Below are positions 1 through 57,157 of a DNA stretch of 57,157 nt, piece after piece. The translations under genes were made by a program, and so were the position numbers. How positions within the stretch are numbered: the first letter of the stretch is position 1; every line of letters begins with the position of its first letter. The notes below the pieces were generated by a model. It did no database searches. It was not told the origin of the DNA and saw nothing but the letters and a program-made list of their open reading frames with translations. The stretch is taken from contig NZ_JAUYUD010000112.1 in the NCBI RefSeq assembly GCF_030692605.1, forward strand, positions 1 through 57,157. The letters are read 5' to 3'. Origin of the DNA: Lutibacter sp. GTDB lineage: Bacteria; Bacteroidota; Bacteroidia; Flavobacteriales; Flavobacteriaceae.

Positions 1-28
1 ATTTTATATAACTTTTAGGTAGTGTTTT

Positions 29-502
29 TTATTTTGTGTTTAATAAAATTTTACTAATCAATACGATTTGACCTAAATGATAGTAGCTATGTTCAATCAT
101 TCCATCTATGTTTCGTTGATATGTTCCATATTTTTCGTCCACGAATACTTGTTTTAATTTTTTGTTAGGTATTTGTTCAATTAGGGAAGCCAATTCTTCT
201 GCGTCATTCCAAAATTTATTCAAAAAAGTTTCCCATTCAATCTGAGATTGAATAGGAGTAAAATCAAAACTATATTTATCTCTAATATCGAGAGTTCCAC
301 CTTCGAAAACATTTTTTATTCCGTTCAAGTAATAGTGAATATGTTGTGCTAAAACTGCAATTGTGTTAAAAGAGTCAAATTTAGTAGTTGCAATTTTCCA
401 ATTTAAATTAGACAATTGGGCTTTATAATTTGTATTTGCAACCCAAGTTCCATTCAAAATAATCTCTCTAAAACGCTTAGCAATTAAATATGTGCTTTTC
501 AT
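29..502 (-). CDS. DinB-like (DUF1572-type) four-helix protein
   Basis: A 157-residue soluble protein. The C-terminal segment EHSYYHLGQI and an upstream histidine pair (AQHIHYY, about residue 52) resemble the metal-ligand histidines of the DinB/YfiT helical-bundle superfamily. Members are often thiol transferases or metal-dependent enzymes, but the substrate cannot be told here. It lies downstream of the Fic gene on the same strand, separated from it by a copy of the intergenic repeat described at 559-669, which looks like a single-gene cassette arrangement. No signal peptide or membrane segment is seen. Family call by motif and size only. Confidence 0.6.
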   Translation of the reverse strand: MKSTYLIAKRFREIILNGTWVANTNYKAQLSNLNWKIATTKFDSFNTIAVLAQHIHYYLNGIKNVFEGGTLDIRDKYSFDFTPIQSQIEWETFLNKFWNDAEELASLIEQIPNKKLKQVFVDEKYGTYQRNIDGMIEHSYYHLGQIVLISKILLNTK

Positions 503-558
503 ATATTAAAAAAGGTTTAGGTTCAGTTAATATTGCTTACGAGTTTTTATAAGATTTG

Positions 559-669
559 TGCGACTTAAAAATCGGAGATTTTTCCGGTGTAGCAAATCGT
601 TTGTTGAATGTTTATCGGTTATACTAGTTCAAATTTAAGCATAAATTTTATGAGGTGTTAGCCAAAGTA
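559..669 (-). repeat. Cassette-type intergenic repeat, copy R1
   Basis: Read on the minus strand, this begins 2 nt after the Fic stop codon and is closely similar to 16023-16135. Shared blocks include AACACCTCATAAAATTTATG, CATTCAACAA, CGATTTGCTA and TTTAAGTC. It contains the small palindrome CATAAA-A-TTTATG and a 7-bp hairpin AAAAATC-TCC-GATTTTT near its distal end. It separates fic from the DinB-like gene. No function is known to me; see the other copies at 16 and 17 kb. Confidence 0.75.
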
Positions 670-670
670 C

Positions 671-1744
671 TTATTCTTTAAGAGTTAGAATTTTAATTAA
701 TTTCTCATTAATATAATAATTTCCTGTTCCTAATTTTTCTTTTTTAAGCACTTTGTCTTTAGCTAATTGATTTAGATATTTTGAAGCCGTAATTCTCGAA
801 ACCCCTAAATCGTTCTCAATAAATTCGATTTTTGTATATGGATGTTTGAATAAATTGTTTAATAAGTCTTGACTATAAAATTTGTAATTGTTTCTCAACA
901 AGTTTTTGTATTCGTATATTAAATCTCTAATTTTTCCAATGAGTACAATTGTTTCTTTTGCAATTTGCTCAACGCCATCTAACATATAGAGTACCCAATT
1001 TTCCCAATTGTCAGTTTCTCTAACTTCTTGTAAAAGTTTATAATAATCTGCTTTGTGCTCAATAATGTAACGACTTAAATACAGAATAGGTAAATTTAGT
1101 AAATCGTTCATTACTAAATATAAAACATTAATAATTCGCCCAGTTCTTCCGTTTCCGTCATAAAAAGGATGAATACTCTCAAATTGGTAATGAATTATGG
1201 CCATTTTGACTAATGTGTCAAACTCAGACATACTTTCATCGTTGATGTATTGTTCTAGATTAGTCATTAAATCTAGAATTGTATCATAATCTTGTGGTGG
1301 TGTGTATACAATTTCTCCAGTTGTTGAATTTTTCAGAGCTGTCCCAGAAACTTTTCTAAATCCGGCATTATTCTTCTCTAACTCAGATTGTATTGAAATT
1401 ATATCATTATTAGTTAAAATTTTATTTTTTGTAATTAAGCCAAATCCTTTTTTTAGTGCGGAGATATAATTTTGAACTTCTTTGGCATTTAATGATTTGA
1501 AACCGTCAAGATTCAATTCGGCTTTAAATATGTCATCGTGAGTTGTTATAATATTTTCAATTGCTGAGCTGTCTTTAGCCTCTTGAAGGCCTAAAGTATT
1601 AATCAAAATATTTTCATCCGGAATGCTTGAAACAATTCCTTTTAACTCGGCTAATGCTCTATGAGCTGAAGCTAATTTCTTAAGAACTTTTTTAGTCTCA
1701 ATATCTTGTTTAAGAGGTAACTTTTTTAAGTTTTCAGATTCCAT
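671..1744 (-). CDS. Fic family protein (probable AMP transferase) with C-terminal winged HTH
   Basis: A 357-residue protein with the complete Fic active-site motif HPFYDGNGRTGR at about residues 193-204, the signature for transfer of AMP or another NMP to a hydroxyl side chain. The N-terminal region has a Fic_N-like helical part containing the segment SSAIENI at about residues 59-65, which resembles the (S/T)xxxE(G/N) autoinhibitory helix of class II Fic proteins. The C-terminal 60-70 residues (IEFIENDLGVSRITASKYLN) look like a winged helix-turn-helix, so it may bind DNA. The promoter region upstream carries two inverted repeats, consistent with autoregulation. The target protein is unknown. 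Confidence 0.85.
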   Translation of the reverse strand: MESENLKKLPLKQDIETKKVLKKLASAHRALAELKGIVSSIPDENILINTLGLQEAKDSSAIENIITTHDDIFKAELNLDGFKSLNAKEVQNYISALKKGFGLITKNKILTNNDIISIQSELEKNNAGFRKVSGTALKNSTTGEIVYTPPQDYDTILDLMTNLEQYINDESMSEFDTLVKMAIIHYQFESIHPFYDGNGRTGRIINVLYLVMNDLLNLPILYLSRYIIEHKADYYKLLQEVRETDNWENWVLYMLDGVEQIAKETIVLIGKIRDLIYEYKNLLRNNYKFYSQDLLNNLFKHPYTKIEFIENDLGVSRITASKYLNQLAKDKVLKKEKLGTGNYYINEKLIKILTLKE

Positions 1745-1771
1745 TATGTATAGAAATATTAATTTTCTTTA

Positions 1772-1855
1772 CAAAGATAATTCATTATGATAAGATAATC
1801 GCATTTTCTTATCATAACTTTGTTAAATGATAAAATATTATGATTTGTTTATCAT
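1772..1855 (-). promoter_or_regulatory. Putative fic promoter with two TTATCAT/ATGATAA inverted-repeat operators
   Basis: On the minus strand a Bacteroidota -7 box TATCTTTG (TAnnTTTG) lies at 1772-1779, about 28 nt from the fic ATG. Immediately upstream is a perfect 11-bp inverted repeat, TTATGATAAGA (1785-1795) with TCTTATCATAA (1807-1817). A second inverted repeat follows, ATGATAAA (1827-1834) with TTTATCAT (1848-1855). The four half-sites share TTATCAT/ATGATAA. The placement over the -33 region and further upstream fits an operator, possibly for the wHTH of Fic itself (inference). A 65-codon open frame crossing here is judged non-coding. Confidence 0.6.
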
Positions 1856-1965
1856 GCATTTTTTCAGCGGTCGTATTTTGGCTAACTCGATACGTATAAT
1901 AAATATAATTCTATCCCTAGTCATTGTATGGATAAAAGGTCTTTTTAATTCTTTAACTAATATAA

Positions 1966-1994
1966 AACAAAAAACCACAACTGAAAGTTGTGGT
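1966..1994 (-). terminator. Rho-independent terminator of dnaN
   Basis: On the minus strand the stem CCACAACT-TTC-AGTTGTGG (1975-1993) is followed by a T-rich run (plus-strand A-rich 1966-1974). It starts about 27 nt after the dnaN stop codon. The fic gene reads away in the same direction further down, so this separates the two transcripts. Confidence 0.85.
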
Positions 1995-2020
1995 CTTCAT
2001 ATTTGTTATTTTAAAAAATA

Positions 2021-3139
2021 TTAATGATTTAACATCACAGGCATCACAAGCATTGTAATGTATTCGCCTTCTTCAACACCATCAATTGGAGTTAATATTC
2101 CAGCTCTGTTTGGTAAGCTCATTTCAATTAAAATTTCATTTGAATTTAAGTTGCTCAACATTTCAGTTAAAAAACGAGAATTAAATCCAATTTGCATATC
2201 GTCTCCTTGATAATCACAAATTAAACGTTCTTCTGCTTTATTTGAATAATCAATGTCTTCAGCTGAAATATTTAGTTCAGTTCCAGCCATTTTTAAACGA
2301 ATTTGATGCGTTGTTTTACTTGAAAATATAGAAACACGTTTTACAGAATTTAAAAAAGTTCCTCTATCAACCGTTAATTTATTAGGGTTTTCTTTTGGAA
2401 TTACCGCTTCATAATTTGGATATTTACCATCAATTAATCTGCAAACTAACACTACATTATCAAATGTAAATTTTGCATTAGAATCATTATATTCAATAAT
2501 AACATCGCTGTTTGAACCTCCTAAAATACCCTTCAATAAATTTAATGGTTTTTTTGGCATGATAAATTCCGCCGTTTCATTTGCCGAAACATCTGTTCTC
2601 ACATATTTTACCAATTTATGAGCATCGGTAGCAACAAAGGTTAAACTTTCTGTAGTAAATTGAAAAAACACCCCACTCATTACAGGTCTTAAATCATCAT
2701 TTCCTGCAGCGAAAATTGTTTTCGAAATAGCAGTTGCCAATACATCTCCGGATAAAACAGTACTGCTAGGCGATTCAATTGTAATAGCTTTAGGGAATTC
2801 ATTTCCATCAAAATAAGCCATATCATATTTTCCTTGGTTTGAACTTATTTCAATGGTATTGTTTTCTTCAGTTTTAAAAGTTAAAGGCTGATTTGGGAAT
2901 GTTTTTAAAGTGTCTAATAACAACCGTGCAGAAACCGCTACTGAACCCACAGAATTAGATTCAACTTCAATAGTAGTACTCATTGTAGTTTCTAAATCAC
3001 TAGCCAATATTTTTAATTCATTTTCATTTAATTCAAATAAAAAATTATCTAAAATTGGTAAGGTATTGCTATTGTTAATAACACCGCCCAAAACTTGCAG
3101 CTGTTTTAATAATTGACTACTTGATACAATAAATTTCAT
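2021..3139 (-). CDS. dnaN: DNA polymerase III subunit beta (sliding clamp)
   Basis: A 372-residue protein, the usual length for a bacterial sliding clamp, with the N-terminus MKFIVSSSQLLKQLQVLGG and the C-terminus TMLVMPVMLNH, which matches the YxxxPMR-like end of the family (here LVMPVML). Three repeated clamp domains are expected from the length. It tethers the replicative polymerase to DNA. It is monocistronic here, with its own terminator and a candidate promoter at 3255-3262. dnaA is not adjacent. The call rests on overall sequence recognition. Confidence 0.96.
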   Translation of the reverse strand: MKFIVSSSQLLKQLQVLGGVINNSNTLPILDNFLFELNENELKILASDLETTMSTTIEVESNSVGSVAVSARLLLDTLKTFPNQPLTFKTEENNTIEISSNQGKYDMAYFDGNEFPKAITIESPSSTVLSGDVLATAISKTIFAAGNDDLRPVMSGVFFQFTTESLTFVATDAHKLVKYVRTDVSANETAEFIMPKKPLNLLKGILGGSNSDVIIEYNDSNAKFTFDNVVLVCRLIDGKYPNYEAVIPKENPNKLTVDRGTFLNSVKRVSIFSSKTTHQIRLKMAGTELNISAEDIDYSNKAEERLICDYQGDDMQIGFNSRFLTEMLSNLNSNEILIEMSLPNRAGILTPIDGVEEGEYITMLVMPVMLNH

Positions 3140-3254
3140 GTGAATGTTTTTTATTTTTAAAGGTCACATGTTCTTCGGTTCTAATCTTTTCCGTTTGAAA
3201 GAAAGAAATTAACATGCTCGTTTTATTTATGATTATTTTATATTGAATAATTTA

Positions 3255-3262
3255 CAAATATA
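3255..3262 (-). promoter_or_regulatory. Candidate dnaN -7 promoter box
   Basis: The minus strand reads TATATTTG, matching the Bacteroidota -7 consensus TAnnTTTG, about 115 nt upstream of the dnaN ATG. No clear -33 TTG partner is seen. The 311-bp gap 3140-3450 between divergent dnaN and the PIG-L gene holds this box and the one at 3417-3424; otherwise it is plain AT-rich sequence. Confidence 0.35.
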
Positions 3263-3416
3263 TTCTAAATATGTTGTTTTAAAAAAGATTTTTTTAAAAG
3301 TATAAAAGTAATTAATAACAAAAAAGTAAATTGTTCAAAATAGGAATGCCTTTGTTTTAAAAAGTTATAATTATGTTAATTAATGGTCATAAAATTCTTA
3401 AAAAAAATATAAATTT

Positions 3417-3424
3417 TATATTTG
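3417..3424 (+). promoter_or_regulatory. Candidate -7 promoter box of the PIG-L gene
   Basis: TATATTTG (TAnnTTTG) lies 27 nt before the ATG at 3451, giving a short leader of about 20 nt. No convincing -33 element is seen. Confidence 0.4.
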
Positions 3425-3450
3425 TTTCACTTCATATAAAATACTACTGA

Positions 3451-5967
3451 ATGAAAAGACGAATAGCATTTACGTTATTATTTACATTTTTTTTAAATTT
3501 TAATTTTGCCCAAGCTCCTAAAAAACCGACTGCAGGAGAAATATATGATGCTATTGAAAAATTAAATTTTTTAGGGAGTGTATTATATATTGCAGCACAC
3601 CCAGATGATGAAAATACCAGGCTTATTTCTTATTTTGCTAATGATGTAAAGGCAAGAACAGCGTATTTAAGTATCACCAGAGGTGATGGTGGGCAAAATT
3701 TAATTGGTCCTGAAATTAGCGAATTTTTGGGTGTAATTAGAACGCAAGAATTACTTGCTGCAAGAAAAAAAGATGGTGGTGAGCAGTTTTTTACAAGAGC
3801 AAATGACTTCGGTTATTCAAAACATCCAGATGAAACGTTGAAAATTTGGAGTAAAAATGAGGTTCTTAGCGATGTTGTTACGGTAATTAGAAAATTTAAA
3901 CCCGATGTAATTGTAAATAGATTTAACCATAGTACAGCAGGTTCAACACACGGCCATCATACCGCTTCCGCTATGCTAAGTTTGGAAGCATTTGATTTGG
4001 CGGGTGATAAAAATTATAAGACACTTTTAAAAAATGAATCTATTTGGAAACCAAAAAGATTATTTTTTAACACATCGTGGTGGTTTTATGGGAGTCAAGA
4101 AAATTTTGATAAAGCAGATAAAACTAATTTATTGGAATTAGAAATAGGAACTTTTTATAAACAAAAAGGGCTTTCGAATGGAGAAATTGCATCTTTAAGT
4201 AGAAGCCAACACCAATCACAAGGTTTTGGAAGTACTGGTTCTCGTGGTTCAGAAACAGAATATTTAGAATTTTTAAAAGGAGAGTTTCCTATAAATAAAA
4301 ATCCTTTTTATGGAATTGACACAACCTGGAATAGAGTAGATGGTGGAAATGCAATTGGGGTATTGCTTCAACAAGTTCAAAAAGAATTTAATTTTTTAAA
4401 TCCGTCAGCGAGCATTCCAAAATTGGTTAAAGCATATTCTTTAATAGAAAATTTAAAAGATGAACATTGGAAGAAAATTAAATTGGAAGAAATAAAAAAT
4501 ATAATTGCTGCCTGCACTGGACTTTATTTGGAAGTTGTGGCTGATAATTCTTCAACAACTATTAATTCAACTAATTTATTAAAAATAGAAGCTATAAATA
4601 GGAGTGATGTGCCTATTAATTTGAAAGGATTTTCTGTTTATCCATTTATTTTAGAAGATAGAAATGATGTTTTATTAAAAAATAATGAATCATATAAAAC
4701 TTCTATTGAAACTACTATTCCGAACAACGCAAAAAAAACGGCTCCTTATTGGTTAATTGAAAAGGGGACAATTGGAATGTATAATGTTCGTGACTCAGAA
4801 CTTATTGGATTGGCCGAAACACCAAAACAAATGAGTGTAAATTTTATTATTGAAATCTTGGCAACCCAAATTCCATTTACGAAAGAAGTAATTTATAAAT
4901 ATAACGACCCCGTAAAAGGAGAAATCTATAAACCATTTGAGGTATTGCCACAAATTTCGGCATCCTTTAATGAAGAAGTTTATATTTTTGCCGATAATTC
5001 TGCTCAAATTGTAAAAGTTAAATTGAAAGCATTAAAAGACAATATTCAAGGACTAATTTCTTTAAAAATTCCTACAAATTGGAAAATTAGTCCTACATCA
5101 ATATCTTTTGAACTTACAAAAAAAGGAGAGGAGAAATGGGTTGATTTTTTAATGACACCAACAACTATGAAATCGGAAGGAATTATAAAACCTGAAGTGT
5201 CTATTGGTTTGGAAAAATTTTCAAATAAATTGGTTGAAATTAATTACGAACATATCCCTTTCCAATCAGTCGTTATGCCTTCAGAAGCTAAAATAGTTCG
5301 TTTAAATATTCGAAGGAAAGGTCAGTTAATTGGATATATACAGGGTGCCGGAGATGCGGTACCAACGAGTCTAAGACAAATAGGTTATACTGTAGTAGAA
5401 TTAAATGAAGATGAAATTACCCCTGAAAAAATAGCAAATTTTGATGCAATAATTGTTGGTATTAGAACGTATAATACTAGCGACAAGGCAACATTTTACC
5501 AAAAGCATTTACATAATTTTGTTGCCAATGGAGGAAATTTAATTGTGCAGTATCATACCAATTCTAGGTTAAAAGTAGATGCTTTGGCACCATATTCTTT
5601 AAAATTGTCTCGAGATAGAGTAACCGAAGAGGATTCTGAAGTTATTTTAAATAATCCATCTCATGAGATTTTAAACGTACCAAATAAAATTTCAATAACC
5701 GATTTTGAAGGTTGGGTTCAAGAAAGAGGTCTTTATTTTCCAGATGAATGGGATGCTAATTTTGAGTCAGTTTTAACATTAAATGATCAAGGTGAGTCTG
5801 AGAAAAGGGGTAGTTTATTGGTTGCTAAATATGGTAAAGGATATTATATTTATACTGGATTAAGTTTTTTTAGAGAATTACCTGCGGGTGTGTCTGGAGC
5901 ATATAGATTATTTGCAAATATGATTTCTATAGGTAAAAATAACAATGAAAAACTACTTAAAAATTAA
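3451..5967 (+). CDS. Secreted PIG-L family deacetylase (LmbE-like)
   Basis: An 838-residue exported protein: signal peptide at residues 1-21 ending FNFAQ, then an LmbE/PIG-L domain with the zinc motif AHPDDE (H50-P-D-D-E54) and the distal HGHH segment at about residues 167-171. These enzymes remove acetyl groups from N-acetylglucosamine-type substrates. The middle is beta-rich. The C-terminal third (about residues 610-830) looks like a class I glutamine-amidotransferase/ThuA-like fold with VVELNEDEIT, a segment around IIVGIRTYNTS, and GGNLIVQYHTNSR. It is followed closely by a tiny membrane protein and a sodium:solute symporter, suggesting a periplasmic deacetylation and uptake unit. The substrate is unknown. 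Confidence 0.85.
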   Translation: MKRRIAFTLLFTFFLNFNFAQAPKKPTAGEIYDAIEKLNFLGSVLYIAAHPDDENTRLISYFANDVKARTAYLSITRGDGGQNLIGPEISEFLGVIRTQELLAARKKDGGEQFFTRANDFGYSKHPDETLKIWSKNEVLSDVVTVIRKFKPDVIVNRFNHSTAGSTHGHHTASAMLSLEAFDLAGDKNYKTLLKNESIWKPKRLFFNTSWWFYGSQENFDKADKTNLLELEIGTFYKQKGLSNGEIASLSRSQHQSQGFGSTGSRGSETEYLEFLKGEFPINKNPFYGIDTTWNRVDGGNAIGVLLQQVQKEFNFLNPSASIPKLVKAYSLIENLKDEHWKKIKLEEIKNIIAACTGLYLEVVADNSSTTINSTNLLKIEAINRSDVPINLKGFSVYPFILEDRNDVLLKNNESYKTSIETTIPNNAKKTAPYWLIEKGTIGMYNVRDSELIGLAETPKQMSVNFIIEILATQIPFTKEVIYKYNDPVKGEIYKPFEVLPQISASFNEEVYIFADNSAQIVKVKLKALKDNIQGLISLKIPTNWKISPTSISFELTKKGEEKWVDFLMTPTTMKSEGIIKPEVSIGLEKFSNKLVEINYEHIPFQSVVMPSEAKIVRLNIRRKGQLIGYIQGAGDAVPTSLRQIGYTVVELNEDEITPEKIANFDAIIVGIRTYNTSDKATFYQKHLHNFVANGGNLIVQYHTNSRLKVDALAPYSLKLSRDRVTEEDSEVILNNPSHEILNVPNKISITDFEGWVQERGLYFPDEWDANFESVLTLNDQGESEKRGSLLVAKYGKGYYIYTGLSFFRELPAGVSGAYRLFANMISIGKNNNEKLLKN

Positions 5968-5969
5968 GA

Positions 5970-6074
5970 ATGAATAAACAAAAATATACTTGGAAAAAGG
6001 AATATACTTGGGTTTTAGTTTTGAATGCATTTTATATTGTAATATTTTATTTATTAACGCTAAGTTTTACATAA
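5970..6074 (+). CDS. Small single-pass membrane protein between deacetylase and symporter
   Basis: A 34-codon frame starting 2 nt after the PIG-L stop and ending 3 nt before the symporter ATG. It reads a charged, Trp-containing N-terminus (MNKQKYTWKKEYTW) followed by one hydrophobic helix (VLVLNAFYIVIFYLLTLSF). The tight packing on both sides and the membrane-protein composition support a real gene. It may be a small accessory subunit of the symporter, by analogy with the small membrane subunits that accompany some SSS transporters (inference). Confidence 0.6.
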   Translation: MNKQKYTWKKEYTWVLVLNAFYIVIFYLLTLSFT

Positions 6075-6077
6075 ATA

Positions 6078-7754
6078 ATGGCACTATTAGACTGGATTGT
6101 ACTTAGTGGAACTTTATTATTTATTGTTTTTTATGGTGTTTATAAAACACGTGGAAGTAAAAATGTAAATGAGTATTTAAAAGGTGGATCAGAATCTAAA
6201 TGGTGGACCATTGGTTTATCAGTAATGGCAACTCAGGCTAGCGCAATCACCTTTTTATCTACACCAGGTCAAGCTTATCACAGTGGAATGGGATTTGTGC
6301 AATTTTATTTTGGATTGCCAATTGCAATGGTAATTATTTGCATTGTGTTTATTCCAATTTATTTTAAGTTAAAAGTATATACGGCCTACGAATTTTTAGA
6401 ATCACGTTTCGACCTAAAAACAAGGAGTTTGGCAGCCATTTTATTTTTGGTTCAACGTGGTTTGGCAGCAGGGATTACCATTTTCGCGCCAGCAATTATT
6501 TTATCGTCAGTATTAGGGTGGGATTTAAATACATTGAATGTAATAATTGGTGTGTTGGTAATTATTTACACGGTTTCTGGTGGCACAAAGGCTGTAAGTG
6601 TTACTCATAAGCATCAAATGGCTGTTATTTTTACTGGAATGTTTATCGCATTCTTTATTATTTTAAGTTATTTACCTGATGGAATAAATTTTTCAAATGC
6701 GTTGGAAATTGCTGGTGCAAGTGGGAAAATGGAAATTTTAGATTTTTCTTTTGATTTAGATAATCGATATACATTTTGGAGTGGGATTATTGGAGGTACT
6801 TTTTTGGCACTTTCTTATTTTGGAACTGATCAAAGTCAAGTGCAACGTTATTTATCTGGCAAATCAGTAAAAGAAATGCAACTTGGCCTTATTTTTAATG
6901 GTTTGTTAAAAGTTCCAATGCAGTTTTTTATTTTGTTGGTAGGTGTTATGGTTTTTGTTTTTTATCAATTCAATGCTTCACCGTTAAATTTTAATCCACT
7001 AGCAAATGAAAGTGTTAAAAATTCTGAATATAACGATGAATATAACCTTTTAGAAAATAAACATATTGAAATTGAAAACCAGAAAAAACAAGTTATTTAT
7101 AGTTATAGTTTAGAATCTGGTTCCAAAAAAGAACAATTGAAACAAGAGATTGCTGCATTAAATCTGCTGGAAATTAATAATAGGGAAGAGGCTAAAACAA
7201 TTATTAAAAAAGCAAATGTTGATGTAGAGACCAATGATAAGGATTATGTTTTTATACATTTTATTTTACACAATTTGCCAAAAGGCTTAATTGGGTTGTT
7301 ATTGGCAGTTATTTTATCCGCTGCAATGTCAAGCACTTCTTCAGAGTTAAATGCGTTAGCAAGTACAACAGCAATTGATTTATACAAACGTAATATGAAA
7401 GATGAAAAAACTGAAGCTCATTATGTAAAAGCTTCAAAATGGTTTACGTTAGGTTGGGGAATTATAGCAATTTCGGTAGCAAGTGTTGCAAGTTTATTCG
7501 ATAACTTAATTCAACTTGTAAATATAATTGGATCTATTTTTTATGGAAATATTCTAGGAATTTTCTTATTGGCATTTTTTATAAAATATGTAAAAAGTAA
7601 TGCAACTTTTATGGCTGCACTAATTACGCAAATAATTGTTATTATTGGTTATAAATTTGATTGGATGCCGTATTTATGGCTTAATTTATTTGGTTGCGCC
7701 TTAGTTATGGGTATTGCTATTATCATTCAAACAATTAATTCAAAACATATCTAA
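6078..7754 (+). CDS. Sodium:solute symporter (SSS family)
   Basis: A 558-residue multi-spanning membrane protein. The N-terminus (WIVLSGTLLFIVFYGVYKTRG) and the conserved stretches SKWWTIGLSVMATQASAITF, GTFLALSYFGTDQSQVQRYL and AVILSAAMSSTSSELNALAS are typical of the SSS/SLC5 family that couples Na+ entry to uptake of sugars, sialic acid, vitamins or amino acids. A charged, coiled-coil-like insertion of about 90 residues (about 305-395) interrupts the core between two membrane segments. Co-transcription with the deacetylase suggests import of a deacetylated sugar or related product. The substrate cannot be read from sequence. Confidence 0.9.
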   Translation: MALLDWIVLSGTLLFIVFYGVYKTRGSKNVNEYLKGGSESKWWTIGLSVMATQASAITFLSTPGQAYHSGMGFVQFYFGLPIAMVIICIVFIPIYFKLKVYTAYEFLESRFDLKTRSLAAILFLVQRGLAAGITIFAPAIILSSVLGWDLNTLNVIIGVLVIIYTVSGGTKAVSVTHKHQMAVIFTGMFIAFFIILSYLPDGINFSNALEIAGASGKMEILDFSFDLDNRYTFWSGIIGGTFLALSYFGTDQSQVQRYLSGKSVKEMQLGLIFNGLLKVPMQFFILLVGVMVFVFYQFNASPLNFNPLANESVKNSEYNDEYNLLENKHIEIENQKKQVIYSYSLESGSKKEQLKQEIAALNLLEINNREEAKTIIKKANVDVETNDKDYVFIHFILHNLPKGLIGLLLAVILSAAMSSTSSELNALASTTAIDLYKRNMKDEKTEAHYVKASKWFTLGWGIIAISVASVASLFDNLIQLVNIIGSIFYGNILGIFLLAFFIKYVKSNATFMAALITQIIVIIGYKFDWMPYLWLNLFGCALVMGIAIIIQTINSKHI

Positions 7755-7857
7755 TAATAAGAAATGCGAAGCTAAAAGATACTTCGAAAATTTGTGGAAT
7801 TTCACTTCCGAATGATGTAAGTATTGTGTTACATAAAAAATTAGGAGTTTAAAAATA

Positions 7858-8058
7858 GTGTCATTCCGACCAAAGGAGGAATCACATTACGTTTATCAAC
7901 TGTGTGATGCCTCGACGACTCGGCATGACAAAAGAACCATTGAAAAATAAACTCTTGACCTTGTCATCATTGCGAATTTTACTTTTTTAAGTAAAATGTG
8001 GTAATTTGATTATCCATAAACAGATTGCCACAGTCGTTCCTCCTTCGAAATAGCATAA
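7858..8058. repeat. Two degenerate intergenic repeat units
   Basis: Unit one (7858-7930) is an imperfect long inverted repeat: GTCATTCCGA...GGAATCACA against TGTGTGATGCC...TCGGCATGACA. Unit two (7961-8058) resembles a decayed copy of the same general kind (GTCATCATTGCGAA ... GATTGCCACAGTCGTTCC) and holds a perfect hairpin ATTTTACTT-TTTT-AAGTAAAAT (7976-7997). Such TGTCATTCCGAG-type palindromes are scattered between genes in many Bacteroidota (recalled, not checked). The rest of the gap 7755-8161 shows no gene. Confidence 0.5.
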
Positions 8059-8161
8059 ATAAAGGATATTCAGATAGTATTTATTCTTACTTATATCGAA
8101 CTCACGTTAAATTTAATAATTGGGTTGATGTTGGGTATTGGTAATTGCAGATTTAAAAAGG

Positions 8162-8212
8162 AAAAAAAAGCGAAGCCGCCTCAAAATTTAATATTGAGAC
8201 GGCTTCTTTTTA
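8162..8212. terminator. Bidirectional terminator between converging genes
   Basis: Stem GAAGCCGCCTCAA (8172-8184) pairs with TTGAGACGGCTTC (8194-8206) with one mismatch and a 9-nt loop, flanked by an A-run before and a T-run after, so it works on both strands. It lies between the symporter (+) and the DUF2911 gene (-). Its core is nearly identical, in opposite orientation, to the left end of the insertion sequence at 21.3 kb. Confidence 0.85.
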
Positions 8213-8228
8213 ATTTATTTATTTTGTA

Positions 8229-8720
8229 TTAATTTATTGGTAACAGTATACTGGCTTTATCCCAAGCAAGTTTAATTCCATTTTCCTTTACTTTAAATAC
8301 AAGTTCTTCTTGAACTTCCGCTTTAAAAGTAGGAGATACTTTTATGCGCACCACATCATTTGCTTCTGAATATCCACTTGAACCCCAAGCGTCGTTTTTA
8401 CTACTTAAAATAAGGGTCCATTCTTCTTTTTCTGAAGCAATAACAAAAAAGCCATACTTGCCTGCGGCAACTGTTACATCATCAATTTTTACTGGGGCAT
8501 CGAATGAAATTGTTGTATTTTCATTGGCTCCAGCTCTCCAAACAGCATTGTACTTCACCAAATTTCCCCAAATAAATCTTCCTTTTACACTAGGTGATCC
8601 ATAATCGACAGATACGGTAACCTCACCAATTTTGCCTTCAACTTGTTTTCTTGGACTAACCTGTGCAAATGTTAATGTTGCAACAAATAATAACAAAAAC
8701 GCTAAATTATATTTTTTCAT
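8229..8720 (-). CDS. DUF2911 family secreted protein
   Basis: The chosen start (MKKYNLAFLLLFVATLTFAQ) gives a clean signal peptide and lies 2 nt after the stop of the preceding gene. A start 6 codons earlier would overlap that gene. The mature part carries the DUF2911 features seen also in its neighbour: VDYGSPSVKGRFIWG, VWRAGANENTTISF and AGKYGFFVIASEKEEWTLIL. The function of DUF2911 is not established. It is a paralogue of the upstream gene and probably translationally coupled to it. Confidence 0.85.
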   Translation of the reverse strand: MKKYNLAFLLLFVATLTFAQVSPRKQVEGKIGEVTVSVDYGSPSVKGRFIWGNLVKYNAVWRAGANENTTISFDAPVKIDDVTVAAGKYGFFVIASEKEEWTLILSSKNDAWGSSGYSEANDVVRIKVSPTFKAEVQEELVFKVKENGIKLAWDKASILLPIN

Positions 8721-8722
8721 AC

Positions 8723-9568
8723 TTATTTTTTTGACCATTGTTCTATCGAATCTTTATTCATTTTAACATAATCGGCATTCTTCGCTTTTTCAGCTCCAGC
8801 CATAGATTTTTTGGCCGTTGCAATTGCTCCAACTTTATCTCCCATATCTGCCTGAATTAAACTCATTCTTCGTAAATACCAAAATGCTGGATCTTCACCT
8901 TCAGTTGCTTTTTTAATCCATTCCAATGCTTTTTTAAGATCCTTTCCCTCAGTATGATAATACGTTGCTGATTGGAAATAATCGTTTTTTGAAGGTCCTG
9001 CCATTGCTACTTCAATACTTTTACTAGCAATTTGATCGGTAGGAACGTTAAATTTTACACCTACGTATGCATTTTCCCAAAGAATACCTAAAACTCCAGA
9101 TCCAGTTTCTAAATCATCGAATGTCATAGTGAAAGTTTCAATTTTCATCGGCAATACCATTACTTCAACAGTTGCTTTTGCAGCTACTTTACTTTCATCC
9201 CAAGATTGTGGATTTCCCCAATTACTTGCATCACTATAAAAAATTATTTCCCAAGTTTTTTCTCCAGGAATAGTGTAAACTGCATAAGTTCCTTTTTTTA
9301 ATTCTGTACCTCCAACGGTCACATTGTCTCCAAAAGTAATTTTGGTATTTGCATTTGCTCCAGTTCTCCAAACACTTCCGTAAGATACGAGGTCTCCAAA
9401 AACAGTTCTGCCTCTCATACTTGGTCTAGAATATTCAAGGGTAACTTCGGTTAAACCAACCATCTGAACAATTTTTGAAGATGGTGAAGGTTGTGGAGTT
9501 TTAATTTGTGCATAACTCGTTGAAATTAGTCCAACTAGCACTACTAAAAGTGATATTTTTTTAATCAT
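8723..9568 (-). CDS. DUF2911 protein with C-terminal TPR-like extension
   Basis: A 281-residue protein. Signal peptide (MIKKISLLVVLVGLISTSYAQ), DUF2911 domain at about residues 28-170 (LEYSRPSMRGRTVFG, VWRTGANANTKITF, GTYAVYTIPGEKTWEIIFY), then a helical C-terminal part with a TPR-like look (YYHTEGKDLKKALEWIKKA, FWYLRRMSLIQADMGDKVGA). First gene of a two-gene unit with a shorter DUF2911 paralogue. Exported, biochemical role unknown. Confidence 0.85.
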   Translation of the reverse strand: MIKKISLLVVLVGLISTSYAQIKTPQPSPSSKIVQMVGLTEVTLEYSRPSMRGRTVFGDLVSYGSVWRTGANANTKITFGDNVTVGGTELKKGTYAVYTIPGEKTWEIIFYSDASNWGNPQSWDESKVAAKATVEVMVLPMKIETFTMTFDDLETGSGVLGILWENAYVGVKFNVPTDQIASKSIEVAMAGPSKNDYFQSATYYHTEGKDLKKALEWIKKATEGEDPAFWYLRRMSLIQADMGDKVGAIATAKKSMAGAEKAKNADYVKMNKDSIEQWSKK

Positions 9569-9679
9569 GGTTGAATGTGTTTTGATTTAGGTTAAGTAAC
9601 AAATATAGTATTTAAACCTAGCTTTAAGGGTCTAAAGCGATAATTTTAACAATTCTTTAAGATGAAGAAAATCAAATTT

Positions 9680-11320
9680 TTATTGATATTTTTTCTTTTT
9701 AATGAACGTAAAAAGGACTCCAAAAACGACTAAAATTAATAATGGTACCAGTATATTAATTGCTTGCCATTTAAATGCTTGTTGATACGTTTTTTCCTTG
9801 TCTAAAAAATTGATTTTAACTGTTTTAGATCTAATATTTATTAATCCATTATCATCTAATAAATAATTGACACTGTTTAATAAAAAATCTTTATTTCCAT
9901 ACTGTTGATTTGTCCATTTATCTATTCCTAAAGGTAACGGTACACCTTTAGATATGGCATTTGCAATAATATCTCCATCTGCAATTACAATAAGTTGTGT
10001 AGAAATGCTCTTATCTTTATTTTGTTCAATTTTAAAAGGTTTAATTCTTCCTTCATAGGCAGATTTAAAGTTACCTTCTAATAAAACTCCTACGTTTTGA
10101 TTACCGTTGGCAAAAGAGGCAGGATCTTGTTCTTCTGTTATAGATTTTAAAGATACGATACTGGGTGTTCCCACTGGCTTTGAAAGCGGTGAACTTTTTA
10201 ATAAAATGGTTTTTGAAATTTCATTGGTTAACGTATCAATAGTACTTGTAAATTTTAATGAAACCGCTTCTATATTATTGTTAATTGGATGATTATTTTT
10301 TGAAACTATTAATGGAAAATAACTCCATAAAAACGTGTTGAACTGAGTCTGATTTCCAACATTTCCAGTTGCTAATGGGATGGAAGTAGCATATAAATCA
10401 CGTACTAAATTTGAATTTATTCTTATTCCATAATTAAAAAATAAATCTGTTAAATTTAATTCTCTTGGATATGCTAATGTTTCTCCTGTATCCATTAAAC
10501 TATCCAACTCTGCCTGAATATTATCAATTAACCATAAAGATTTACCACCTCTCATCGTATATTGATCTAAGGTATATTTTTCTTCCTCACTAAATTTTTG
10601 AGTAGGTTTTGCACATATTACTAAATCGAAATTAGAAAGTTCATTTAATGTTTTTTGAGGGTTAGTTGCTACAGAATCTAATGTGAAAGGAGCTAAGTAA
10701 TAATATTCACCTAGTTTTCGTAAAAAATCTGCAACATAAATATCACTCAATTGCCCGTTTCCTCTTAAAACCGCAATTTTTTTTGATTTTAGTGAAGTTA
10801 TTTTATGAATGGCGTTTGAAAAAGAATATTCTAGACTTTGAATAGAACTTGTTAATTGTTCTTCTTGAGTTTTTGAAAATACATCTTTTAAAAGCGGAAT
10901 AAATTCTGTTTTATCTTTATAAATTACTTCAGCCCAAGGAAAAATAACCAATTCAGAAATTTTACCATCTTCTTGAATTTGTAAATTACTTGGTTCAATA
11001 CCTTTTTCAATAAGACTTTCCTCTATATCGGTTGGATTAATAAATTGATATCGAATTTGTTTATTTTTTGATTTTAATTCTTCTAAATGAAGTTTTGTTT
11101 CTATTTGAAGTCGTTTAAATTCTGCAGGAAAATCTCCTTCCAAATATACCTTTATAAGAATGGGCTCTTTTACTTCATTAATAATTTTTAATGACGATTC
11201 TGATAAGGTGTATCTTTTGTCATTTGTAAGATCAAATCGTTTATAAAAATGAGTTCCAACATAATTTAAGAGCAATAACCCTACAATTAAATATCCAATT
11301 TTTGAAGTATTATTTTTCAT
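9680..11320 (-). CDS. gldG: Gliding motility ABC transporter substrate-binding-type protein GldG
   Basis: A 546-residue membrane-anchored protein with an N-terminal TM segment (GYLIVGLLLLNYVGTHFY), a large extracytoplasmic domain starting YKRFDLTNDKRYTLSESS, and a C-terminal TM segment ending KKKKYQ. This layout and the partner gene identify GldG, which with GldF (permease) and GldA (ATPase, not in the window) forms an ABC transporter described in Flavobacterium gliding. It overlaps the gldF 3' end by 11 nt, so the two are coupled. Confidence 0.9.
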   Translation of the reverse strand: MKNNTSKIGYLIVGLLLLNYVGTHFYKRFDLTNDKRYTLSESSLKIINEVKEPILIKVYLEGDFPAEFKRLQIETKLHLEELKSKNKQIRYQFINPTDIEESLIEKGIEPSNLQIQEDGKISELVIFPWAEVIYKDKTEFIPLLKDVFSKTQEEQLTSSIQSLEYSFSNAIHKITSLKSKKIAVLRGNGQLSDIYVADFLRKLGEYYYLAPFTLDSVATNPQKTLNELSNFDLVICAKPTQKFSEEEKYTLDQYTMRGGKSLWLIDNIQAELDSLMDTGETLAYPRELNLTDLFFNYGIRINSNLVRDLYATSIPLATGNVGNQTQFNTFLWSYFPLIVSKNNHPINNNIEAVSLKFTSTIDTLTNEISKTILLKSSPLSKPVGTPSIVSLKSITEEQDPASFANGNQNVGVLLEGNFKSAYEGRIKPFKIEQNKDKSISTQLIVIADGDIIANAISKGVPLPLGIDKWTNQQYGNKDFLLNSVNYLLDDNGLINIRSKTVKINFLDKEKTYQQAFKWQAINILVPLLILVVFGVLFTFIKKKKYQ

Positions 11321-12038
11321 TTTGAATAGAATAATTTGTTAAGGCTAAAAAGAAAAACGTTACCGAAGCAAAATAAATTAGGTCGCGTGTGTCTACAACT
11401 CCCTTACTAATGCTGTTATAATGTTCGCTCATTCCCAAATTTTGAATAAAAAAAGTAGTAGCTCCTGATGAAAATAAGGTAGCAATAGACTCAAAACCAA
11501 AATAAAAGAAAAAGGTAATACAAACAGCTATTATAAAAGAAACAATTTGATTTTTTGAAGTGGAGGAACAAAATATGCCAATTGCAGTATAACTACTCGC
11601 TAAAAATACCAATCCAAGAAAAGATCCAATGGTTGTTCCAAATTCAATATTTCCAATTGGATTGCCTAATTGATAAATAGAATAAACGTATATGAGAGTT
11701 GGGATTAACGCCAAAATCACCAGAATTAAGGAGCCATAAAATTTTCCTAAAACTAGCTGCCAAGAAGTTAATGGTTTGGTTTTTAAAATTTCAATGGTTC
11801 CAGTGCTAAGTTCATCTGAAAAACTTCGCATTGTTATTGCTGGAATTAAAAAAATAAAAATCCATGGGGCTAAAAAAAAGTAACTATTCAGATCTGAGAA
11901 ACCAGCATGAAGTATATTAAAATCACCTTTAAAAAACCATAAAAACAAACCATTAATTATAAGATAAACTCCAACTACCAAATAACCAATTGGCGATGAG
12001 AAAAATGAATTCAATTCCTTTTTTAATATGGCTATCAT
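11310..12038 (-). CDS. gldF: Gliding motility ABC transporter permease GldF
   Basis: A 242-residue integral membrane protein of the ABC-2 permease type with about six membrane segments. The N-terminus (MIAILKKELNSFFSSPIGYL) and MRSFSDELSTGTIEILKTKP are typical of GldF and related ABC-2 permeases. It is the first gene of gldF-gldG, with an 11-nt overlap between them. Partner of the GldA ATPase. The presence of the pair fits a gliding or formerly gliding flavobacterium. Confidence 0.9.
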   Translation of the reverse strand: MIAILKKELNSFFSSPIGYLVVGVYLIINGLFLWFFKGDFNILHAGFSDLNSYFFLAPWIFIFLIPAITMRSFSDELSTGTIEILKTKPLTSWQLVLGKFYGSLILVILALIPTLIYVYSIYQLGNPIGNIEFGTTIGSFLGLVFLASSYTAIGIFCSSTSKNQIVSFIIAVCITFFFYFGFESIATLFSSGATTFFIQNLGMSEHYNSISKGVVDTRDLIYFASVTFFFLALTNYSIQNEK

Positions 12039-12124
12039 TTTTTTAGTTTACTTGTTAAATTGTTCAATTAACACTGTTTAATATTCAATCTTTACTCTTT
12101 TGTCTTTACTCTTTAAATTTTATA

Positions 12125-12421
12125 TTAGTCTAATCTTTCAATAGTATCAACACTCCAAGCTTCTGCTTTTGATGTAAACATTTCTTTTGTAATTGACCAA
12201 ACTTTTTTAAAAAGCTCAGAGTTTCTGTATGTTTCTAAATGATTTTCAGATTCCCAATAACTGTAAGTAAAAAATATGGATGTATTATCCTTGTCTCTAT
12301 ACAATTCTAATAAATGGCATCCGTCAAAATTTCTAATTTCATTTTTATGTTGATTAAAATTCGCTATAAATAGTTCTGTTTTTGAGCTATCAAAGGTCAT
12401 TTTTACAATTCTTATAAACAT
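12125..12421 (-). CDS. Antibiotic biosynthesis monooxygenase (ABM) domain protein
   Basis: A 98-residue single-domain protein with the ABM ferredoxin-like pattern: MFIRIVKMTF start, CHLLELYRDKDNTSIFFTYSYWES and EAWSVDTIE end. Such proteins form dimers and range from heme- or quinol-oxidising monooxygenases to proteins of unknown role. It ends about 85 nt upstream of gldF and starts 16 nt after the SAM hydrolase-type gene, so it is probably co-transcribed with that gene. Confidence 0.75.
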   Translation of the reverse strand: MFIRIVKMTFDSSKTELFIANFNQHKNEIRNFDGCHLLELYRDKDNTSIFFTYSYWESENHLETYRNSELFKKVWSITKEMFTSKAEAWSVDTIERLD

Positions 12422-12437
12422 ATTTTTTAACAGAGTA

Positions 12438-13268
12438 TTATATAAATTTCACAATTATATTGTCTCGATAATTTAAACCTAAAAGTGAAGAAGCACCACC
12501 TACAGTTTCTAAATTGCTTTTATAAATAGAAATTTCTAAAAAATTTGCAGAATTAAAAATGGCTAATTTTGTTCCATCTTTTTGTCGTTGATCTTTTGGT
12601 AATGAAAAGTCTATAATATCACTATATTTTGTATTTATTTTACTGAATTTATGAGATTTAGCAATTATTTCAAAAGATCGTCCTTTTCCAATTTCTGTGA
12701 ATAATTTTTTATGAATATTACTTATAGAATTACCATAATTATCTACATATATTATAGAACCAAAAATAGAATTGCCATCGGAAGGAATTGTTGGTTGAAC
12801 TTCAGTTAAATTTTTGAGGCTTGTTAATGGCTTTCCAATAACGTCTAAGCTTCCACCACGAGCTATATGGCAAGCAACTTTTACAAATACGTCTAACACA
12901 GGGAAACTAGATTCAATTCTATTATGAATATTTATTTCAACAATTTTTTCAGGTTTTATATCGGTGGTAAGTAATGAAATAACTCCATTATTGGGGCAAA
13001 TAAAAAAGTGATTGTCTAATTTAATAGCCAAGTGGTTGTTTTCCTCTGTTAATTCTGCGTCAACACCAATAATATGTATACTTCCTTCGGGAAAACTTTT
13101 GTAAGAATTTTTTAAAATATATGCGGTTTCGGTGATGTTAAAGGGTGAAATTAAATGAGAAATATCAACAATTCTGGCATCGGGTAGCTCAGAATAAATA
13201 GCGCCTTTAACAGCTCCAACAAAGTGGTCTTTTATTCCAAAATCAGTAGTCAAGGTGATAATTGCCAT
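12438..13268 (-). CDS. SAM hydroxide adenosyltransferase / SAM hydrolase family (DUF62)
   Basis: A 276-residue protein whose N-terminus ITLTTDFGIKDHFVGAVKGA is the hallmark of the fluorinase/DUF62 family. Further conserved parts are DISHLISPFNITETAYIL, FICPNNGVIS and the C-terminal domain with IIYVDNYGNSISNI. Family members convert S-adenosylmethionine and water to adenosine and methionine. Divergent from phoH, with a 178-bp shared upstream region. Confidence 0.88.
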   Translation of the reverse strand: MAIITLTTDFGIKDHFVGAVKGAIYSELPDARIVDISHLISPFNITETAYILKNSYKSFPEGSIHIIGVDAELTEENNHLAIKLDNHFFICPNNGVISLLTTDIKPEKIVEINIHNRIESSFPVLDVFVKVACHIARGGSLDVIGKPLTSLKNLTEVQPTIPSDGNSIFGSIIYVDNYGNSISNIHKKLFTEIGKGRSFEIIAKSHKFSKINTKYSDIIDFSLPKDQRQKDGTKLAIFNSANFLEISIYKSNLETVGGASSLLGLNYRDNIIVKFI

Positions 13269-13368
13269 AAAAAAGGAAGCGATTTTTTTCTTAATTAACT
13301 CATGTACTTTTTAATAAAATGTTTAAAACTTGTTATAAAAGAACTAATTATTTTACTAGGTAATTTAG

Positions 13369-13376
13369 TACATTTG
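13369..13376 (+). promoter_or_regulatory. Candidate phoH -7 promoter box
   Basis: TACATTTG matches the Bacteroidota TAnnTTTG box and lies 70 nt before the phoH start in the divergent 178-bp gap 13269-13446. No well-placed -33 TTG is visible. Confidence 0.4.
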
Positions 13377-13446
13377 TTATGCAAAGCTACTAATTAATTC
13401 TTTAGAATTGAAACCAAAAATTTAATTAAACTAACAACTTTCTCAT

Positions 13447-14400
13447 TTGAACGAACGAAACATTGAACTCATAGAAATAAATCCAAACGATTTGTTTGGT
13501 ATGCAAAATTCAAATGTGGAACTTTTACGTAAGTTTTATCCAAAACTCAAAATTGTAGCTCGAGGTATAAATTTGAAAGCATTTGGTGAACCAGAAATTT
13601 TAGATGAATTTGAAAAACGAATTGAAATGCTTATTACTCATTTTAATAAATATAACAAATTAGATGAAAACACCATTGAGCAAATTTTAATGTCGAATGG
13701 GAATGAACAAAGAAGTTCAAAAATAGCAGATGGCGTTATAGTGCATGGTGTAAATGGTAGACTTATTAAAGCTCAAAATGTGAACCAAAGAAAAATGGTT
13801 GACAAAATGGAGAAGAACGATATGCTTTTTGCCATAGGGCCTGCGGGAACGGGTAAAACATATACCGCTGTAGCATTGGCTGTTAGAGCATTAAAAGAAA
13901 AAGAAGTAAAACGTATTATTTTAACCCGACCAGCGGTTGAAGCAGGTGAAAATTTAGGATTTTTACCTGGAGATTTGAAAGAAAAATTAGATCCATATAT
14001 GCAACCATTGTATGATGCCTTGCGCGATATGATTCCTTCTGAACGGTTAGAATCTCATATAGAAAAAGGAATTATTCAAATTGCACCTTTGGCTTTTATG
14101 AGGGGCAGAACCTTAGATAATGCTTTTGTTATTTTAGATGAAGCCCAAAATACTACCCATAATCAAATGAAAATGTTTTTAACCCGAATGGGAAAAAATG
14201 CAAAATTTATAATTAATGGAGATCCTGGTCAAATTGATTTGCCAAGAAGGCAAATTTCGGGTTTAAAAGAAGCAATGCTTACTTTAAAAGATATTGATGG
14301 AATTTCTTTTGTTTATTTTGATGAAAACGATGTGGTAAGGCACCGATTGGTTAAAGAAATTATCAAAGCCTATACTACTTTTGAAGTAGGAAATGAATAA
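13447..14400 (+). CDS. PhoH family ATPase (PhoL-like)
   Basis: A 317-residue protein. An N-terminal small domain at residues 1-110 is followed by the PhoH ATPase with Walker A GPAGTGKT at about 132-139, the conserved LTRPAVEAGENLGFLPGD, Walker B FVILDEAQNTT and the arginine segment INGDPGQIDLPRRQ. Family length and order are standard. It is cytosolic and probably works on RNA or ribosome quality control (family knowledge). The start chosen is TTG at 13447: no ATG precedes it in frame, and the next Met codon would cut the conserved N-terminus. Confidence 0.93.
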   Translation: MNERNIELIEINPNDLFGMQNSNVELLRKFYPKLKIVARGINLKAFGEPEILDEFEKRIEMLITHFNKYNKLDENTIEQILMSNGNEQRSSKIADGVIVHGVNGRLIKAQNVNQRKMVDKMEKNDMLFAIGPAGTGKTYTAVALAVRALKEKEVKRIILTRPAVEAGENLGFLPGDLKEKLDPYMQPLYDALRDMIPSERLESHIEKGIIQIAPLAFMRGRTLDNAFVILDEAQNTTHNQMKMFLTRMGKNAKFIINGDPGQIDLPRRQISGLKEAMLTLKDIDGISFVYFDENDVVRHRLVKEIIKAYTTFEVGNE

Positions 14401-14472
14401 TTATAATTTATTTTTTGTAGGCCAATTTTAAACAAAAACTAACAACAAATAACTAAAGACCAACTATTAAAA

Positions 14473-15429
14473 ATGAACAATACTATAAACAATACATCAT
14501 TCAATTTTCCAAATCAAAAATCGGTCTACAAGGGGAAAGTTCGAGAAGTTTACAATATAAATGATACTATTTTGGTGATGATTGCTTCGGACAGACTTTC
14601 GGCATTTGATGTAATTATGCCAAAACAAATTCCTTTTAAGGGGCAAATTTTAAATCAGATAGCTTCAAAAATGATGGAAGCTACTAAAGATATTGTTCCT
14701 AATTGGATTATAGCTATTCCTGATTCAAATGTTGCTATTGGACATATGTGCACCCCTTTTAAAGTTGAAATGGTCATAAGAGGCTATTTATCGGGACATG
14801 CTGCACGAGAATATAAACTGGGTAAAAGAGTACTTTGTGGTGTTACTATGCCAGAAGGAATGAAAGAAAATGATAAGTTTCCTGAGCCAATTATAACACC
14901 TTCGACCAAGGCAGATGGCGGAGCACATGATGAAGATATTTCAAAAGAAAATATTTTATTAAAAGGAATTGTATCAAAAGAAGATTATAATGTTTTGGAG
15001 CAATATACAAAAGCTTTATTTAAAAAAGGAACTGAAATTTCTGCTGAACGTGGTTTAATTTTAGTTGACACAAAGTATGAATTTGGTAAAACAAAAGATG
15101 GTAAAATTGTATTAATTGATGAAATTCATACGCCAGATTCTTCTCGTTATTTTTATGCTGATGGTTATTTGGAAAGACAACTTAAAGGAGAAGATCAAAA
15201 ACAATTATCGAAAGAATTTGTGCGCCAGTGGCTAATTGCTAATGGTTTTCAAGGTTTGAAAGGTCAAACTATTCCAGAAATGAGTGAAGAAAAAATTATA
15301 GAAATTTCAGAAAGGTATATTGAATTGTATGAAAAAATTACTGGTGAAAAATTTGTAAAATCGGATGTGAGCAATATTCTGGATAGAATTGAAAAAAATG
15401 TACTTTCTTTTTTAAATAAAGAAAATTAA
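14473..15429 (+). CDS. purC: Phosphoribosylaminoimidazole-succinocarboxamide synthase
   Basis: A 318-residue SAICAR synthetase of the long form. Recognised by YKGKVREVY near the N-terminus, [29 protein letters not shown] and [15 protein letters not shown]. It joins CAIR and aspartate with ATP in purine synthesis. It follows phoH by 72 nt and is followed by a clear terminator. Confidence 0.96.
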
Positions 15430-15463
15430 ATTTTAGTTTACAGCTATCCAAAATCTATCAAAT

Positions 15464-15501
15464 AAAAAACCTTCATAAATAATTTTATGGAGGTTTTTTT
15501 T
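15464..15501 (+). terminator. Rho-independent terminator after purC
   Basis: Stem CCTTCATAAA (15470-15479) pairs with TTTATGGAGG (15484-15493, one wobble) with a 4-nt loop, followed by an eight-T run. It marks the end of the core block before the lipoprotein cluster. Confidence 0.85.
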
Positions 15502-15533
15502 ATTAGATGAATTAATAATAAAATGAAATAGAA

Positions 15534-15570
15534 GTGTAGCGTTTAAGCTTGTTTATGCGTATTGATTGTA
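15534..15570 (+). repeat. Variant repeat copy at left edge of lipoprotein cluster
   Basis: The stretch TGTAGCGTTTAAGCTTGTTT followed by ATGCGTATTGATT is matched with a few changes by 20629-20664 (TGTAGCTATTTACTTG followed by TTTTATACGTATTGATT). The two similar blocks, in the same orientation, bracket the lipoprotein and sigma-factor cluster. Their 5' TGTAGC also begins repeat R2. Confidence 0.5.
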
Positions 15571-15627
15571 AAAGTAAAAAACCGTTGGCGACTATTACGA
15601 TTGAAAATTATTTTAAATAAAATATTT

Positions 15628-16020
15628 ATGAAAAAGTATCTTATATTCTTGAGTATTTTGTTATCTATCAACATATCTTGTTCTGACGATAATGATAAAA
15701 ATGATTGTATCGAGAATAAATTAGCATATGTGACCTCTGTTGATTCACCTTCCAATGGAGTTATAAATGAAATTATTAATATAGAAGTGAATTTTCAAGT
15801 AAACAATGGATGTGGAGAATTTGGAGAATTTATTGAAACACGAAACGGAAACGTGAAAATTATTGTGGTAAAAGCACGATATGAGGGATGCATGTGTACT
15901 GACAATTTGCCGATAAGAAAAGTGAATTATGAATTTATAACTCAAATCCCCGGAAATTATGAATTAAAATTTAAATCAAATGAGACCGATTTCATAATTG
16001 TAAATTTATTGATTGAATAA
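15628..16020 (+). CDS. Small lipoprotein
   Basis: The start chosen is the ATG at 15628, giving MKKYLIFLSILLSINISCSDDN: a short lipoprotein signal with the lipidated cysteine at residue 18, followed by acidic residues. An upstream in-frame extension would spoil the signal and is rejected. The mature part of about 110 residues has four cysteines (including CGEF and CMC) and looks like an immunoglobulin-like beta fold. Function unknown. The stop is followed directly by repeat copy R2. Confidence 0.75.
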   Translation: MKKYLIFLSILLSINISCSDDNDKNDCIENKLAYVTSVDSPSNGVINEIINIEVNFQVNNGCGEFGEFIETRNGNVKIIVVKARYEGCMCTDNLPIRKVNYEFITQIPGNYELKFKSNETDFIIVNLLIE

Positions 16021-16022
16021 AA

Positions 16023-16135
16023 CTGTAGCCAACACCTCATAAAATTTATGCTTAAAATCGAACTAGTGCAACCGACAAACATTCAACAATCGATTTGCTA
16101 TAACCGAAAAATCTAAGATATTTAAGTCACAAAAA
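16023..16135 (+). repeat. Cassette-type intergenic repeat, copy R2
   Basis: It starts 2-3 nt after the lipoprotein stop. It shares with R1 (559-669, other strand) AACACCTCATAAAATTTATG, GAACTAGT, AACCGACAAACATTCAACAA and CGATTTGCTA with only scattered changes, then an imperfect AAATCT/AGATATTT hairpin. It is the best-preserved plus-strand copy. Confidence 0.75.
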
Positions 16136-16198
16136 ATATAATGCAAAGACAATAATCACTTTACGGAAAAAAAAATGAATCTTTTAAATAATTTTGTT

Positions 16199-16654
16199 AT
16201 GAAAACAAAAATAACGATTTTAATTATCACAATGATTATTGGATTAACAAGTTGTAATAAAAATGATGATGAATTGAACTTAGTTAAATTCACACTTATT
16301 GGACAAAATAATCTTTACGGAAATGGAGCAGAAAACATTACTAAGCAAAAATTAGTAATTTCAGAATTAAACTCTTGGAATGAATTGATTGATAAAATGA
16401 ATACTGTGAATGATGTAAGTGATGAATTTACAGAAACCGATATTGATTTTGCGAATTTTATTGTAATTGCGGTTTTTGATAAAGTATATGGAAATGGAGG
16501 GCATTCAATTGATATTATAAAAATTACCAAAAACGAGAACAAAGTAATTGTAACAATTGAAAATATTTTAGGCGGCGGCGCTACTGCTATAATGACTCAA
16601 CCTTTTCACATTGTAAAAATTCCAAAAACTGACAAATTGATAATTTTTGAATAA
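16199..16654 (+). CDS. PrcB_C-like lipoprotein
   Basis: The start at 16199 gives MKTKITILIITMIIGLTSCNKN, a lipoprotein signal with lipidated cysteine. The remainder fits the PrcB C-terminal domain pattern: an N-terminal strand with ITKQKLVISELNSWNELIDK, then DFANFIVIAVFDKVYGNGGH and a closing beta segment. PrcB-like domains occur in many small flavobacterial lipoproteins; no activity is assigned. An in-frame ATG 8 codons upstream exists but lengthens the signal unnaturally. Confidence 0.7.
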   Translation: MKTKITILIITMIIGLTSCNKNDDELNLVKFTLIGQNNLYGNGAENITKQKLVISELNSWNELIDKMNTVNDVSDEFTETDIDFANFIVIAVFDKVYGNGGHSIDIIKITKNENKVIVTIENILGGGATAIMTQPFHIVKIPKTDKLIIFE

Positions 16655-16659
16655 ATAAG

Positions 16660-16700
16660 AAACGTGCTAAACACCTTATAAAATTTATAAATATTAAAAA
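16660..16700 (+). repeat. Cassette-type intergenic repeat, copy R3 (short)
   Basis: It begins 6 nt after the stop of the PrcB-like gene. GTGCTAAACACC is followed by TTATAAA-A-TTTATAA. This is the same palindromic position as in R1/R2 but with both arms changed together (C/G pair to T/A pair), so the hairpin is kept. The distal half present in R1 and R2 is missing. Confidence 0.6.
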
Positions 16701-16710
16701 AAATAGAAAT

Positions 16711-17139
16711 ATGAAAAAACTGATTTGCCTTTTTATTTTAACAATGGAAATTATTTCCTGTAGTTCTGACGATAATACCAAAATTGACAATTCTGATTTG
16801 GTTGGAAAATGGAATTGGACAAATACTGATGGTGGAATTGCATTTCATATTCATGAAACACCAGAATTAACTGGAAAAATAATTCATCTGAGTTTAATGG
16901 AAAATTATACGTATTCAATAACTGAAAATGGGAATGAAATCTCAAATGGATTTTATGAGCTAATTATAAAAAAGTCAATTTACTCGGGAGAATTGGAAAG
17001 ATTTATACAATTTCCTGAAAACCATCAGTACACAGGAATTGTAATGAAAGGAATAATAAAGACTTTTGAAAATATTAGATTGGATATTTCCGACAATAAT
17101 CACGACGGAATTGGAAGTGGATTTGTAAGGATTGAATAA
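16711..17139 (+). CDS. Small lipoprotein (lipocalin-like fold likely)
   Basis: A 142-residue protein beginning MKKLICLFILTMEIISCSSD with the lipidated cysteine at about residue 17 and an acidic +2/+3 region. The mature part starts LVGKWNWTNTDGG and alternates beta strands, a pattern common among lipocalin-like proteins of this phylum. Function unknown. It is preceded by repeat R3 and followed by R4. Confidence 0.7.
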   Translation: MKKLICLFILTMEIISCSSDDNTKIDNSDLVGKWNWTNTDGGIAFHIHETPELTGKIIHLSLMENYTYSITENGNEISNGFYELIIKKSIYSGELERFIQFPENHQYTGIVMKGIIKTFENIRLDISDNNHDGIGSGFVRIE

Positions 17140-17142
17140 AAA

Positions 17143-17190
17143 CTAGACGTAATACCTTATAAAATGGATACTTACATTAAAACTAAATAG
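17143..17190 (+). repeat. Cassette-type intergenic repeat, copy R4 (degenerate)
   Basis: It begins within 5 nt of the preceding stop. AACTAGACGTAATACC then TTATAAAATGGATACTTA aligns with the first 45 nt of R2 but has lost the right arm of the palindrome. The next lipoprotein starts a few nt after it. Confidence 0.5.
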
Positions 17191-17197
17191 GAAAATT

Positions 17198-17614
17198 ATG
17201 AAACTAAAAATTTTAATTTTAATTGGATTTTTAATAACTACTCTTGCTTGTATTAGCAATGATGATGAAACAAGTCAAAATTTAAACGGAAACTACACTG
17301 GAATATTTACTGTAGAATACCCAGATGGAACAACTTTTACGAATGCTGTAACCGTTACATTTAGCGGTAAAAACATTTATAAAAGTACTGGGAATGGGAA
17401 TAATAATGATTTTTATCCTTCAGGTGGAAACGGAACTTATGAAAAAGGAACCTCTAAAATTGTATTTAATGATATAAATATATGGTTAGCACATTTTGAT
17501 TGGAATTTAATCTTAAGTGGAGAATATGATTATTCAACGAATGGAAATGAATTAATTATTTCAGGGAATAAAAACAATGTAGGGTTTTATAAATATAAAT
17601 TGACCAAGGAATAA
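17198..17614 (+). CDS. Small lipoprotein
   Basis: A 138-residue protein starting MKLKILILIGFLITTLACIS, with lipidated cysteine at about residue 18. The mature part (NLNGNYTGIFTVEYPDG ... YKYKLTKE) is predicted all-beta and Asn/Gly-rich, like the neighbouring small lipoproteins. Function unknown. Bracketed by repeat copies R4 and R5. Confidence 0.7.
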   Translation: MKLKILILIGFLITTLACISNDDETSQNLNGNYTGIFTVEYPDGTTFTNAVTVTFSGKNIYKSTGNGNNNDFYPSGGNGTYEKGTSKIVFNDINIWLAHFDWNLILSGEYDYSTNGNELIISGNKNNVGFYKYKLTKE

Positions 17615-17616
17615 CT

Positions 17617-17690
17617 ACCGCCAACATGTATATAATTTATGTTCAAATCAAATTTAGTACAAACCGACAAACCTTCAATAAAAATATATG
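17617..17690 (+). repeat. Cassette-type intergenic repeat, copy R5
   Basis: It begins 2-3 nt after the stop. CTACCGCCAACA, TATAATTTATGTTC, TTTAGTAC and AAACCGACAAACCTTCAATAA align in order with R2. It could be misread as coding, because an open frame runs through it into the next gene. Confidence 0.65.
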
Positions 17691-17695
17691 ATTAT

Positions 17696-18136
17696 ATGAA
17701 AACTAAATTTATTCTTTTTGTTTTAATAATAGGATTAACTTCCTGTGACATTAGTAGTGATTGTGGCGATTGTTTTACTCCACCAAGAGAGTTTAATTTT
17801 GTATTTGTAGATGAAGATTCTTCTCAAGATTTATTTGAAAATGGAACATTTAATGTTAATGATTTAGCTGTTACCAATCTAAAAAATGAAACTACAAATT
17901 TTAAAATAATTAAATATCAGAATCAAACTGTTTTGTCTCTCAATTCAATTGGATGGGTTTTAGAGCCTAGTGTATATACAATTAAATTAAGTCCAGATGT
18001 TTCTGTGATTATTAATGTTGATATGGATAAAATATCGGGTGATTGTTGCACTTATTTTGAAGTTAAAGAGTTTAAAATTTTGAATTATGAATATTCAGAA
18101 TCTACTTCAACAGGAATAATTAAAATTGAAATATAA
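17696..18136 (+). CDS. Cysteine-rich small lipoprotein
   Basis: The start at 17696 gives MKTKFILFVLIIGLTSCDIS, a clear lipoprotein signal. The 19 codons open upstream lie inside repeat R5 and are rejected. The mature part begins SSDCGDCF and has a second CC pair (GDCCTYF), suggesting disulfides. Unknown function. It ends 6 nt before the next lipoprotein, so these two probably share a transcript, unlike the repeat-separated genes before them. Confidence 0.7.
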   Translation: MKTKFILFVLIIGLTSCDISSDCGDCFTPPREFNFVFVDEDSSQDLFENGTFNVNDLAVTNLKNETTNFKIIKYQNQTVLSLNSIGWVLEPSVYTIKLSPDVSVIINVDMDKISGDCCTYFEVKEFKILNYEYSESTSTGIIKIEI

Positions 18137-18142
18137 TTCACT

Positions 18143-18652
18143 ATGAAAAAAATCGGTAGTATTCTTTTACAAATTTTTAGTATAGCTTTAGTTGTTATTT
18201 CTTGTAGTAAAAGTGATAATGTAAATACTTTAAATGCTTCTTTTTCAGATGTTTCGAGTACTGTTTTGAGAATAAATAAAGAAACATTTGACAAGATTAA
18301 TAGCAGTCGTAAAAAAAACATAAGTGAAGGTGACGCATTTAGAATAAACAAAGGTGAAAGAAAAGGAGATATTTTACAATTAAACGTGTCATATAGTGGC
18401 GGATGTAAGCAACATTCTTTTGAAATTATTTGGGATGGATTGGTTTATACAAATAACCCTTGTTATATGAATCTACTCATAATTCATAGAGGGAATAATG
18501 ATACTTGCAAAGCTTTAATTACTGAAACAATTATTGTGAACTTAAAAGAATTGGTGGGTGATATAACTTATAAAGATAAATGTGCTTATACTATTTTCAG
18601 TACCTTTAACTCAAGTGAAACCCCTGATATAGGAATTAAGGGGATAAACTAA
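18143..18652 (+). CDS. Small lipoprotein
   Basis: A 169-residue protein with signal MKKIGSILLQIFSIALVVISCSK and lipidated cysteine at about residue 21. The mature region has a conserved-looking GDILQLNVSYSGGCKQHSFEI segment and three further cysteines. I recognise the general type from other flavobacteria but know no function. It is followed after 34 nt by an ECF sigma factor. Confidence 0.7.
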   Translation: MKKIGSILLQIFSIALVVISCSKSDNVNTLNASFSDVSSTVLRINKETFDKINSSRKKNISEGDAFRINKGERKGDILQLNVSYSGGCKQHSFEIIWDGLVYTNNPCYMNLLIIHRGNNDTCKALITETIIVNLKELVGDITYKDKCAYTIFSTFNSSETPDIGIKGIN

Positions 18653-18686
18653 AAATTTACACTAAGCATCGGCTAATTTAGTTAAT

Positions 18687-19259
18687 TTGGAAGAAGGAAT
18701 AAGTATTGATACCTATATTGAAAAACTCTTAACTGAGTGTAAAAAGGGCAATGAAATGTACCAAGAAAAGCTGTACAAGCATTTTTATGGGTATGCATTA
18801 AGTATTTGCAGATTATATACCTATTCAGACCATGATGCTGTTAGTATTTTAAATGATAGTTTTCTAAAGGCCTTTTCTTCAATACAAAAAAAAGAGTATA
18901 ACAATTCGATACCTTTTAAAAATTGGTTAAGAAGAATTTTAATAAATACCGCTATTGATAATTATAGAAAAAACTCCAAACATAGCAATCATTTAGAAAT
19001 TGAAAAGGCAGAATATTTAGAAACCGATACAGATACTATAAATGATTTAACTGTTGAAGATATTATAAAATTATTAGACTTTCTGCCTGAAACTCATCGA
19101 TTGGTGTTTAATTTATATGAAATCCAGGGTTATAATCACCTTGAAATATCAAGTAAAATTGGTATTAGTGAAAGTGCATCAAGAGTTTTTTTAACAAGAG
19201 CTAAAAAAAAGTTAAGAGTTTTAATTTGCGAAAATTTTAAAGAAATTTATGGAAGATAA
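18687..19259 (+). CDS. ECF-type RNA polymerase sigma factor
   Basis: A 190-residue sigma-70 family protein with region 2 (MYQEKLYKHFYGYALSICR, then DAVSILNDSFLKAFSSIQ, FKNWLRRILINTAIDNYRK) and region 4 (LPETHRLVFNLYEIQGYNHL, EISSKIGISESASRVFLTRA). The start is TTG at 18687; the next ATG would remove the first helix of region 2. It overlaps the next gene by 11 nt, a strong sign of a sigma/partner pair. It probably controls envelope or stress genes, perhaps including the lipoproteins next to it (inference). Confidence 0.9.
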   Translation: MEEGISIDTYIEKLLTECKKGNEMYQEKLYKHFYGYALSICRLYTYSDHDAVSILNDSFLKAFSSIQKKEYNNSIPFKNWLRRILINTAIDNYRKNSKHSNHLEIEKAEYLETDTDTINDLTVEDIIKLLDFLPETHRLVFNLYEIQGYNHLEISSKIGISESASRVFLTRAKKKLRVLICENFKEIYGR

Positions 19260-20616
19260 TTTTGATAAAATATTAAGTAACAAGATTAAGGAAGTGTTTG
19301 AAAAAAGCGTTGTTCCGTACAATCCTGAGCATTGGAAGATGCTTGTTGCAAAAAAGAAAAAGCAACATAGAAAAGTTATTTTTTTCTGGAGATTTGCAGG
19401 AATATTGTTGCTGTTTTTAGTTGCAGGAAGTTTAGGTAAGTTTTTATTTGATAGTTCAGATTCAAAAAATCCAAGTAATCCGAAAGTAATTATTGATGAT
19501 AAAAATAACTTATTGAGAACTGATACTTTAATTGATAATAATACATACATCACTAAAAATAAGACAGATAGTTTAAATACCGATGATTCAAGAGATACAG
19601 TAACTATTTTTAAAAGGTATATATCAAAATCAAACGCACAGCCTAAAATATATATTACGTCAATTGAAAATCATATTCCTGAAAATAGACAAAATAGTAA
19701 AAACAACGATGTGATTATTTTATCAGATTCATTAAAAATTAAAAATGCAATTGCTTCGAATGAATTATTGCAAACAAAAGAAAAATTAAATAATAATAAT
19801 GTTGATTCTGAAAATGTGATATTAAATAACGATGATATAGTTATAAATTCTAACAAAATAAATGAGAAGAATCAAAAACAAATTAAAAAGGAGTTAGTAG
19901 CTTCATTGGAAGAGGAAAGCACAAGCGAAGAGGCTGAGAAAAAATCTATAAAATTGGGTGTTAATTTGTCACCGATTTTGAATTATAATCAAGAAAATGA
20001 AAATTCAACTATTGGATTTGCAGGTGGTGTTTCGGTTGAATTTCCAATTTCCAAAAATTTTGATATTTCTACAGGTGTTTTATATACCAACCAAAAGCTT
20101 AATTTAAATACGTATCCTAGTTATTATGGAGATGCGTTAAGTAATGTTAACCTAACAAATAATTTTAATAACCAATTAGAATCAAAAGACGCAATTATTA
20201 AGGGAATTGAAATTCCTATTGCACTAAAATATAATTTTTCGATAGTTAAAAAGGATGTGTTTATTTCAGCAGGATTTTCATCTACATCCTATTTTAAAGA
20301 AAATATTGAGGCAAACTATATTGTTACTAATAGAACAGAAAACATTTCGCAAGATTCCTTTGGAAACAACATAATTCAATATAATTTAGTTAAAAGCGAT
20401 AAAAAAGTAATAACACCAACGGCATCAAATAATTTTAATTTCGCGAGTATTTTAAATGTTTCGTTTGGCGTTGAATTTCCTATTAAAAAACAATATCAAT
20501 CAATTATTATTGAACCTTATTTTAAATATTCGTTGATTCCTGTTACCCAAGAAAAGGTTGATTTTTCAAGTGCAGGAATTTTTATACGTTACAATTTTAG
20601 CATGAAAAGAAACTAA
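19249..20616 (+). CDS. Membrane-anchored protein with C-terminal outer-membrane beta-barrel domain, sigma-factor partner
   Basis: A 455-residue protein. Cytosolic residues 1-42 (MEDNFDKILSNKIKEVFEKS) come before one TM helix (FFWRFAGILLLFLVAGSLG). A long low-complexity Asn/Lys/Asp-rich linker of about 160 residues follows, then about 220 residues of beta-barrel type (KLGVNLSPILNYNQ, GFAGGVSVEFPISKNFDIST, ending FIRYNFSMKRN). No canonical anti-sigma zinc motif is seen. The overlap with the sigma gene and the short cytosolic head suggest it restrains the sigma factor (inference). If the barrel inserts in the outer membrane, the protein would bridge both membranes. Confidence 0.65.
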   Translation: MEDNFDKILSNKIKEVFEKSVVPYNPEHWKMLVAKKKKQHRKVIFFWRFAGILLLFLVAGSLGKFLFDSSDSKNPSNPKVIIDDKNNLLRTDTLIDNNTYITKNKTDSLNTDDSRDTVTIFKRYISKSNAQPKIYITSIENHIPENRQNSKNNDVIILSDSLKIKNAIASNELLQTKEKLNNNNVDSENVILNNDDIVINSNKINEKNQKQIKKELVASLEEESTSEEAEKKSIKLGVNLSPILNYNQENENSTIGFAGGVSVEFPISKNFDISTGVLYTNQKLNLNTYPSYYGDALSNVNLTNNFNNQLESKDAIIKGIEIPIALKYNFSIVKKDVFISAGFSSTSYFKENIEANYIVTNRTENISQDSFGNNIIQYNLVKSDKKVITPTASNNFNFASILNVSFGVEFPIKKQYQSIIIEPYFKYSLIPVTQEKVDFSSAGIFIRYNFSMKRN

Positions 20617-20628
20617 TTTTTTGTGCAA

Positions 20629-20664
20629 CTGTAGCTATTTACTTGTTTTATACGTATTGATTAT
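20629..20664 (+). repeat. Variant repeat copy at right edge of lipoprotein cluster
   Basis: Same orientation as 15534-15570 and similar to it (TGTAGC, TTTA, CTTG, CGTATTGATT in order). It begins 12 nt after the stop of the barrel protein. The remaining 140 bp to the next gene shows no feature. Confidence 0.5.
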
Positions 20665-20803
20665 AGGTTAATAAATTTAATTACTACAATTGTAAAATCT
20701 CAATGCTTACCACATAAAAAATAGATGGTAGGCAGAGGTTTTACAAATCTAACAAGTAAAATTTTAATTTCTTAAAAATTGCAAAACTTCTAAATTATTA
20801 CCA

Positions 20804-21241
20804 ATGAAAAAAATTGTATTTATTCTTTTATGCAGTATTTTACTCCTAAGCTGTTCAAATAATGATGAAACGGAGTCTGAAGAATATTCTCAAATATGGC
20901 AATTAACAAAAATGACAGGTAGTGTTCCAAACTCTGAAACTACAGGAGGTAATATGGAGTGGCAAGAGTTTTATGTATTGAATTTAGATGGAACTTTTTT
21001 AAAATCACGCGAGCGAAATAATGTATTAATTAACATATCAGGGACTTATACTTATGAAAATATATCAGAAGAAAAATTTATTATGTCTAACTATCAATCG
21101 GAAAGTGCTATTATTGAAAATTGCACATCAGAATTAGAAGAATATTTAATTATTAGAAATAATAAATTTATTGGAACTTCGTCGGCTTGTGATGGTACAG
21201 GATTAGAATATGAGCGGTTAAAAATTTGTGGAACAAAATAA
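20804..21241 (+). CDS. Lipocalin-like lipoprotein
   Basis: A 145-residue protein with signal MKKIVFILLCSILLLSCSNN and lipidated cysteine. The mature part has IWQLTKMTGSVP, WQEFYVLNLDGTFLKSRE and SGTYTYE, the usual layout of small lipocalin-like lipoproteins in Bacteroidota. Function unknown. The insertion sequence starts 50 bp after its stop. Confidence 0.7.
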   Translation: MKKIVFILLCSILLLSCSNNDETESEEYSQIWQLTKMTGSVPNSETTGGNMEWQEFYVLNLDGTFLKSRERNNVLINISGTYTYENISEEKFIMSNYQSESAIIENCTSELEEYLIIRNNKFIGTSSACDGTGLEYERLKICGTK

Positions 21242-21291
21242 AAGTTTATTGCTGTTTTTGTTCCATTTAGCTTTTAATAAGTATAAAAAAA

Positions 21292-23023
21292 GGAAGCCGT
21301 CTCAATATTAAATTTTGAGACGGTTTTTTTATTTCTATTCAATTTCGGATATTTTTTATTTTTATGAATAAGGCAAAAATTGTCCTTAAGAAGCAATTTT
21401 CTTTCTTAAATTGTGTCCTAATGCCATTAAACCAAACTCTAATTCAACTTTTTCTAATCCTTTTAAAGAAAATCGTCTAAAATGGTTATTGTGTTTGAGT
21501 TGAGCAAATACAGGTTCTACATCGGCAGAGCGTTGTTTTCTTTTTTGTATTCCTGTTTCACTTAGCAATAATTCTCTTGTTCTTTGTTTGTGCCTTTCAA
21601 GGTTGTGATTTCTCTCTATGCATCTATTTCCTTTGGCTTTAAAACATTGCCCTCGCAGTGGACAACCCTCGCAGTTTTTGGCTTGGTAGTTTGATACCAT
21701 TTGCTTATATCCTGCTTCTGTAGTTTTTTGGCTTTGATGTGTTTTGTGCATTTTTTGTCCCATTGGGCACACATAATAATCTTCTTGTTGATTATAATAA
21801 AGATTTTCTTTGCTAAATGCCTTGTGCTTTTTTTGGTAATTTTTGTCTTGCTCTTTATCAAAAGTATTGTATTTCACGTAAGCTGTAAGATCTTTCTGTT
21901 CTAGATAATCGTAGTTCTCTTCACTGCCATAACCAGCATCGGCTGTTATTTCTTCTAATTCTTGAAGCGCCTCTTCTCCAAAGGTTTGTTCAAAATTTTC
22001 TAAATGAGGTTTTAAAGTTTTGGTGTCGGTTGGATTTTGGTGGATGGTATAATGAACTATGATTTGATTCTCGGTTGATATTTGAGTATTGTAAGCTGGT
22101 TTGAGCTGCCCGTTCTTCATATGGTCTTCCTTCATACGCATAAAAGTAGCTTCCGTATCGGTTTTGCTATAACTGTTTCTCTCCCCTAAAACAGCTTCTT
22201 GCTCTAGGTATTTTTCTAAATTCTTAACAAAATTATTCTTGATATAACGAAGTTTGGCCTTTGCCTTGGAACTGGCTTTTTCGTTTCCAGAGAGCTTGGC
22301 ATCTATTTTGGCTACTGTTTTCTCGATTACTTCTTTGCTGATTTCCTTAAACTCGGTTGGTTCCGGATTAGTCCCGTCTTCATTACCTATGCTTTGTGCA
22401 TAGTTCCATAATTCCTCTAACTGAGTTAGCATTTTAGCTTTGTTGGTTTTGATGCTTTTGCCCCAAACAAAAGTGTAGCGACCTGCTTGTGCTTCTATTT
22501 TTGTCCCGTCGGTATAGATTTGTTTCAAAGTGATTAAGCCTTCTGAGGCCAACATCAACACCACTTGTTTGAAGATTTCCTTAAAACAGTCTTTAAGTTT
22601 GTTGCTTCTAAATCGATTGATGGTATTGTGATCAACAATAGTCATAGAGGTTAACCACATAAAGTTGATGTTCTCACGAAGTGCAAGTTCTATTTTACGT
22701 GAAGAATACACATTAGTCATATAAGCGTACAGCATCACTTTGAGCAACATCTTTGGATGATAACCTGGATTGCCTTCTTTGCTGTAAGCTTTTAAAAGCG
22801 GCTGAATGTTGAGAGACTCAACAACTTGGTCAACTACTCGAACGGGATGTTTCTCTGGAATTAAATCGTCAAACGAATAAGGTAAAAGTATCGTTTGTTG
22901 TTGGTTGTAATGTCTGAAATTCATAGTTAAGTATCTGTATATCAATGATTAAATATACAAAAAACTAATAAAACTTCCAAATAAAAGTATAAATAAACCG
23001 TCTCTAGTTGTGAGACAGCTTCT
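21292..23023 (-). mobile_element. IS1182-type insertion sequence, complete
   Basis: The ends are inverted repeats: left GGAAGCCGTCTCA (21292-21304), right (read inward) AGAAGCTGTCTCA (23023-23011). Both continue into a subterminal GAGACGGTTT motif, so each end can fold into a hairpin. Outside, TATAAAAAAA stands at 21282-21291 and again at 23024-23033, a candidate 10-bp target duplication. The element is 1,732 bp and holds one intact transposase gene, so it may be active. Exact ends are inferred from symmetry. Confidence 0.75.
21386..22924 (-). CDS. IS1182 family transposase
   Basis: The start at 22924 gives MNFRHYNQQQTILLPYSFDD, the usual N-terminus; 7 more codons upstream are open but unlikely. 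The N-terminal DUF772 domain (FDDLIPEKHPVRVVDQVVES, HPKMLLKVMLYAYMTNVYSS, INRFRSNKLKD) is followed by the DDE nuclease parts (IYTDGTKIEAQAGRYTFVWG, ITADAGYGSEENYDYLE) and a zinc-like CPLRGQCFKAKGNRCIER segment. It is full length (512 residues) without frameshifts. Confidence 0.9.
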   Translation of the reverse strand: MNFRHYNQQQTILLPYSFDDLIPEKHPVRVVDQVVESLNIQPLLKAYSKEGNPGYHPKMLLKVMLYAYMTNVYSSRKIELALRENINFMWLTSMTIVDHNTINRFRSNKLKDCFKEIFKQVVLMLASEGLITLKQIYTDGTKIEAQAGRYTFVWGKSIKTNKAKMLTQLEELWNYAQSIGNEDGTNPEPTEFKEISKEVIEKTVAKIDAKLSGNEKASSKAKAKLRYIKNNFVKNLEKYLEQEAVLGERNSYSKTDTEATFMRMKEDHMKNGQLKPAYNTQISTENQIIVHYTIHQNPTDTKTLKPHLENFEQTFGEEALQELEEITADAGYGSEENYDYLEQKDLTAYVKYNTFDKEQDKNYQKKHKAFSKENLYYNQQEDYYVCPMGQKMHKTHQSQKTTEAGYKQMVSNYQAKNCEGCPLRGQCFKAKGNRCIERNHNLERHKQRTRELLLSETGIQKRKQRSADVEPVFAQLKHNNHFRRFSLKGLEKVELEFGLMALGHNLRKKIAS

Positions 23024-23045
23024 TATAAAAAAAACTAATGATGCG

Positions 23046-23684
23046 TTAATTGGCTATTTCAGAGCCAATATAGCTACTGTTAGAAACTTTACCATCTAGT
23101 GCAACAAACGCCATAAAAAGTTCAACAGTGTCACCTGCATAAGTATTAGGAATAGTCAGAACATCGGTTCCGGCTATTCTATCAGCTCCTGCTAATTGAT
23201 ATGTTGATTCATTTTTTATTGGGTTGTAAACCAATAGCATTGCTCTGTCTGTTGGTTTTGCATTATTCTCTGTGGAATTATCACCCCAACTAAAAGAAAC
23301 CTGTCCGGCTGTTGATAAATCAGCTGTAGGGTTTAAAGCTTTTGATAAAATTCCTTTGCTCAATAGAGCAGAGGAATAATCAACTGAAAAATCAGGAGAT
23401 ACTCCAATTATGGCATTATTTAAAACATAAGACATTGCAGCATTAAACGCTGTTTGTTTAATTGCAAAACTCTTATAACCAACATTGACAAAATCTTTGT
23501 TTGGTTGCAAAAATTCTAAGGTTGCTGTGAACTTGTTTCTTTGGTTCACTTGACCTTCAGTTCTTGGATTCGCTACACTTGTTGGTTTGATCCTAATGTA
23601 ATCAATACCTTTCCAGCTTCCGCCAATAATATTTCCTACTTTACCTGATAAACCTCCAAGGATTCCTTGACCTATTTTACCCAT
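23046..23684 (-). CDS. DUF6266 family protein
   Basis: A 212-residue protein starting MGKIGQGILGGLSGKVGNII, followed by GSWKGIDYIRIKPTSVANPR, which I recognise as the DUF6266 family common in accessory DNA of Bacteroidota. The C-terminal half is beta-rich (VSFSWGDNS, MLLVYNP, VELFMAFVALDGKVSNSSY). No signal peptide. Function unknown. It sits just outside the right end of the insertion sequence. Confidence 0.75.
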   Translation of the reverse strand: MGKIGQGILGGLSGKVGNIIGGSWKGIDYIRIKPTSVANPRTEGQVNQRNKFTATLEFLQPNKDFVNVGYKSFAIKQTAFNAAMSYVLNNAIIGVSPDFSVDYSSALLSKGILSKALNPTADLSTAGQVSFSWGDNSTENNAKPTDRAMLLVYNPIKNESTYQLAGADRIAGTDVLTIPNTYAGDTVELFMAFVALDGKVSNSSYIGSEIAN

Positions 23685-23871
23685 TACTATTATATATTAA
23701 ATTAAATAAAAATTATTTGGATTTGGTACGGCTTTGGCCTGAAGCTTTTCCAATCTTATGTAATATAAGGCAACTATTATGCAAATCTATTGTAATGGAT
23801 TTTGTTTCAGGGTTTTGCATCATTTTGCACTTCAAATAATTTAATGTTTTTTACAGAATCTTTTTTTACTG

Positions 23872-24276
23872 TTAAAATGTCAGTAAAGCAACTTTTAAAT
23901 CAGTTATTAACTTCAATTGCATTTTAATATTCTGCTCAAAAGCATCTATTTTCTTTAATTTTTCAATCTTCTGTTTCCATTGAAGTTGCTCATTATTTTG
24001 CAAAGCATTATAAATTACTTTTTTTGTATCCATTATGCAAATAAATGGAATCACACTTCCTTTTAAATAGTTACTGAAATACCTGCCAATTTTAAGGGAT
24101 AAACACAGGTAAAAAAGTGATTCCCGGACTTCATCGGAATTGGTTATGATCACAAAGCAATTCGGGCAGGGTTCCGGCATTGGTTTGCCGCTGTTCAGGC
24201 CTTTATTCAGAATGAAAAAGTGCGGTTTTGTGTAAGTTCTTCCGATCTGGTGAGTTTTGATTTCAAAAGTTGGCAT
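23872..24276 (-). CDS. DUF6943-like mobile-element protein
   Basis: The start at 24276 gives MPTFEIKTHQIGRTYTKPHF, continuing FILNKGLNSGKPMPEPCPNC, a pattern I associate with the DUF6943 family in Bacteroidota integrative elements. Later conserved-looking parts are YLKGSVIPFI and a helical C-terminus. Function unknown. Twelve further codons are open upstream but are not favoured. Confidence 0.6.
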   Translation of the reverse strand: MPTFEIKTHQIGRTYTKPHFFILNKGLNSGKPMPEPCPNCFVIITNSDEVRESLFYLCLSLKIGRYFSNYLKGSVIPFICIMDTKKVIYNALQNNEQLQWKQKIEKLKKIDAFEQNIKMQLKLITDLKVALLTF

Positions 24277-24550
24277 AGTAACGCAATTAAAATTATGATT
24301 CGCTGCGCTCACAAATCATTTTTAAAAGAAAAAAGAAAAAAAGAAAGTAGTTTACTTGTTGGCGTTGGATGGCTGTCAAGTTTTTTTGAAAAAATACAAC
24401 CCTGCTGAAATGTTTTTTAGGAAGGAAATTAAAATAGGGTGGAGATTTTTTTAAAAACCCGTAGGGCTTGAACTTTATAGCCAAAAGCATCGGATGATGG
24501 TAGCCAAATAATTTTACTTACTTTTTTTATTTTTTTATATGCAATGTTTA

Positions 24551-24853
24551 TTAGTAATTTTTCACATAGCGAGGTCGATGATTTTCTAAATATTCAAGAA
24601 TTTCAAGTTTCTTGTAGTATACACGGCTGCCGATTTTGTAAGGAATTAATTTGCCTTTTCTAGACCAATTCCAAAGGGTAGAGGAATCAACTTTTAAAAA
24701 GTCAATTGTTTCTTCCCGAGACAATAAAGTATCATCATTTTTTGTTGCATATTCTTTTAGATACACTTCAATTTTTGACAATAGTTTATCAGCTACTGCA
24801 TCGGCTAATTCATCGATAGTAAATTCTTGTATTTGAATTGTTTTAGTAATCAT
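24551..24853 (-). CDS. Helix-turn-helix (excisionase-like) DNA-binding protein
   Basis: With the start at 24853 (MITKTIQIQEFTIDELADAV) the protein is 100 residues. The C-terminal 50 (LLSREETIDFLKVDSSTLWN, GKLIPYKIGSRVYYKK) form a MerR/excisionase-like HTH_17 domain, and the N-terminal part is a coiled helix. Such proteins are standard in Bacteroidota integrative elements, controlling excision or transfer. It lies next to the structured gene-free region. Confidence 0.75.
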   Translation of the reverse strand: MITKTIQIQEFTIDELADAVADKLLSKIEVYLKEYATKNDDTLLSREETIDFLKVDSSTLWNWSRKGKLIPYKIGSRVYYKKLEILEYLENHRPRYVKNY

Positions 24854-24886
24854 AATCAATGGTTTAGAGTTTATACTAAAATACAA

Positions 24887-25660
24887 AAATTCGCTTATTT
24901 AATTCTAAACATAGCGCAGCTAAAAATGAGGAGCATTTTAGCGAGCCGCCAGCGAAGTTGAGCGAGGGTGGTGTGGGTTGAGCACGTTGCCAACGGCATA
25001 AGTGCGTCCCACGCCTACGTGGTACACGCAAGGGTGGCGGTGTTTTTGAGGCGACGGATAGGCAAGGGCAATTTATGAAGTGAAGCGTGACGAGTGGTGT
25101 GTGCTCCGCTTTGGTTGTTGGATTGTGATATTAGCGGTTGGTTAATTGGATAGAAAATTATTGTTTGAATTACAATTTGCGGAGCGCCATAACGAGGAAC
25201 AATGAACGGAATACTTTGCTCTTGTGAGCGTTTGCAATATGTGATAATCCGTTGTGAAATTTGAAGTTAATCGGTTGGTTGGTAACTAAAAATTAATGGT
25301 TTGTTGAGATTGAATAATTACTTGCAACGGTTATTTCATATGCAAAATGGGGCTTTCAAAAACTGTGACACCCTTTTTTAGCCCGAGCGAGCAGCAGGCG
25401 AGCCAAATTATGAAACAGCGGTTGTACCCAAATAAAAGCCTTGCGCAGCAAAACCTTAAAGGGTTTGGGTACAAAAGTAGCTGTGCGTGAGAAATGCGTG
25501 TAATGTGTGAAGTAAAATAAACAAATAGCACTAAACGAGGATGTGTCACCGCAGTAGTGCTATTTGTGGTATATGCAAGGGTTGGTTACCGGGATTAGGG
25601 TTTTAATAAATAACTAACTTTACAAGCCACTTTTACTTTTACATTAAATGCCCTTGCAGA
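24887..25660. other. Gene-free region with long inverted repeats (oriT-like)
   Basis: About 750 bp with no convincing gene and visibly higher G+C than its surroundings. It holds several stem-loops: CCACG-CCTA-CGTGG near 25008-25021; TTGTACCCAAA (25422-25432) with TTTGGGTACAA (25464-25474); ACAAATAGCACTA (25521-25533) with TAGTGCTATTTGT (25555-25567); and TGCAAGGG (25573-25580) with CCCTTGCA (25651-25658). Dense perfect inverted repeats in a mobile element suggest a transfer or replication origin. No relaxase gene is in the window, so this is inference. Confidence 0.5.
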
Positions 25661-25937
25661 TATATTTTATGGAACAAAATGAAGCGGATTGCGAACACCT
25701 TATAACCAAATCGTTCAAAAAATGCCTACGAATGGAATTACCGTATTCATTAACTCCATCTAAATCAAATGAATTGAGAGAAATAGCAGTCATTATATTT
25801 TCTGTTAAGTTTACAGGTAATATAACTTCATCTCGAAATGGCCGCTGATTTACAAAATTAAGTGCTAAAAAGCTAAAGTAAAAGTTATTTCTAATTCTTT
25901 CAATTGACCCATTAAATTCATTTAAAATTGTAGTCAT
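25644..25937 (-). CDS. Short hypothetical protein, possibly a truncated remnant
   Basis: A 97-codon frame (MTTILNEFNGSIERIRNNFY, FSFLALNFVNQRPFRDEVIL) with sensible composition for most of its length. The last dozen codons run into the CCCTTGCA inverted-repeat arm at 25651-25658 and look non-native (SFCSIKYICKGI). I do not recognise the family. It may be the 5' part of a longer gene cut when the element formed. Confidence 0.35.
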   Translation of the reverse strand: MTTILNEFNGSIERIRNNFYFSFLALNFVNQRPFRDEVILPVNLTENIMTAISLNSFDLDGVNEYGNSIRRHFLNDLVIRCSQSASFCSIKYICKGI

Positions 25938-26055
25938 AGTTTTCTTTTGAGATTATTTGCAAACTTGTTTTAAAAGAATAAAAGGCACTCTTTCAATTCT
26001 TGCTTTTTTTATGTGCTTTTCATTCTTAAAAATGATGATTATTAAATACTTGAGA

Positions 26056-26643
26056 TTAATTATGCAAACCATACGGAATTACTTTAAGTAACGTTAATTT
26101 ATGGTCTTCAATTTTATAAATATAACTTTGGCCTTCAGTAGCAGTTCCCTCAGGTTCCGTTAATAGTTGTTTTGTTTTTTTATTTAACTGAGATATTCTG
26201 ATACTATCCCATTCTACTTGATGTTGGAATTGATTTTTGAAGGAGTTATATAAGTAGTATTGGTAATAACAGGATTTGCCACATTCACTTCTTATGGAAA
26301 AGTCTAAAAAACCATCCATATTAAAATCATAGAGGTACAAATAAATTGTACCCAATGCTGTTTCATCCTCTATATTATTTATTGTTTGTAAAAGTCTGTT
26401 TTTATAGTATATTTTTAACTCACCAATACCACCATAATTATAACCTAAGTTTTCGGAATAACTTAATTTACCATCCCATTTAACATTAAATGTTAGGTTT
26501 TGAAACTTAAGCACTTCGGTTTTGGTAATTGTAAAAAACGGAACTGTTTTGTGCGGATATACGAACCAATTTGCACCCGTAAATCCTTGGGAATATACAA
26601 CTGTGCTGATAAAAAATATTAAGAGTAATTGTGCTTTTTTCAT
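26056..26643 (-). CDS. Secreted XAC2610-like protein
   Basis: A 195-residue protein with signal peptide MKKAQLLLIFFISTVVYSQG. The segment YLYDFNMDGFLDFSIRSECG, followed by KSCYYQYYLYN, is typical of the XAC2610/FG-GAP-like small repeat proteins, with an acidic DFNMDGFLD calcium-type loop. It is exported. It starts 16 nt after the helicase stop and is the last gene of the minus-strand run. Its role in the island is unclear; it may be a passenger. Confidence 0.6.
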   Translation of the reverse strand: MKKAQLLLIFFISTVVYSQGFTGANWFVYPHKTVPFFTITKTEVLKFQNLTFNVKWDGKLSYSENLGYNYGGIGELKIYYKNRLLQTINNIEDETALGTIYLYLYDFNMDGFLDFSIRSECGKSCYYQYYLYNSFKNQFQHQVEWDSIRISQLNKKTKQLLTEPEGTATEGQSYIYKIEDHKLTLLKVIPYGLHN

Positions 26644-26659
26644 AAGTTTATTTTGAATT

Positions 26660-29290
26660 TTAGGGAACGATTGGATTCCAGTTTAATTCTTTTTCATTTA
26701 ATTTGTTATCCATCATTTCAAAAACTTCTTCTACTAAATTGTCGTCTAGATATGGACCTAAAACATCCCAAAATGAATCAGAGCATAATGACCATCTTTC
26801 AGCATAATATGCAATTAAATTAAGAGTTAAAGGGATACCTGTATTAGCACTTAAAAAAAACCAAGGAACATAGCTAAAATCAACATTTTTCATAAATTCT
26901 AATGACCAAGGAAGACTTCTATTCCTAGCTAAAGACTCCTTATCCCATTTACCCCAATATTTTTTAATTAATTCAAGAGACCAAGGAATATTTTCATTTT
27001 CACTTAAAATTTTAAAATCTAAATTTTGTATGTATCGTTCAATTAATTCTAATGACCAAGGGAGGCTTTCATTTTTACTTAATAACTTCCAATCCCACTT
27101 TTTCAAGTATCTTTCAATTAATTCTTCTGACCAGGGAAGGCTTTTGTTTTTACTTAATTGAGCCCAATTCCAATTTTTTTTGAAAGCTTCTATAAAATCT
27201 AAACTCCAAGGAAGATTTTCATTACTACTCAAGAAATACCATAAATCTCTGTTTACATATTTCTTAATTAGTGTCTCAGAACAAGGAGAAACTATTGAAC
27301 CATTCCAGCTCCATTTATGTTTGTTTCTTTCTTTAAAATCTTTAGAATATGACGTAATTATAAATTTATTTAAAAAATACCAATCCCATTTATCACTAAA
27401 TTTTTCAATAAAAGATTCTGACCAAGGTAAACTCCTGTTATAAGATAAAACATCCCAAACCCATTTATCATTATATTTATCTATTAAATCTTCTGACCAA
27501 GGAAGATTACTATTTGTGCTAAGAGATTCCCAAACCCATTTATTTAAATATTTGTCAAAGAAAAATTTTGACCAGGGTAGATGACTATTTGAACTCAAAC
27601 ATCTCCAATCCCATTTATCTTCATATTTATCTATTAAATCTTCTGACCAAGGAAGATTCTTGTTATTACTTAAAAATTCCCAACCAATATATTTTCCATA
27701 TATTTCAATAACATCGAGTGACCAAGGAATATTCTTATTTTTTGTAAAATCATTCTTCCAATCCCATTTGTCTTTGTATCTATAAATTAATTCTTTTGTT
27801 ATTAATAAGTTTTCATTACCACTTAGCAAATCCCAAGAAAAATTATCCTTATACTTAGCAAGTAATTGTTCAGATAGAGGGTAATGCCTAGATATTAAAT
27901 CAATAAAAAGGGTTAGATTTTTTTGAAAGATTTCTTTTACTAGGTGTACTTCATTTTTGGTTGGAAGTTTTAGGAGCGTGTCTATAATAATTGGATTGTT
28001 AAATGTTTCTGCAAATTGTATTATTTCTGGGGCTATTTTAATATCATTTAAAGTTAGTTTATTTTTTAAATATAATCCTTCTAAAGATTTTACTCTGCTT
28101 AATGCTACATACGCCTGGCCACTTGCAAAAGTACCAGTGCCAAAATCTACCATTAATTTATCAAATGTTAATCCTTGACTTTTATGGATGGTAATTGCCC
28201 AAGCTAATTTTAAAGGATATTGTTTAAAAACACCCAAAATTTTCTGTTCAATTTTTCGTTGTCCTCTATTGTATGAATAACTAGTGTTTTCCCATTCTAC
28301 TTGTGCAATTAAATGAATTTCTCCATTTTCTAATTGTACATATATTTCATCCTCTGAAAGCTCGTGTATTTTAGCTATTGTGCCATTGTACCATCTTTCT
28401 TCTCTATCGTTTTTTATAAAAATAACCTGCGTTCCTTCTTTTAAGCATAAATATTCATCGGTAGGGAATTTTTTTTCTTCAAACTCATTATAAATTTCTG
28501 CTTGGAAGGTGTATTGCTTTGATACTAATTTCTTTAGTTGGTTGTCATTCACTATTTTAGCAGCATCATTACGAGTGGTAAGATTAATTACAAATTCATT
28601 ATCTAATGTTGTAGTGTCTTTACAGACTCTTTTGTTAATTTCTGATATTTCGGCATTTGTAATTGTTTTATTTCTAACTTTATCTAACAAATCAATAAAA
28701 GATTGATTTGATTGACGGTATACCGTTTTTAGTTCAATTGAAGGCAATTCAAATTCTTTAAATACCCACGCATTGAAAAAATATGCAGTGCCATAATGTT
28801 CCTCTATGATTGCTTTATCATCCTTGCCTACAACGATAGGTTCTAACTGAAACATATCACCAACAAAAATAACTTGTTTACCACCAAAGGGCAGGTTTGG
28901 ATTCCCACCATTTTTGCGCAATGAAGCATCAATACCATCTATTAAGTCAGCTCTTACCATTGATACTTCATCAATTATAAGTGTGTCGGCTTCTAAAATT
29001 AATTGCCCTTTATCTGAATTTATCGGAAAAGTTATTATTTCATTATCATTAGGAAGTAAAGGTCTTATTGGAAAATTAAAAAGGGAATGTATTGTTACAC
29101 CACCTACATTTACAGCAGCAATACCTGTTGGAGCAACTACCATAAAATTTTTAGCAATATTTTTTACAATGTATTTTAAAAAAGTAGACTTACCAGTACC
29201 GGCTTTTCCTGTTAAGAAAAATGATTGATTTGTGTGTTCAATGAGTTCGAGTGCTTTTAAAAACTCTTTATTTTTAAGATCCATTTCCAT
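26660..29290 (-). CDS. Pif1/RecD-type helicase with C-terminal 25-residue W-repeat array
   Basis: An 876-residue protein. Residues 1-430 are a superfamily 1B helicase: Walker A LTGKAGTGKST (about 22-32), TGIAAVNVGGVTIHSLF, Walker B TLIIDEVSMV, GDMFQLEPI, and motif VI region ITIHKSQGLTFDKL...YVALSRVKSLEGLYL. From about residue 465 to 850 come some 14-15 repeats of about 25 residues with consensus LPWSexLIdkYxdKWdWxxL (four or so further residues complete the unit). No transmembrane part. It starts 36 nt after the pAgo stop. The repeats probably form a solenoid for protein or nucleic-acid binding (inference). Confidence 0.85.
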   Translation of the reverse strand: MEMDLKNKEFLKALELIEHTNQSFFLTGKAGTGKSTFLKYIVKNIAKNFMVVAPTGIAAVNVGGVTIHSLFNFPIRPLLPNDNEIITFPINSDKGQLILEADTLIIDEVSMVRADLIDGIDASLRKNGGNPNLPFGGKQVIFVGDMFQLEPIVVGKDDKAIIEEHYGTAYFFNAWVFKEFELPSIELKTVYRQSNQSFIDLLDKVRNKTITNAEISEINKRVCKDTTTLDNEFVINLTTRNDAAKIVNDNQLKKLVSKQYTFQAEIYNEFEEKKFPTDEYLCLKEGTQVIFIKNDREERWYNGTIAKIHELSEDEIYVQLENGEIHLIAQVEWENTSYSYNRGQRKIEQKILGVFKQYPLKLAWAITIHKSQGLTFDKLMVDFGTGTFASGQAYVALSRVKSLEGLYLKNKLTLNDIKIAPEIIQFAETFNNPIIIDTLLKLPTKNEVHLVKEIFQKNLTLFIDLISRHYPLSEQLLAKYKDNFSWDLLSGNENLLITKELIYRYKDKWDWKNDFTKNKNIPWSLDVIEIYGKYIGWEFLSNNKNLPWSEDLIDKYEDKWDWRCLSSNSHLPWSKFFFDKYLNKWVWESLSTNSNLPWSEDLIDKYNDKWVWDVLSYNRSLPWSESFIEKFSDKWDWYFLNKFIITSYSKDFKERNKHKWSWNGSIVSPCSETLIKKYVNRDLWYFLSSNENLPWSLDFIEAFKKNWNWAQLSKNKSLPWSEELIERYLKKWDWKLLSKNESLPWSLELIERYIQNLDFKILSENENIPWSLELIKKYWGKWDKESLARNRSLPWSLEFMKNVDFSYVPWFFLSANTGIPLTLNLIAYYAERWSLCSDSFWDVLGPYLDDNLVEEVFEMMDNKLNEKELNWNPIVP

Positions 29291-29326
29291 AGCTTTATTG
29301 GTATAACTTGTTTTTAATAAAGATTA

Positions 29327-31396
29327 TTACAAAAACCATAATTTATTATTTGAAGTATCATTTGGAGTCGCATTAAAACGAGGTGCTATTTGTGCCAACA
29401 TTTCGGGATATTTTATAGTTACCGGAACATTTTGTTGTCGCATTGATTTCCAATACAAACGGCTAAATTGATAGACTTGCGTTAATAGTTTTAAAATAAC
29501 TTCATTATCTTCTAAAGCATTTTTATCAGGGCTACTGATATTTATTTTGATAGGAAAGTGGTAGCCTTCAGATGCTGGGTATTTGTTATTTGAATCATAT
29601 CTTGCATTGTTGAATAATAGATATTTGTTATATCCTATGCGAATGTAAGTACCACTTTTTGGCATTAAATTACCGTCCCAATTTAAATCGTAGGCAAATA
29701 TATCTTCACTGTCGGTTTTATTGATATTTAAAATATACAGAGGAACATTAAGGTTTAAAGCGTTCATTCCCTGTATAATTGGCTGTAATTCTTCATAGCG
29801 CATTTCTTTATAGAAATGTATCACTACTTTATCAGCTTCGGCAACTGAGGTAAAATTGCGAATAGCGTTGCAAATACTCCCAGCTAATAGTTTAGATTCA
29901 TTGTTTGTAAAGTACTCAAAACGGCTAAATAGTCCATTGTTTTGAAAGCTAAAAGCACTTGCTATATAGCGTCTGTTTTCATCTCTATTTGTAAATGCAC
30001 CTACACCAATTACTAATTCTTTTTGGCTTGTTACTGCTAATTTCCAAGGTACACCACCTAATTTAGCGTGTAATGCTAATGAGATGTTATTTAAGTGCCA
30101 TTGGTACTTGTTTATATTTTTATGTAGGTCGTTGTGGTCTATTACTTGTGATACAATGTTTTCATTTAGTAATAATTCTTTTACACGATAGTAGATTATT
30201 TTTTCTTCGGGATCTTGTGTGTATTTACTTACGGGACTTATAAAAAAAGCGGCGTATTGTACATTATCATCAAATGTTAAGGTTCCTAATTTTTCTTCAA
30301 TTTCAGGAATTGGATTGGATAGATTTTTATATTCTATAAAATGATGACTTGCTACTTCTATTTTTAAATTTAAAAAATTTTCAATGCCTATAAAATTACT
30401 CCCTGTTCCATTTTTTAAATGATTGTATAATAGTTTAATAGTTGCTTGGTGTGATTGGTGATGTATAAAGAAAATTTTAATGTTAGGGTTAGGAGGGCGG
30501 CGATAAGGTTTGAAATTTGGTAAATCAAATTTGGGAACTTTACCTGTGTTTTTATTGCCATATTCTAACGTGCCTAACTCTTGTTTTATGTGGTTGATTC
30601 TGTTTAGTGGAACATCTATAAATTCATCATCATAGATAGGTATTATTTGTTTAAACTCTGAGGTAATCAATTCTCGGTTTTTAAAAGCATTTAAAATTGT
30701 GAGGTATCTTTTATAACGGTTTTCGCGAGAAGGTGCTTCTAAAGGAATATTTAATGCACGTGCTAAGTTTAAATTGAAAATTGGGTATGCTTCATTAAAA
30801 TTGATACTATTGTAAAAATCTTCTTTTTCAGGGGTATCTATTTTTATTTGATAGTTGTATATTTTAGTACCAATAATTGTTTTTTTAATAAGGGTGGTAT
30901 CTTCAATTTCAGCTACTGACTTTTTTAATATTTTAGATGTACCATCGTAGGAAACTACTAATTCAGGATACTCAGTAACTTGTGCGAATTGAATTTTTAG
31001 TGAAAATTTATAGTGTAATTGGTAATGAGGATTGTTATTGTTTTTACCGGGTATCCAAACTTGTGTATCACCAACAAAGTTTTTATCTGTTACATATCCT
31101 TTGTTTAAAAAGTGCCGTTTTACCTTATTTTTTAAATATTGCTTGTAAATAGACAATTCTTGGCCGAACATTGCTATTTGAATAGGAATGCCATTTGTTG
31201 AAGGTGTATCAAATGTTGTATATATGTATTCGGTTTCCTTTGGGTTTACCTTTGGAAATGCTTTTAAAATATTTTCACTTAATTTTGAACTGTGTATTCG
31301 ATGGCTTCCTTCAATATCATTTAGTGTAAAATAAAACGTAGGTTTATTTTCTGGCCAATCAAAGGATAGGATGTTGCATTTTAAGTGTTCTTTCAT
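29327..31396 (-). CDS. Prokaryotic Argonaute (long form, PIWI apparently inactive)
   Basis: A 689-residue protein. A MID-like domain begins near residue 304 (IKIFFIHHQSHQATIKLLYN). The PIWI domain is marked by HAKLGGVPWKLAV (about 444-456), the fold-defining pAgo motif. The length leaves room for N and PAZ-like domains. The catalytic positions look substituted: ELVIGVGAF where active pAgos have an Asp after VIGx, FYKEMR where HRDGR-type Asp is expected, and YPEML near the C-terminus in place of the final Asp/His. It therefore probably binds guide and target without slicing. It lies in an operon with a GIY-YIG nuclease and Mod/Res/DndD/HerA genes. Confidence 0.85.
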   Translation of the reverse strand: MKEHLKCNILSFDWPENKPTFYFTLNDIEGSHRIHSSKLSENILKAFPKVNPKETEYIYTTFDTPSTNGIPIQIAMFGQELSIYKQYLKNKVKRHFLNKGYVTDKNFVGDTQVWIPGKNNNNPHYQLHYKFSLKIQFAQVTEYPELVVSYDGTSKILKKSVAEIEDTTLIKKTIIGTKIYNYQIKIDTPEKEDFYNSINFNEAYPIFNLNLARALNIPLEAPSRENRYKRYLTILNAFKNRELITSEFKQIIPIYDDEFIDVPLNRINHIKQELGTLEYGNKNTGKVPKFDLPNFKPYRRPPNPNIKIFFIHHQSHQATIKLLYNHLKNGTGSNFIGIENFLNLKIEVASHHFIEYKNLSNPIPEIEEKLGTLTFDDNVQYAAFFISPVSKYTQDPEEKIIYYRVKELLLNENIVSQVIDHNDLHKNINKYQWHLNNISLALHAKLGGVPWKLAVTSQKELVIGVGAFTNRDENRRYIASAFSFQNNGLFSRFEYFTNNESKLLAGSICNAIRNFTSVAEADKVVIHFYKEMRYEELQPIIQGMNALNLNVPLYILNINKTDSEDIFAYDLNWDGNLMPKSGTYIRIGYNKYLLFNNARYDSNNKYPASEGYHFPIKINISSPDKNALEDNEVILKLLTQVYQFSRLYWKSMRQQNVPVTIKYPEMLAQIAPRFNATPNDTSNNKLWFL

Positions 31397-31485
31397 AGGT
31401 TTTAAAATCTTTTTCTTTTAATTTTTGTTTCACTTAGTAGTTTCGAGTTTTATTTAATGAGCTGTTTTAAAAATTTCAAGATATT

Positions 31486-31950
31486 TTAGGTTTGAATTTT
31501 ACTATATTTCGATGCATTTGTTTTATCATTAAATTTAGGGTATCTCCCGAATTTTTCAATATATGCAGCCCAACAGTCGTATTCGCATTTTGCTACTTCT
31601 CCCATAATTCTTAAATCATTTGGGGAAGGAATTTTATTATTACATTCAAAAGAGTGTATTGCAACATAGATATTATTTTTTATAATTTCATAGTTTTCAT
31701 ACTCATATAAGAATCTGTCAGCACCACCGTGATTGGTTCTCTTCTTTTTAATTGTTGTATCAAATTGATTTAAACGACTTTTTAAACCTCCTTTAGAATT
31801 TGTCATTCCAATATATTCTAAATCTTGAATGAAATTAAACTCATTCAGTAATTTATCAGAAACGGCAATACAATATATACCTATATAACGTATACCTTCA
31901 AGCTCATTCCTGTTTTCCCATTTTATCCAATTTGTAAATTTGTTTTCCAT
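31486..31950 (-). CDS. GIY-YIG nuclease
   Basis: A 154-residue single-domain protein with the two motifs: GIRYIGIYCIA (GIY, about residues 19-29), then DLEYIGMTN (YIG, about 43-51), the arginine in GLKSRLNQF and a glutamate-bearing helix (GEVAKCEYDCWAAYIEKFGR). It would be a small Mg-dependent endonuclease. It sits between the HerA-like ATPase and the inactive-looking pAgo. The simplest idea is that it supplies the cutting activity the Argonaute lacks (inference). Confidence 0.8.
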   Translation of the reverse strand: MENKFTNWIKWENRNELEGIRYIGIYCIAVSDKLLNEFNFIQDLEYIGMTNSKGGLKSRLNQFDTTIKKKRTNHGGADRFLYEYENYEIIKNNIYVAIHSFECNNKIPSPNDLRIMGEVAKCEYDCWAAYIEKFGRYPKFNDKTNASKYSKIQT

Positions 31951-31987
31951 AGTAAATTATTAGCAAAGAGTTTTATTGAAATATATA

Positions 31988-33577
31988 TTAAATTAAATGC
32001 CTAACTTTTATTATTTTGTATTTCTTACCTATTCCTAAAGCCATTGCAGTTGGGTTTTTCATTAATAGCTCTCCCTTTTGTAAATTGGATATAGCTTCTT
32101 TTATATCTTGAAATTCTCTGCCACTTACACCAAATAAATCCTTAATGACGCTGTCATTTATTGATTGCTGCTTCATTATTAAAGGATATTGTGCATTTGC
32201 ATAAAAGTCGAAATAGTCACTTTTATAACTATCCATATTTTGTGTGGCTAAAATAATACTCAACCCTTTATTTCTTCCTGTAGCAATTAAATCACGTAAT
32301 GGTTTATTGTCAAAACCTAACATATAATGTGCTTCATCAATTATTGTGAAATGACGTAATTCAACGCATTCATCATCTACCACTTGTTTGGGAAGCGTTT
32401 CATAAATTGAATTTAACTTTGAAACTATAAAGTATACTATTGCTTTGGCAATAGGGCCATCTTTTGGGAAGCCATCCATTTTTACAATGTAACTGTCTCT
32501 AATTAAATCTATTCTATCTTCATTTGAGAAAAGGTTTGTTCTTATTAATTGTTTTAATACGGATTTTATACTGTCATCTTTATCTCGATCTTTTTCTGGT
32601 TGTGCTTTGGTATATTCTTTTAAAATTAAGTCAAAGGTTATGGCATTATTATGGGTTACTTTATAACTATTTATAATGGCTTCCGATAAACGATTGCTCA
32701 TATTAGCACTAATGCGTGCATTGTCGATTGCACACAAAGCATTTGCTAATTCAGTCGAGTATAAGTTTATTTCATTTTGGGCTTTACCTATAAAATTTTT
32801 AAATGGATTGAAAGGCAACGGAGCAGATATAGGGTCTAAAATAACACTGCTATCTGTTTCAAAGTAAGCTAACCAATGATTGTTGGCAGGATCTGAAAAC
32901 TCGCCTTTATAATCAAATAATAAAAAGTTAACGGGGTAATTACTATCTACGGATAATGAGCGTATTTCATTCAATAATACAGCCAATAAGTTTGATTTTC
33001 CTGAGCCAGTAGTTCCTGCTATTAAAATTTGTGTATTTGGAATTTCTTTACCGTTTAAATTTAATAAAGCAGGTATATCATCTTCATAACTACCAATGTT
33101 TAAGTTTAGAAATGGTATGTTTCCACTGTTTTTATTGTTACCCGTACTTGCTGTATTTAATAACCAATCTTCAATGACGCCTTCTTGCATTAATAATTTT
33201 TGTCCTCTAAAAATCTCGGCATTTACAACTTTGCTTTTATCTCTGTTATTTTCCCAATCGATGCTAACATTTTGATACCTCAATTTAATTAGTGCAAAAA
33301 ATATTGGGCTTAAATTGTGCAAGGTGAAAAGAGTTTCAAATATTCTATTACTGCCTAAGGTAATATGATCAATTTCATTAATTGTTCTCTTTGATTCAGT
33401 TGATAAACCGGCCAATAGACACATTCTCATTATTTTATTGTTACTTAAACCGATATTTGGTTTATTGTCTGAATAAAATTTTGAATTTACTCTATTTTCA
33501 ACAAGGCTTTTTAAATCGGCAATTGCTTCATTAAGGCCATCCGCTTGTCTAATATTTTGTATGTTAATTGTACTCAT
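31988..33577 (-). CDS. HerA/FtsK-like ATPase with DndE-like N-terminus
   Basis: A 529-residue protein. Residues 1-100 are small, helical and DndE-like (NKIMRMCLLAGLSTESKRTI, call tentative). Then comes a HerA-type motor with Walker A AGTTGSGKSN (about 187-196), FLLFDYKGEF, Walker B FTIIDEAHYM (about 405-414) and the arginine-finger-type region GRNKGLSIILATQNMDS. HerA motors form hexameric DNA translocases. It follows the DndD-like gene by 9 nt. No DndA/B/C sulfur-modification genes are present, so a role in phosphorothioation is not implied. Confidence 0.8.
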   Translation of the reverse strand: MSTINIQNIRQADGLNEAIADLKSLVENRVNSKFYSDNKPNIGLSNNKIMRMCLLAGLSTESKRTINEIDHITLGSNRIFETLFTLHNLSPIFFALIKLRYQNVSIDWENNRDKSKVVNAEIFRGQKLLMQEGVIEDWLLNTASTGNNKNSGNIPFLNLNIGSYEDDIPALLNLNGKEIPNTQILIAGTTGSGKSNLLAVLLNEIRSLSVDSNYPVNFLLFDYKGEFSDPANNHWLAYFETDSSVILDPISAPLPFNPFKNFIGKAQNEINLYSTELANALCAIDNARISANMSNRLSEAIINSYKVTHNNAITFDLILKEYTKAQPEKDRDKDDSIKSVLKQLIRTNLFSNEDRIDLIRDSYIVKMDGFPKDGPIAKAIVYFIVSKLNSIYETLPKQVVDDECVELRHFTIIDEAHYMLGFDNKPLRDLIATGRNKGLSIILATQNMDSYKSDYFDFYANAQYPLIMKQQSINDSVIKDLFGVSGREFQDIKEAISNLQKGELLMKNPTAMALGIGKKYKIIKVRHLI

Positions 33578-33586
33578 AGCGTTTAT

Positions 33587-35587
33587 TTAATCAGTAATTG
33601 TAATACCAAAATAACCAGGAATAATTTTGGTAGATTGATTCTCTATGTCACGATGTAACGTGTATGTTTTAGATATAAAGGGCGCTATATTTTCAAACTC
33701 ATTACCTTTTCTAATTTCACTATCGGAACTTAATAAAATGGTTTGATGTGATAATTGAGGGAAGTAATGCTCTAAAACTGCAGCTCTGCTTTCTTCGCTT
33801 AAAACCCCCATTACAGTATCTATCATTACAGGAGGGTCATAATCACCAAATTCGTGTAAGGACTTTAACAATACTTGAATCACAATTTGTTTTGAGGCAG
33901 TATTTAAATGATTCAAATATATTTCATTGCCAGATTTGTGAAATATTTTGAACGTTAAATTTGATAAATTTTCAGATAATTCAACTCTGTCAATTACATC
34001 TTTATATGCAGCAAGAATAATGTTTAAATCCTGCTTCATTTTCAATTCAATTTGTTGTTTTTTTACAATTAACAATTGATTTGCTACATCTTCAAAAAAC
34101 GCTTTTAATTTACCAAGCGTATCATATTTTGGGTCGGGTTCTTGACTAATTTGAATATCGAATTGATGTATTCTTTTATCAATTTTTAAAATTTCAGCGT
34201 CTACTTCTTTAATCTGAGCTTCATATTTTTTGATATTGGCTTCATTCTCTTCATAAGCCTTCAGTATAGAATAATCTTTGCCAGAAACTTGCGCTTTCAT
34301 TTGTTCTATAAAAGTTTGTTGCGCTGGGATTTGTTGAATTGCCGTAGCCAATTCAACTTTTTGTTGTTCTAACATTGGAAAAGCATTTATGCTTTTAAGC
34401 GTTAATAAGCTTTCCAATGCCTTTACGTCTGAATGCTCCAAAAAAGCATACACATCATCATTGTTTGCGTTTTTTGAGGTGTTGACAACATAGTCAACTA
34501 TATTATCAATATTTAAGGAATTTAGAATTAAGTGATTTTCTTCCAAATATTTAGCTATTGATTTACTTATAGATTCAATTTGTTCAACCGATAAATTTAT
34601 GTTGTTATTTTGAAGCACTTCTTCTTTAATCTTTGAAATTAATTGTATTTCAGATTTTAAGGCTTCTTGTACTTTAGGAATACAAACGTTTATTTCAATA
34701 TCTTTTAAGAAGGCAGTTAATTCATCACGAAACTCTTCTTCTTTTTTTAGGGTATATAGAATTTGATTATTAGCTTGTTCAATTTTGTTTTTAATCGTAG
34801 TTTCTTCATTTAAACCGCTTTTTAAATTATCACATAATTCTTTATTTTGAACTGAATAATTAAGTACATTTCCTAAATTTACTTTTAGATTTGAGAGTAT
34901 TCCTTTTTGTTCATTTTTTTTATCTACCAGTTCTAAATATTCTTTCTTTTCATTTTCTACTTCCAGGCGTTGGGCTGTTTTTGTTTGATATAGGCTTTCT
35001 GCTGCATTTGCCAATTGCATATACTTATTGAAACCCATAACATTTTCAATATTTTCTTTAATAACTCTATTCAACTGGTCTTCTTTTAAAAGATTTCCAG
35101 CTTCCATTGCATCGAATAAAAAATACCTGCTTAATTCTTGTGGTAAATTTGCTTTAATAATCTTATTCACTTGTGCTTCTTGTTCAACTCTTTGTGCTGC
35201 CGGAGTTGCTGTGCCATAATTAAATATTGCCCCATTCATATTAAGTTTAACTGCTTCAACAGGCAAGCCGGCAGGGTTTAGCATATATACCCGGGTTAAA
35301 ATATAATCCTGTTCTTGATTTAATACTTTGCCTGAGAAATGCAATTCTAATTCAATTTTAGCTTCAACTCTACCAACAGCCCCTGCATTTAGTAATTCCC
35401 TAAAGGTTTTTGCAGAATTGATATTTAAACCATACAAGGCACCATAAATTGCTTCAAAAAATGTTGTTTTACCACCACCATTAACACCACCAATTAAGAT
35501 AATTGGTTTATCATTTTCAACATTAATATCTAAATCTAAGTCTAAATAAGTTTTAAAATTTTTGGCTTTTATCCTTTTAATTAACAT
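33587..35587 (-). CDS. DndD-like SMC/Rad50-type ATPase
   Basis: A 666-residue protein with N-terminal Walker A IGGVNGGGKTTFFEAIYGAL (about 32-51), a long coiled-coil centre broken by a hinge-like region, and a C-terminal Walker B PPVMIDTVMGVLSEESR, matching the DndD arrangement (PxxIDTPLGRLD). The start MLIKRIKAKNFKTYLDLDLD is typical of SMC-like ATPases. DndD normally belongs to phosphorothioation operons; here it stands with type III Mod/Res and pAgo. It probably senses DNA structure and gates nuclease activity (inference). The preceding small gene ends 2 nt upstream. Confidence 0.85.
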   Translation of the reverse strand: MLIKRIKAKNFKTYLDLDLDINVENDKPIILIGGVNGGGKTTFFEAIYGALYGLNINSAKTFRELLNAGAVGRVEAKIELELHFSGKVLNQEQDYILTRVYMLNPAGLPVEAVKLNMNGAIFNYGTATPAAQRVEQEAQVNKIIKANLPQELSRYFLFDAMEAGNLLKEDQLNRVIKENIENVMGFNKYMQLANAAESLYQTKTAQRLEVENEKKEYLELVDKKNEQKGILSNLKVNLGNVLNYSVQNKELCDNLKSGLNEETTIKNKIEQANNQILYTLKKEEEFRDELTAFLKDIEINVCIPKVQEALKSEIQLISKIKEEVLQNNNINLSVEQIESISKSIAKYLEENHLILNSLNIDNIVDYVVNTSKNANNDDVYAFLEHSDVKALESLLTLKSINAFPMLEQQKVELATAIQQIPAQQTFIEQMKAQVSGKDYSILKAYEENEANIKKYEAQIKEVDAEILKIDKRIHQFDIQISQEPDPKYDTLGKLKAFFEDVANQLLIVKKQQIELKMKQDLNIILAAYKDVIDRVELSENLSNLTFKIFHKSGNEIYLNHLNTASKQIVIQVLLKSLHEFGDYDPPVMIDTVMGVLSEESRAAVLEHYFPQLSHQTILLSSDSEIRKGNEFENIAPFISKTYTLHRDIENQSTKIIPGYFGITITD

Positions 35588-35589
35588 AG

Positions 35590-35808
35590 CTATTTAATTT
35601 TTTGAAGTGCCTTATCAATAATTTTTATTACAGTTTTATCATCAATGTCCTCATTGCTAATTTTTTTCTCGTGAAATTCTTTCATCAACGAATCCTTTAC
35701 CCAATCAAAATCTAATTGATGTTTTTCACAAAGTTTTTCAATTAATGCTATGTCATCTTTGCGAATGCCATAATGAAGAAATGTAGTATCTAAGCCTTTG
35801 TTTTTCAT
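35590..35808 (-). CDS. Small protein associated with the modification operon
   Basis: The start at 35808 gives MKNKGLDTTFLHYGIRKDDI, 72 residues, 10 nt after the Res stop. An ATG 7 codons earlier (35829) overlaps Res by 11 nt and is also possible. It is all-helical and charged (ALIEKLCEKHQLDFDWVKDS, ending KIIDKALQKIK). Its fixed place between Res and DndD suggests a structural subunit. I recall similar small proteins labelled as DNA modification system-associated, without a known function. Confidence 0.65.
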   Translation of the reverse strand: MKNKGLDTTFLHYGIRKDDIALIEKLCEKHQLDFDWVKDSLMKEFHEKKISNEDIDDKTVIKIIDKALQKIK

Positions 35809-35818
35809 AATATAATTT

Positions 35819-38113
35819 TTATAGTGCAATAGGATTGAACATATCCCAACCCTTTAAATCTTTTGTATTGGTAATTTTATTGTTGCAATACCACCAATTT
35901 GTTAAACTATTTACTTCTTTACCAATTAATATTCCTCCAATAGTTTTTAATCCTTTACTATTTCTAACTGTAATAAAATCTACTAAAGCATTGTGTTTAA
36001 GATGTGCATTAGCAGGATCACTGCCTGCCGTTTTAGTATCAAATAGACTAGTAACATTACCCTTACTCAGTATTACAAAATCAACATAAAATAGACTTTG
36101 TTTACCTAAATAATCGACATAGGGAACTGCAAAATGTTCTTTTGCTTTTTCTCCATTTTTGTACCACCAATGTAAATGGTCTTTATTTTCCTCTAAAAAC
36201 GCTGCAAACTTAACTTCGGGTAATGATGCTCTTTTGTATTCATAAAAAGGTTCTAAAGCGTGTCTTTGTATTGATTCTTTCTCATCATATAATTCATTGT
36301 AAATTCTTTCAATAGGAACTTCCCATTGGTAGTTTTGAACATCTTTAGTGGCATTATTTGATTTTTGATCTTGCATTTCCTGATAGCGCTCTTTTGCTTT
36401 TTCTATTAACTCAATGAAGATGGGTTGATTTTGGTCGTACAACATTATTTTAATAGCATCGTATTCTATAATTTCGAAATAGTCTTCAAAAAAGTATTTC
36501 ATAGCCCCTTCCAAAACTGGCGTACTATCTACAGTTGCATAGGGTGCTGTTAATGATCTACAAAAATCTCTGAATAATCTTGCCAATTCACTTGGCGTTT
36601 TTGCAAAACGAACATTTTCTGTAACTAAAACAATTTGCTCTTCTCCAGACAATCGTACATTTTCTGGAATAACAATTTCAATTGAATTGACTTCAATATT
36701 TATAAAACGTTTTTGAAGTAATTTTTTATTACTTTCAAAATAGTTTTCAGAACCCAATTCTCTTTTTAATTCCCAATTTAATTCTGCAATTTCATATAAT
36801 GCTTTTCTGAAGGCGGCTCCTAAACGATTACGAACTATTCGTGTATTGATATAAGTAGAATTCAAATGAACTGGCATATAGTTTTCTATTCTACGTGCTT
36901 TGTTCATTGTAATATAGTTCATATCGTCTTTAACGATTTCGATCTGATTTTTACTTAAATTCGTAAAAACATACCCTTGGTTCAGCAGCGAATTTGGATA
37001 ATGTTTTTGTTCCGGCATACGTAAAATTCTGCCTACGGTTTGAATGGTGAACGTAGTACTCTTTAATTCCCTGAAAATTAATAAAACGCCTGCTCTTGGA
37101 CAATCCCAACCTAAAGCAATGGCTTGTTTGAATAACAAAACCTCGACCATATTATTTGGTTTTTCAATATCTTCAACATTGTCTTTTCTACCAGATAACC
37201 AAACAGCCAGCTTATTGTTATTGATTGTAATGTTATATTTTACCTCCAAATTCTGTAATACCACATCAATGTATTTTTCATCATCAGCGGTATTGTTATC
37301 ACTTGTATCGTTAGGCAATTGTATAAGTAAAAGTGGATTTATATTCACTCCTAAACTTTCATATGCTTGACGTAATTCTTCTCTTTTTTCTAAAGCTTGC
37401 TCCAATAAAATTTCTTCTAATGATCGACCTTCTTGTTTTACCGTATCCAATGCTGGATTTAAGATAATGCCTTCTTTTATCATTTCTTCAGCAATAACAT
37501 CTTGGCGCTCTACAAAAGTTGTATAATCACTGTTCGTGGTTGGTGTAGCCGAAACCCTAATTTCTACTTTTGGATATATTTTTTGCAATACTTCATTGGC
37601 TCTTTTGGCTGTTTTAGTATTGGCAAACATATGCTCTTCATCGATAATTACTATGATTTCCGTGTCGTTTAGCTTTGCTTTGTTAATGAAACTGTATAAA
37701 TTTTTATTGGTTTCATTTTCCCTAATCATTGTATTTTTCTCTTTGTTGATACTTTCCCAATTGACAAATAACACTTCATTTGGCTGCAATTCATTATCTA
37801 TTACATCCTCAAAGAAAATAGGTTTTATTGAACGCATCTCAGCAAAATAACCTTTCAAGGCATTGTAACTTTGTATGTATAATTTGTTTGGAGCAATCCA
37901 AATGAAAGCTGCTTTTCGTTTTTCAAGCTCGTAACGTTCTGGTAATTCTTCGCAAAACTTGTTTAATAACGAAGCCATCATCACTGTTTTACCCGAACCA
38001 GTAGGTGCTTTGAAAATTAAATTTTGTCTTGCACCTGGTCGTTTTAATAACTTATACAATTTTTGAGAAAGGTCGTTGACTGCTTCGTCTTGGTATTTTT
38101 TTAATTGTATCAT
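35819..38113 (-). CDS. Type III-like restriction enzyme Res subunit (helicase-nuclease)
   Basis: A 764-residue superfamily 2 protein. Walker A FKAPTGSGKTVMMASLL (about 38-54), DEAH-type box IIDEEHMFA, SATPTTNSD (motif III), and QTVGRILRMPEQ (motif VI). The C-terminal 100 residues carry a PD-(D/E)xK-type nuclease: FYVDFVI then SLFDTKTAGSD. It is shorter than classical type III Res subunits (about 900-1000 residues). The gap to the Mod stop is 3 nt, and the gene order matches Mod-Res operons. It would translocate and cut DNA lacking Mod methylation. Confidence 0.85.
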   Translation of the reverse strand: MIQLKKYQDEAVNDLSQKLYKLLKRPGARQNLIFKAPTGSGKTVMMASLLNKFCEELPERYELEKRKAAFIWIAPNKLYIQSYNALKGYFAEMRSIKPIFFEDVIDNELQPNEVLFVNWESINKEKNTMIRENETNKNLYSFINKAKLNDTEIIVIIDEEHMFANTKTAKRANEVLQKIYPKVEIRVSATPTTNSDYTTFVERQDVIAEEMIKEGIILNPALDTVKQEGRSLEEILLEQALEKREELRQAYESLGVNINPLLLIQLPNDTSDNNTADDEKYIDVVLQNLEVKYNITINNNKLAVWLSGRKDNVEDIEKPNNMVEVLLFKQAIALGWDCPRAGVLLIFRELKSTTFTIQTVGRILRMPEQKHYPNSLLNQGYVFTNLSKNQIEIVKDDMNYITMNKARRIENYMPVHLNSTYINTRIVRNRLGAAFRKALYEIAELNWELKRELGSENYFESNKKLLQKRFINIEVNSIEIVIPENVRLSGEEQIVLVTENVRFAKTPSELARLFRDFCRSLTAPYATVDSTPVLEGAMKYFFEDYFEIIEYDAIKIMLYDQNQPIFIELIEKAKERYQEMQDQKSNNATKDVQNYQWEVPIERIYNELYDEKESIQRHALEPFYEYKRASLPEVKFAAFLEENKDHLHWWYKNGEKAKEHFAVPYVDYLGKQSLFYVDFVILSKGNVTSLFDTKTAGSDPANAHLKHNALVDFITVRNSKGLKTIGGILIGKEVNSLTNWWYCNNKITNTKDLKGWDMFNPIAL

Positions 38114-38116
38114 TTT

Positions 38117-40063
38117 TTATTTAAGCGTTTCTTGATTTAACAAATTTTCTTTTTCACCCAATATCTCATCGTCTAAAACTGGAATAAGTTCTCTTTTCTT
38201 TTTAGGCAACACATTTTGGTATGCCTTGTATATAGCATCTGGTAATGCACATAGGGTTATATAATTTAATACTTCTTCAAAGTCTTCAGTATAAGGATAT
38301 TGACCATTGCTGAATACATAAACTTTAATAAGATTTTGATTTTTTTTATTGATATTCAATTTTTTAATAATTACGATACTCTCTTCAATCATCATATCAT
38401 CATAAATCATAATGAATTGTTTTGTGGAGTTCTTGTATATCGATATCCAACTATTTTTAGATACATATTCATCAGTAATGTTAATAAAACAATCTTCTTT
38501 GATGCATAATAATTCAGTAGCAAACTTGGTTAATTCTTTTTTATCTTTTAAACTTTTATTCCTACTAACAAACTCATTTTTATAGTAAAGTAAATTATTA
38601 CTTTTTAACCCATCAATTTCTTCATTTTTAGTATTAACATAGCCATTAATTACTCGTTTTATACGCTCATAAGTTACTTCTTCGCAAATATTATTTTCGT
38701 TATTGGTTACAATAATACATTGGCGATTTCCACCGTCTTCATCATTCAATTCCAAGGTTGCGTGGAGCGTTGTTCCAGTACCGGCAAAGAAATCTAAAAT
38801 TAAACTGTTTTTTTTGCTCGTTGCTCTTAATATTTCACTTATGAGATCAATAGGTTTTGGGTAAGGAAATTTTTCATCTTTAAACATCTCTTTTAGTAAA
38901 GTAGAACCTTTGGTCGTAAAAAAAGATTTTTCAGTCCAAATTGTTGGAATATCACTACCAACAGTTTTATTTTCTCCAAATATCAAAGTTGGCAGTTCAT
39001 TTTCAGTTCCAACAACAATTAAATCACCACTTTTTATTTTTTTAATAACCCCTTCTGGTAGATATTGTACACTATATTGATTTGGGTTTACCGAAGATAC
39101 ATTAAGACTTATCTTAATATACCCCTTTTCCCAATCTTTCAACAAACGGCTAGGAATAAGTCGCCAAACGCAATCTTTACCCTTACTAGTAATTGGCCAT
39201 AATGCAACTGTTCCTTCTGGAGCCTCACTATAATCATATTTAAAACTAGAAAGTTCATCGTTATAAATTCCTTCTTTAACTCTACTAGCTAATGATTTAC
39301 CTATTCCATATAATCCACCTGTTTTCTTGTCTATGAAAATTGGATAAACTTGATTTGGTCTTTGAATTTTATCAAAAGTACTTAAAGTTAATCCTTCAAA
39401 AGGACTTCTACTTGTTCCACCTGAAAACTTTAAAGGATTAGGATTAAAGTCATACGGAGTAACAAAAATTATATATTCCTGAAGGTAATTAAACCCGCCT
39501 GATGGTTTACCACCAGATGTTTGAACAGTAACACAAACCACTTGTTTACTTTGAAACAAACCTTCACAAAGAGGAACAAGATTGTGGACTTCTTGATATC
39601 CAATACTAATTGCAATTATTCCATTTTCAGACAATAAACTTTTAGCTGCTTTCAATCGTTTATGCATAAAAGCAAGCCACTTGCTATGTCTATATCCATC
39701 TTCTTTATCAACATATTGGTCATTATATATGAAATCTTTATTTCCAGTATTGTAAGGTGGGTCGATATAAATAACATCAAACTTTTTTTCGTGAGTGAAA
39801 TTAAGGACCATTAACGAATGAAGATTATCTCCTTCAATTAATATATGATTTGGAAATTCACGACCTTTAAAAATTGTTTTACTTTTATCTTCTTTTAATA
39901 CAGGTAATTTTATGCGAAGTTCTTCTTCTACTTTTTCAATTTTGTCTTCCCAAACTAAACCATATTCCTTTTTGGTATTTATCAAATTTATTAGATATGC
40001 ACGCTCATCTTGAGAGATGCCGTCAAGTTGTTTTATTTTTGAGATTAGGTCTTGTTTGTTCAT
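38117..40063 (-). CDS. Type III-like DNA methyltransferase Mod, copy 1
   Basis: A 648-residue beta-class N6-adenine/N4-cytosine methyltransferase: DVIYIDPPYNTGNKDFIYND (catalytic DPPY, about residue 100) precedes the AdoMet motif LILDFFAGTGTTLHATLE (about 430). The region between (about 160-400) is the target-recognition part. Its first 60 and last 200 residues closely match the neighbouring copy 2, while the centre differs, indicating duplication followed by exchange or divergence of specificity. It sits 12 nt after copy 2 and 3 nt before res. Confidence 0.88.
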   Translation of the reverse strand: MNKQDLISKIKQLDGISQDERAYLINLINTKKEYGLVWEDKIEKVEEELRIKLPVLKEDKSKTIFKGREFPNHILIEGDNLHSLMVLNFTHEKKFDVIYIDPPYNTGNKDFIYNDQYVDKEDGYRHSKWLAFMHKRLKAAKSLLSENGIIAISIGYQEVHNLVPLCEGLFQSKQVVCVTVQTSGGKPSGGFNYLQEYIIFVTPYDFNPNPLKFSGGTSRSPFEGLTLSTFDKIQRPNQVYPIFIDKKTGGLYGIGKSLASRVKEGIYNDELSSFKYDYSEAPEGTVALWPITSKGKDCVWRLIPSRLLKDWEKGYIKISLNVSSVNPNQYSVQYLPEGVIKKIKSGDLIVVGTENELPTLIFGENKTVGSDIPTIWTEKSFFTTKGSTLLKEMFKDEKFPYPKPIDLISEILRATSKKNSLILDFFAGTGTTLHATLELNDEDGGNRQCIIVTNNENNICEEVTYERIKRVINGYVNTKNEEIDGLKSNNLLYYKNEFVSRNKSLKDKKELTKFATELLCIKEDCFINITDEYVSKNSWISIYKNSTKQFIMIYDDMMIEESIVIIKKLNINKKNQNLIKVYVFSNGQYPYTEDFEEVLNYITLCALPDAIYKAYQNVLPKKKRELIPVLDDEILGEKENLLNQETLK

Positions 40064-40075
40064 TTTATATAATAA

Positions 40076-41950
40076 CTATTTTATATTTTCTTCATCCATA
40101 ATATCTTCCTCTAATACCGGAATAATTTCTCGTTTCTTTTTAGGCAACACATTTTGGTAGGCTTTGTAGATAGCATCAGGTAAGGCACAAAGGATAACAA
40201 AATCTAAAACTTCTTCAAAATCTTCTGTGTAAGGATATTGCCCATTACTAAATACATATACTTTAATAGGATTTATATTTTGCTTATTTTCATTTAATTG
40301 CTTAATGATTGCTATGCTTTCTTCAATCATTACATCATCATAAATTATTATAAATTGTGAATTATTATTTGCAAAAATTTTATGCCATTTTTCTTTTGAA
40401 GGAATTTCTTGGTAACAATCTTCTTTTATGCACAATAATTCCGTTGCGAACTTTGTGAGTTCTTTTTTATTTTTAAGTGTTTGATTTCTGCTAACATACT
40501 TACTTTTAAAATAACGTAAATTATTATTTCTCAAGCCATCTACCGCAACCTCTTTCGCATTTGTATAACCCTCAATTACTCTTTTATTGCGTTCATAAGT
40601 TACTTCCTCACATATATTATTCTCGTTGTTTGTTACTAAAATACATTGGCGTTTACCTCCATCTTCTGCATTAAGTGCCATTGTTGCGTGAAGTGTAGTA
40701 CCTGACCCTGCGAAGAAATCGAGAATAATAGAGCTTTGATTTGATATTGAGTTAATTAACCTTTCAATTAAATCAGTAGGCTTTGGGTAATCAAATTTGC
40801 CATTCCCTAGAACTTCTATTAGTTCATTACCACCATCACTTTTAGTACTTATAATTGACCTTAATAAAAACTCATTAACCTCATTTAGGTATTTAATTGT
40901 ACTTGGCTGTGTATTTTCATCTTTTGCAAACCAAATTTTACCACATATAAAACTGCCATCATGTAGCTCAATAACATTGTTATAATCAAGCATTCTATCA
41001 AATGTGTCTTTTGTAAATCGCCATCCTTTTTCTGGAACTTTCGCTGGTTTTCCTGTCTTAGGATGTAAAACATCATATCGTGGACCAATAGTTTTTGCAT
41101 TTGGCCAACTTACATTTATTTTACCCCATAAGTGATAATCTTTATCAAAGGAATTATATAATGTGATTCCGCGATCATAGTTGTTTTTTTTATAAAATTT
41201 TTTAATTTCTTTTTCTGCTTCTGCAATAGAAATCTTTTTTTTAGCTAAAGTTTTTGCAAAATTATTTACATCTTCTATACCATCTTTTTTTTGTACAAAT
41301 TGGTGTTGAGTAGTGTAATTTTTAGCATATAATAAAACATATTCGTGAACATTCCCAATTCCCTTATCATTTTTAGGAATTCTTTTATTCCAAATTAGCT
41401 GCTCTATGAAATTCTTTTCTAAAAATATTTCGTCTAATAAAAGTCTTAAATTATGAATTTCATTCTCATCAATACTTATAAAAATAACGCCAGTTTCATT
41501 TAATAATCGTTTTGCAATACGCAAACGTTTATCCATAAACGAAAGCCATTTGCTGTGGCGGTAACTATCTTCTTTATCTACAAAACTATCGTTATATTTA
41601 AAATCTTTGTTACCCGTATTGTATGGAGGATCAATGTAAATCACATCAATTAAACCTTCGTGTGTAAAAGTTAGAGCTGTTAATGCGTGCAGGTTGTCGC
41701 CTTCAATTAAAATATGGTTAGGAGCCTCCGCCGCACCCAAAGGGGGAACTGGTGCAAGGATTGCTTTTTCTTTTATTTCTTTTAATACAGGAAGATTTTC
41801 TCTTAATTGTTCCTCCACATCTTCAGGTTTGTTTTCCCAAACCAAGCCGTATTTTTTCTTGGTGTTTACCAAGTTAATTAAATAGGCACGTTCGTCTTGT
41901 GAAATAGCGTCTAATTGTTTTATTTTTGAGATTAAGTCTTGTTTGTTCAT
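40076..41950 (-). CDS. Type III-like DNA methyltransferase Mod, copy 2
   Basis: A 624-residue beta-class methyltransferase: VIYIDPPYNTGNKDFKYND (DPPY) then IILDFFAGSGTTLHATMA. The N-terminus MNKQDLISKIKQLDAISQDE differs from copy 1 by one residue over this stretch, and the C-terminal 200 residues are also near-identical in pattern (ALPDAIYKAYQNVLPKKKRE in both). The central recognition region is different (LIWNKRIPKNDKGIGNVHEY). First of the two mod genes; the ORF6N regulator lies 13 nt upstream. Confidence 0.88.
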   Translation of the reverse strand: MNKQDLISKIKQLDAISQDERAYLINLVNTKKKYGLVWENKPEDVEEQLRENLPVLKEIKEKAILAPVPPLGAAEAPNHILIEGDNLHALTALTFTHEGLIDVIYIDPPYNTGNKDFKYNDSFVDKEDSYRHSKWLSFMDKRLRIAKRLLNETGVIFISIDENEIHNLRLLLDEIFLEKNFIEQLIWNKRIPKNDKGIGNVHEYVLLYAKNYTTQHQFVQKKDGIEDVNNFAKTLAKKKISIAEAEKEIKKFYKKNNYDRGITLYNSFDKDYHLWGKINVSWPNAKTIGPRYDVLHPKTGKPAKVPEKGWRFTKDTFDRMLDYNNVIELHDGSFICGKIWFAKDENTQPSTIKYLNEVNEFLLRSIISTKSDGGNELIEVLGNGKFDYPKPTDLIERLINSISNQSSIILDFFAGSGTTLHATMALNAEDGGKRQCILVTNNENNICEEVTYERNKRVIEGYTNAKEVAVDGLRNNNLRYFKSKYVSRNQTLKNKKELTKFATELLCIKEDCYQEIPSKEKWHKIFANNNSQFIIIYDDVMIEESIAIIKQLNENKQNINPIKVYVFSNGQYPYTEDFEEVLDFVILCALPDAIYKAYQNVLPKKKREIIPVLEEDIMDEENIK

Positions 41951-41963
41951 TGTTACTTTTCAA

Positions 41964-42500
41964 TTATTTTTTAAAACCAACAGATTTTCTATTTTGTTGT
42001 TCCAGTAGTTGTTGGTCAATTAATTGTTGGTTTTGTATTAGATTTTGATCTTTGCCTAATAAATAATTTAAAGCTTGGTTAATGTCTTTAAAATTTATAT
42101 TCATCTGCTTTTCAAGTATTGCAATGTTTTCTTTTAAGTCTTTATAATCGGCTAAATGTTGTCTTAAAACAACAAAAGCTCTAATTACTGCAATATTCAC
42201 TTGTATGGCTTTTTTACTATTTAGTACACTTGAAAGCATTGCTACGCCTTGTTCGGTAAAGGCGAAAGGCATATATCTAGTACCTCCGTGACTTGAGGTC
42301 GCAGATTGCGTCCTCAAATTTTCGTATTCATCTTTAGAAAGTTGAAACATAAAATCTTCAGGGAATCTGTCAACATTTCTTCTGACAGCTTCTTTTAATC
42401 TCTTAGTTTCAGTTTCGTACATTTCAGCAAGGTCGAAATCGAGCATAATTCTTTGACCTCTTATCTCGTAAATTTTGTTTTGAATGAGTTGTAATTCCAT
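41964..42500 (-). CDS. ORF6N (KilA-N-type) DNA-binding protein
   Basis: A 178-residue protein with the ORF6N domain in the first 90 residues (IYEIRGQRIMLDFDLAEMYE, VRRNVDRFPEDFMFQLSKDE, YMPFAFTEQGVAMLSSVLNS) and a coiled helical C-terminus. ORF6N proteins are DNA-binding and often come from phages or sit at the head of type I/III restriction operons. It is the first gene of the island operon, 13 nt before mod copy 2, and may regulate it through the inverted repeat at 42588-42608 (inference). Confidence 0.8.
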   Translation of the reverse strand: MELQLIQNKIYEIRGQRIMLDFDLAEMYETETKRLKEAVRRNVDRFPEDFMFQLSKDEYENLRTQSATSSHGGTRYMPFAFTEQGVAMLSSVLNSKKAIQVNIAVIRAFVVLRQHLADYKDLKENIAILEKQMNINFKDINQALNYLLGKDQNLIQNQQLIDQQLLEQQNRKSVGFKK

Positions 42501-42587
42501 AGCTTATATTCTCTCGACTCCTCTCGAGATGATATTTTTTATTTTAAATTATACTGTGTATAGAGATTCCACAGGTTCTTTTTCAAT

Positions 42588-42608
42588 TTTTTACTAAAGT
42601 AGTAAAAA
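42588..42608. promoter_or_regulatory. Perfect inverted repeat upstream of the island operon
   Basis: TTTTTACTA-AAG-TAGTAAAAA, 9-bp arms with a 3-nt centre, about 90 bp upstream of the ORF6N start. It is a candidate operator. The rest of the 355-bp gap 42501-42855 holds the TCTCGA direct repeat at 42511-42526 and the hairpins at 42764-42845. No TAnnTTTG box on the minus strand was found here. Confidence 0.35.
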
Positions 42609-42763
42609 GAATAGTAGAACTAAAGAAAAGAAAGGAGTGCGTTATTAACAAGTTAAGAACATTGAGGGATTTAAGGAAATGAGGGTTGATTTTATTATAA
42701 TTATGTTAAAATTATTTTTAGCGTTGCTTTGCATTTAATAAATGAGTTACCTTTGATGTCTAA

Positions 42764-42845
42764 GTTTGCCTCTCGGCAAACTATCTTTTTCATAGCAATT
42801 TCCCACCTCTTTTATAGCAATTTTTGAGGTGGGTTTCTTTTTTTT
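42764..42845 (+). terminator. Hairpin pair ending in a plus-strand terminator
   Basis: Hairpin one: GTTTGCC-TCTC-GGCAAAC (42764-42781). Hairpin two: CCCACCTC (42802-42809) with GAGGTGGG (42826-42833), followed by TTTCTTTTTTTT, a good Rho-independent terminator reading on the plus strand. All flanking genes read on the minus strand, so this may end a small plus-strand RNA or block antisense transcription into the DUF3987 gene. A TAAGTTTG box is at 42761-42768 but is too close to serve this RNA. Confidence 0.55.
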
Positions 42846-42855
42846 AAAGGAATTT

Positions 42856-44637
42856 TTAAGCCTTGCTTTCCGTAGTTTCCTTAATTCCCTCAATAGCATT
42901 ATTTATGTATTTGCCTTTTGTGTCTCTATGAATTAAACCTGCTTTTACAAATTTTGTGATGTATCCTTCTGCGGTTTTGTGAGGAATATTCAATTTTGTT
43001 GCACTGTCTAAATAATCCTGATTTGAAAATTGACTTGGCAAACTATCTAAAAAGCGTTCTTTTCTATTGCTGCGCTGTGGTAGTTTGGTATCGGCAGGCA
43101 ATGCGTTAAAAACTTGACTGCTGTGTTGAATTAATACAGAAACCATTGCTATTGCATTGTTAAAATCTACATCTTCACATTGTCTAATTTTGTTTACATC
43201 ACCATCTTCCATAATGCGCAAGGCTGTGAATAACATTGCGATGCGATAGGCTATTAAACCCATTCTTCTCACAGTCGCGATATAATCTTCCGATTGAATG
43301 TTGAGGTATTTTGTTTGAATTTTAGAAAAATAATCGTTGAATTGAATTTGCTGTCCTTCAGAAAATGTAACCTGAATAGGAGGGTTGTTTTTTAAGGTTT
43401 TGTAGAAACCAAAAAACACTTGGCCTAAGGCATTGTAATATTCATCCAAACCGCTTTCAGTTTGAATTTCAAACACATTTTTCCATAGCGGCGTAATGTT
43501 CATATAGTAAAATATAAAGCGGCTAAACAAGCCGTTTTCAGCATTTGGGATTAAAGACGAAACTTGTTTTGGCGTTCCTGAAAGTACTGTTGATAAACAA
43601 GGATTTTCAATATCTACATATTCTCTGTCGGTTCTTCGATAATAGCTTATTGTTTCGTGGTGAAATGCTTTTCTAAAACCATCACTATAATTGCCGTAAT
43701 CACTTTTGAATGCCTGAGACAATGTATCGCCTTCGGTTTCAAAAATTAATCCTTTTCCCTCATTGTCAGCAAGCAATTGAAAAACTCCAGTGGTACTGTT
43801 GTTGGCAGGAATGAAAAGCATTCTTTCAGGCGGTTTGCTAGGTTTTTCTAAATTTTCATTTTTACCTTTATTCATATTGTAGACTGCATTTTCAGCATCG
43901 AATTGTTTTTTTAATACGGATGCTTGTTCTCTCATAGCCTTATGAATAGGCGTTACCAAATTTTTACATTGTGTTAATCGCCCTTTACCTGCGGAAGCAG
44001 GGGCAGTCACAAATAAATACAAATTGGCAAATACTTTTTTGCCATCGTAAATACCAAATAATTTAGGAAAACAGGCGCTTAACGTAGTTAATGCGCCTAA
44101 TAACATTATATCGCTTTCTTCGTTGCTTGTTGTTGGTTCTACAACTTGTTGTAGAAATTGCGGCAATTGAGATATGATTGATTTTGGAAATGTTGGGAGT
44201 TTTTTAAGCTCTTTTGTTTCCGGATCACTTTGCAGCTCTTGTTGTTGGTACGCTTCTTTGGCAATTGTGATGCCTGCCTGTTTTGCCAAATAGTAGAAAG
44301 TTGCCATTGTAATTCCCGAGCCGGTTGCTTTTAAACATTTGTCATATTGTTCATCACATTCTTTTGCATCATAATTGCTATTGTATTTGCTGACACTGTG
44401 AAAATAATTACGACCTGTTTCTCCGTATTCATCGGCAAAGGCGAAGCCAAGATCACGCCAATTTGCATAACCGCAGGTTATGTCAATTGCATTTAGTTCA
44501 ATTGCTGAAATGAAGGATTCAATGTCATTGGAAACTACCGTTTTTACGGTAGTTTCTGTTTTTTGAATGGATTTTTTAGGAACTTCTATTTTAGGATTTT
44601 CCAACCATTCCCCTGGGTTAAATATTTTCTTTTTCAT
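42856..44637 (-). CDS. DUF3987 protein (helicase-like, replication of mobile element)
   Basis: A 593-residue protein. The N-terminal part (about 35-120) is PriCT-like (NAIDITCGYANWRDLGFAFA, DEQYDKCLKATGSGITMATF). The centre is a DUF3987 ATPase-like domain with Walker A-like TAPASAGKGRL (about 210) and GLIFETEGDTLSQAFKSDYG. The C-terminal part is winged-helix-like. With the VirE_N gene it overlaps by 4 nt (TCAT) it forms a primase/helicase pair widespread in Bacteroidota mobile elements. Confidence 0.8.
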   Translation of the reverse strand: MKKKIFNPGEWLENPKIEVPKKSIQKTETTVKTVVSNDIESFISAIELNAIDITCGYANWRDLGFAFADEYGETGRNYFHSVSKYNSNYDAKECDEQYDKCLKATGSGITMATFYYLAKQAGITIAKEAYQQQELQSDPETKELKKLPTFPKSIISQLPQFLQQVVEPTTSNEESDIMLLGALTTLSACFPKLFGIYDGKKVFANLYLFVTAPASAGKGRLTQCKNLVTPIHKAMREQASVLKKQFDAENAVYNMNKGKNENLEKPSKPPERMLFIPANNSTTGVFQLLADNEGKGLIFETEGDTLSQAFKSDYGNYSDGFRKAFHHETISYYRRTDREYVDIENPCLSTVLSGTPKQVSSLIPNAENGLFSRFIFYYMNITPLWKNVFEIQTESGLDEYYNALGQVFFGFYKTLKNNPPIQVTFSEGQQIQFNDYFSKIQTKYLNIQSEDYIATVRRMGLIAYRIAMLFTALRIMEDGDVNKIRQCEDVDFNNAIAMVSVLIQHSSQVFNALPADTKLPQRSNRKERFLDSLPSQFSNQDYLDSATKLNIPHKTAEGYITKFVKAGLIHRDTKGKYINNAIEGIKETTESKA

Positions 44638-45551
44638 TGGATGCTATGTTTTTTGTTAAGAAAGGCCAAAGGATCATACGCCAAAAAGCAAGCTCTTGAT
44701 ATATCTTTTCCTGATTGGTCCACTTCAAGGTTGTAGGATTCTTTTAAATAATTTGCCACTGCTTTAAAAAATACTTGATGCGTGGCTTGCGAAAGGTCAA
44801 TTTTGATTATCCATTTTAATCCATCACCGGAAGGCGAGGTAAATAACATTTCAGTTTCAAAGTATTCATCTTGAAGTAATTGATTTTTAACTTCATTTAT
44901 ATTTTCTAAATGGTCAAAATCAATGGTTATTAAAGAAGAGTGCCTGATTAAATTGTCCTCATTTCTTCGTTCAAATTCACCGGAAAAAGTAACATAGTCA
45001 AAGTTGTTTGCTTTGTATATGCGTTTTTCTTTTGGGTCAGCAAATTCCCGCAATTTGATGGTAATGTCTTTATAGGCATCACTTTTAATTAGAGAATGTA
45101 TTTCGCTTAATTTGAGTGTTTTAAAAGGATATACATTGCGAATTGGCGCTTTGTAAAAACTGCATAAGGCAACCCAAGCATTATCAGGTTCACTTAACCA
45201 GTTTAAATCATCTTTTTTAGTGACTTCAGTCACTTCCAAATTAAGGTTTAGCGCACTATTTATTTTATGCAATAATGCTGTTTCATTTTCAGCTTTAAAA
45301 TAAAGCTGCGCAAAAACAAATACATCCCCTTTAAAAGTGTCTAATTCAATATCCGTATGAATTGCTATCTCATTTACAATACGTACTGATAAGGTTTCCT
45401 TATCCTTATTAAAAGGATTTTTCGTTATCCTGCAATCCCTACCCGAAAGGGTAAGGACTGTTTCATTAGGATAATACTGATGTAACACATAGGCGTAAAT
45501 TGTAAGTCCACTATGTGTTTTATCAAGAATTGCTTCTTTACTTAGTAGCAT
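44634..45551 (-). CDS. VirE_N domain (BT4734/BF3469-type) primase-like protein
   Basis: A 305-residue protein. The VirE_N domain at about residues 150-300 is marked by SLIKSDAYKDITIKLREFAD, FDYVTFSGEFERRNEDNLIR, SSLITIDFDHLENINEVKNQ and TSPSGDGLKWIIKID. The aspartates of ITIDFDH suit a metal site of the primase-polymerase fold. Overlaps DUF3987 by 4 nt and the preceding HTH gene by 14 nt, so a single polycistronic unit. Confidence 0.78.
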   Translation of the reverse strand: MLLSKEAILDKTHSGLTIYAYVLHQYYPNETVLTLSGRDCRITKNPFNKDKETLSVRIVNEIAIHTDIELDTFKGDVFVFAQLYFKAENETALLHKINSALNLNLEVTEVTKKDDLNWLSEPDNAWVALCSFYKAPIRNVYPFKTLKLSEIHSLIKSDAYKDITIKLREFADPKEKRIYKANNFDYVTFSGEFERRNEDNLIRHSSLITIDFDHLENINEVKNQLLQDEYFETEMLFTSPSGDGLKWIIKIDLSQATHQVFFKAVANYLKESYNLEVDQSGKDISRACFLAYDPLAFLNKKHSIQ

Positions 45552-45834
45552 TGCACTTAAAATTATGATTGTAATAATTGTTTTGCAAGATTTCTTCTAT
45601 GTCAGAAACTTTGTAATAAAATGTACCGCCAACCTTGCTGAAAGGCAATGTTCCGTTGTCACGAAAGCTTTGTAATGTTCTTGTGCTGATGTGCAATGTT
45701 TGCATTACGTCCTGATTGTCTAACCAAGTATCTTTCAATTTTTCAGCTCTCGATTGTCTGAATATTTCCAGACGAACTTTTAATTCTTTAATTTCCAGAG
45801 AGAGTGCCAGGATTAAGTCTGCTAATTCTATCAT
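45538..45834 (-). CDS. Helix-turn-helix DNA-binding protein
   Basis: A 98-residue protein with a coiled-coil N-terminus (LALSLEIKELKVRLEIFRQS) and an HTH_17 domain (DNQDVMQTLHISTRTLQSFR, GTLPFSKVGGTFYYKVSDIE). Excisionase/regulator type typical of Bacteroidota elements. Its start overlaps the stop of the preceding HTH gene by 4 nt. Confidence 0.78.
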   Translation of the reverse strand: MIELADLILALSLEIKELKVRLEIFRQSRAEKLKDTWLDNQDVMQTLHISTRTLQSFRDNGTLPFSKVGGTFYYKVSDIEEILQNNYYNHNFKCNATK

Positions 45835-46133
45835 AACTTTATCCTTCCTTTAGAAATTAAATAATTTGCAGCCTGTTGTTCTACTTCATAATGAGAGTCA
45901 TTACGGTTGCGCAGCAGCCATTGGTCTAATTCCTCTCTTTGGAAATAGAGTTTTTTGCCATTCGGTTTGTAATAAGGAATGGCTCCTGTACTTGTTAATT
46001 TGTACAAGTGCGAATGTGATAATTCTAAATACGTGCAAGTTTCATTGAAATTCAATACTTGCTTTTGTATCGTTTGCTGTATTTTCAGCATTTTTTCGAT
46101 ACGGTCTAATCTTTCGATGATGTTTACGTCCAT
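45831..46133 (-). CDS. Helix-turn-helix DNA-binding protein, first gene of the replication operon
   Basis: A 100-residue protein with coiled N-terminus (NIIERLDRIEKMLKIQQTIQ) and HTH_17 (FNETCTYLELSHSHLYKLTS, GAIPYYKPNGKKLYFQREEL). It heads the operon HTH-HTH-VirE_N-DUF3987 and stands directly behind two palindromes at 46160-46193, which it may bind. Confidence 0.78.
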   Translation of the reverse strand: MDVNIIERLDRIEKMLKIQQTIQKQVLNFNETCTYLELSHSHLYKLTSTGAIPYYKPNGKKLYFQREELDQWLLRNRNDSHYEVEQQAANYLISKGRIKL

Positions 46134-46159
46134 CTTATTTAATTATTAAATTGAAAATG

Positions 46160-46193
46160 AACGTTTGGCCAAACGTATCAATGATTATCATTG
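46160..46193 (-). promoter_or_regulatory. Two adjacent palindromic operators overlapping a -7 box
   Basis: ACGTTTGGCCAAACGT (46160-46175) is a perfect 16-bp palindrome. One base further on stands TCAATGAT-T-ATCATTGA (46177-46193), a second perfect palindrome. The minus-strand -7 box TACGTTTG lies at 46169-46176, inside the first palindrome, 36 nt before the HTH ATG at 46133. This is an almost textbook repressor arrangement for the HTH operon; an iteron/origin role is the alternative. Confidence 0.65.
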
Positions 46194-46317
46194 ACTTAGC
46201 ATAGATAAAGCAAATAGTAACTAAGTTGAAAAGTGGAAATGGAGAGTGTTGTAAAAAGTTGTGTAACAACATTTTACATATGGAAGTGGAAATGATTTTT
46301 GGAACTGACTTATATCA

Positions 46318-47301
46318 TTACCGAATTTGATTTGGTAAGTTTTTTAAGATATATTCGTTAGAAATTAGCTCATTTCTATCATTGTCATTTTTTTCAAATG
46401 TTTTAAATTGCTTTCGAGCATCGGTATTGTATCTATGATTAAGAAATCGAACAATATCAGGGTTTTTTATCTTTTTGAAAGGTTTATATGTAGCTTTGTT
46501 AAAATAATCTTTATTTATAAATAGAAAATATAAAACACCTAAAACAGATTTATTTTTTGCTTTTATGTTGTCCATAAAATTGTAATCTTTGTCAATTATC
46601 CCTGCTTCAAACATCATCTCTTCAGCTCTTGCCATACTTTTAGGATTTTGAACAATAGTATTATAGGGTAAAATATTATCCTTTTGAGTTCTATGTTTCA
46701 ACAAATCATCTTGAATTGCAATAAAATTAATTATTTCTTTTTTTGGTTTAATGGACGCTACAATTCTTTCAGCTGGTATTATTTCTAATTCGGTTAAATT
46801 TTCATTAAAGTAATGTTTGTAAATTTCTTCTGTTGAAAGTATTTCTTCATTACTGTATTGGGAATAACGATCTTGTAACTCAATATATATCCAAATCATA
46901 TTAGCCTTTAAATAGTGAATTATAAAGACGTTATCTTCATCTATACTGTTCCTTGTTAATGAATGCTTATTTATGTAGTTATTAGTATTGATTAAATTTT
47001 GATGATATTCAGTATGAAATAAATTATAATTAAATAAATTTTCTTCAATAACTGCATTTTTTGGAAACCCATTTATTAAATCGTTGAATTTACAATTGGC
47101 TTCAATATCAATAATACTTTTGTAATATTTCTTTTTCTCACTTAAGGCTCTTTTAAATACTATCTCAAAATTTGGAGCAGCCTTAAATTGTAGATTTTGT
47201 TTGTTATTTAGGTTTAATGATCTGTATTCTTGTTCTGTTTTTAAATCTCTATGTAAGCCTTTAGTAATAGAAATTAATGATGAAAAAATATGTTGTTTCA
47301 T
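46318..47301 (-). CDS. Hypothetical protein coupled to the integrase
   Basis: A 327-residue soluble, helical, Lys/Asn-rich protein with no domain I recognise. Its ATG overlaps the integrase stop by 1 nt (TAATG), so it is translated with the integrase. Features seen: YNLFHTEYHQNLINTNNYIN, a central FIIHYLKANMIWIYIELQDR helix and a C-terminal IKNPDIVRFLNHRYNTDARK. It resembles proteins that follow integrases in Bacteroidota elements, but no function is known to me. Confidence 0.6.
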   Translation of the reverse strand: MKQHIFSSLISITKGLHRDLKTEQEYRSLNLNNKQNLQFKAAPNFEIVFKRALSEKKKYYKSIIDIEANCKFNDLINGFPKNAVIEENLFNYNLFHTEYHQNLINTNNYINKHSLTRNSIDEDNVFIIHYLKANMIWIYIELQDRYSQYSNEEILSTEEIYKHYFNENLTELEIIPAERIVASIKPKKEIINFIAIQDDLLKHRTQKDNILPYNTIVQNPKSMARAEEMMFEAGIIDKDYNFMDNIKAKNKSVLGVLYFLFINKDYFNKATYKPFKKIKNPDIVRFLNHRYNTDARKQFKTFEKNDNDRNELISNEYILKNLPNQIR

Positions 47302-48404
47302 TAGAAATCTAATTTAATACGGTTTGCTGCAATTCTTTTTTTATCATCAATTACTTTGGCATAAATTTGAGTTGTTTTTAATTCTTTATGTCCCAATAAT
47401 TTTGATACCGTGTAAATATCTGTACCCAATGTAAGTTGTAATGTTGCGTAGGTGTGACGGGCACAATGAAAAGAAATTGATTTTGAAATACCTGCTCTCA
47501 TAATCCATTGCTGCAATTTTAAATTAGACCAGGCACTGTAATGTAACCCTTTGAATATTTTATTTGCTTGTTCTCCTTGTTCTCCCAACAGTTTGAAAGC
47601 TTGCTCGGAAATAGGCAAGGTTTCTACACCTTTTGTTTTCTTTTGTCGGAAACGAATGTAGTAACCCATTTCTTTGGAATGCTGTACTTCTGACCAGACT
47701 AATTTTTCTATGTCAGACCAGCGTAATCCAGTAAGCGCAGAAAAGATAAATGCTTTTTTTAATAAAGGGATTTCACATTCAACATTTACCACTGATTGTA
47801 ATTCGTCTAATGTTAAAAATTCTCGTTGAGGTTCACCCTGTTTAAAATGTGAGATAGCTTCAGAAGGGTTCACTTTTAAAATACCATCTTTTACCGCTTG
47901 TTTAAGTGTCGCTTTAAATTTACCAAAATAGGAATATTTGGAATTTTGAGATAATGAACTTTCACCTTTGGTTTTTGCCTCTTTGTCTAGATAGTTTTTG
48001 AAATTTTCAACAAATTGTCTGTCTATATCCTGAAAATTCGTATCCTTAGGACAAAATATTTTAAGATGTTTAAGCATACTACTCCAGTTACCATAGTTAC
48101 CCATACTTGAGTTTTTCTTTTCAGCTAAGGCTGTAATGTAGGTTAGAAAATTTCCTTTTAATTTTTCTAAATCAGGAAAACCAAAGTTTCCGTTTTGAAT
48201 TTCTATTTGTCGTTGAGAGCAAATGGTTTCCGCAAGGGTTTTTGTTTTTTTATTAAAATCTCTTTCTTCTTTTGTTTTAGGGTCGGGATGCATTGATAAT
48301 TTTAAATATTCAATTTTACGGTTCCCATTGTTATAATAGTCGAGGTACAGATTAATTTTATTATTTTTTAATCTTTGTCTGAGTGTTACTTTCATATTTA
48401 GCAA
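47301..48404 (-). CDS. Tyrosine site-specific integrase
   Basis: A 367-residue phage-type recombinase. An N-terminal arm-binding domain precedes a SAM-like core-binding domain (about 100-195) and the catalytic domain with R in SALTGLRWSDIEKLVW, the HxxR in SFHCARHTYATLQL, LLGHKELKTTQIYAKV with the second H and the nucleophile Y. All catalytic residues are present, so it should be active. It lies 620 bp from the 3' end of mnmE, suggesting that gene end as the attachment site. Confidence 0.92.
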   Translation of the reverse strand: MLNMKVTLRQRLKNNKINLYLDYYNNGNRKIEYLKLSMHPDPKTKEERDFNKKTKTLAETICSQRQIEIQNGNFGFPDLEKLKGNFLTYITALAEKKNSSMGNYGNWSSMLKHLKIFCPKDTNFQDIDRQFVENFKNYLDKEAKTKGESSLSQNSKYSYFGKFKATLKQAVKDGILKVNPSEAISHFKQGEPQREFLTLDELQSVVNVECEIPLLKKAFIFSALTGLRWSDIEKLVWSEVQHSKEMGYYIRFRQKKTKGVETLPISEQAFKLLGEQGEQANKIFKGLHYSAWSNLKLQQWIMRAGISKSISFHCARHTYATLQLTLGTDIYTVSKLLGHKELKTTQIYAKVIDDKKRIAANRIKLDF

Positions 48405-48448
48405 TTTTTAAGGATTAGCAATTTATAGTATTTTATTCGATAATTTTT

Positions 48449-48820
48449 TTAAATAAATAAGCTTTCAATTTGTGAGCGTTTAACAATGTGCTTGTTGCCA
48501 AAAGGGACAGCATTTAATTGACCTTTTTTAATCATTCGTTGAATGGTCCATCTACTTACTCCAATTAATTTAGAGGCTTCATTTACGCTTAAATAGTCTT
48601 TAAGTGCCAAGGAATTTGGATTGATAGAATTAGTAGGCTGCTGGACTTTATCGCTTTTAAGATCTTGTTCAATTGTTGATTGAACTTTCTCTCTGCGTTT
48701 ATTGGCTTTGTAGGCTTTTCCAGCGCAGACGCTAGAACAACATTTTGTTACTGTTGTTTTTGCTATAAAAGCCTTGCCGCAGTATTGGCAGGTTTTAGGA
48801 ATTTGCATATTACTACTCAT
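48449..48820 (-). CDS. Zinc-ribbon plus HTH excisionase-like protein
   Basis: A 123-residue protein: N-terminal zinc ribbon CQYCGKAF...CCSSVCAGKAYKANKRRE (about 11-45), then an HTH_17 domain (YLSVNEASKLIGVSRWTIQR, NAVPFGNKHIVKRSQIESLF). It lies upstream of the integrase in the same direction, so an excision or integrase-control role is likely. Repeats spaced 20 bp apart lie just upstream. Confidence 0.75.
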   Translation of the reverse strand: MSSNMQIPKTCQYCGKAFIAKTTVTKCCSSVCAGKAYKANKRREKVQSTIEQDLKSDKVQQPTNSINPNSLALKDYLSVNEASKLIGVSRWTIQRMIKKGQLNAVPFGNKHIVKRSQIESLFI

Positions 48821-48945
48821 AATGGTGCTATTTATTTAAGTATGGTGTGCTATGGGTCACTATGGTGCATTATTTCGCCAATATATTTTTTGTCAGAATT
48901 GGGCAACAAATTTCACTGTTAGGCAACATATAGACAACAAATATA
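48821..48945 (-). promoter_or_regulatory. Phased direct repeats and -7 box in front of the excisionase/integrase genes
   Basis: AATGGTG, TATGGTG, TATGGTG start at 48821, 48841 and 48861, exactly 20 bp apart. A second set GGCAACAAAT (48902), GGCAACATAT (48922) and GACAACAAAT (48933) follows at 20 and 11 bp. A minus-strand -7 box TATATTTG is at 48938-48945, overlapped by the last repeat. The location between excisionase-like gene and mnmE suits arm-type recombinase sites or Xis/operator sites. Confidence 0.5.
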
Positions 48946-49026
48946 CAAAATAAAAGGCATATAACCACTAAACAAGAGTATATAAATATATGAATGACAG
49001 ATAATTAGAGTAGGTGGATAGGTAAT

Positions 49027-50439
49027 TTACTTTCCGATGCAGAAATTAGCAAAAATATTTCCCAATAAATCTTCTGTGGTAACTTCACCAGTTATTTCAC
49101 CTAAATGAAAAAGAGCCTGACGAATATCTACGGCAAATAAGTCGGTTGAAATATTAGTTGCAATTCCTTTTTCAACATCTTTTAAAGCAATATAAGCATT
49201 GTTTAAAGCTTCAAAATGTCTTGAATTACTCACAATAGTTTCATTATTGCTTAGAGCGCCTTTATTGGCTAAATGGGTGAGGGCAGTGGTTAATTCTGAA
49301 ACTCCTGTTTTGTGTTTCGCAGACAAAAATAAATGATTGAATTTTTTAAATTTTTTATCAACGTTCAACTTAATTTCTTCTGAAACTAAATCGACTTTGT
49401 TAGCTATTATTAAAATATGTTTAGTTGGATGTTTTTCTCTAATTTTTTCTATTTCAGCTAAAATATTTTCCAATGAAATTTGTTTGTTTTTAACTTTTTC
49501 CAAATCAAATAGGTAAATTACCAATTGCGCCTGTTCAATTTTTTCAAATGTCTTTTTTATTCCTATACTTTCTACAAAATCTTCTGTAACCCTTATTCCT
49601 GCAGTATCAATAAAACGGTATGCTACACCATCTATCGAAATTTCGTCTTCAATAGCATCTCTGGTTGTTCCTTCAATATGACTAACAATTGCTTTATCTT
49701 CGTTTAAAAGGGCATTTAACAGCGTTGATTTACCAACATTTGGTTCACCAACAATAGCAACTGGAATTCCATTTTTTAATACATTTCCAACCGCAAACGA
49801 ATCAATTAATCTTTTTAAAACTGCACTAATTTTTTGAACTAAATTTTTAAATTCATTTCGGTCAGCAAATTCAACATCTTCTTCAGCAAAATCGAGTTCT
49901 AATTCAATTAAACTGGCAAAATTTAATAATTGGGTTCTTAATAGTTGAATTTCTGTACTAAAACCACCTCGCATTTGTTGCAATGCAACTTGGTGTGAGG
50001 CTGCTGAATTTGATGAAATTAAATCCGCTACAGCTTCAGCCTGTGTTAAATCCATTTTTCCATTTAAAAATGCACGCAACGTAAATTCACCAGGATTGGC
50101 ATTTCTAACTCCATTTTTAATGAATAATTGCAATATTTCTTGCTGAATATATACAGAACCATGACAGTTTATTTCAACTACATTTTCACCGGTATAAGAA
50201 CGAGGATTTTTAAAAATTGATACCAAAACCTCATCAATAACTCGTTTATTATCAATAATATGTCCTAAATGAATGGTGTGCGAAGCAACATTTTGTAAAT
50301 CTTTATTCCTTAATTTTGATTTAAAAAATTGATTCACAATTTTAATGGAATTTTCTCCAGACAAGCGTATGACAGCAATTGCTCCAACTCCAGAAGAAGT
50401 TGCTAGGGCAATAATTGTATCATTTTGAATGCTTTTCAT
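49027..50439 (-). CDS. mnmE: tRNA modification GTPase MnmE
   Basis: A 470-residue protein: N-terminal folate-binding domain (DTIIALATSSGVGAIAVIRL), helical domain, G domain with GEPNVGKSTLLNALL (G1), EGTTRDAIEDEI (G2), DTAG (G3) and NKVD (G4), and the C-terminal CIGK. With MnmG it forms the cmnm5U34 wobble modification. The last codons (TTCTGCATCGG then AAAGTAA) resemble the mnmE 3'-end attachment site used by known islands such as SGI1. Confidence 0.96.
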   Translation of the reverse strand: MKSIQNDTIIALATSSGVGAIAVIRLSGENSIKIVNQFFKSKLRNKDLQNVASHTIHLGHIIDNKRVIDEVLVSIFKNPRSYTGENVVEINCHGSVYIQQEILQLFIKNGVRNANPGEFTLRAFLNGKMDLTQAEAVADLISSNSAASHQVALQQMRGGFSTEIQLLRTQLLNFASLIELELDFAEEDVEFADRNEFKNLVQKISAVLKRLIDSFAVGNVLKNGIPVAIVGEPNVGKSTLLNALLNEDKAIVSHIEGTTRDAIEDEISIDGVAYRFIDTAGIRVTEDFVESIGIKKTFEKIEQAQLVIYLFDLEKVKNKQISLENILAEIEKIREKHPTKHILIIANKVDLVSEEIKLNVDKKFKKFNHLFLSAKHKTGVSELTTALTHLANKGALSNNETIVSNSRHFEALNNAYIALKDVEKGIATNISTDLFAVDIRQALFHLGEITGEVTTEDLLGNIFANFCIGK

Positions 50440-50508
50440 TGTGCAAAAGTAAACTATTTTTAAGAGTTGAAAGTTGAAAAGTTTAGACTAAAAGCAAAAA
50501 ACTAACAA

Positions 50509-50952
50509 CTAATTATAAATAGCTTGCTTAATAAAATCTTCATAAAATTCATAAAAATCTTCAAATTGATGCATTGCTTCTTTGAAAAAAATAAAAGTAT
50601 TTTGCCAGGTATTTTTATTGTGAATGTTAAAGTCTCCATTAAATTTTACATAAATTCTATGAATAATTTTGCCATTACCAAGCATGTAAATTTCATCAAA
50701 AATAATATCGGGCAAATAATCTTCAATAAGTATATCTTTTACCTCTAAAATTTGATCAAACAGCAATTTGTTTTTGTTGCTATCATTTGATTCTATGTCT
50801 AAACAAACAAGTGCTGTTTTATTTTCTGCAACAAATTTAAAACTGAAATCTTTAATTTTAGTATTGTGCAAAACCCATTTTCTTGGAAAAGATTTTCCAA
50901 AACTTGTCCAAAATTCCTGTCTTAATTTTGTCGATTCTTCTTTACTAAACAT
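50509..50952 (-). CDS. DUF4268 family protein
   Basis: A 147-residue protein with LRQEFWTSFGKSFPRKWVLH and the typical WQNTFIFFKEAMHQFEDFYE end of DUF4268. It is soluble, fold restriction-nuclease-like according to family knowledge but without clear catalytic residues here. It is a standard neighbour between mnmE and miaE in this family, so core rather than accessory. Confidence 0.8.
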   Translation of the reverse strand: MFSKEESTKLRQEFWTSFGKSFPRKWVLHNTKIKDFSFKFVAENKTALVCLDIESNDSNKNKLLFDQILEVKDILIEDYLPDIIFDEIYMLGNGKIIHRIYVKFNGDFNIHNKNTWQNTFIFFKEAMHQFEDFYEFYEDFIKQAIYN

Positions 50953-51015
50953 TTAATTTAATTATACTTTAAACTCTTAATCTGCCAGTATCTATTTTTT
51001 AATAAATTTGAAACA

Positions 51016-51597
51016 TTATCCGTGTACAGTTCCTTTAGTTCCTAAATTTTGCATTAATTCAGCTTCAAATTCTAATAAATCATTCCATTTTTTATCTACT
51101 TCTATGCGCTCTCCAAAAGAACGAGCAAAATTTAAAAATAATACATAATGGTTTGCTTCTGAAGCCATTAAGTCTCTATAGAATTTTGATAATTCTTTAT
51201 CTTCAATATTTTCTGACAGCAATCTAAACCGTTCACAACTGCGTGCTTCAATTAATGCAGCATATAATAAACGATGTACTAATTGTGTAGTTCTACTGCC
51301 TCCTTTTGGAAAAAATTTGATCAAATCGTGAACATATAGGTCTTTTCGATCTCTACCCAATATAATATTTCGAGCTTGTAATTTATCGTGCACCATTTTA
51401 AAATGACTCATTTCTTCTTTTACCAACGAAATCATTTCATCTACCAAATCAGGATATTCTGGGAAACTCATAATTAATGAATTTGCAGTGGCAGCCGCCT
51501 TTAGCTCACAATGTGCATGATCAATTAATATTTGATCAATATTTTTTTCTGCAATATTTACCCATCGAGGATCTGTAGGTAATTTTAGTCCTAACAT
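51016..51597 (-). CDS. miaE: tRNA-(ms2io6A)-hydroxylase
   Basis: A 193-residue di-iron helical protein of the MiaE family. Ligand motifs DHAHCELKAAATANS, KEEMSHFKMVH, LIEARSCERF and SEANHYVLF give the expected E...ExxH / E...ExxH pairs. It hydroxylates the isopentenyl side chain of ms2i6A37 in tRNA. It ends the dnaX-miaE pair with a 15-nt gap. Confidence 0.92.
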   Translation of the reverse strand: MLGLKLPTDPRWVNIAEKNIDQILIDHAHCELKAAATANSLIMSFPEYPDLVDEMISLVKEEMSHFKMVHDKLQARNIILGRDRKDLYVHDLIKFFPKGGSRTTQLVHRLLYAALIEARSCERFRLLSENIEDKELSKFYRDLMASEANHYVLFLNFARSFGERIEVDKKWNDLLEFEAELMQNLGTKGTVHG

Positions 51598-51612
51598 AAA
51601 ATATTTTTTTTA

Positions 51613-53328
51613 TTATATCTCTAAATCAAATGATCTACGCAGCAATGCAATATGTTTATTCTTTTCAAGTAACTTTTGATATTTTTCTTCGGGAGTATAG
51701 GCATATTTTTTAGTTTCTTCTTCATTAACTTCAATCTTTAAGTCTATTTTAAAATTATTTAAATTTTCGCGTAAATAATTGATTAAAGGAGTTTTAGCTC
51801 GATCTAATTGCGCTTTCATTAAATTATTTGGTAATTCAAATATAATATTATTTTGGTCTGCCGTAGGAATGTTGGCGTTCATAATTGAAGCGACACTTTT
51901 TTTTCCTTTAGATTCTAAAAGTTCGATGTATTTTTTCCAAAAAAATTGAACATCTACTACACTAAATTCATCAGAAGGTAAACCCTCAACTTCTTCAAAT
52001 ACTACTTCTGCATTTGCTATTTCATTTTTAATTTCAAGACTTTTTATTGAAAGTGTTGATCGTTTCCTAGTTGCTGTATCTAATGTAATAGTTGGAATTT
52101 CTCTTTTTGAAATAGGTTCTTCTTCTACTTCAGGAATTATAAAAATGGGCTTTTCTTCAATTTTAACTATCTTTTTTGGAATAATTTGAGCACCTAAAAA
52201 AGGTTTAGAAATAGTACCAGCGTTAAAATGAAGCGCGGCAATTATATATGGTTTGTTATTTTTTTTTTCTCCATCAAAAGTGATAGAGGCTAATTGCATT
52301 AAGGTTAATTCTACCAGTAATCGCTGATTTTTACTTGATTTATAATTCAAATCACACTGATTGGCAAGTTCTATACCTTGAATAAGAAAACGTAAATCAC
52401 TTATTTTCGACTGTTCTAAATATTTCTTTTTAGCGTTGTCACCAACTTCTAACAATTCAATAGTTATTTTATCTTTTGCAACTAACAAATCTCTAAAATG
52501 AGCCGCTAAGCCAATAATAAAGTGGTGTGCATCAAATCCTTTCGATAAAATTGAATTGAAATGAATTAAAACCTCAGGAATTTTGTTTTGAAGTATAAAA
52601 TCTGTGGTTTGAAAATACTCATCATAATCCAACACGTTTAAATTTTCGGTAACAGCTTGTCTGGTTAAATTTGCTCCAGAAAAACTAACAACTCTGTCAA
52701 AAATAGATAAAGCATCTCTTAAAGCTCCATCAGCTTTTTGTGCAATAATATGCAATGCATCATCATCTGCAATTACATTTTCTTGCACTGCAATTTTTTC
52801 TAAATAATTTTTGGTATCTAAAACTCCAATTCTTTTAAAATCAAAAATTTGGCAACGAGATAGAATGGTTGGTATAATTTTGTGTTTTTCGGTAGTTGCT
52901 AATATAAATATAGCATGTGCCGGTGGTTCTTCTAATGTTTTCAAAAACGCATTAAAAGCAGAAGATGATAACATGTGTACCTCATCTATAATATAAACTT
53001 TATATTTACCTGTTTGAGGCGGAATTCTAACTTGATCGTTCAGGTTACGAATATCATCCACAGAGTTGTTAGAAGCAGCATCAAGTTCAAAAATATTGAA
53101 AGCAAAATCTTCATCAAAACTTGTAGTAGCGCTCTGGTTGATTTTTTTTGCCAAAATTCTTGCGCACGTAGTTTTACCAACACCTCTTGGTCCTGTAAAT
53201 AGTAAAGCTTGTGCTAAATGATTATTTTTTATAGCATTTTCAAGTGTATTTGTAATAGCTTGTTGCCCAACCACATCCTCAAAGGTTTGAGGGCGATACT
53301 TACGGGCAGATACTATAAAATGTTCCAT
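51613..53328 (-). CDS. dnaX: DNA polymerase III subunit gamma/tau
   Basis: A 571-residue protein. SARKYRPQTFEDVVGQQAIT at the N-terminus, Walker A FTGPRGVGKTTCARILA (about 44-60), DELDAASNNSVDDI-type segment, Walker B YIIDEVHMLS, and LSRCQIFDF (SRC motif). The zinc-binding cysteines of most DnaX proteins are absent, as I recall for flavobacteria. The C-terminal tau part is long and charged. Clamp loader core subunit. Confidence 0.95.
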   Translation of the reverse strand: MEHFIVSARKYRPQTFEDVVGQQAITNTLENAIKNNHLAQALLFTGPRGVGKTTCARILAKKINQSATTSFDEDFAFNIFELDAASNNSVDDIRNLNDQVRIPPQTGKYKVYIIDEVHMLSSSAFNAFLKTLEEPPAHAIFILATTEKHKIIPTILSRCQIFDFKRIGVLDTKNYLEKIAVQENVIADDDALHIIAQKADGALRDALSIFDRVVSFSGANLTRQAVTENLNVLDYDEYFQTTDFILQNKIPEVLIHFNSILSKGFDAHHFIIGLAAHFRDLLVAKDKITIELLEVGDNAKKKYLEQSKISDLRFLIQGIELANQCDLNYKSSKNQRLLVELTLMQLASITFDGEKKNNKPYIIAALHFNAGTISKPFLGAQIIPKKIVKIEEKPIFIIPEVEEEPISKREIPTITLDTATRKRSTLSIKSLEIKNEIANAEVVFEEVEGLPSDEFSVVDVQFFWKKYIELLESKGKKSVASIMNANIPTADQNNIIFELPNNLMKAQLDRAKTPLINYLRENLNNFKIDLKIEVNEEETKKYAYTPEEKYQKLLEKNKHIALLRRSFDLEI

Positions 53329-53437
53329 TTGTTGTTATTTGATTACAAAAGTATAAAAACCAATTTATAAAAAATACTGAATGAATTGAAAAATTCAATC
53401 AGTATTATATTCTGAGTTCGGCCTAATATTCAATAGA

Positions 53438-55222
53438 TTAAGTCGTTATTTTATAAATTTTATCGTACAAGTATTGATATTTTTTTATAATTTCATTTCG
53501 TTTAGGTTTCATAGTAGGTGTTAATAAGCCATTATCGATACCCCAAACATCTGGTGATAATTCAAAACGCTTGATTGTTTCCCATTGTGAAAAATTCTTA
53601 TTGCCCTTATTAATTTCCTTTTGAATACGTTTAATAATGCGAGGGTTCTCAATTAAATCGGCATTATTACTTAAAACGGGTTCTCCTTTGCGTTTTGCCC
53701 ATTCTCGTAAAAATTCAAAATTTGGTTGAATAATTGCAGCAGGCATTTTTTGACCTTCACCAATTACCACTATTTGTTCTATAAATCGAGATTGTTTCAT
53801 TTCATTTTCTAACAATGCGGGAACAATATATTTACCCCCTGATGTTTTGAAAATTTCTTTTTTACGACCAGTTATTTTTAAGAAACCATCGGCATCAATT
53901 TCACCTTTATCACCTGTATGAAAATAATCACCAGACATAACTTCAGCTGTTTTTTCAGGATCTTTATAATAACCCTGCATTACATTTGGGCCTTTAATTA
54001 AAATTTCTCCGTCTTCAGCTATTTTAACTTCAACATTAGCAATTACTCTACCAACAGTAGTAAATCTCAACATTTTGTCTTTGTACATATTTACACTCAC
54101 AACAGGGGACGTTTCTGTTAACCCATAACCTTCCATGATATCCATTTTAGCTGCAGTAAAAATACGAGCTAAACGAGGTTGTAAAGGGGCAGAGCCACAG
54201 ACCATTGTTACTAATTTTCCACCTAAGGCTTCTCGCCATTTACTAAATATAAGTTTGTTTGCTATTTTTAATTTTTGTTCATACCACCAACCATTTTGAC
54301 CATAGGGTTCATATTTAAGTCCCAAATCCACTGCCCAAAAGAACAACATCTTTTTAATTCCAGTTAAAGCAGTACCTTTTGTAATAATTCCTTCATATAC
54401 TTTTTCTAATAACCTAGGTACAACAGACATTAAAGATGGTTTTACTTCTTTTAAATTGTCTCCAATTTTATCCATGGATTCAGCAAAATAGATTGAAATA
54501 CCAGCATATTGATATAAATAATGAAGCATTCTTTCAAAAATATGACAAACAGGTAAAAAACTTAATACACTCATTGCTCCATCTTTTAATGGTAAACGAG
54601 AGTAACTATCTAAAACATTAGTTACTATATTGTTATGAGAAAGCATTACGCCTTTTGGTGTTCCCGTAGTACCTGAAGTGTAAATAATAGTTGCTAAATC
54701 AGATGGTTGTACTGCATCCATCAATTTTTCAACGTCACCTTGTGTACTTGTATCTTTTCCTAAATCAATTACTTCTTCCCAATTTTTGCACCCTTCAATG
54801 CTATCAAAAGAATAAATTTCTTTTAATGTTGGAACATTTTTTTGAGCGTGTCTAGCTTTTTCCAAAAGAACTTCATCAGACAAGAAACATAGTTTAACTT
54901 CTGAATGATTGAAAATGTACTCATATTCATCTTTAGAAATGGTAGGGTACATAGGAATATTTATGGCTCCAATTTGCATAACCCCAATATCCAGAACGTT
55001 CCATTCCGTTCTATTTGTTGTTGAAATTATCGCAATTTTATCTCCTGGTTTGATGCCTAATTTTAAAAGACCTCTGCTTATGGCATTTGCTTTTTCAATG
55101 TATTCTTTGGACGACATTGAAACCCAAGTACCGTTATATTTAGTAATAAATGCTTTTTCTAAATTAAATTTTTCTAATTGAAAATGAGCAAAATCAAATA
55201 ATCTATTAATTTTTATTGACAT
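53438..55222 (-). CDS. Long-chain acyl-CoA synthetase (AMP-forming)
   Basis: A 594-residue protein of the ANL superfamily: IIYTSGTTGTPKGVMLSH (A3, about 179-196), GYGLTETSPVVS (A5), YFHTGDKGEIDADGFLKITG (A7/A8) and the catalytic lysine near the end (LTPTMKPKRNEIIKKY). It activates fatty acids with ATP and CoA at the membrane. A tandem paralogue follows upstream on the same strand. Confidence 0.92.
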   Translation of the reverse strand: MSIKINRLFDFAHFQLEKFNLEKAFITKYNGTWVSMSSKEYIEKANAISRGLLKLGIKPGDKIAIISTTNRTEWNVLDIGVMQIGAINIPMYPTISKDEYEYIFNHSEVKLCFLSDEVLLEKARHAQKNVPTLKEIYSFDSIEGCKNWEEVIDLGKDTSTQGDVEKLMDAVQPSDLATIIYTSGTTGTPKGVMLSHNNIVTNVLDSYSRLPLKDGAMSVLSFLPVCHIFERMLHYLYQYAGISIYFAESMDKIGDNLKEVKPSLMSVVPRLLEKVYEGIITKGTALTGIKKMLFFWAVDLGLKYEPYGQNGWWYEQKLKIANKLIFSKWREALGGKLVTMVCGSAPLQPRLARIFTAAKMDIMEGYGLTETSPVVSVNMYKDKMLRFTTVGRVIANVEVKIAEDGEILIKGPNVMQGYYKDPEKTAEVMSGDYFHTGDKGEIDADGFLKITGRKKEIFKTSGGKYIVPALLENEMKQSRFIEQIVVIGEGQKMPAAIIQPNFEFLREWAKRKGEPVLSNNADLIENPRIIKRIQKEINKGNKNFSQWETIKRFELSPDVWGIDNGLLTPTMKPKRNEIIKKYQYLYDKIYKITT

Positions 55223-55305
55223 GTTTATTTTGTTTTGTTGGTGCTTGCAAAATATAAAATTTAAAATGAATTTACAACTCTTATTATAGGTGTAGAATTT
55301 AATTT

Positions 55306-57030
55306 TTATTGATAAATTTTATCATATAAATAACTGTATTTCAATTTAATAACACTTCTTTTCATTTTCATGGTGGGGGTTAATAAACCATTCTCAACCG
55401 ACCAAACATCGGGTGTTAATTCGAATTGCTTTATTTTTTCCCAATTACCGAAATTAGAATTTACGAAAACGATTTCTTTTTGGATTCGTTTTATCACTTT
55501 TTTATGATTACAAATAGCTTCAAAGCTATCTTCAATTTTGTGATTTTTTTTCAAAATCCAAGATTTTAAAAAATCAAAATTTGGTTGAATTAGTGCTGCT
55601 GGCATTTTTTCGCCTTCGCCAATGATCATGGCTTGCTCTATAAATCGAGATTCTTTTAGTTTACTTTCAATTAAAGTAGGTGCAATGTATTTTCCCCCAG
55701 AAGTTTTAAAAATTTCTTTTTTTCGTCCTGTAATTTTTACAAATCCTTGAGCATCAATTTCTCCTTTATCGCCAGTATGAAAAAAACCGTTTTTAATCAC
55801 TTCATTTGTTTTTTCAACATCTTTATAATAACCCATCATAACATTGTTTCCCTGTACGAGAATTTCACCATCGTCAGCAATAGAAATTGAAATACCAGTA
55901 ACTGCAATTCCAACAGTTCCTACTTTTACTTTGTTAATTTTATAATTGTTTGCAGAAACAATTGGAGATTCTGACAAACCGTATCCTTCAATAATTTTTA
56001 TTCCGGCAGCACCAAACATGTTAATTAATTTTGGCTGCAAAGGAGCGCTACCACATATCATATATTTTAAGTTGCCACCCAAAGCCGCTTTCCATTTATT
56101 GAAAATTAGTTTTCTTGCGATGCCGAGTTGCCATCTATACCATAATGACTTTTGGGTATTTATTTCATAAGATTCCCCTAGTTTTATAGACCAATAAAAT
56201 AGCAATTGTTTAATTCCACCTATGCCAGACCCTTTTGTATAAATTTTATCATACATTTTTTCAATTAGTCTTGGTACAACTGTCATAAATTCTGGTTTAA
56301 CCTCTTGAATGTTCTCACCAATTTTATCGATTCCTTCTCCATAATAAACAGAAAGTCCTAAATACTGATAGACATAAATTGCACATCGTTCCAAAATATG
56401 GCAAACAGGCAAAAAACTAAGTGTTTTTGAATTTGGTTTGAAATCGGGTAAAAATTGAACAGCAGCAAGAATATTTGTAACTAAATTATGATGAGATAGC
56501 ATCACTCCTTTAGGAATTCCAGTAGTTCCAGATGTATATATGATGGTTGCCAATGCAGAAGGCTTTATATTATTTTTAAGAAGTTCAACTTCAGATTGAT
56601 TGGATACATCTTTACCTAACTCTAATAGTTCTTGCCAATTTTTGCATCCATTTACCTTATCAAAAGAATAAATGTCGAGTAATGTAGGAACATTTTTGCA
56701 TATTTCATTTACTTTTTGAAACAAATTTTCATCTGAAAGAAAACACAATTTCACTTCGGCGTGGTTAAAAATATATTCAGATTCGCGATTGCTAATAGTA
56801 GGATACATGGGTACATTTTGGGCTCCAATTTGCTGAATTCCAATATCAATAATATTCCATTCGGTGCGATTTGTACTAGAAATTACTGCAATTTTATCGT
56901 TTGGTTTTATTCCTAATCGTAATAGTGATCTACTAATTGCGTTAGCTTTATGAATGTATTCTTTTGAAGATGTTTCAATCCATTCTCCTTTTTCTTTGGT
57001 ACAAAAAGCTTTTTCGGTATTATATAAAGT
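55306..57030 (-). pseudogene. Second acyl-CoA synthetase, 5' end broken
   Basis: It aligns with the neighbouring synthetase along its length: YTSGTTGIPKGVMLSH, GYGLSESPIVS, FFHTGDKGEIDAQGFVKITG, LTPTMKMKRS. The first ATG in frame (56808) corresponds to residue 91 of the paralogue. Upstream codons still read the expected protein (YNTEKAFCTKEKGEWIETSS through STNRTEWNIIDIG) to 57030, then a TAG (57031-57033) interrupts. No ATG/GTG/TTG lies in the 74 homologous codons. About 20 N-terminal residues are missing or frame-shifted, so it is probably inactivated; a sequencing error or unusual start is the alternative. Confidence 0.7.
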
Positions 57031-57157
57031 CTATTAAATATTTACAATTAAATTGGATAGATTTTTCCCTAATTGGTTTTCAGACTTGAATGTATTCATT
57101 AATTCATTGAATTTCGTTAATCTATCTTCCATTTTTTCTAAATATCTATTATGTGAA

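Follow-up and report, generated by a model that had tools for sequence, protein, structure and literature searches.

The window, a 57,157-nt stretch of Lutibacter sp. DNA, probably carries a pAgo-bearing element that integrates at mnmE and has a swappable defence slot, here holding a Mod-Res-small protein (Sp)-DndD-HerA cassette, with a GIY-YIG-like gene and pAgo as a separate distal module. The features involved are as follows, in the order of transcription:

49027..50439, minus strand: mnmE, host gene, with the proposed element at its 3′ end (MnmE_helical 6.8e-54)
48449..48820, minus strand: second HTH_17 protein, at the integrase end (PF12728 6.5e-9)
47301..48404, minus strand: tyrosine integrase of the element (Phage_integrase 7.7e-17, SAM_5, Arm-DNA-bind_5)
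46318..47301, minus strand: DUF6617 element protein (PF20322 2.6e-33)
45831..46133, minus strand: HTH_17 element protein (PF12728 3e-12)
44634..45551, minus strand: VirE_N/BT4734-like element protein (PF08800 2.3e-23; PADLOC RTasVirE-PriCT2 3.2e-34)
42856..44637, minus strand: DUF3987/PriCT-2 element protein (DUF3987 1.7e-66, PriCT_2 8.6e-16)
41964..42500, minus strand: ORF6N-domain protein, 178 aa (Pfam ORF6N 6e-38)
40076..41950, minus strand: Mod1, type III-like DNA methyltransferase, 624 aa (PF01555 1e-41; PADLOC MTase_III; DPPYN and FFAGSGTT motifs)
38117..40063, minus strand: Mod2, second Mod, 648 aa (PF01555 1.2e-27)
35819..38113, minus strand: Res, SF2 helicase-nuclease, 764 aa (ResIII 4.6e-18; REase_III; motifs)
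35590..35808, minus strand: small protein of Dnd-type systems (Sp-DndD), 72 aa (PF20306, E 4.8e-8)
33587..35587, minus strand: DndD-like ABC ATPase, 666 aa (PADLOC DndD 5.7e-55, PbeC 6.3e-48)
31988..33577, minus strand: HerA/FtsK-type ATPase with a DndE-like N-terminal domain (residues ~1-142), 529 aa (DUF87 3.4e-12; DndH 3.5e-29)
31486..31950, minus strand: GIY-YIG-like small protein, 154 aa (motifs GIY at 24, YIG at 46, RLNQF at 59)
29327..31396, minus strand: full-length pAgo, predicted unable to cut, 689 aa (Piwi 1.8e-13; PADLOC pAgo PDLC02385, 848 bits; GVGAF and HFYK)
26660..29290, minus strand: PIF1-like helicase with ~25-residue LPWS repeats, 876 aa (PIF1 3.2e-31; repeats)

A probable mnmE-integrating element and its slot

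Ten co-directional minus-strand genes are transcribed from 42500 to 26660 in the order ORF6N, Mod1, Mod2, Res, small protein, DndD-like ABC ATPase, HerA, GIY-YIG-like, pAgo, and PIF1 helicase with repeats; 16 nt beyond PIF1 lies an eleventh gene (26056-26643). This one-strand layout, its short spacing, and its named parts had been described in the initial annotation and were confirmed here, with intergenic gaps of 2–89 nt within the ten-gene cluster and profile matches for ORF6N, two N6/N4 methylases, ResIII, AAA_23/DndD, DUF87/HerA, Piwi, and PIF1. A promoter scan of the window gave an uninformative, chance-level count (89 sites vs a mean of 92.0 in shuffles), and a terminator scan yielded 12 sites, of which nine are plus-strand, vs a mean of 6.7.

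In the arrangement we propose, an integrative element sits at the mnmE 3′ end, and its replication and integration genes would be followed by a swappable defence slot and then by pAgo. The mnmE gene stands beside the integrase end in the window and in 11 related loci. Searches of the window for a distal attachment repeat (direct repeats, exact 14-mers, 10-13-mers against the distal side, and degenerate mnmE 3′-end patterns) returned none that was convincing, and the far end of the element is therefore unplaced. In a second genome of the genus (G438), an att-like site with one mismatch occurs on the same contig (C6:194007), among many chance matches. A candidate empty mnmE site, in genome G649, was rejected because another integrase gene sits at its mnmE.

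Across 299 genomes of the family, DUF3987 copies with ≥60% identity (the close elements) had a pAgo gene downstream on the same strand in 26 of 29 cases, at a gap of 465–17,686 bp, and those with <60% identity were linked to pAgo in 2 of 13. An XRE-like gene lies between DUF3987 and pAgo in 24/28 elements and is the sole ORF of ≥60 aa there in six, which are minimal XRE-pAgo elements. The rest of the interval holds variable defence genes, or nothing; slot genes other than the XRE-like one were each found in at most 4 of the 28 elements, and in two cases (G528:C3 and G505) the interval also contains apparently chromosomal genes. DndD and HerA occupy this interval in the window alone among the 28 element-linked pAgo genes of these 299 genomes, and G438 has the same element, mnmE site, and GIY-pAgo end with a different restriction-modification (R-M) cassette (Eco57I-type methylase, PLD-SF2 helicase). 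The pAgo gene tracks the mobile element, not the five-gene core, and nearly every member of this element family would carry a cut-dead full-length pAgo. Operon-like modules are thereby separated and each given a putative role, and the shared mobile element provides a simple account of dead pAgos beside VirE_N genes.

The pAgo gene and its GIY-YIG-like neighbour

The pAgo carries GVGAF and HFYK at the positions expected for slicing residues (in an alignment that contains no active pAgo), which we take to be the catalytic motif positions of the PIWI domain, and its reading as an active slicer was therefore rejected. Yet four residues, Y402, K406, Q417, and K445, which presumably form the guide-end pocket, are invariant in all six aligned sequences. 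A search of viral contigs gave one pAgo match.

For the 154-aa protein encoded upstream, the GIY-YIG nuclease motifs named in the initial annotation are present, but no family profile from Pfam, PADLOC, NCBIfam, or PHROGs matched it. The label is thus a putative one based on motifs, which a homologue fragment from Bradyrhizobium retains as GVY...YVGMSNS...RLKQF. Its AF2 model (pLDDT 46.7) was too poor for searching, and a PDB profile search returned three chains, the best (E 0.0029) corresponding to a structural protein.

A predicted inactive pAgo with a presumed, invariant guide pocket, next to a candidate nuclease, could represent a two-gene, BPAN-like abortive infection system, in which the guide-loaded dead pAgo would sense invader DNA and release the GIY-YIG nuclease, the core being an independent neighbour. 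We regard this as possible, though doubtful. The two genes adjoin in 2 of the 3 GIY-carrying family genomes, and in two different contexts, but GIY was detected in 3/299 genomes vs 30/299 for pAgo, which means that most pAgos come without it, and in the third GIY genome (G500) no pAgo was found within the 12.6 kb examined. The two genes also have differing histories: between the window and G438, GIY is 79% identical whereas pAgo is just 47% identical, and their pAgos do not group as sisters in the tree. Rather than behaving as the co-evolving effector nuclease that marks BPAN, GIY lies beside 2 of 28 pAgo genes and is discordant with the pAgo tree. Gene order differs as well, pAgo being downstream of GIY here and upstream of its partner in BPAN, as given in the accessible part of PMC10620215.

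A second alternative, to which we assign the same limited likelihood, is that pAgo serves the element itself, either by excluding rival elements or plasmids or in element maintenance, and that host defence would be a side effect. Its presence in nearly all close elements, the six elements with just an XRE-like ORF before it, and the low recurrence of other slot genes all favour this reading. Against it, 10/27 other pAgo genes (11 of 28 rows, one split gene accounting for two rows) have a same-strand neighbour of 235–244 aa, on either side of pAgo at a distance of 10–75 nt, hinting that part of the pAgo family may have a dedicated partner; this neighbour has no Pfam match and is absent from the window.

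Slightly more tentatively still, mnmE elements may keep the dead pAgo and the XRE-like regulator as constitutive genes, forming their own guide-directed exclusion system, while the adjacent slot is reloaded with host-defence cassettes, including Mod-Res-Sp-DndD-DndE/HerA. The pAgo would then be the element's gene first, and effector-free in minimal elements. Returning to the preferred reading, of a slot-bearing element with a distal GIY-pAgo module, this module might bind invader DNA in a guide-directed manner, with GIY possibly acting as the nuclease.

The Mod-Res-Sp-DndD-HerA unit

A total of 80 core loci was collected, many on short contigs, including 69 that extend 1.6 kb or more past HerA on the downstream side. 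When considering, for each gene, the loci with enough upstream DNA, HerA was preceded by DndD in 72/72 (in L142 by just a fragment of DndD), Sp in 69/70, Res in 62/65, and Mod in 53/56. The five genes occur in identical order in dozens of genomes, so this arrangement is not due to chance, and Mod-Res-Sp-DndD-HerA is a conserved five-gene unit, which defines a system joining type III-like restriction to putative Dnd-type scanning ATPases. The other genes of the cluster are rare or absent in the same 80 loci: the GIY-YIG-like gene and the ORF6N gene were found in none, pAgo in three, and PIF1 in none, tblastn returning no PIF1 match across the searched pAgo and core loci.

The initial annotation had treated all ten genes as one functional unit, to be checked by a genome search for the core that counts GIY-YIG and pAgo, and to be given up if Mod/Res and DndD/HerA/pAgo occurred only separately. 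The core does recur, with Mod/Res joined to DndD/HerA, but the link to the other four genes was not supported, pAgo mostly standing apart from the core. An integrated ten-gene system, in which methylation would be the self mark, the SMC and HerA ATPases would detect or move DNA, and pAgo and GIY-YIG would attack unmarked invaders, is accordingly improbable, considering also that 27/28 element-linked pAgo genes have no DndD and HerA in the interval and that G438 swaps the core and retains GIY-pAgo. Beyond co-direction and short gaps, of which those between HerA and GIY (37 nt) and between GIY and pAgo (89 nt) would allow co-transcription, its support is that pAgo has repeatedly joined the core. 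This was seen in the window, L087, L092, and L094 (where pAgo begins 72 nt after the HerA match), along with a 65-aa pAgo stub in L076, beyond the three pAgo loci. Core-linked pAgos require 4 separate changes on the tree, where pAgo and core came together at four or more points.

For the 31 core loci whose flanks are complete, an intact pAgo was present in 2/3 where the element's DUF3987 is visible and in 0/28 where it is not (Fisher p 0.006). The DUF3987 of L087, L094, and L107 lies at the limit of the 10 kb flank, and slightly more distant elements would thus be missed. No element genes were seen in L092 (5.2 kb upstream) or L076 (10 kb upstream). The repeated joining could reflect a functional benefit, beyond a shared carrier alone.

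Both Mods have DPPY and FxGxG motifs, and Res combines SF2 helicase motifs (GSGKT, DEEH, SATPT) with a predicted C-terminal nuclease motif judged by eye (YVDF...DTK). Despite these type III hallmarks, an ordinary type III R-M system with chance neighbours is even harder to credit than a ten-gene system, since almost all relatives have Sp, DndD, and DndE-HerA after Res and two loci (L113 and L127) show Sp-DndD-HerA without Mod-Res in the available DNA. When aligned in 50-column blocks, Mod1 and Mod2 share 54–86% identity at both ends and 19–31% over columns 150–400; Mod2 is a tandem Mod copy, with the diverged middle as the probable target-recognition region. Two Mod ORFs were found in 0/56 relatives.

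The DndD-like ATPase scored 167.9 bits against TIGR03185, under the cut-off of 245.85, and has no CxxC pair. In Foldseek searches with a model of the HerA N-terminus, the best 11 of 41 matches were all DndE (probability 0.72–1.00, TMt 0.55–0.67), at E-values of only 0.08–1.4, and Pfam assigned DndE to 2/33 members (best E 0.0026) and DUF2703 to 8/33. The modelled N-terminus resembles DndE, i.e., HerA would be a DndE-HerA fusion, and because of this likeness we place the system among the DndD/DndE-HerA kind (Rakesh et al. 2024), with type III-like Mod/Res. A DndABCDE phosphorothioation system was rejected, as DndC (TIGR03183) had 0 matches in the window's genome; 5/14 control genomes gave matches, none over the cut-off. 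HerA had no match in plasmids at E 1e-20, and none was confirmed in viral contigs.

As a working scheme for the slot cassette, Mod would, judging from its motifs, methylate host sites, and the DndD-like ATPase together with DndE-HerA would, by analogy with their families, form a DNA-scanning and pumping complex. Res would then translocate on and cut unmethylated DNA, and the small protein may be a regulator or sensor.

Relation to described systems

No published description of this element or of the full gene combination was found in titles and abstract openings, in a search that covered few subscription papers or preprints. A close likeness is the DndD + DndE-HerA/FtsK 'clade-3' (Rakesh, Aravind, Krishnan 2024, PMC10853773), which, in the accessible part of that paper, shares a DndD-like ABC ATPase beside a HerA/FtsK with a DndE-like N-terminus. 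Type III-like Mod/Res is usual upstream here, whereas for the related CxC systems the same portion of PMC10853773 names cytosine methylases as well as an HKD-SF2 protein. The PbeABCD/CxC-DndE systems described there likewise bring together a helicase-nuclease, a small protein, an ABC ATPase, and DndE, but here the DndE-like domain is part of the HerA protein, the ABC ATPase is of the CxxC-less form, and Res is of the ResIII type. Type III R-M, in which ATP-dependent cleavage requires just Mod and Res, shares the Mod DPPYN and FxGxG motifs and the Res SF2 and nuclease motifs, and differs by the three extra conserved genes here and by the tandem Mods of the window.

The long-B pAgo systems BPAN/BPAS/BPAM (Song 2023, PMC10620215; Ryazansky 2018, PMC6299218), in the sections available to us, share a full-length pAgo without slicing residues, a likeness drawn from length and a predicted inactive PIWI rather than from a reference tree; unlike them, the window's pAgo family has no shared effector type of those known and is tied to a VirE_N/DUF3987 element. 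Some long-B pAgos have an association with og_54 VirE-N that is left unexplained in the accessible part of Song (PMC10620215). This association may plausibly correspond to the mnmE element described here.

The proposed insertion site has a precedent in islands that integrate at mnmE (trmE/thdF), of which SGI1 is an example. Like the element proposed here, SGI1-like islands carry a tyrosine integrase and lie at the mnmE 3′ end, and they differ from it in gene content and phylum.

The ten-gene run and its conserved core

All ten genes that the initial annotation had read as one composite defence system are present on the minus strand from 42500 to 26660, with a spacing of 2 to 89 nt. ORF6N, Mod1, Mod2, Res, a DndD-like ABC ATPase, HerA, Piwi, and PIF1 were backed by profile matches, and the small gene was assigned to Sp-DndD (Sp; PF20306, E 4.8e-8). 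The GIY-YIG label of the small gene between HerA and the prokaryotic Argonaute (pAgo), hereafter GIY, derives from its GIY, YIG, and R motifs; the protein matched no GIY-YIG family in four profile libraries (Pfam, PADLOC, NCBIfam, and PHROGs). GVY, YVGMSNS, and RLKQF are conserved in a related Bradyrhizobium fragment.

We scanned a three-sequence HerA alignment against a species-genome collection and took the best 80 of 184 relatives, which by their titles were mostly from Bacteroidota or Ignavibacteria, with one Alphaproteobacteria and one Opitutales title. Among these best 80 of 184, the window proteins matched by tblastn at 78 loci for DndD, 70 for Sp, 66 for Res, and ~60 for Mod, while pAgo was matched at three and ORF6N, GIY, and PIF1 each at none. 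Mod-Res-Sp-DndD-HerA recurs as a unit, at nearly all of these loci without pAgo and at all of them without GIY. For loci of this set with sufficient upstream DNA, the frequencies were 72/72 (DndD), 69/70 (Sp), 62/65 (Res), and 53/56 (Mod). DndD is present as a fragment in one disrupted locus (L142), and two loci (L113 and L127) displayed Sp-DndD-HerA without Mod-Res in the sequence examined. At L113, large genes other than Mod-Res sit 5' of this trio, which suggests that Sp-DndD-HerA is able to pair with alternative effectors. When Mod ORFs were counted by motif (DPPY[NF], ≥400 aa), 52 of 56 loci had one, four had none, and none had two, so that the tandem Mods, with similar ends and divergent middles, are a local feature of the window.

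The core is rare: at E 1e-30, HerA was detected in 3 of 395 genomes sampled from the phylum, including the window's own, and in the other two DndD, Res, and Mod were unmatched by tblastn within 20 kb. The HerA proteins of loci L037 and L038 (50–54% identity) share the N-terminal domain, with DndD/Res/Mod matches absent within the 20 kb examined. Immediately 3' of HerA, gene identity varies across the 80 core loci (best 80 of 184) and gaps are often <50 nt, so that by eye this position resembles an accessory slot. At one locus (L119:11569-12249), a 226-aa gene that is GIY-YIG/T5orf172-like by eye abuts HerA and matches PHROGs of unknown function.

The DndE-like domain of HerA and a probable self mark

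HerA residues 1–165 were modelled with 33 relatives (pLDDT 78.6). The top 11 of 41 Foldseek matches to this model were DndE structures, with probabilities of 0.72–1.00 and TM scores by target of 0.55–0.67, but E-values of 0.08–1.4. The Pfam signal is weaker: two of the 33 members matched DndE, at best with E 0.0026, against 8 of 33 for DUF2703 (best 0.0024). A DndE-like N-terminus fits the DndE-HerA fusions adjoining a DndD-like ATPase that are described in PMC10853773; this kind is published. The part of that source available to us does not name type III Mod/Res alongside it. Phosphorothioation is unlikely as the self mark, since DndC was not found in the window's genome, and methylation by Mod is the likely one.

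The analysis shows gene content, order, conservation, linkage, and motif states. By analogy with their protein families, Mod would mark self DNA, DndD with DndE-HerA would scan and pump DNA, Res would cut unmarked DNA, and Sp would act in regulation. The pAgo would provide guided target binding without cutting, and the GIY product may be a nuclease.

An integrative element linked to pAgo

The full-length pAgo of the window carries GVGAF and HFYK at the positions where slicing residues of the pAgo catalytic motif would be expected. GVGAF or GIGAF occurs in 29 of 30 pAgo rows (all except the truncated L092) and HFYK in 28 (missing in L063 and L092), and Y402, K406, Q417, and K445 are invariant across six aligned relatives.

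Within the family sample, pAgo was matched in 30 of 299 genomes at 33 places, 28 of which share a contig with the DUF3987 gene of an integrative element that in the window sits at the mnmE 3' end. Of the remaining five, four are weak matches (<28% identity) and one is part of a G505 gene that is broken across contigs. At E 1e-60, 42 copies of DUF3987 itself were detected, spread over 39 of the 299 genomes, and a same-strand pAgo lies downstream of 26/29 copies with ≥60% identity and 2/13 copies below it. Of the three close copies without pAgo, the one in genome G623 is followed by <4 kb of contig; the others are in G521 and G641. Among loci whose sequence covers the integrase end and its flank, mnmE adjoins the integrase end in the window and 11 others; it was not seen in the DNA examined for five elements with a 55% identical integrase (L057–L061).

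The DUF3987–pAgo interval, or slot, varies in content. An XRE-like regulator (named by eye) occupies it in 24 of 28 elements, all but those of the window, G438, G624, and G505, and is the sole ORF of ≥60 aa there in six (G662, G528:C8, G606:C5, G444, G508, and G421). A Pfam search of ten selected genes, four without match, identified an Eco57I/MmeI-like restriction-modification (R-M) gene, Abi_2, an ApeA-like, and a NERD-kinase protein; by eye alone, further sets were assigned to type I-like R-M, Fic, and cytosine methylases, and two slots (G528:C3 and G505) also hold chromosomal-looking genes. In G438, from the same genus, DUF3987 and integrase are 85% and 81% identical to the window's and lie beside mnmE, but the slot encodes an Eco57I-type methylase, a putative AbiE pair (two genes, by eye), a PLD-SF2 helicase, and a protein of 211 aa, with GIY (79%) and pAgo (47%) coming next. 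GIY was detected in 3 of 299 family genomes; in the third (G500), pAgo was not found within the 12.6 kb examined. A 235–244-aa protein, without Pfam match, is encoded on the strand of pAgo, 10–75 nt to either side of it, for 10 of 27 other pAgo genes (e.g., L039 and L048), with no occurrence in the minimal-element clade L057–L061, and may be a pAgo partner.

The pAgo–element link was not found in the literature searched. Song et al. (PMC10620215) note that some long-B pAgos associate with VirE-N, without an explanation, and we infer that window-type elements, which carry VirE_N, would account for this.

Co-occurrence of pAgo and the core

Among 46 core loci with ≥7.5 kb downstream, the element's DUF3987 was seen in L087, L094, and L107. 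Intact pAgo was present in 2/3 of these vs. 0/43 others (Fisher p 0.003), and in 2/3 vs. 0/28 for the 31 loci with a full 10 kb upstream (p 0.006), although DUF3987 lies near the flank edge in all three, so this test may overlook elements. The four core-linked pAgos require four changes on the 30-row tree, to which a long-branch warning applies, and starred branches set the window and G438 pAgos apart. A shared carrier leaves two core loci unexplained, both without element genes in view: L092, a short contig with pAgo, and L076, with a 65-aa pAgo stub (E 2.7e-7 to the L063 pAgo). Because of these two, the pairing of pAgo and core may be functionally beneficial.

Elsewhere in the window, the PIF1-like helicase (26660–29290) carries a tail of ~25-residue repeats around LPWS (eight exact LPWS) and had no tblastn match in the searched pAgo and core loci. 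The distal side (21386–24886) encodes a transposase, a 212-aa protein, DUF6943, and an HTH_17 protein; a DUF6943-protein look-alike (by eye) sits 3' of pAgo at L064. On an IMG/VR contig (L174), pAgo (39%) is preceded by 1075-aa and 218-aa genes, in a neighbourhood with several phage packaging/structural look-alike genes (by eye).
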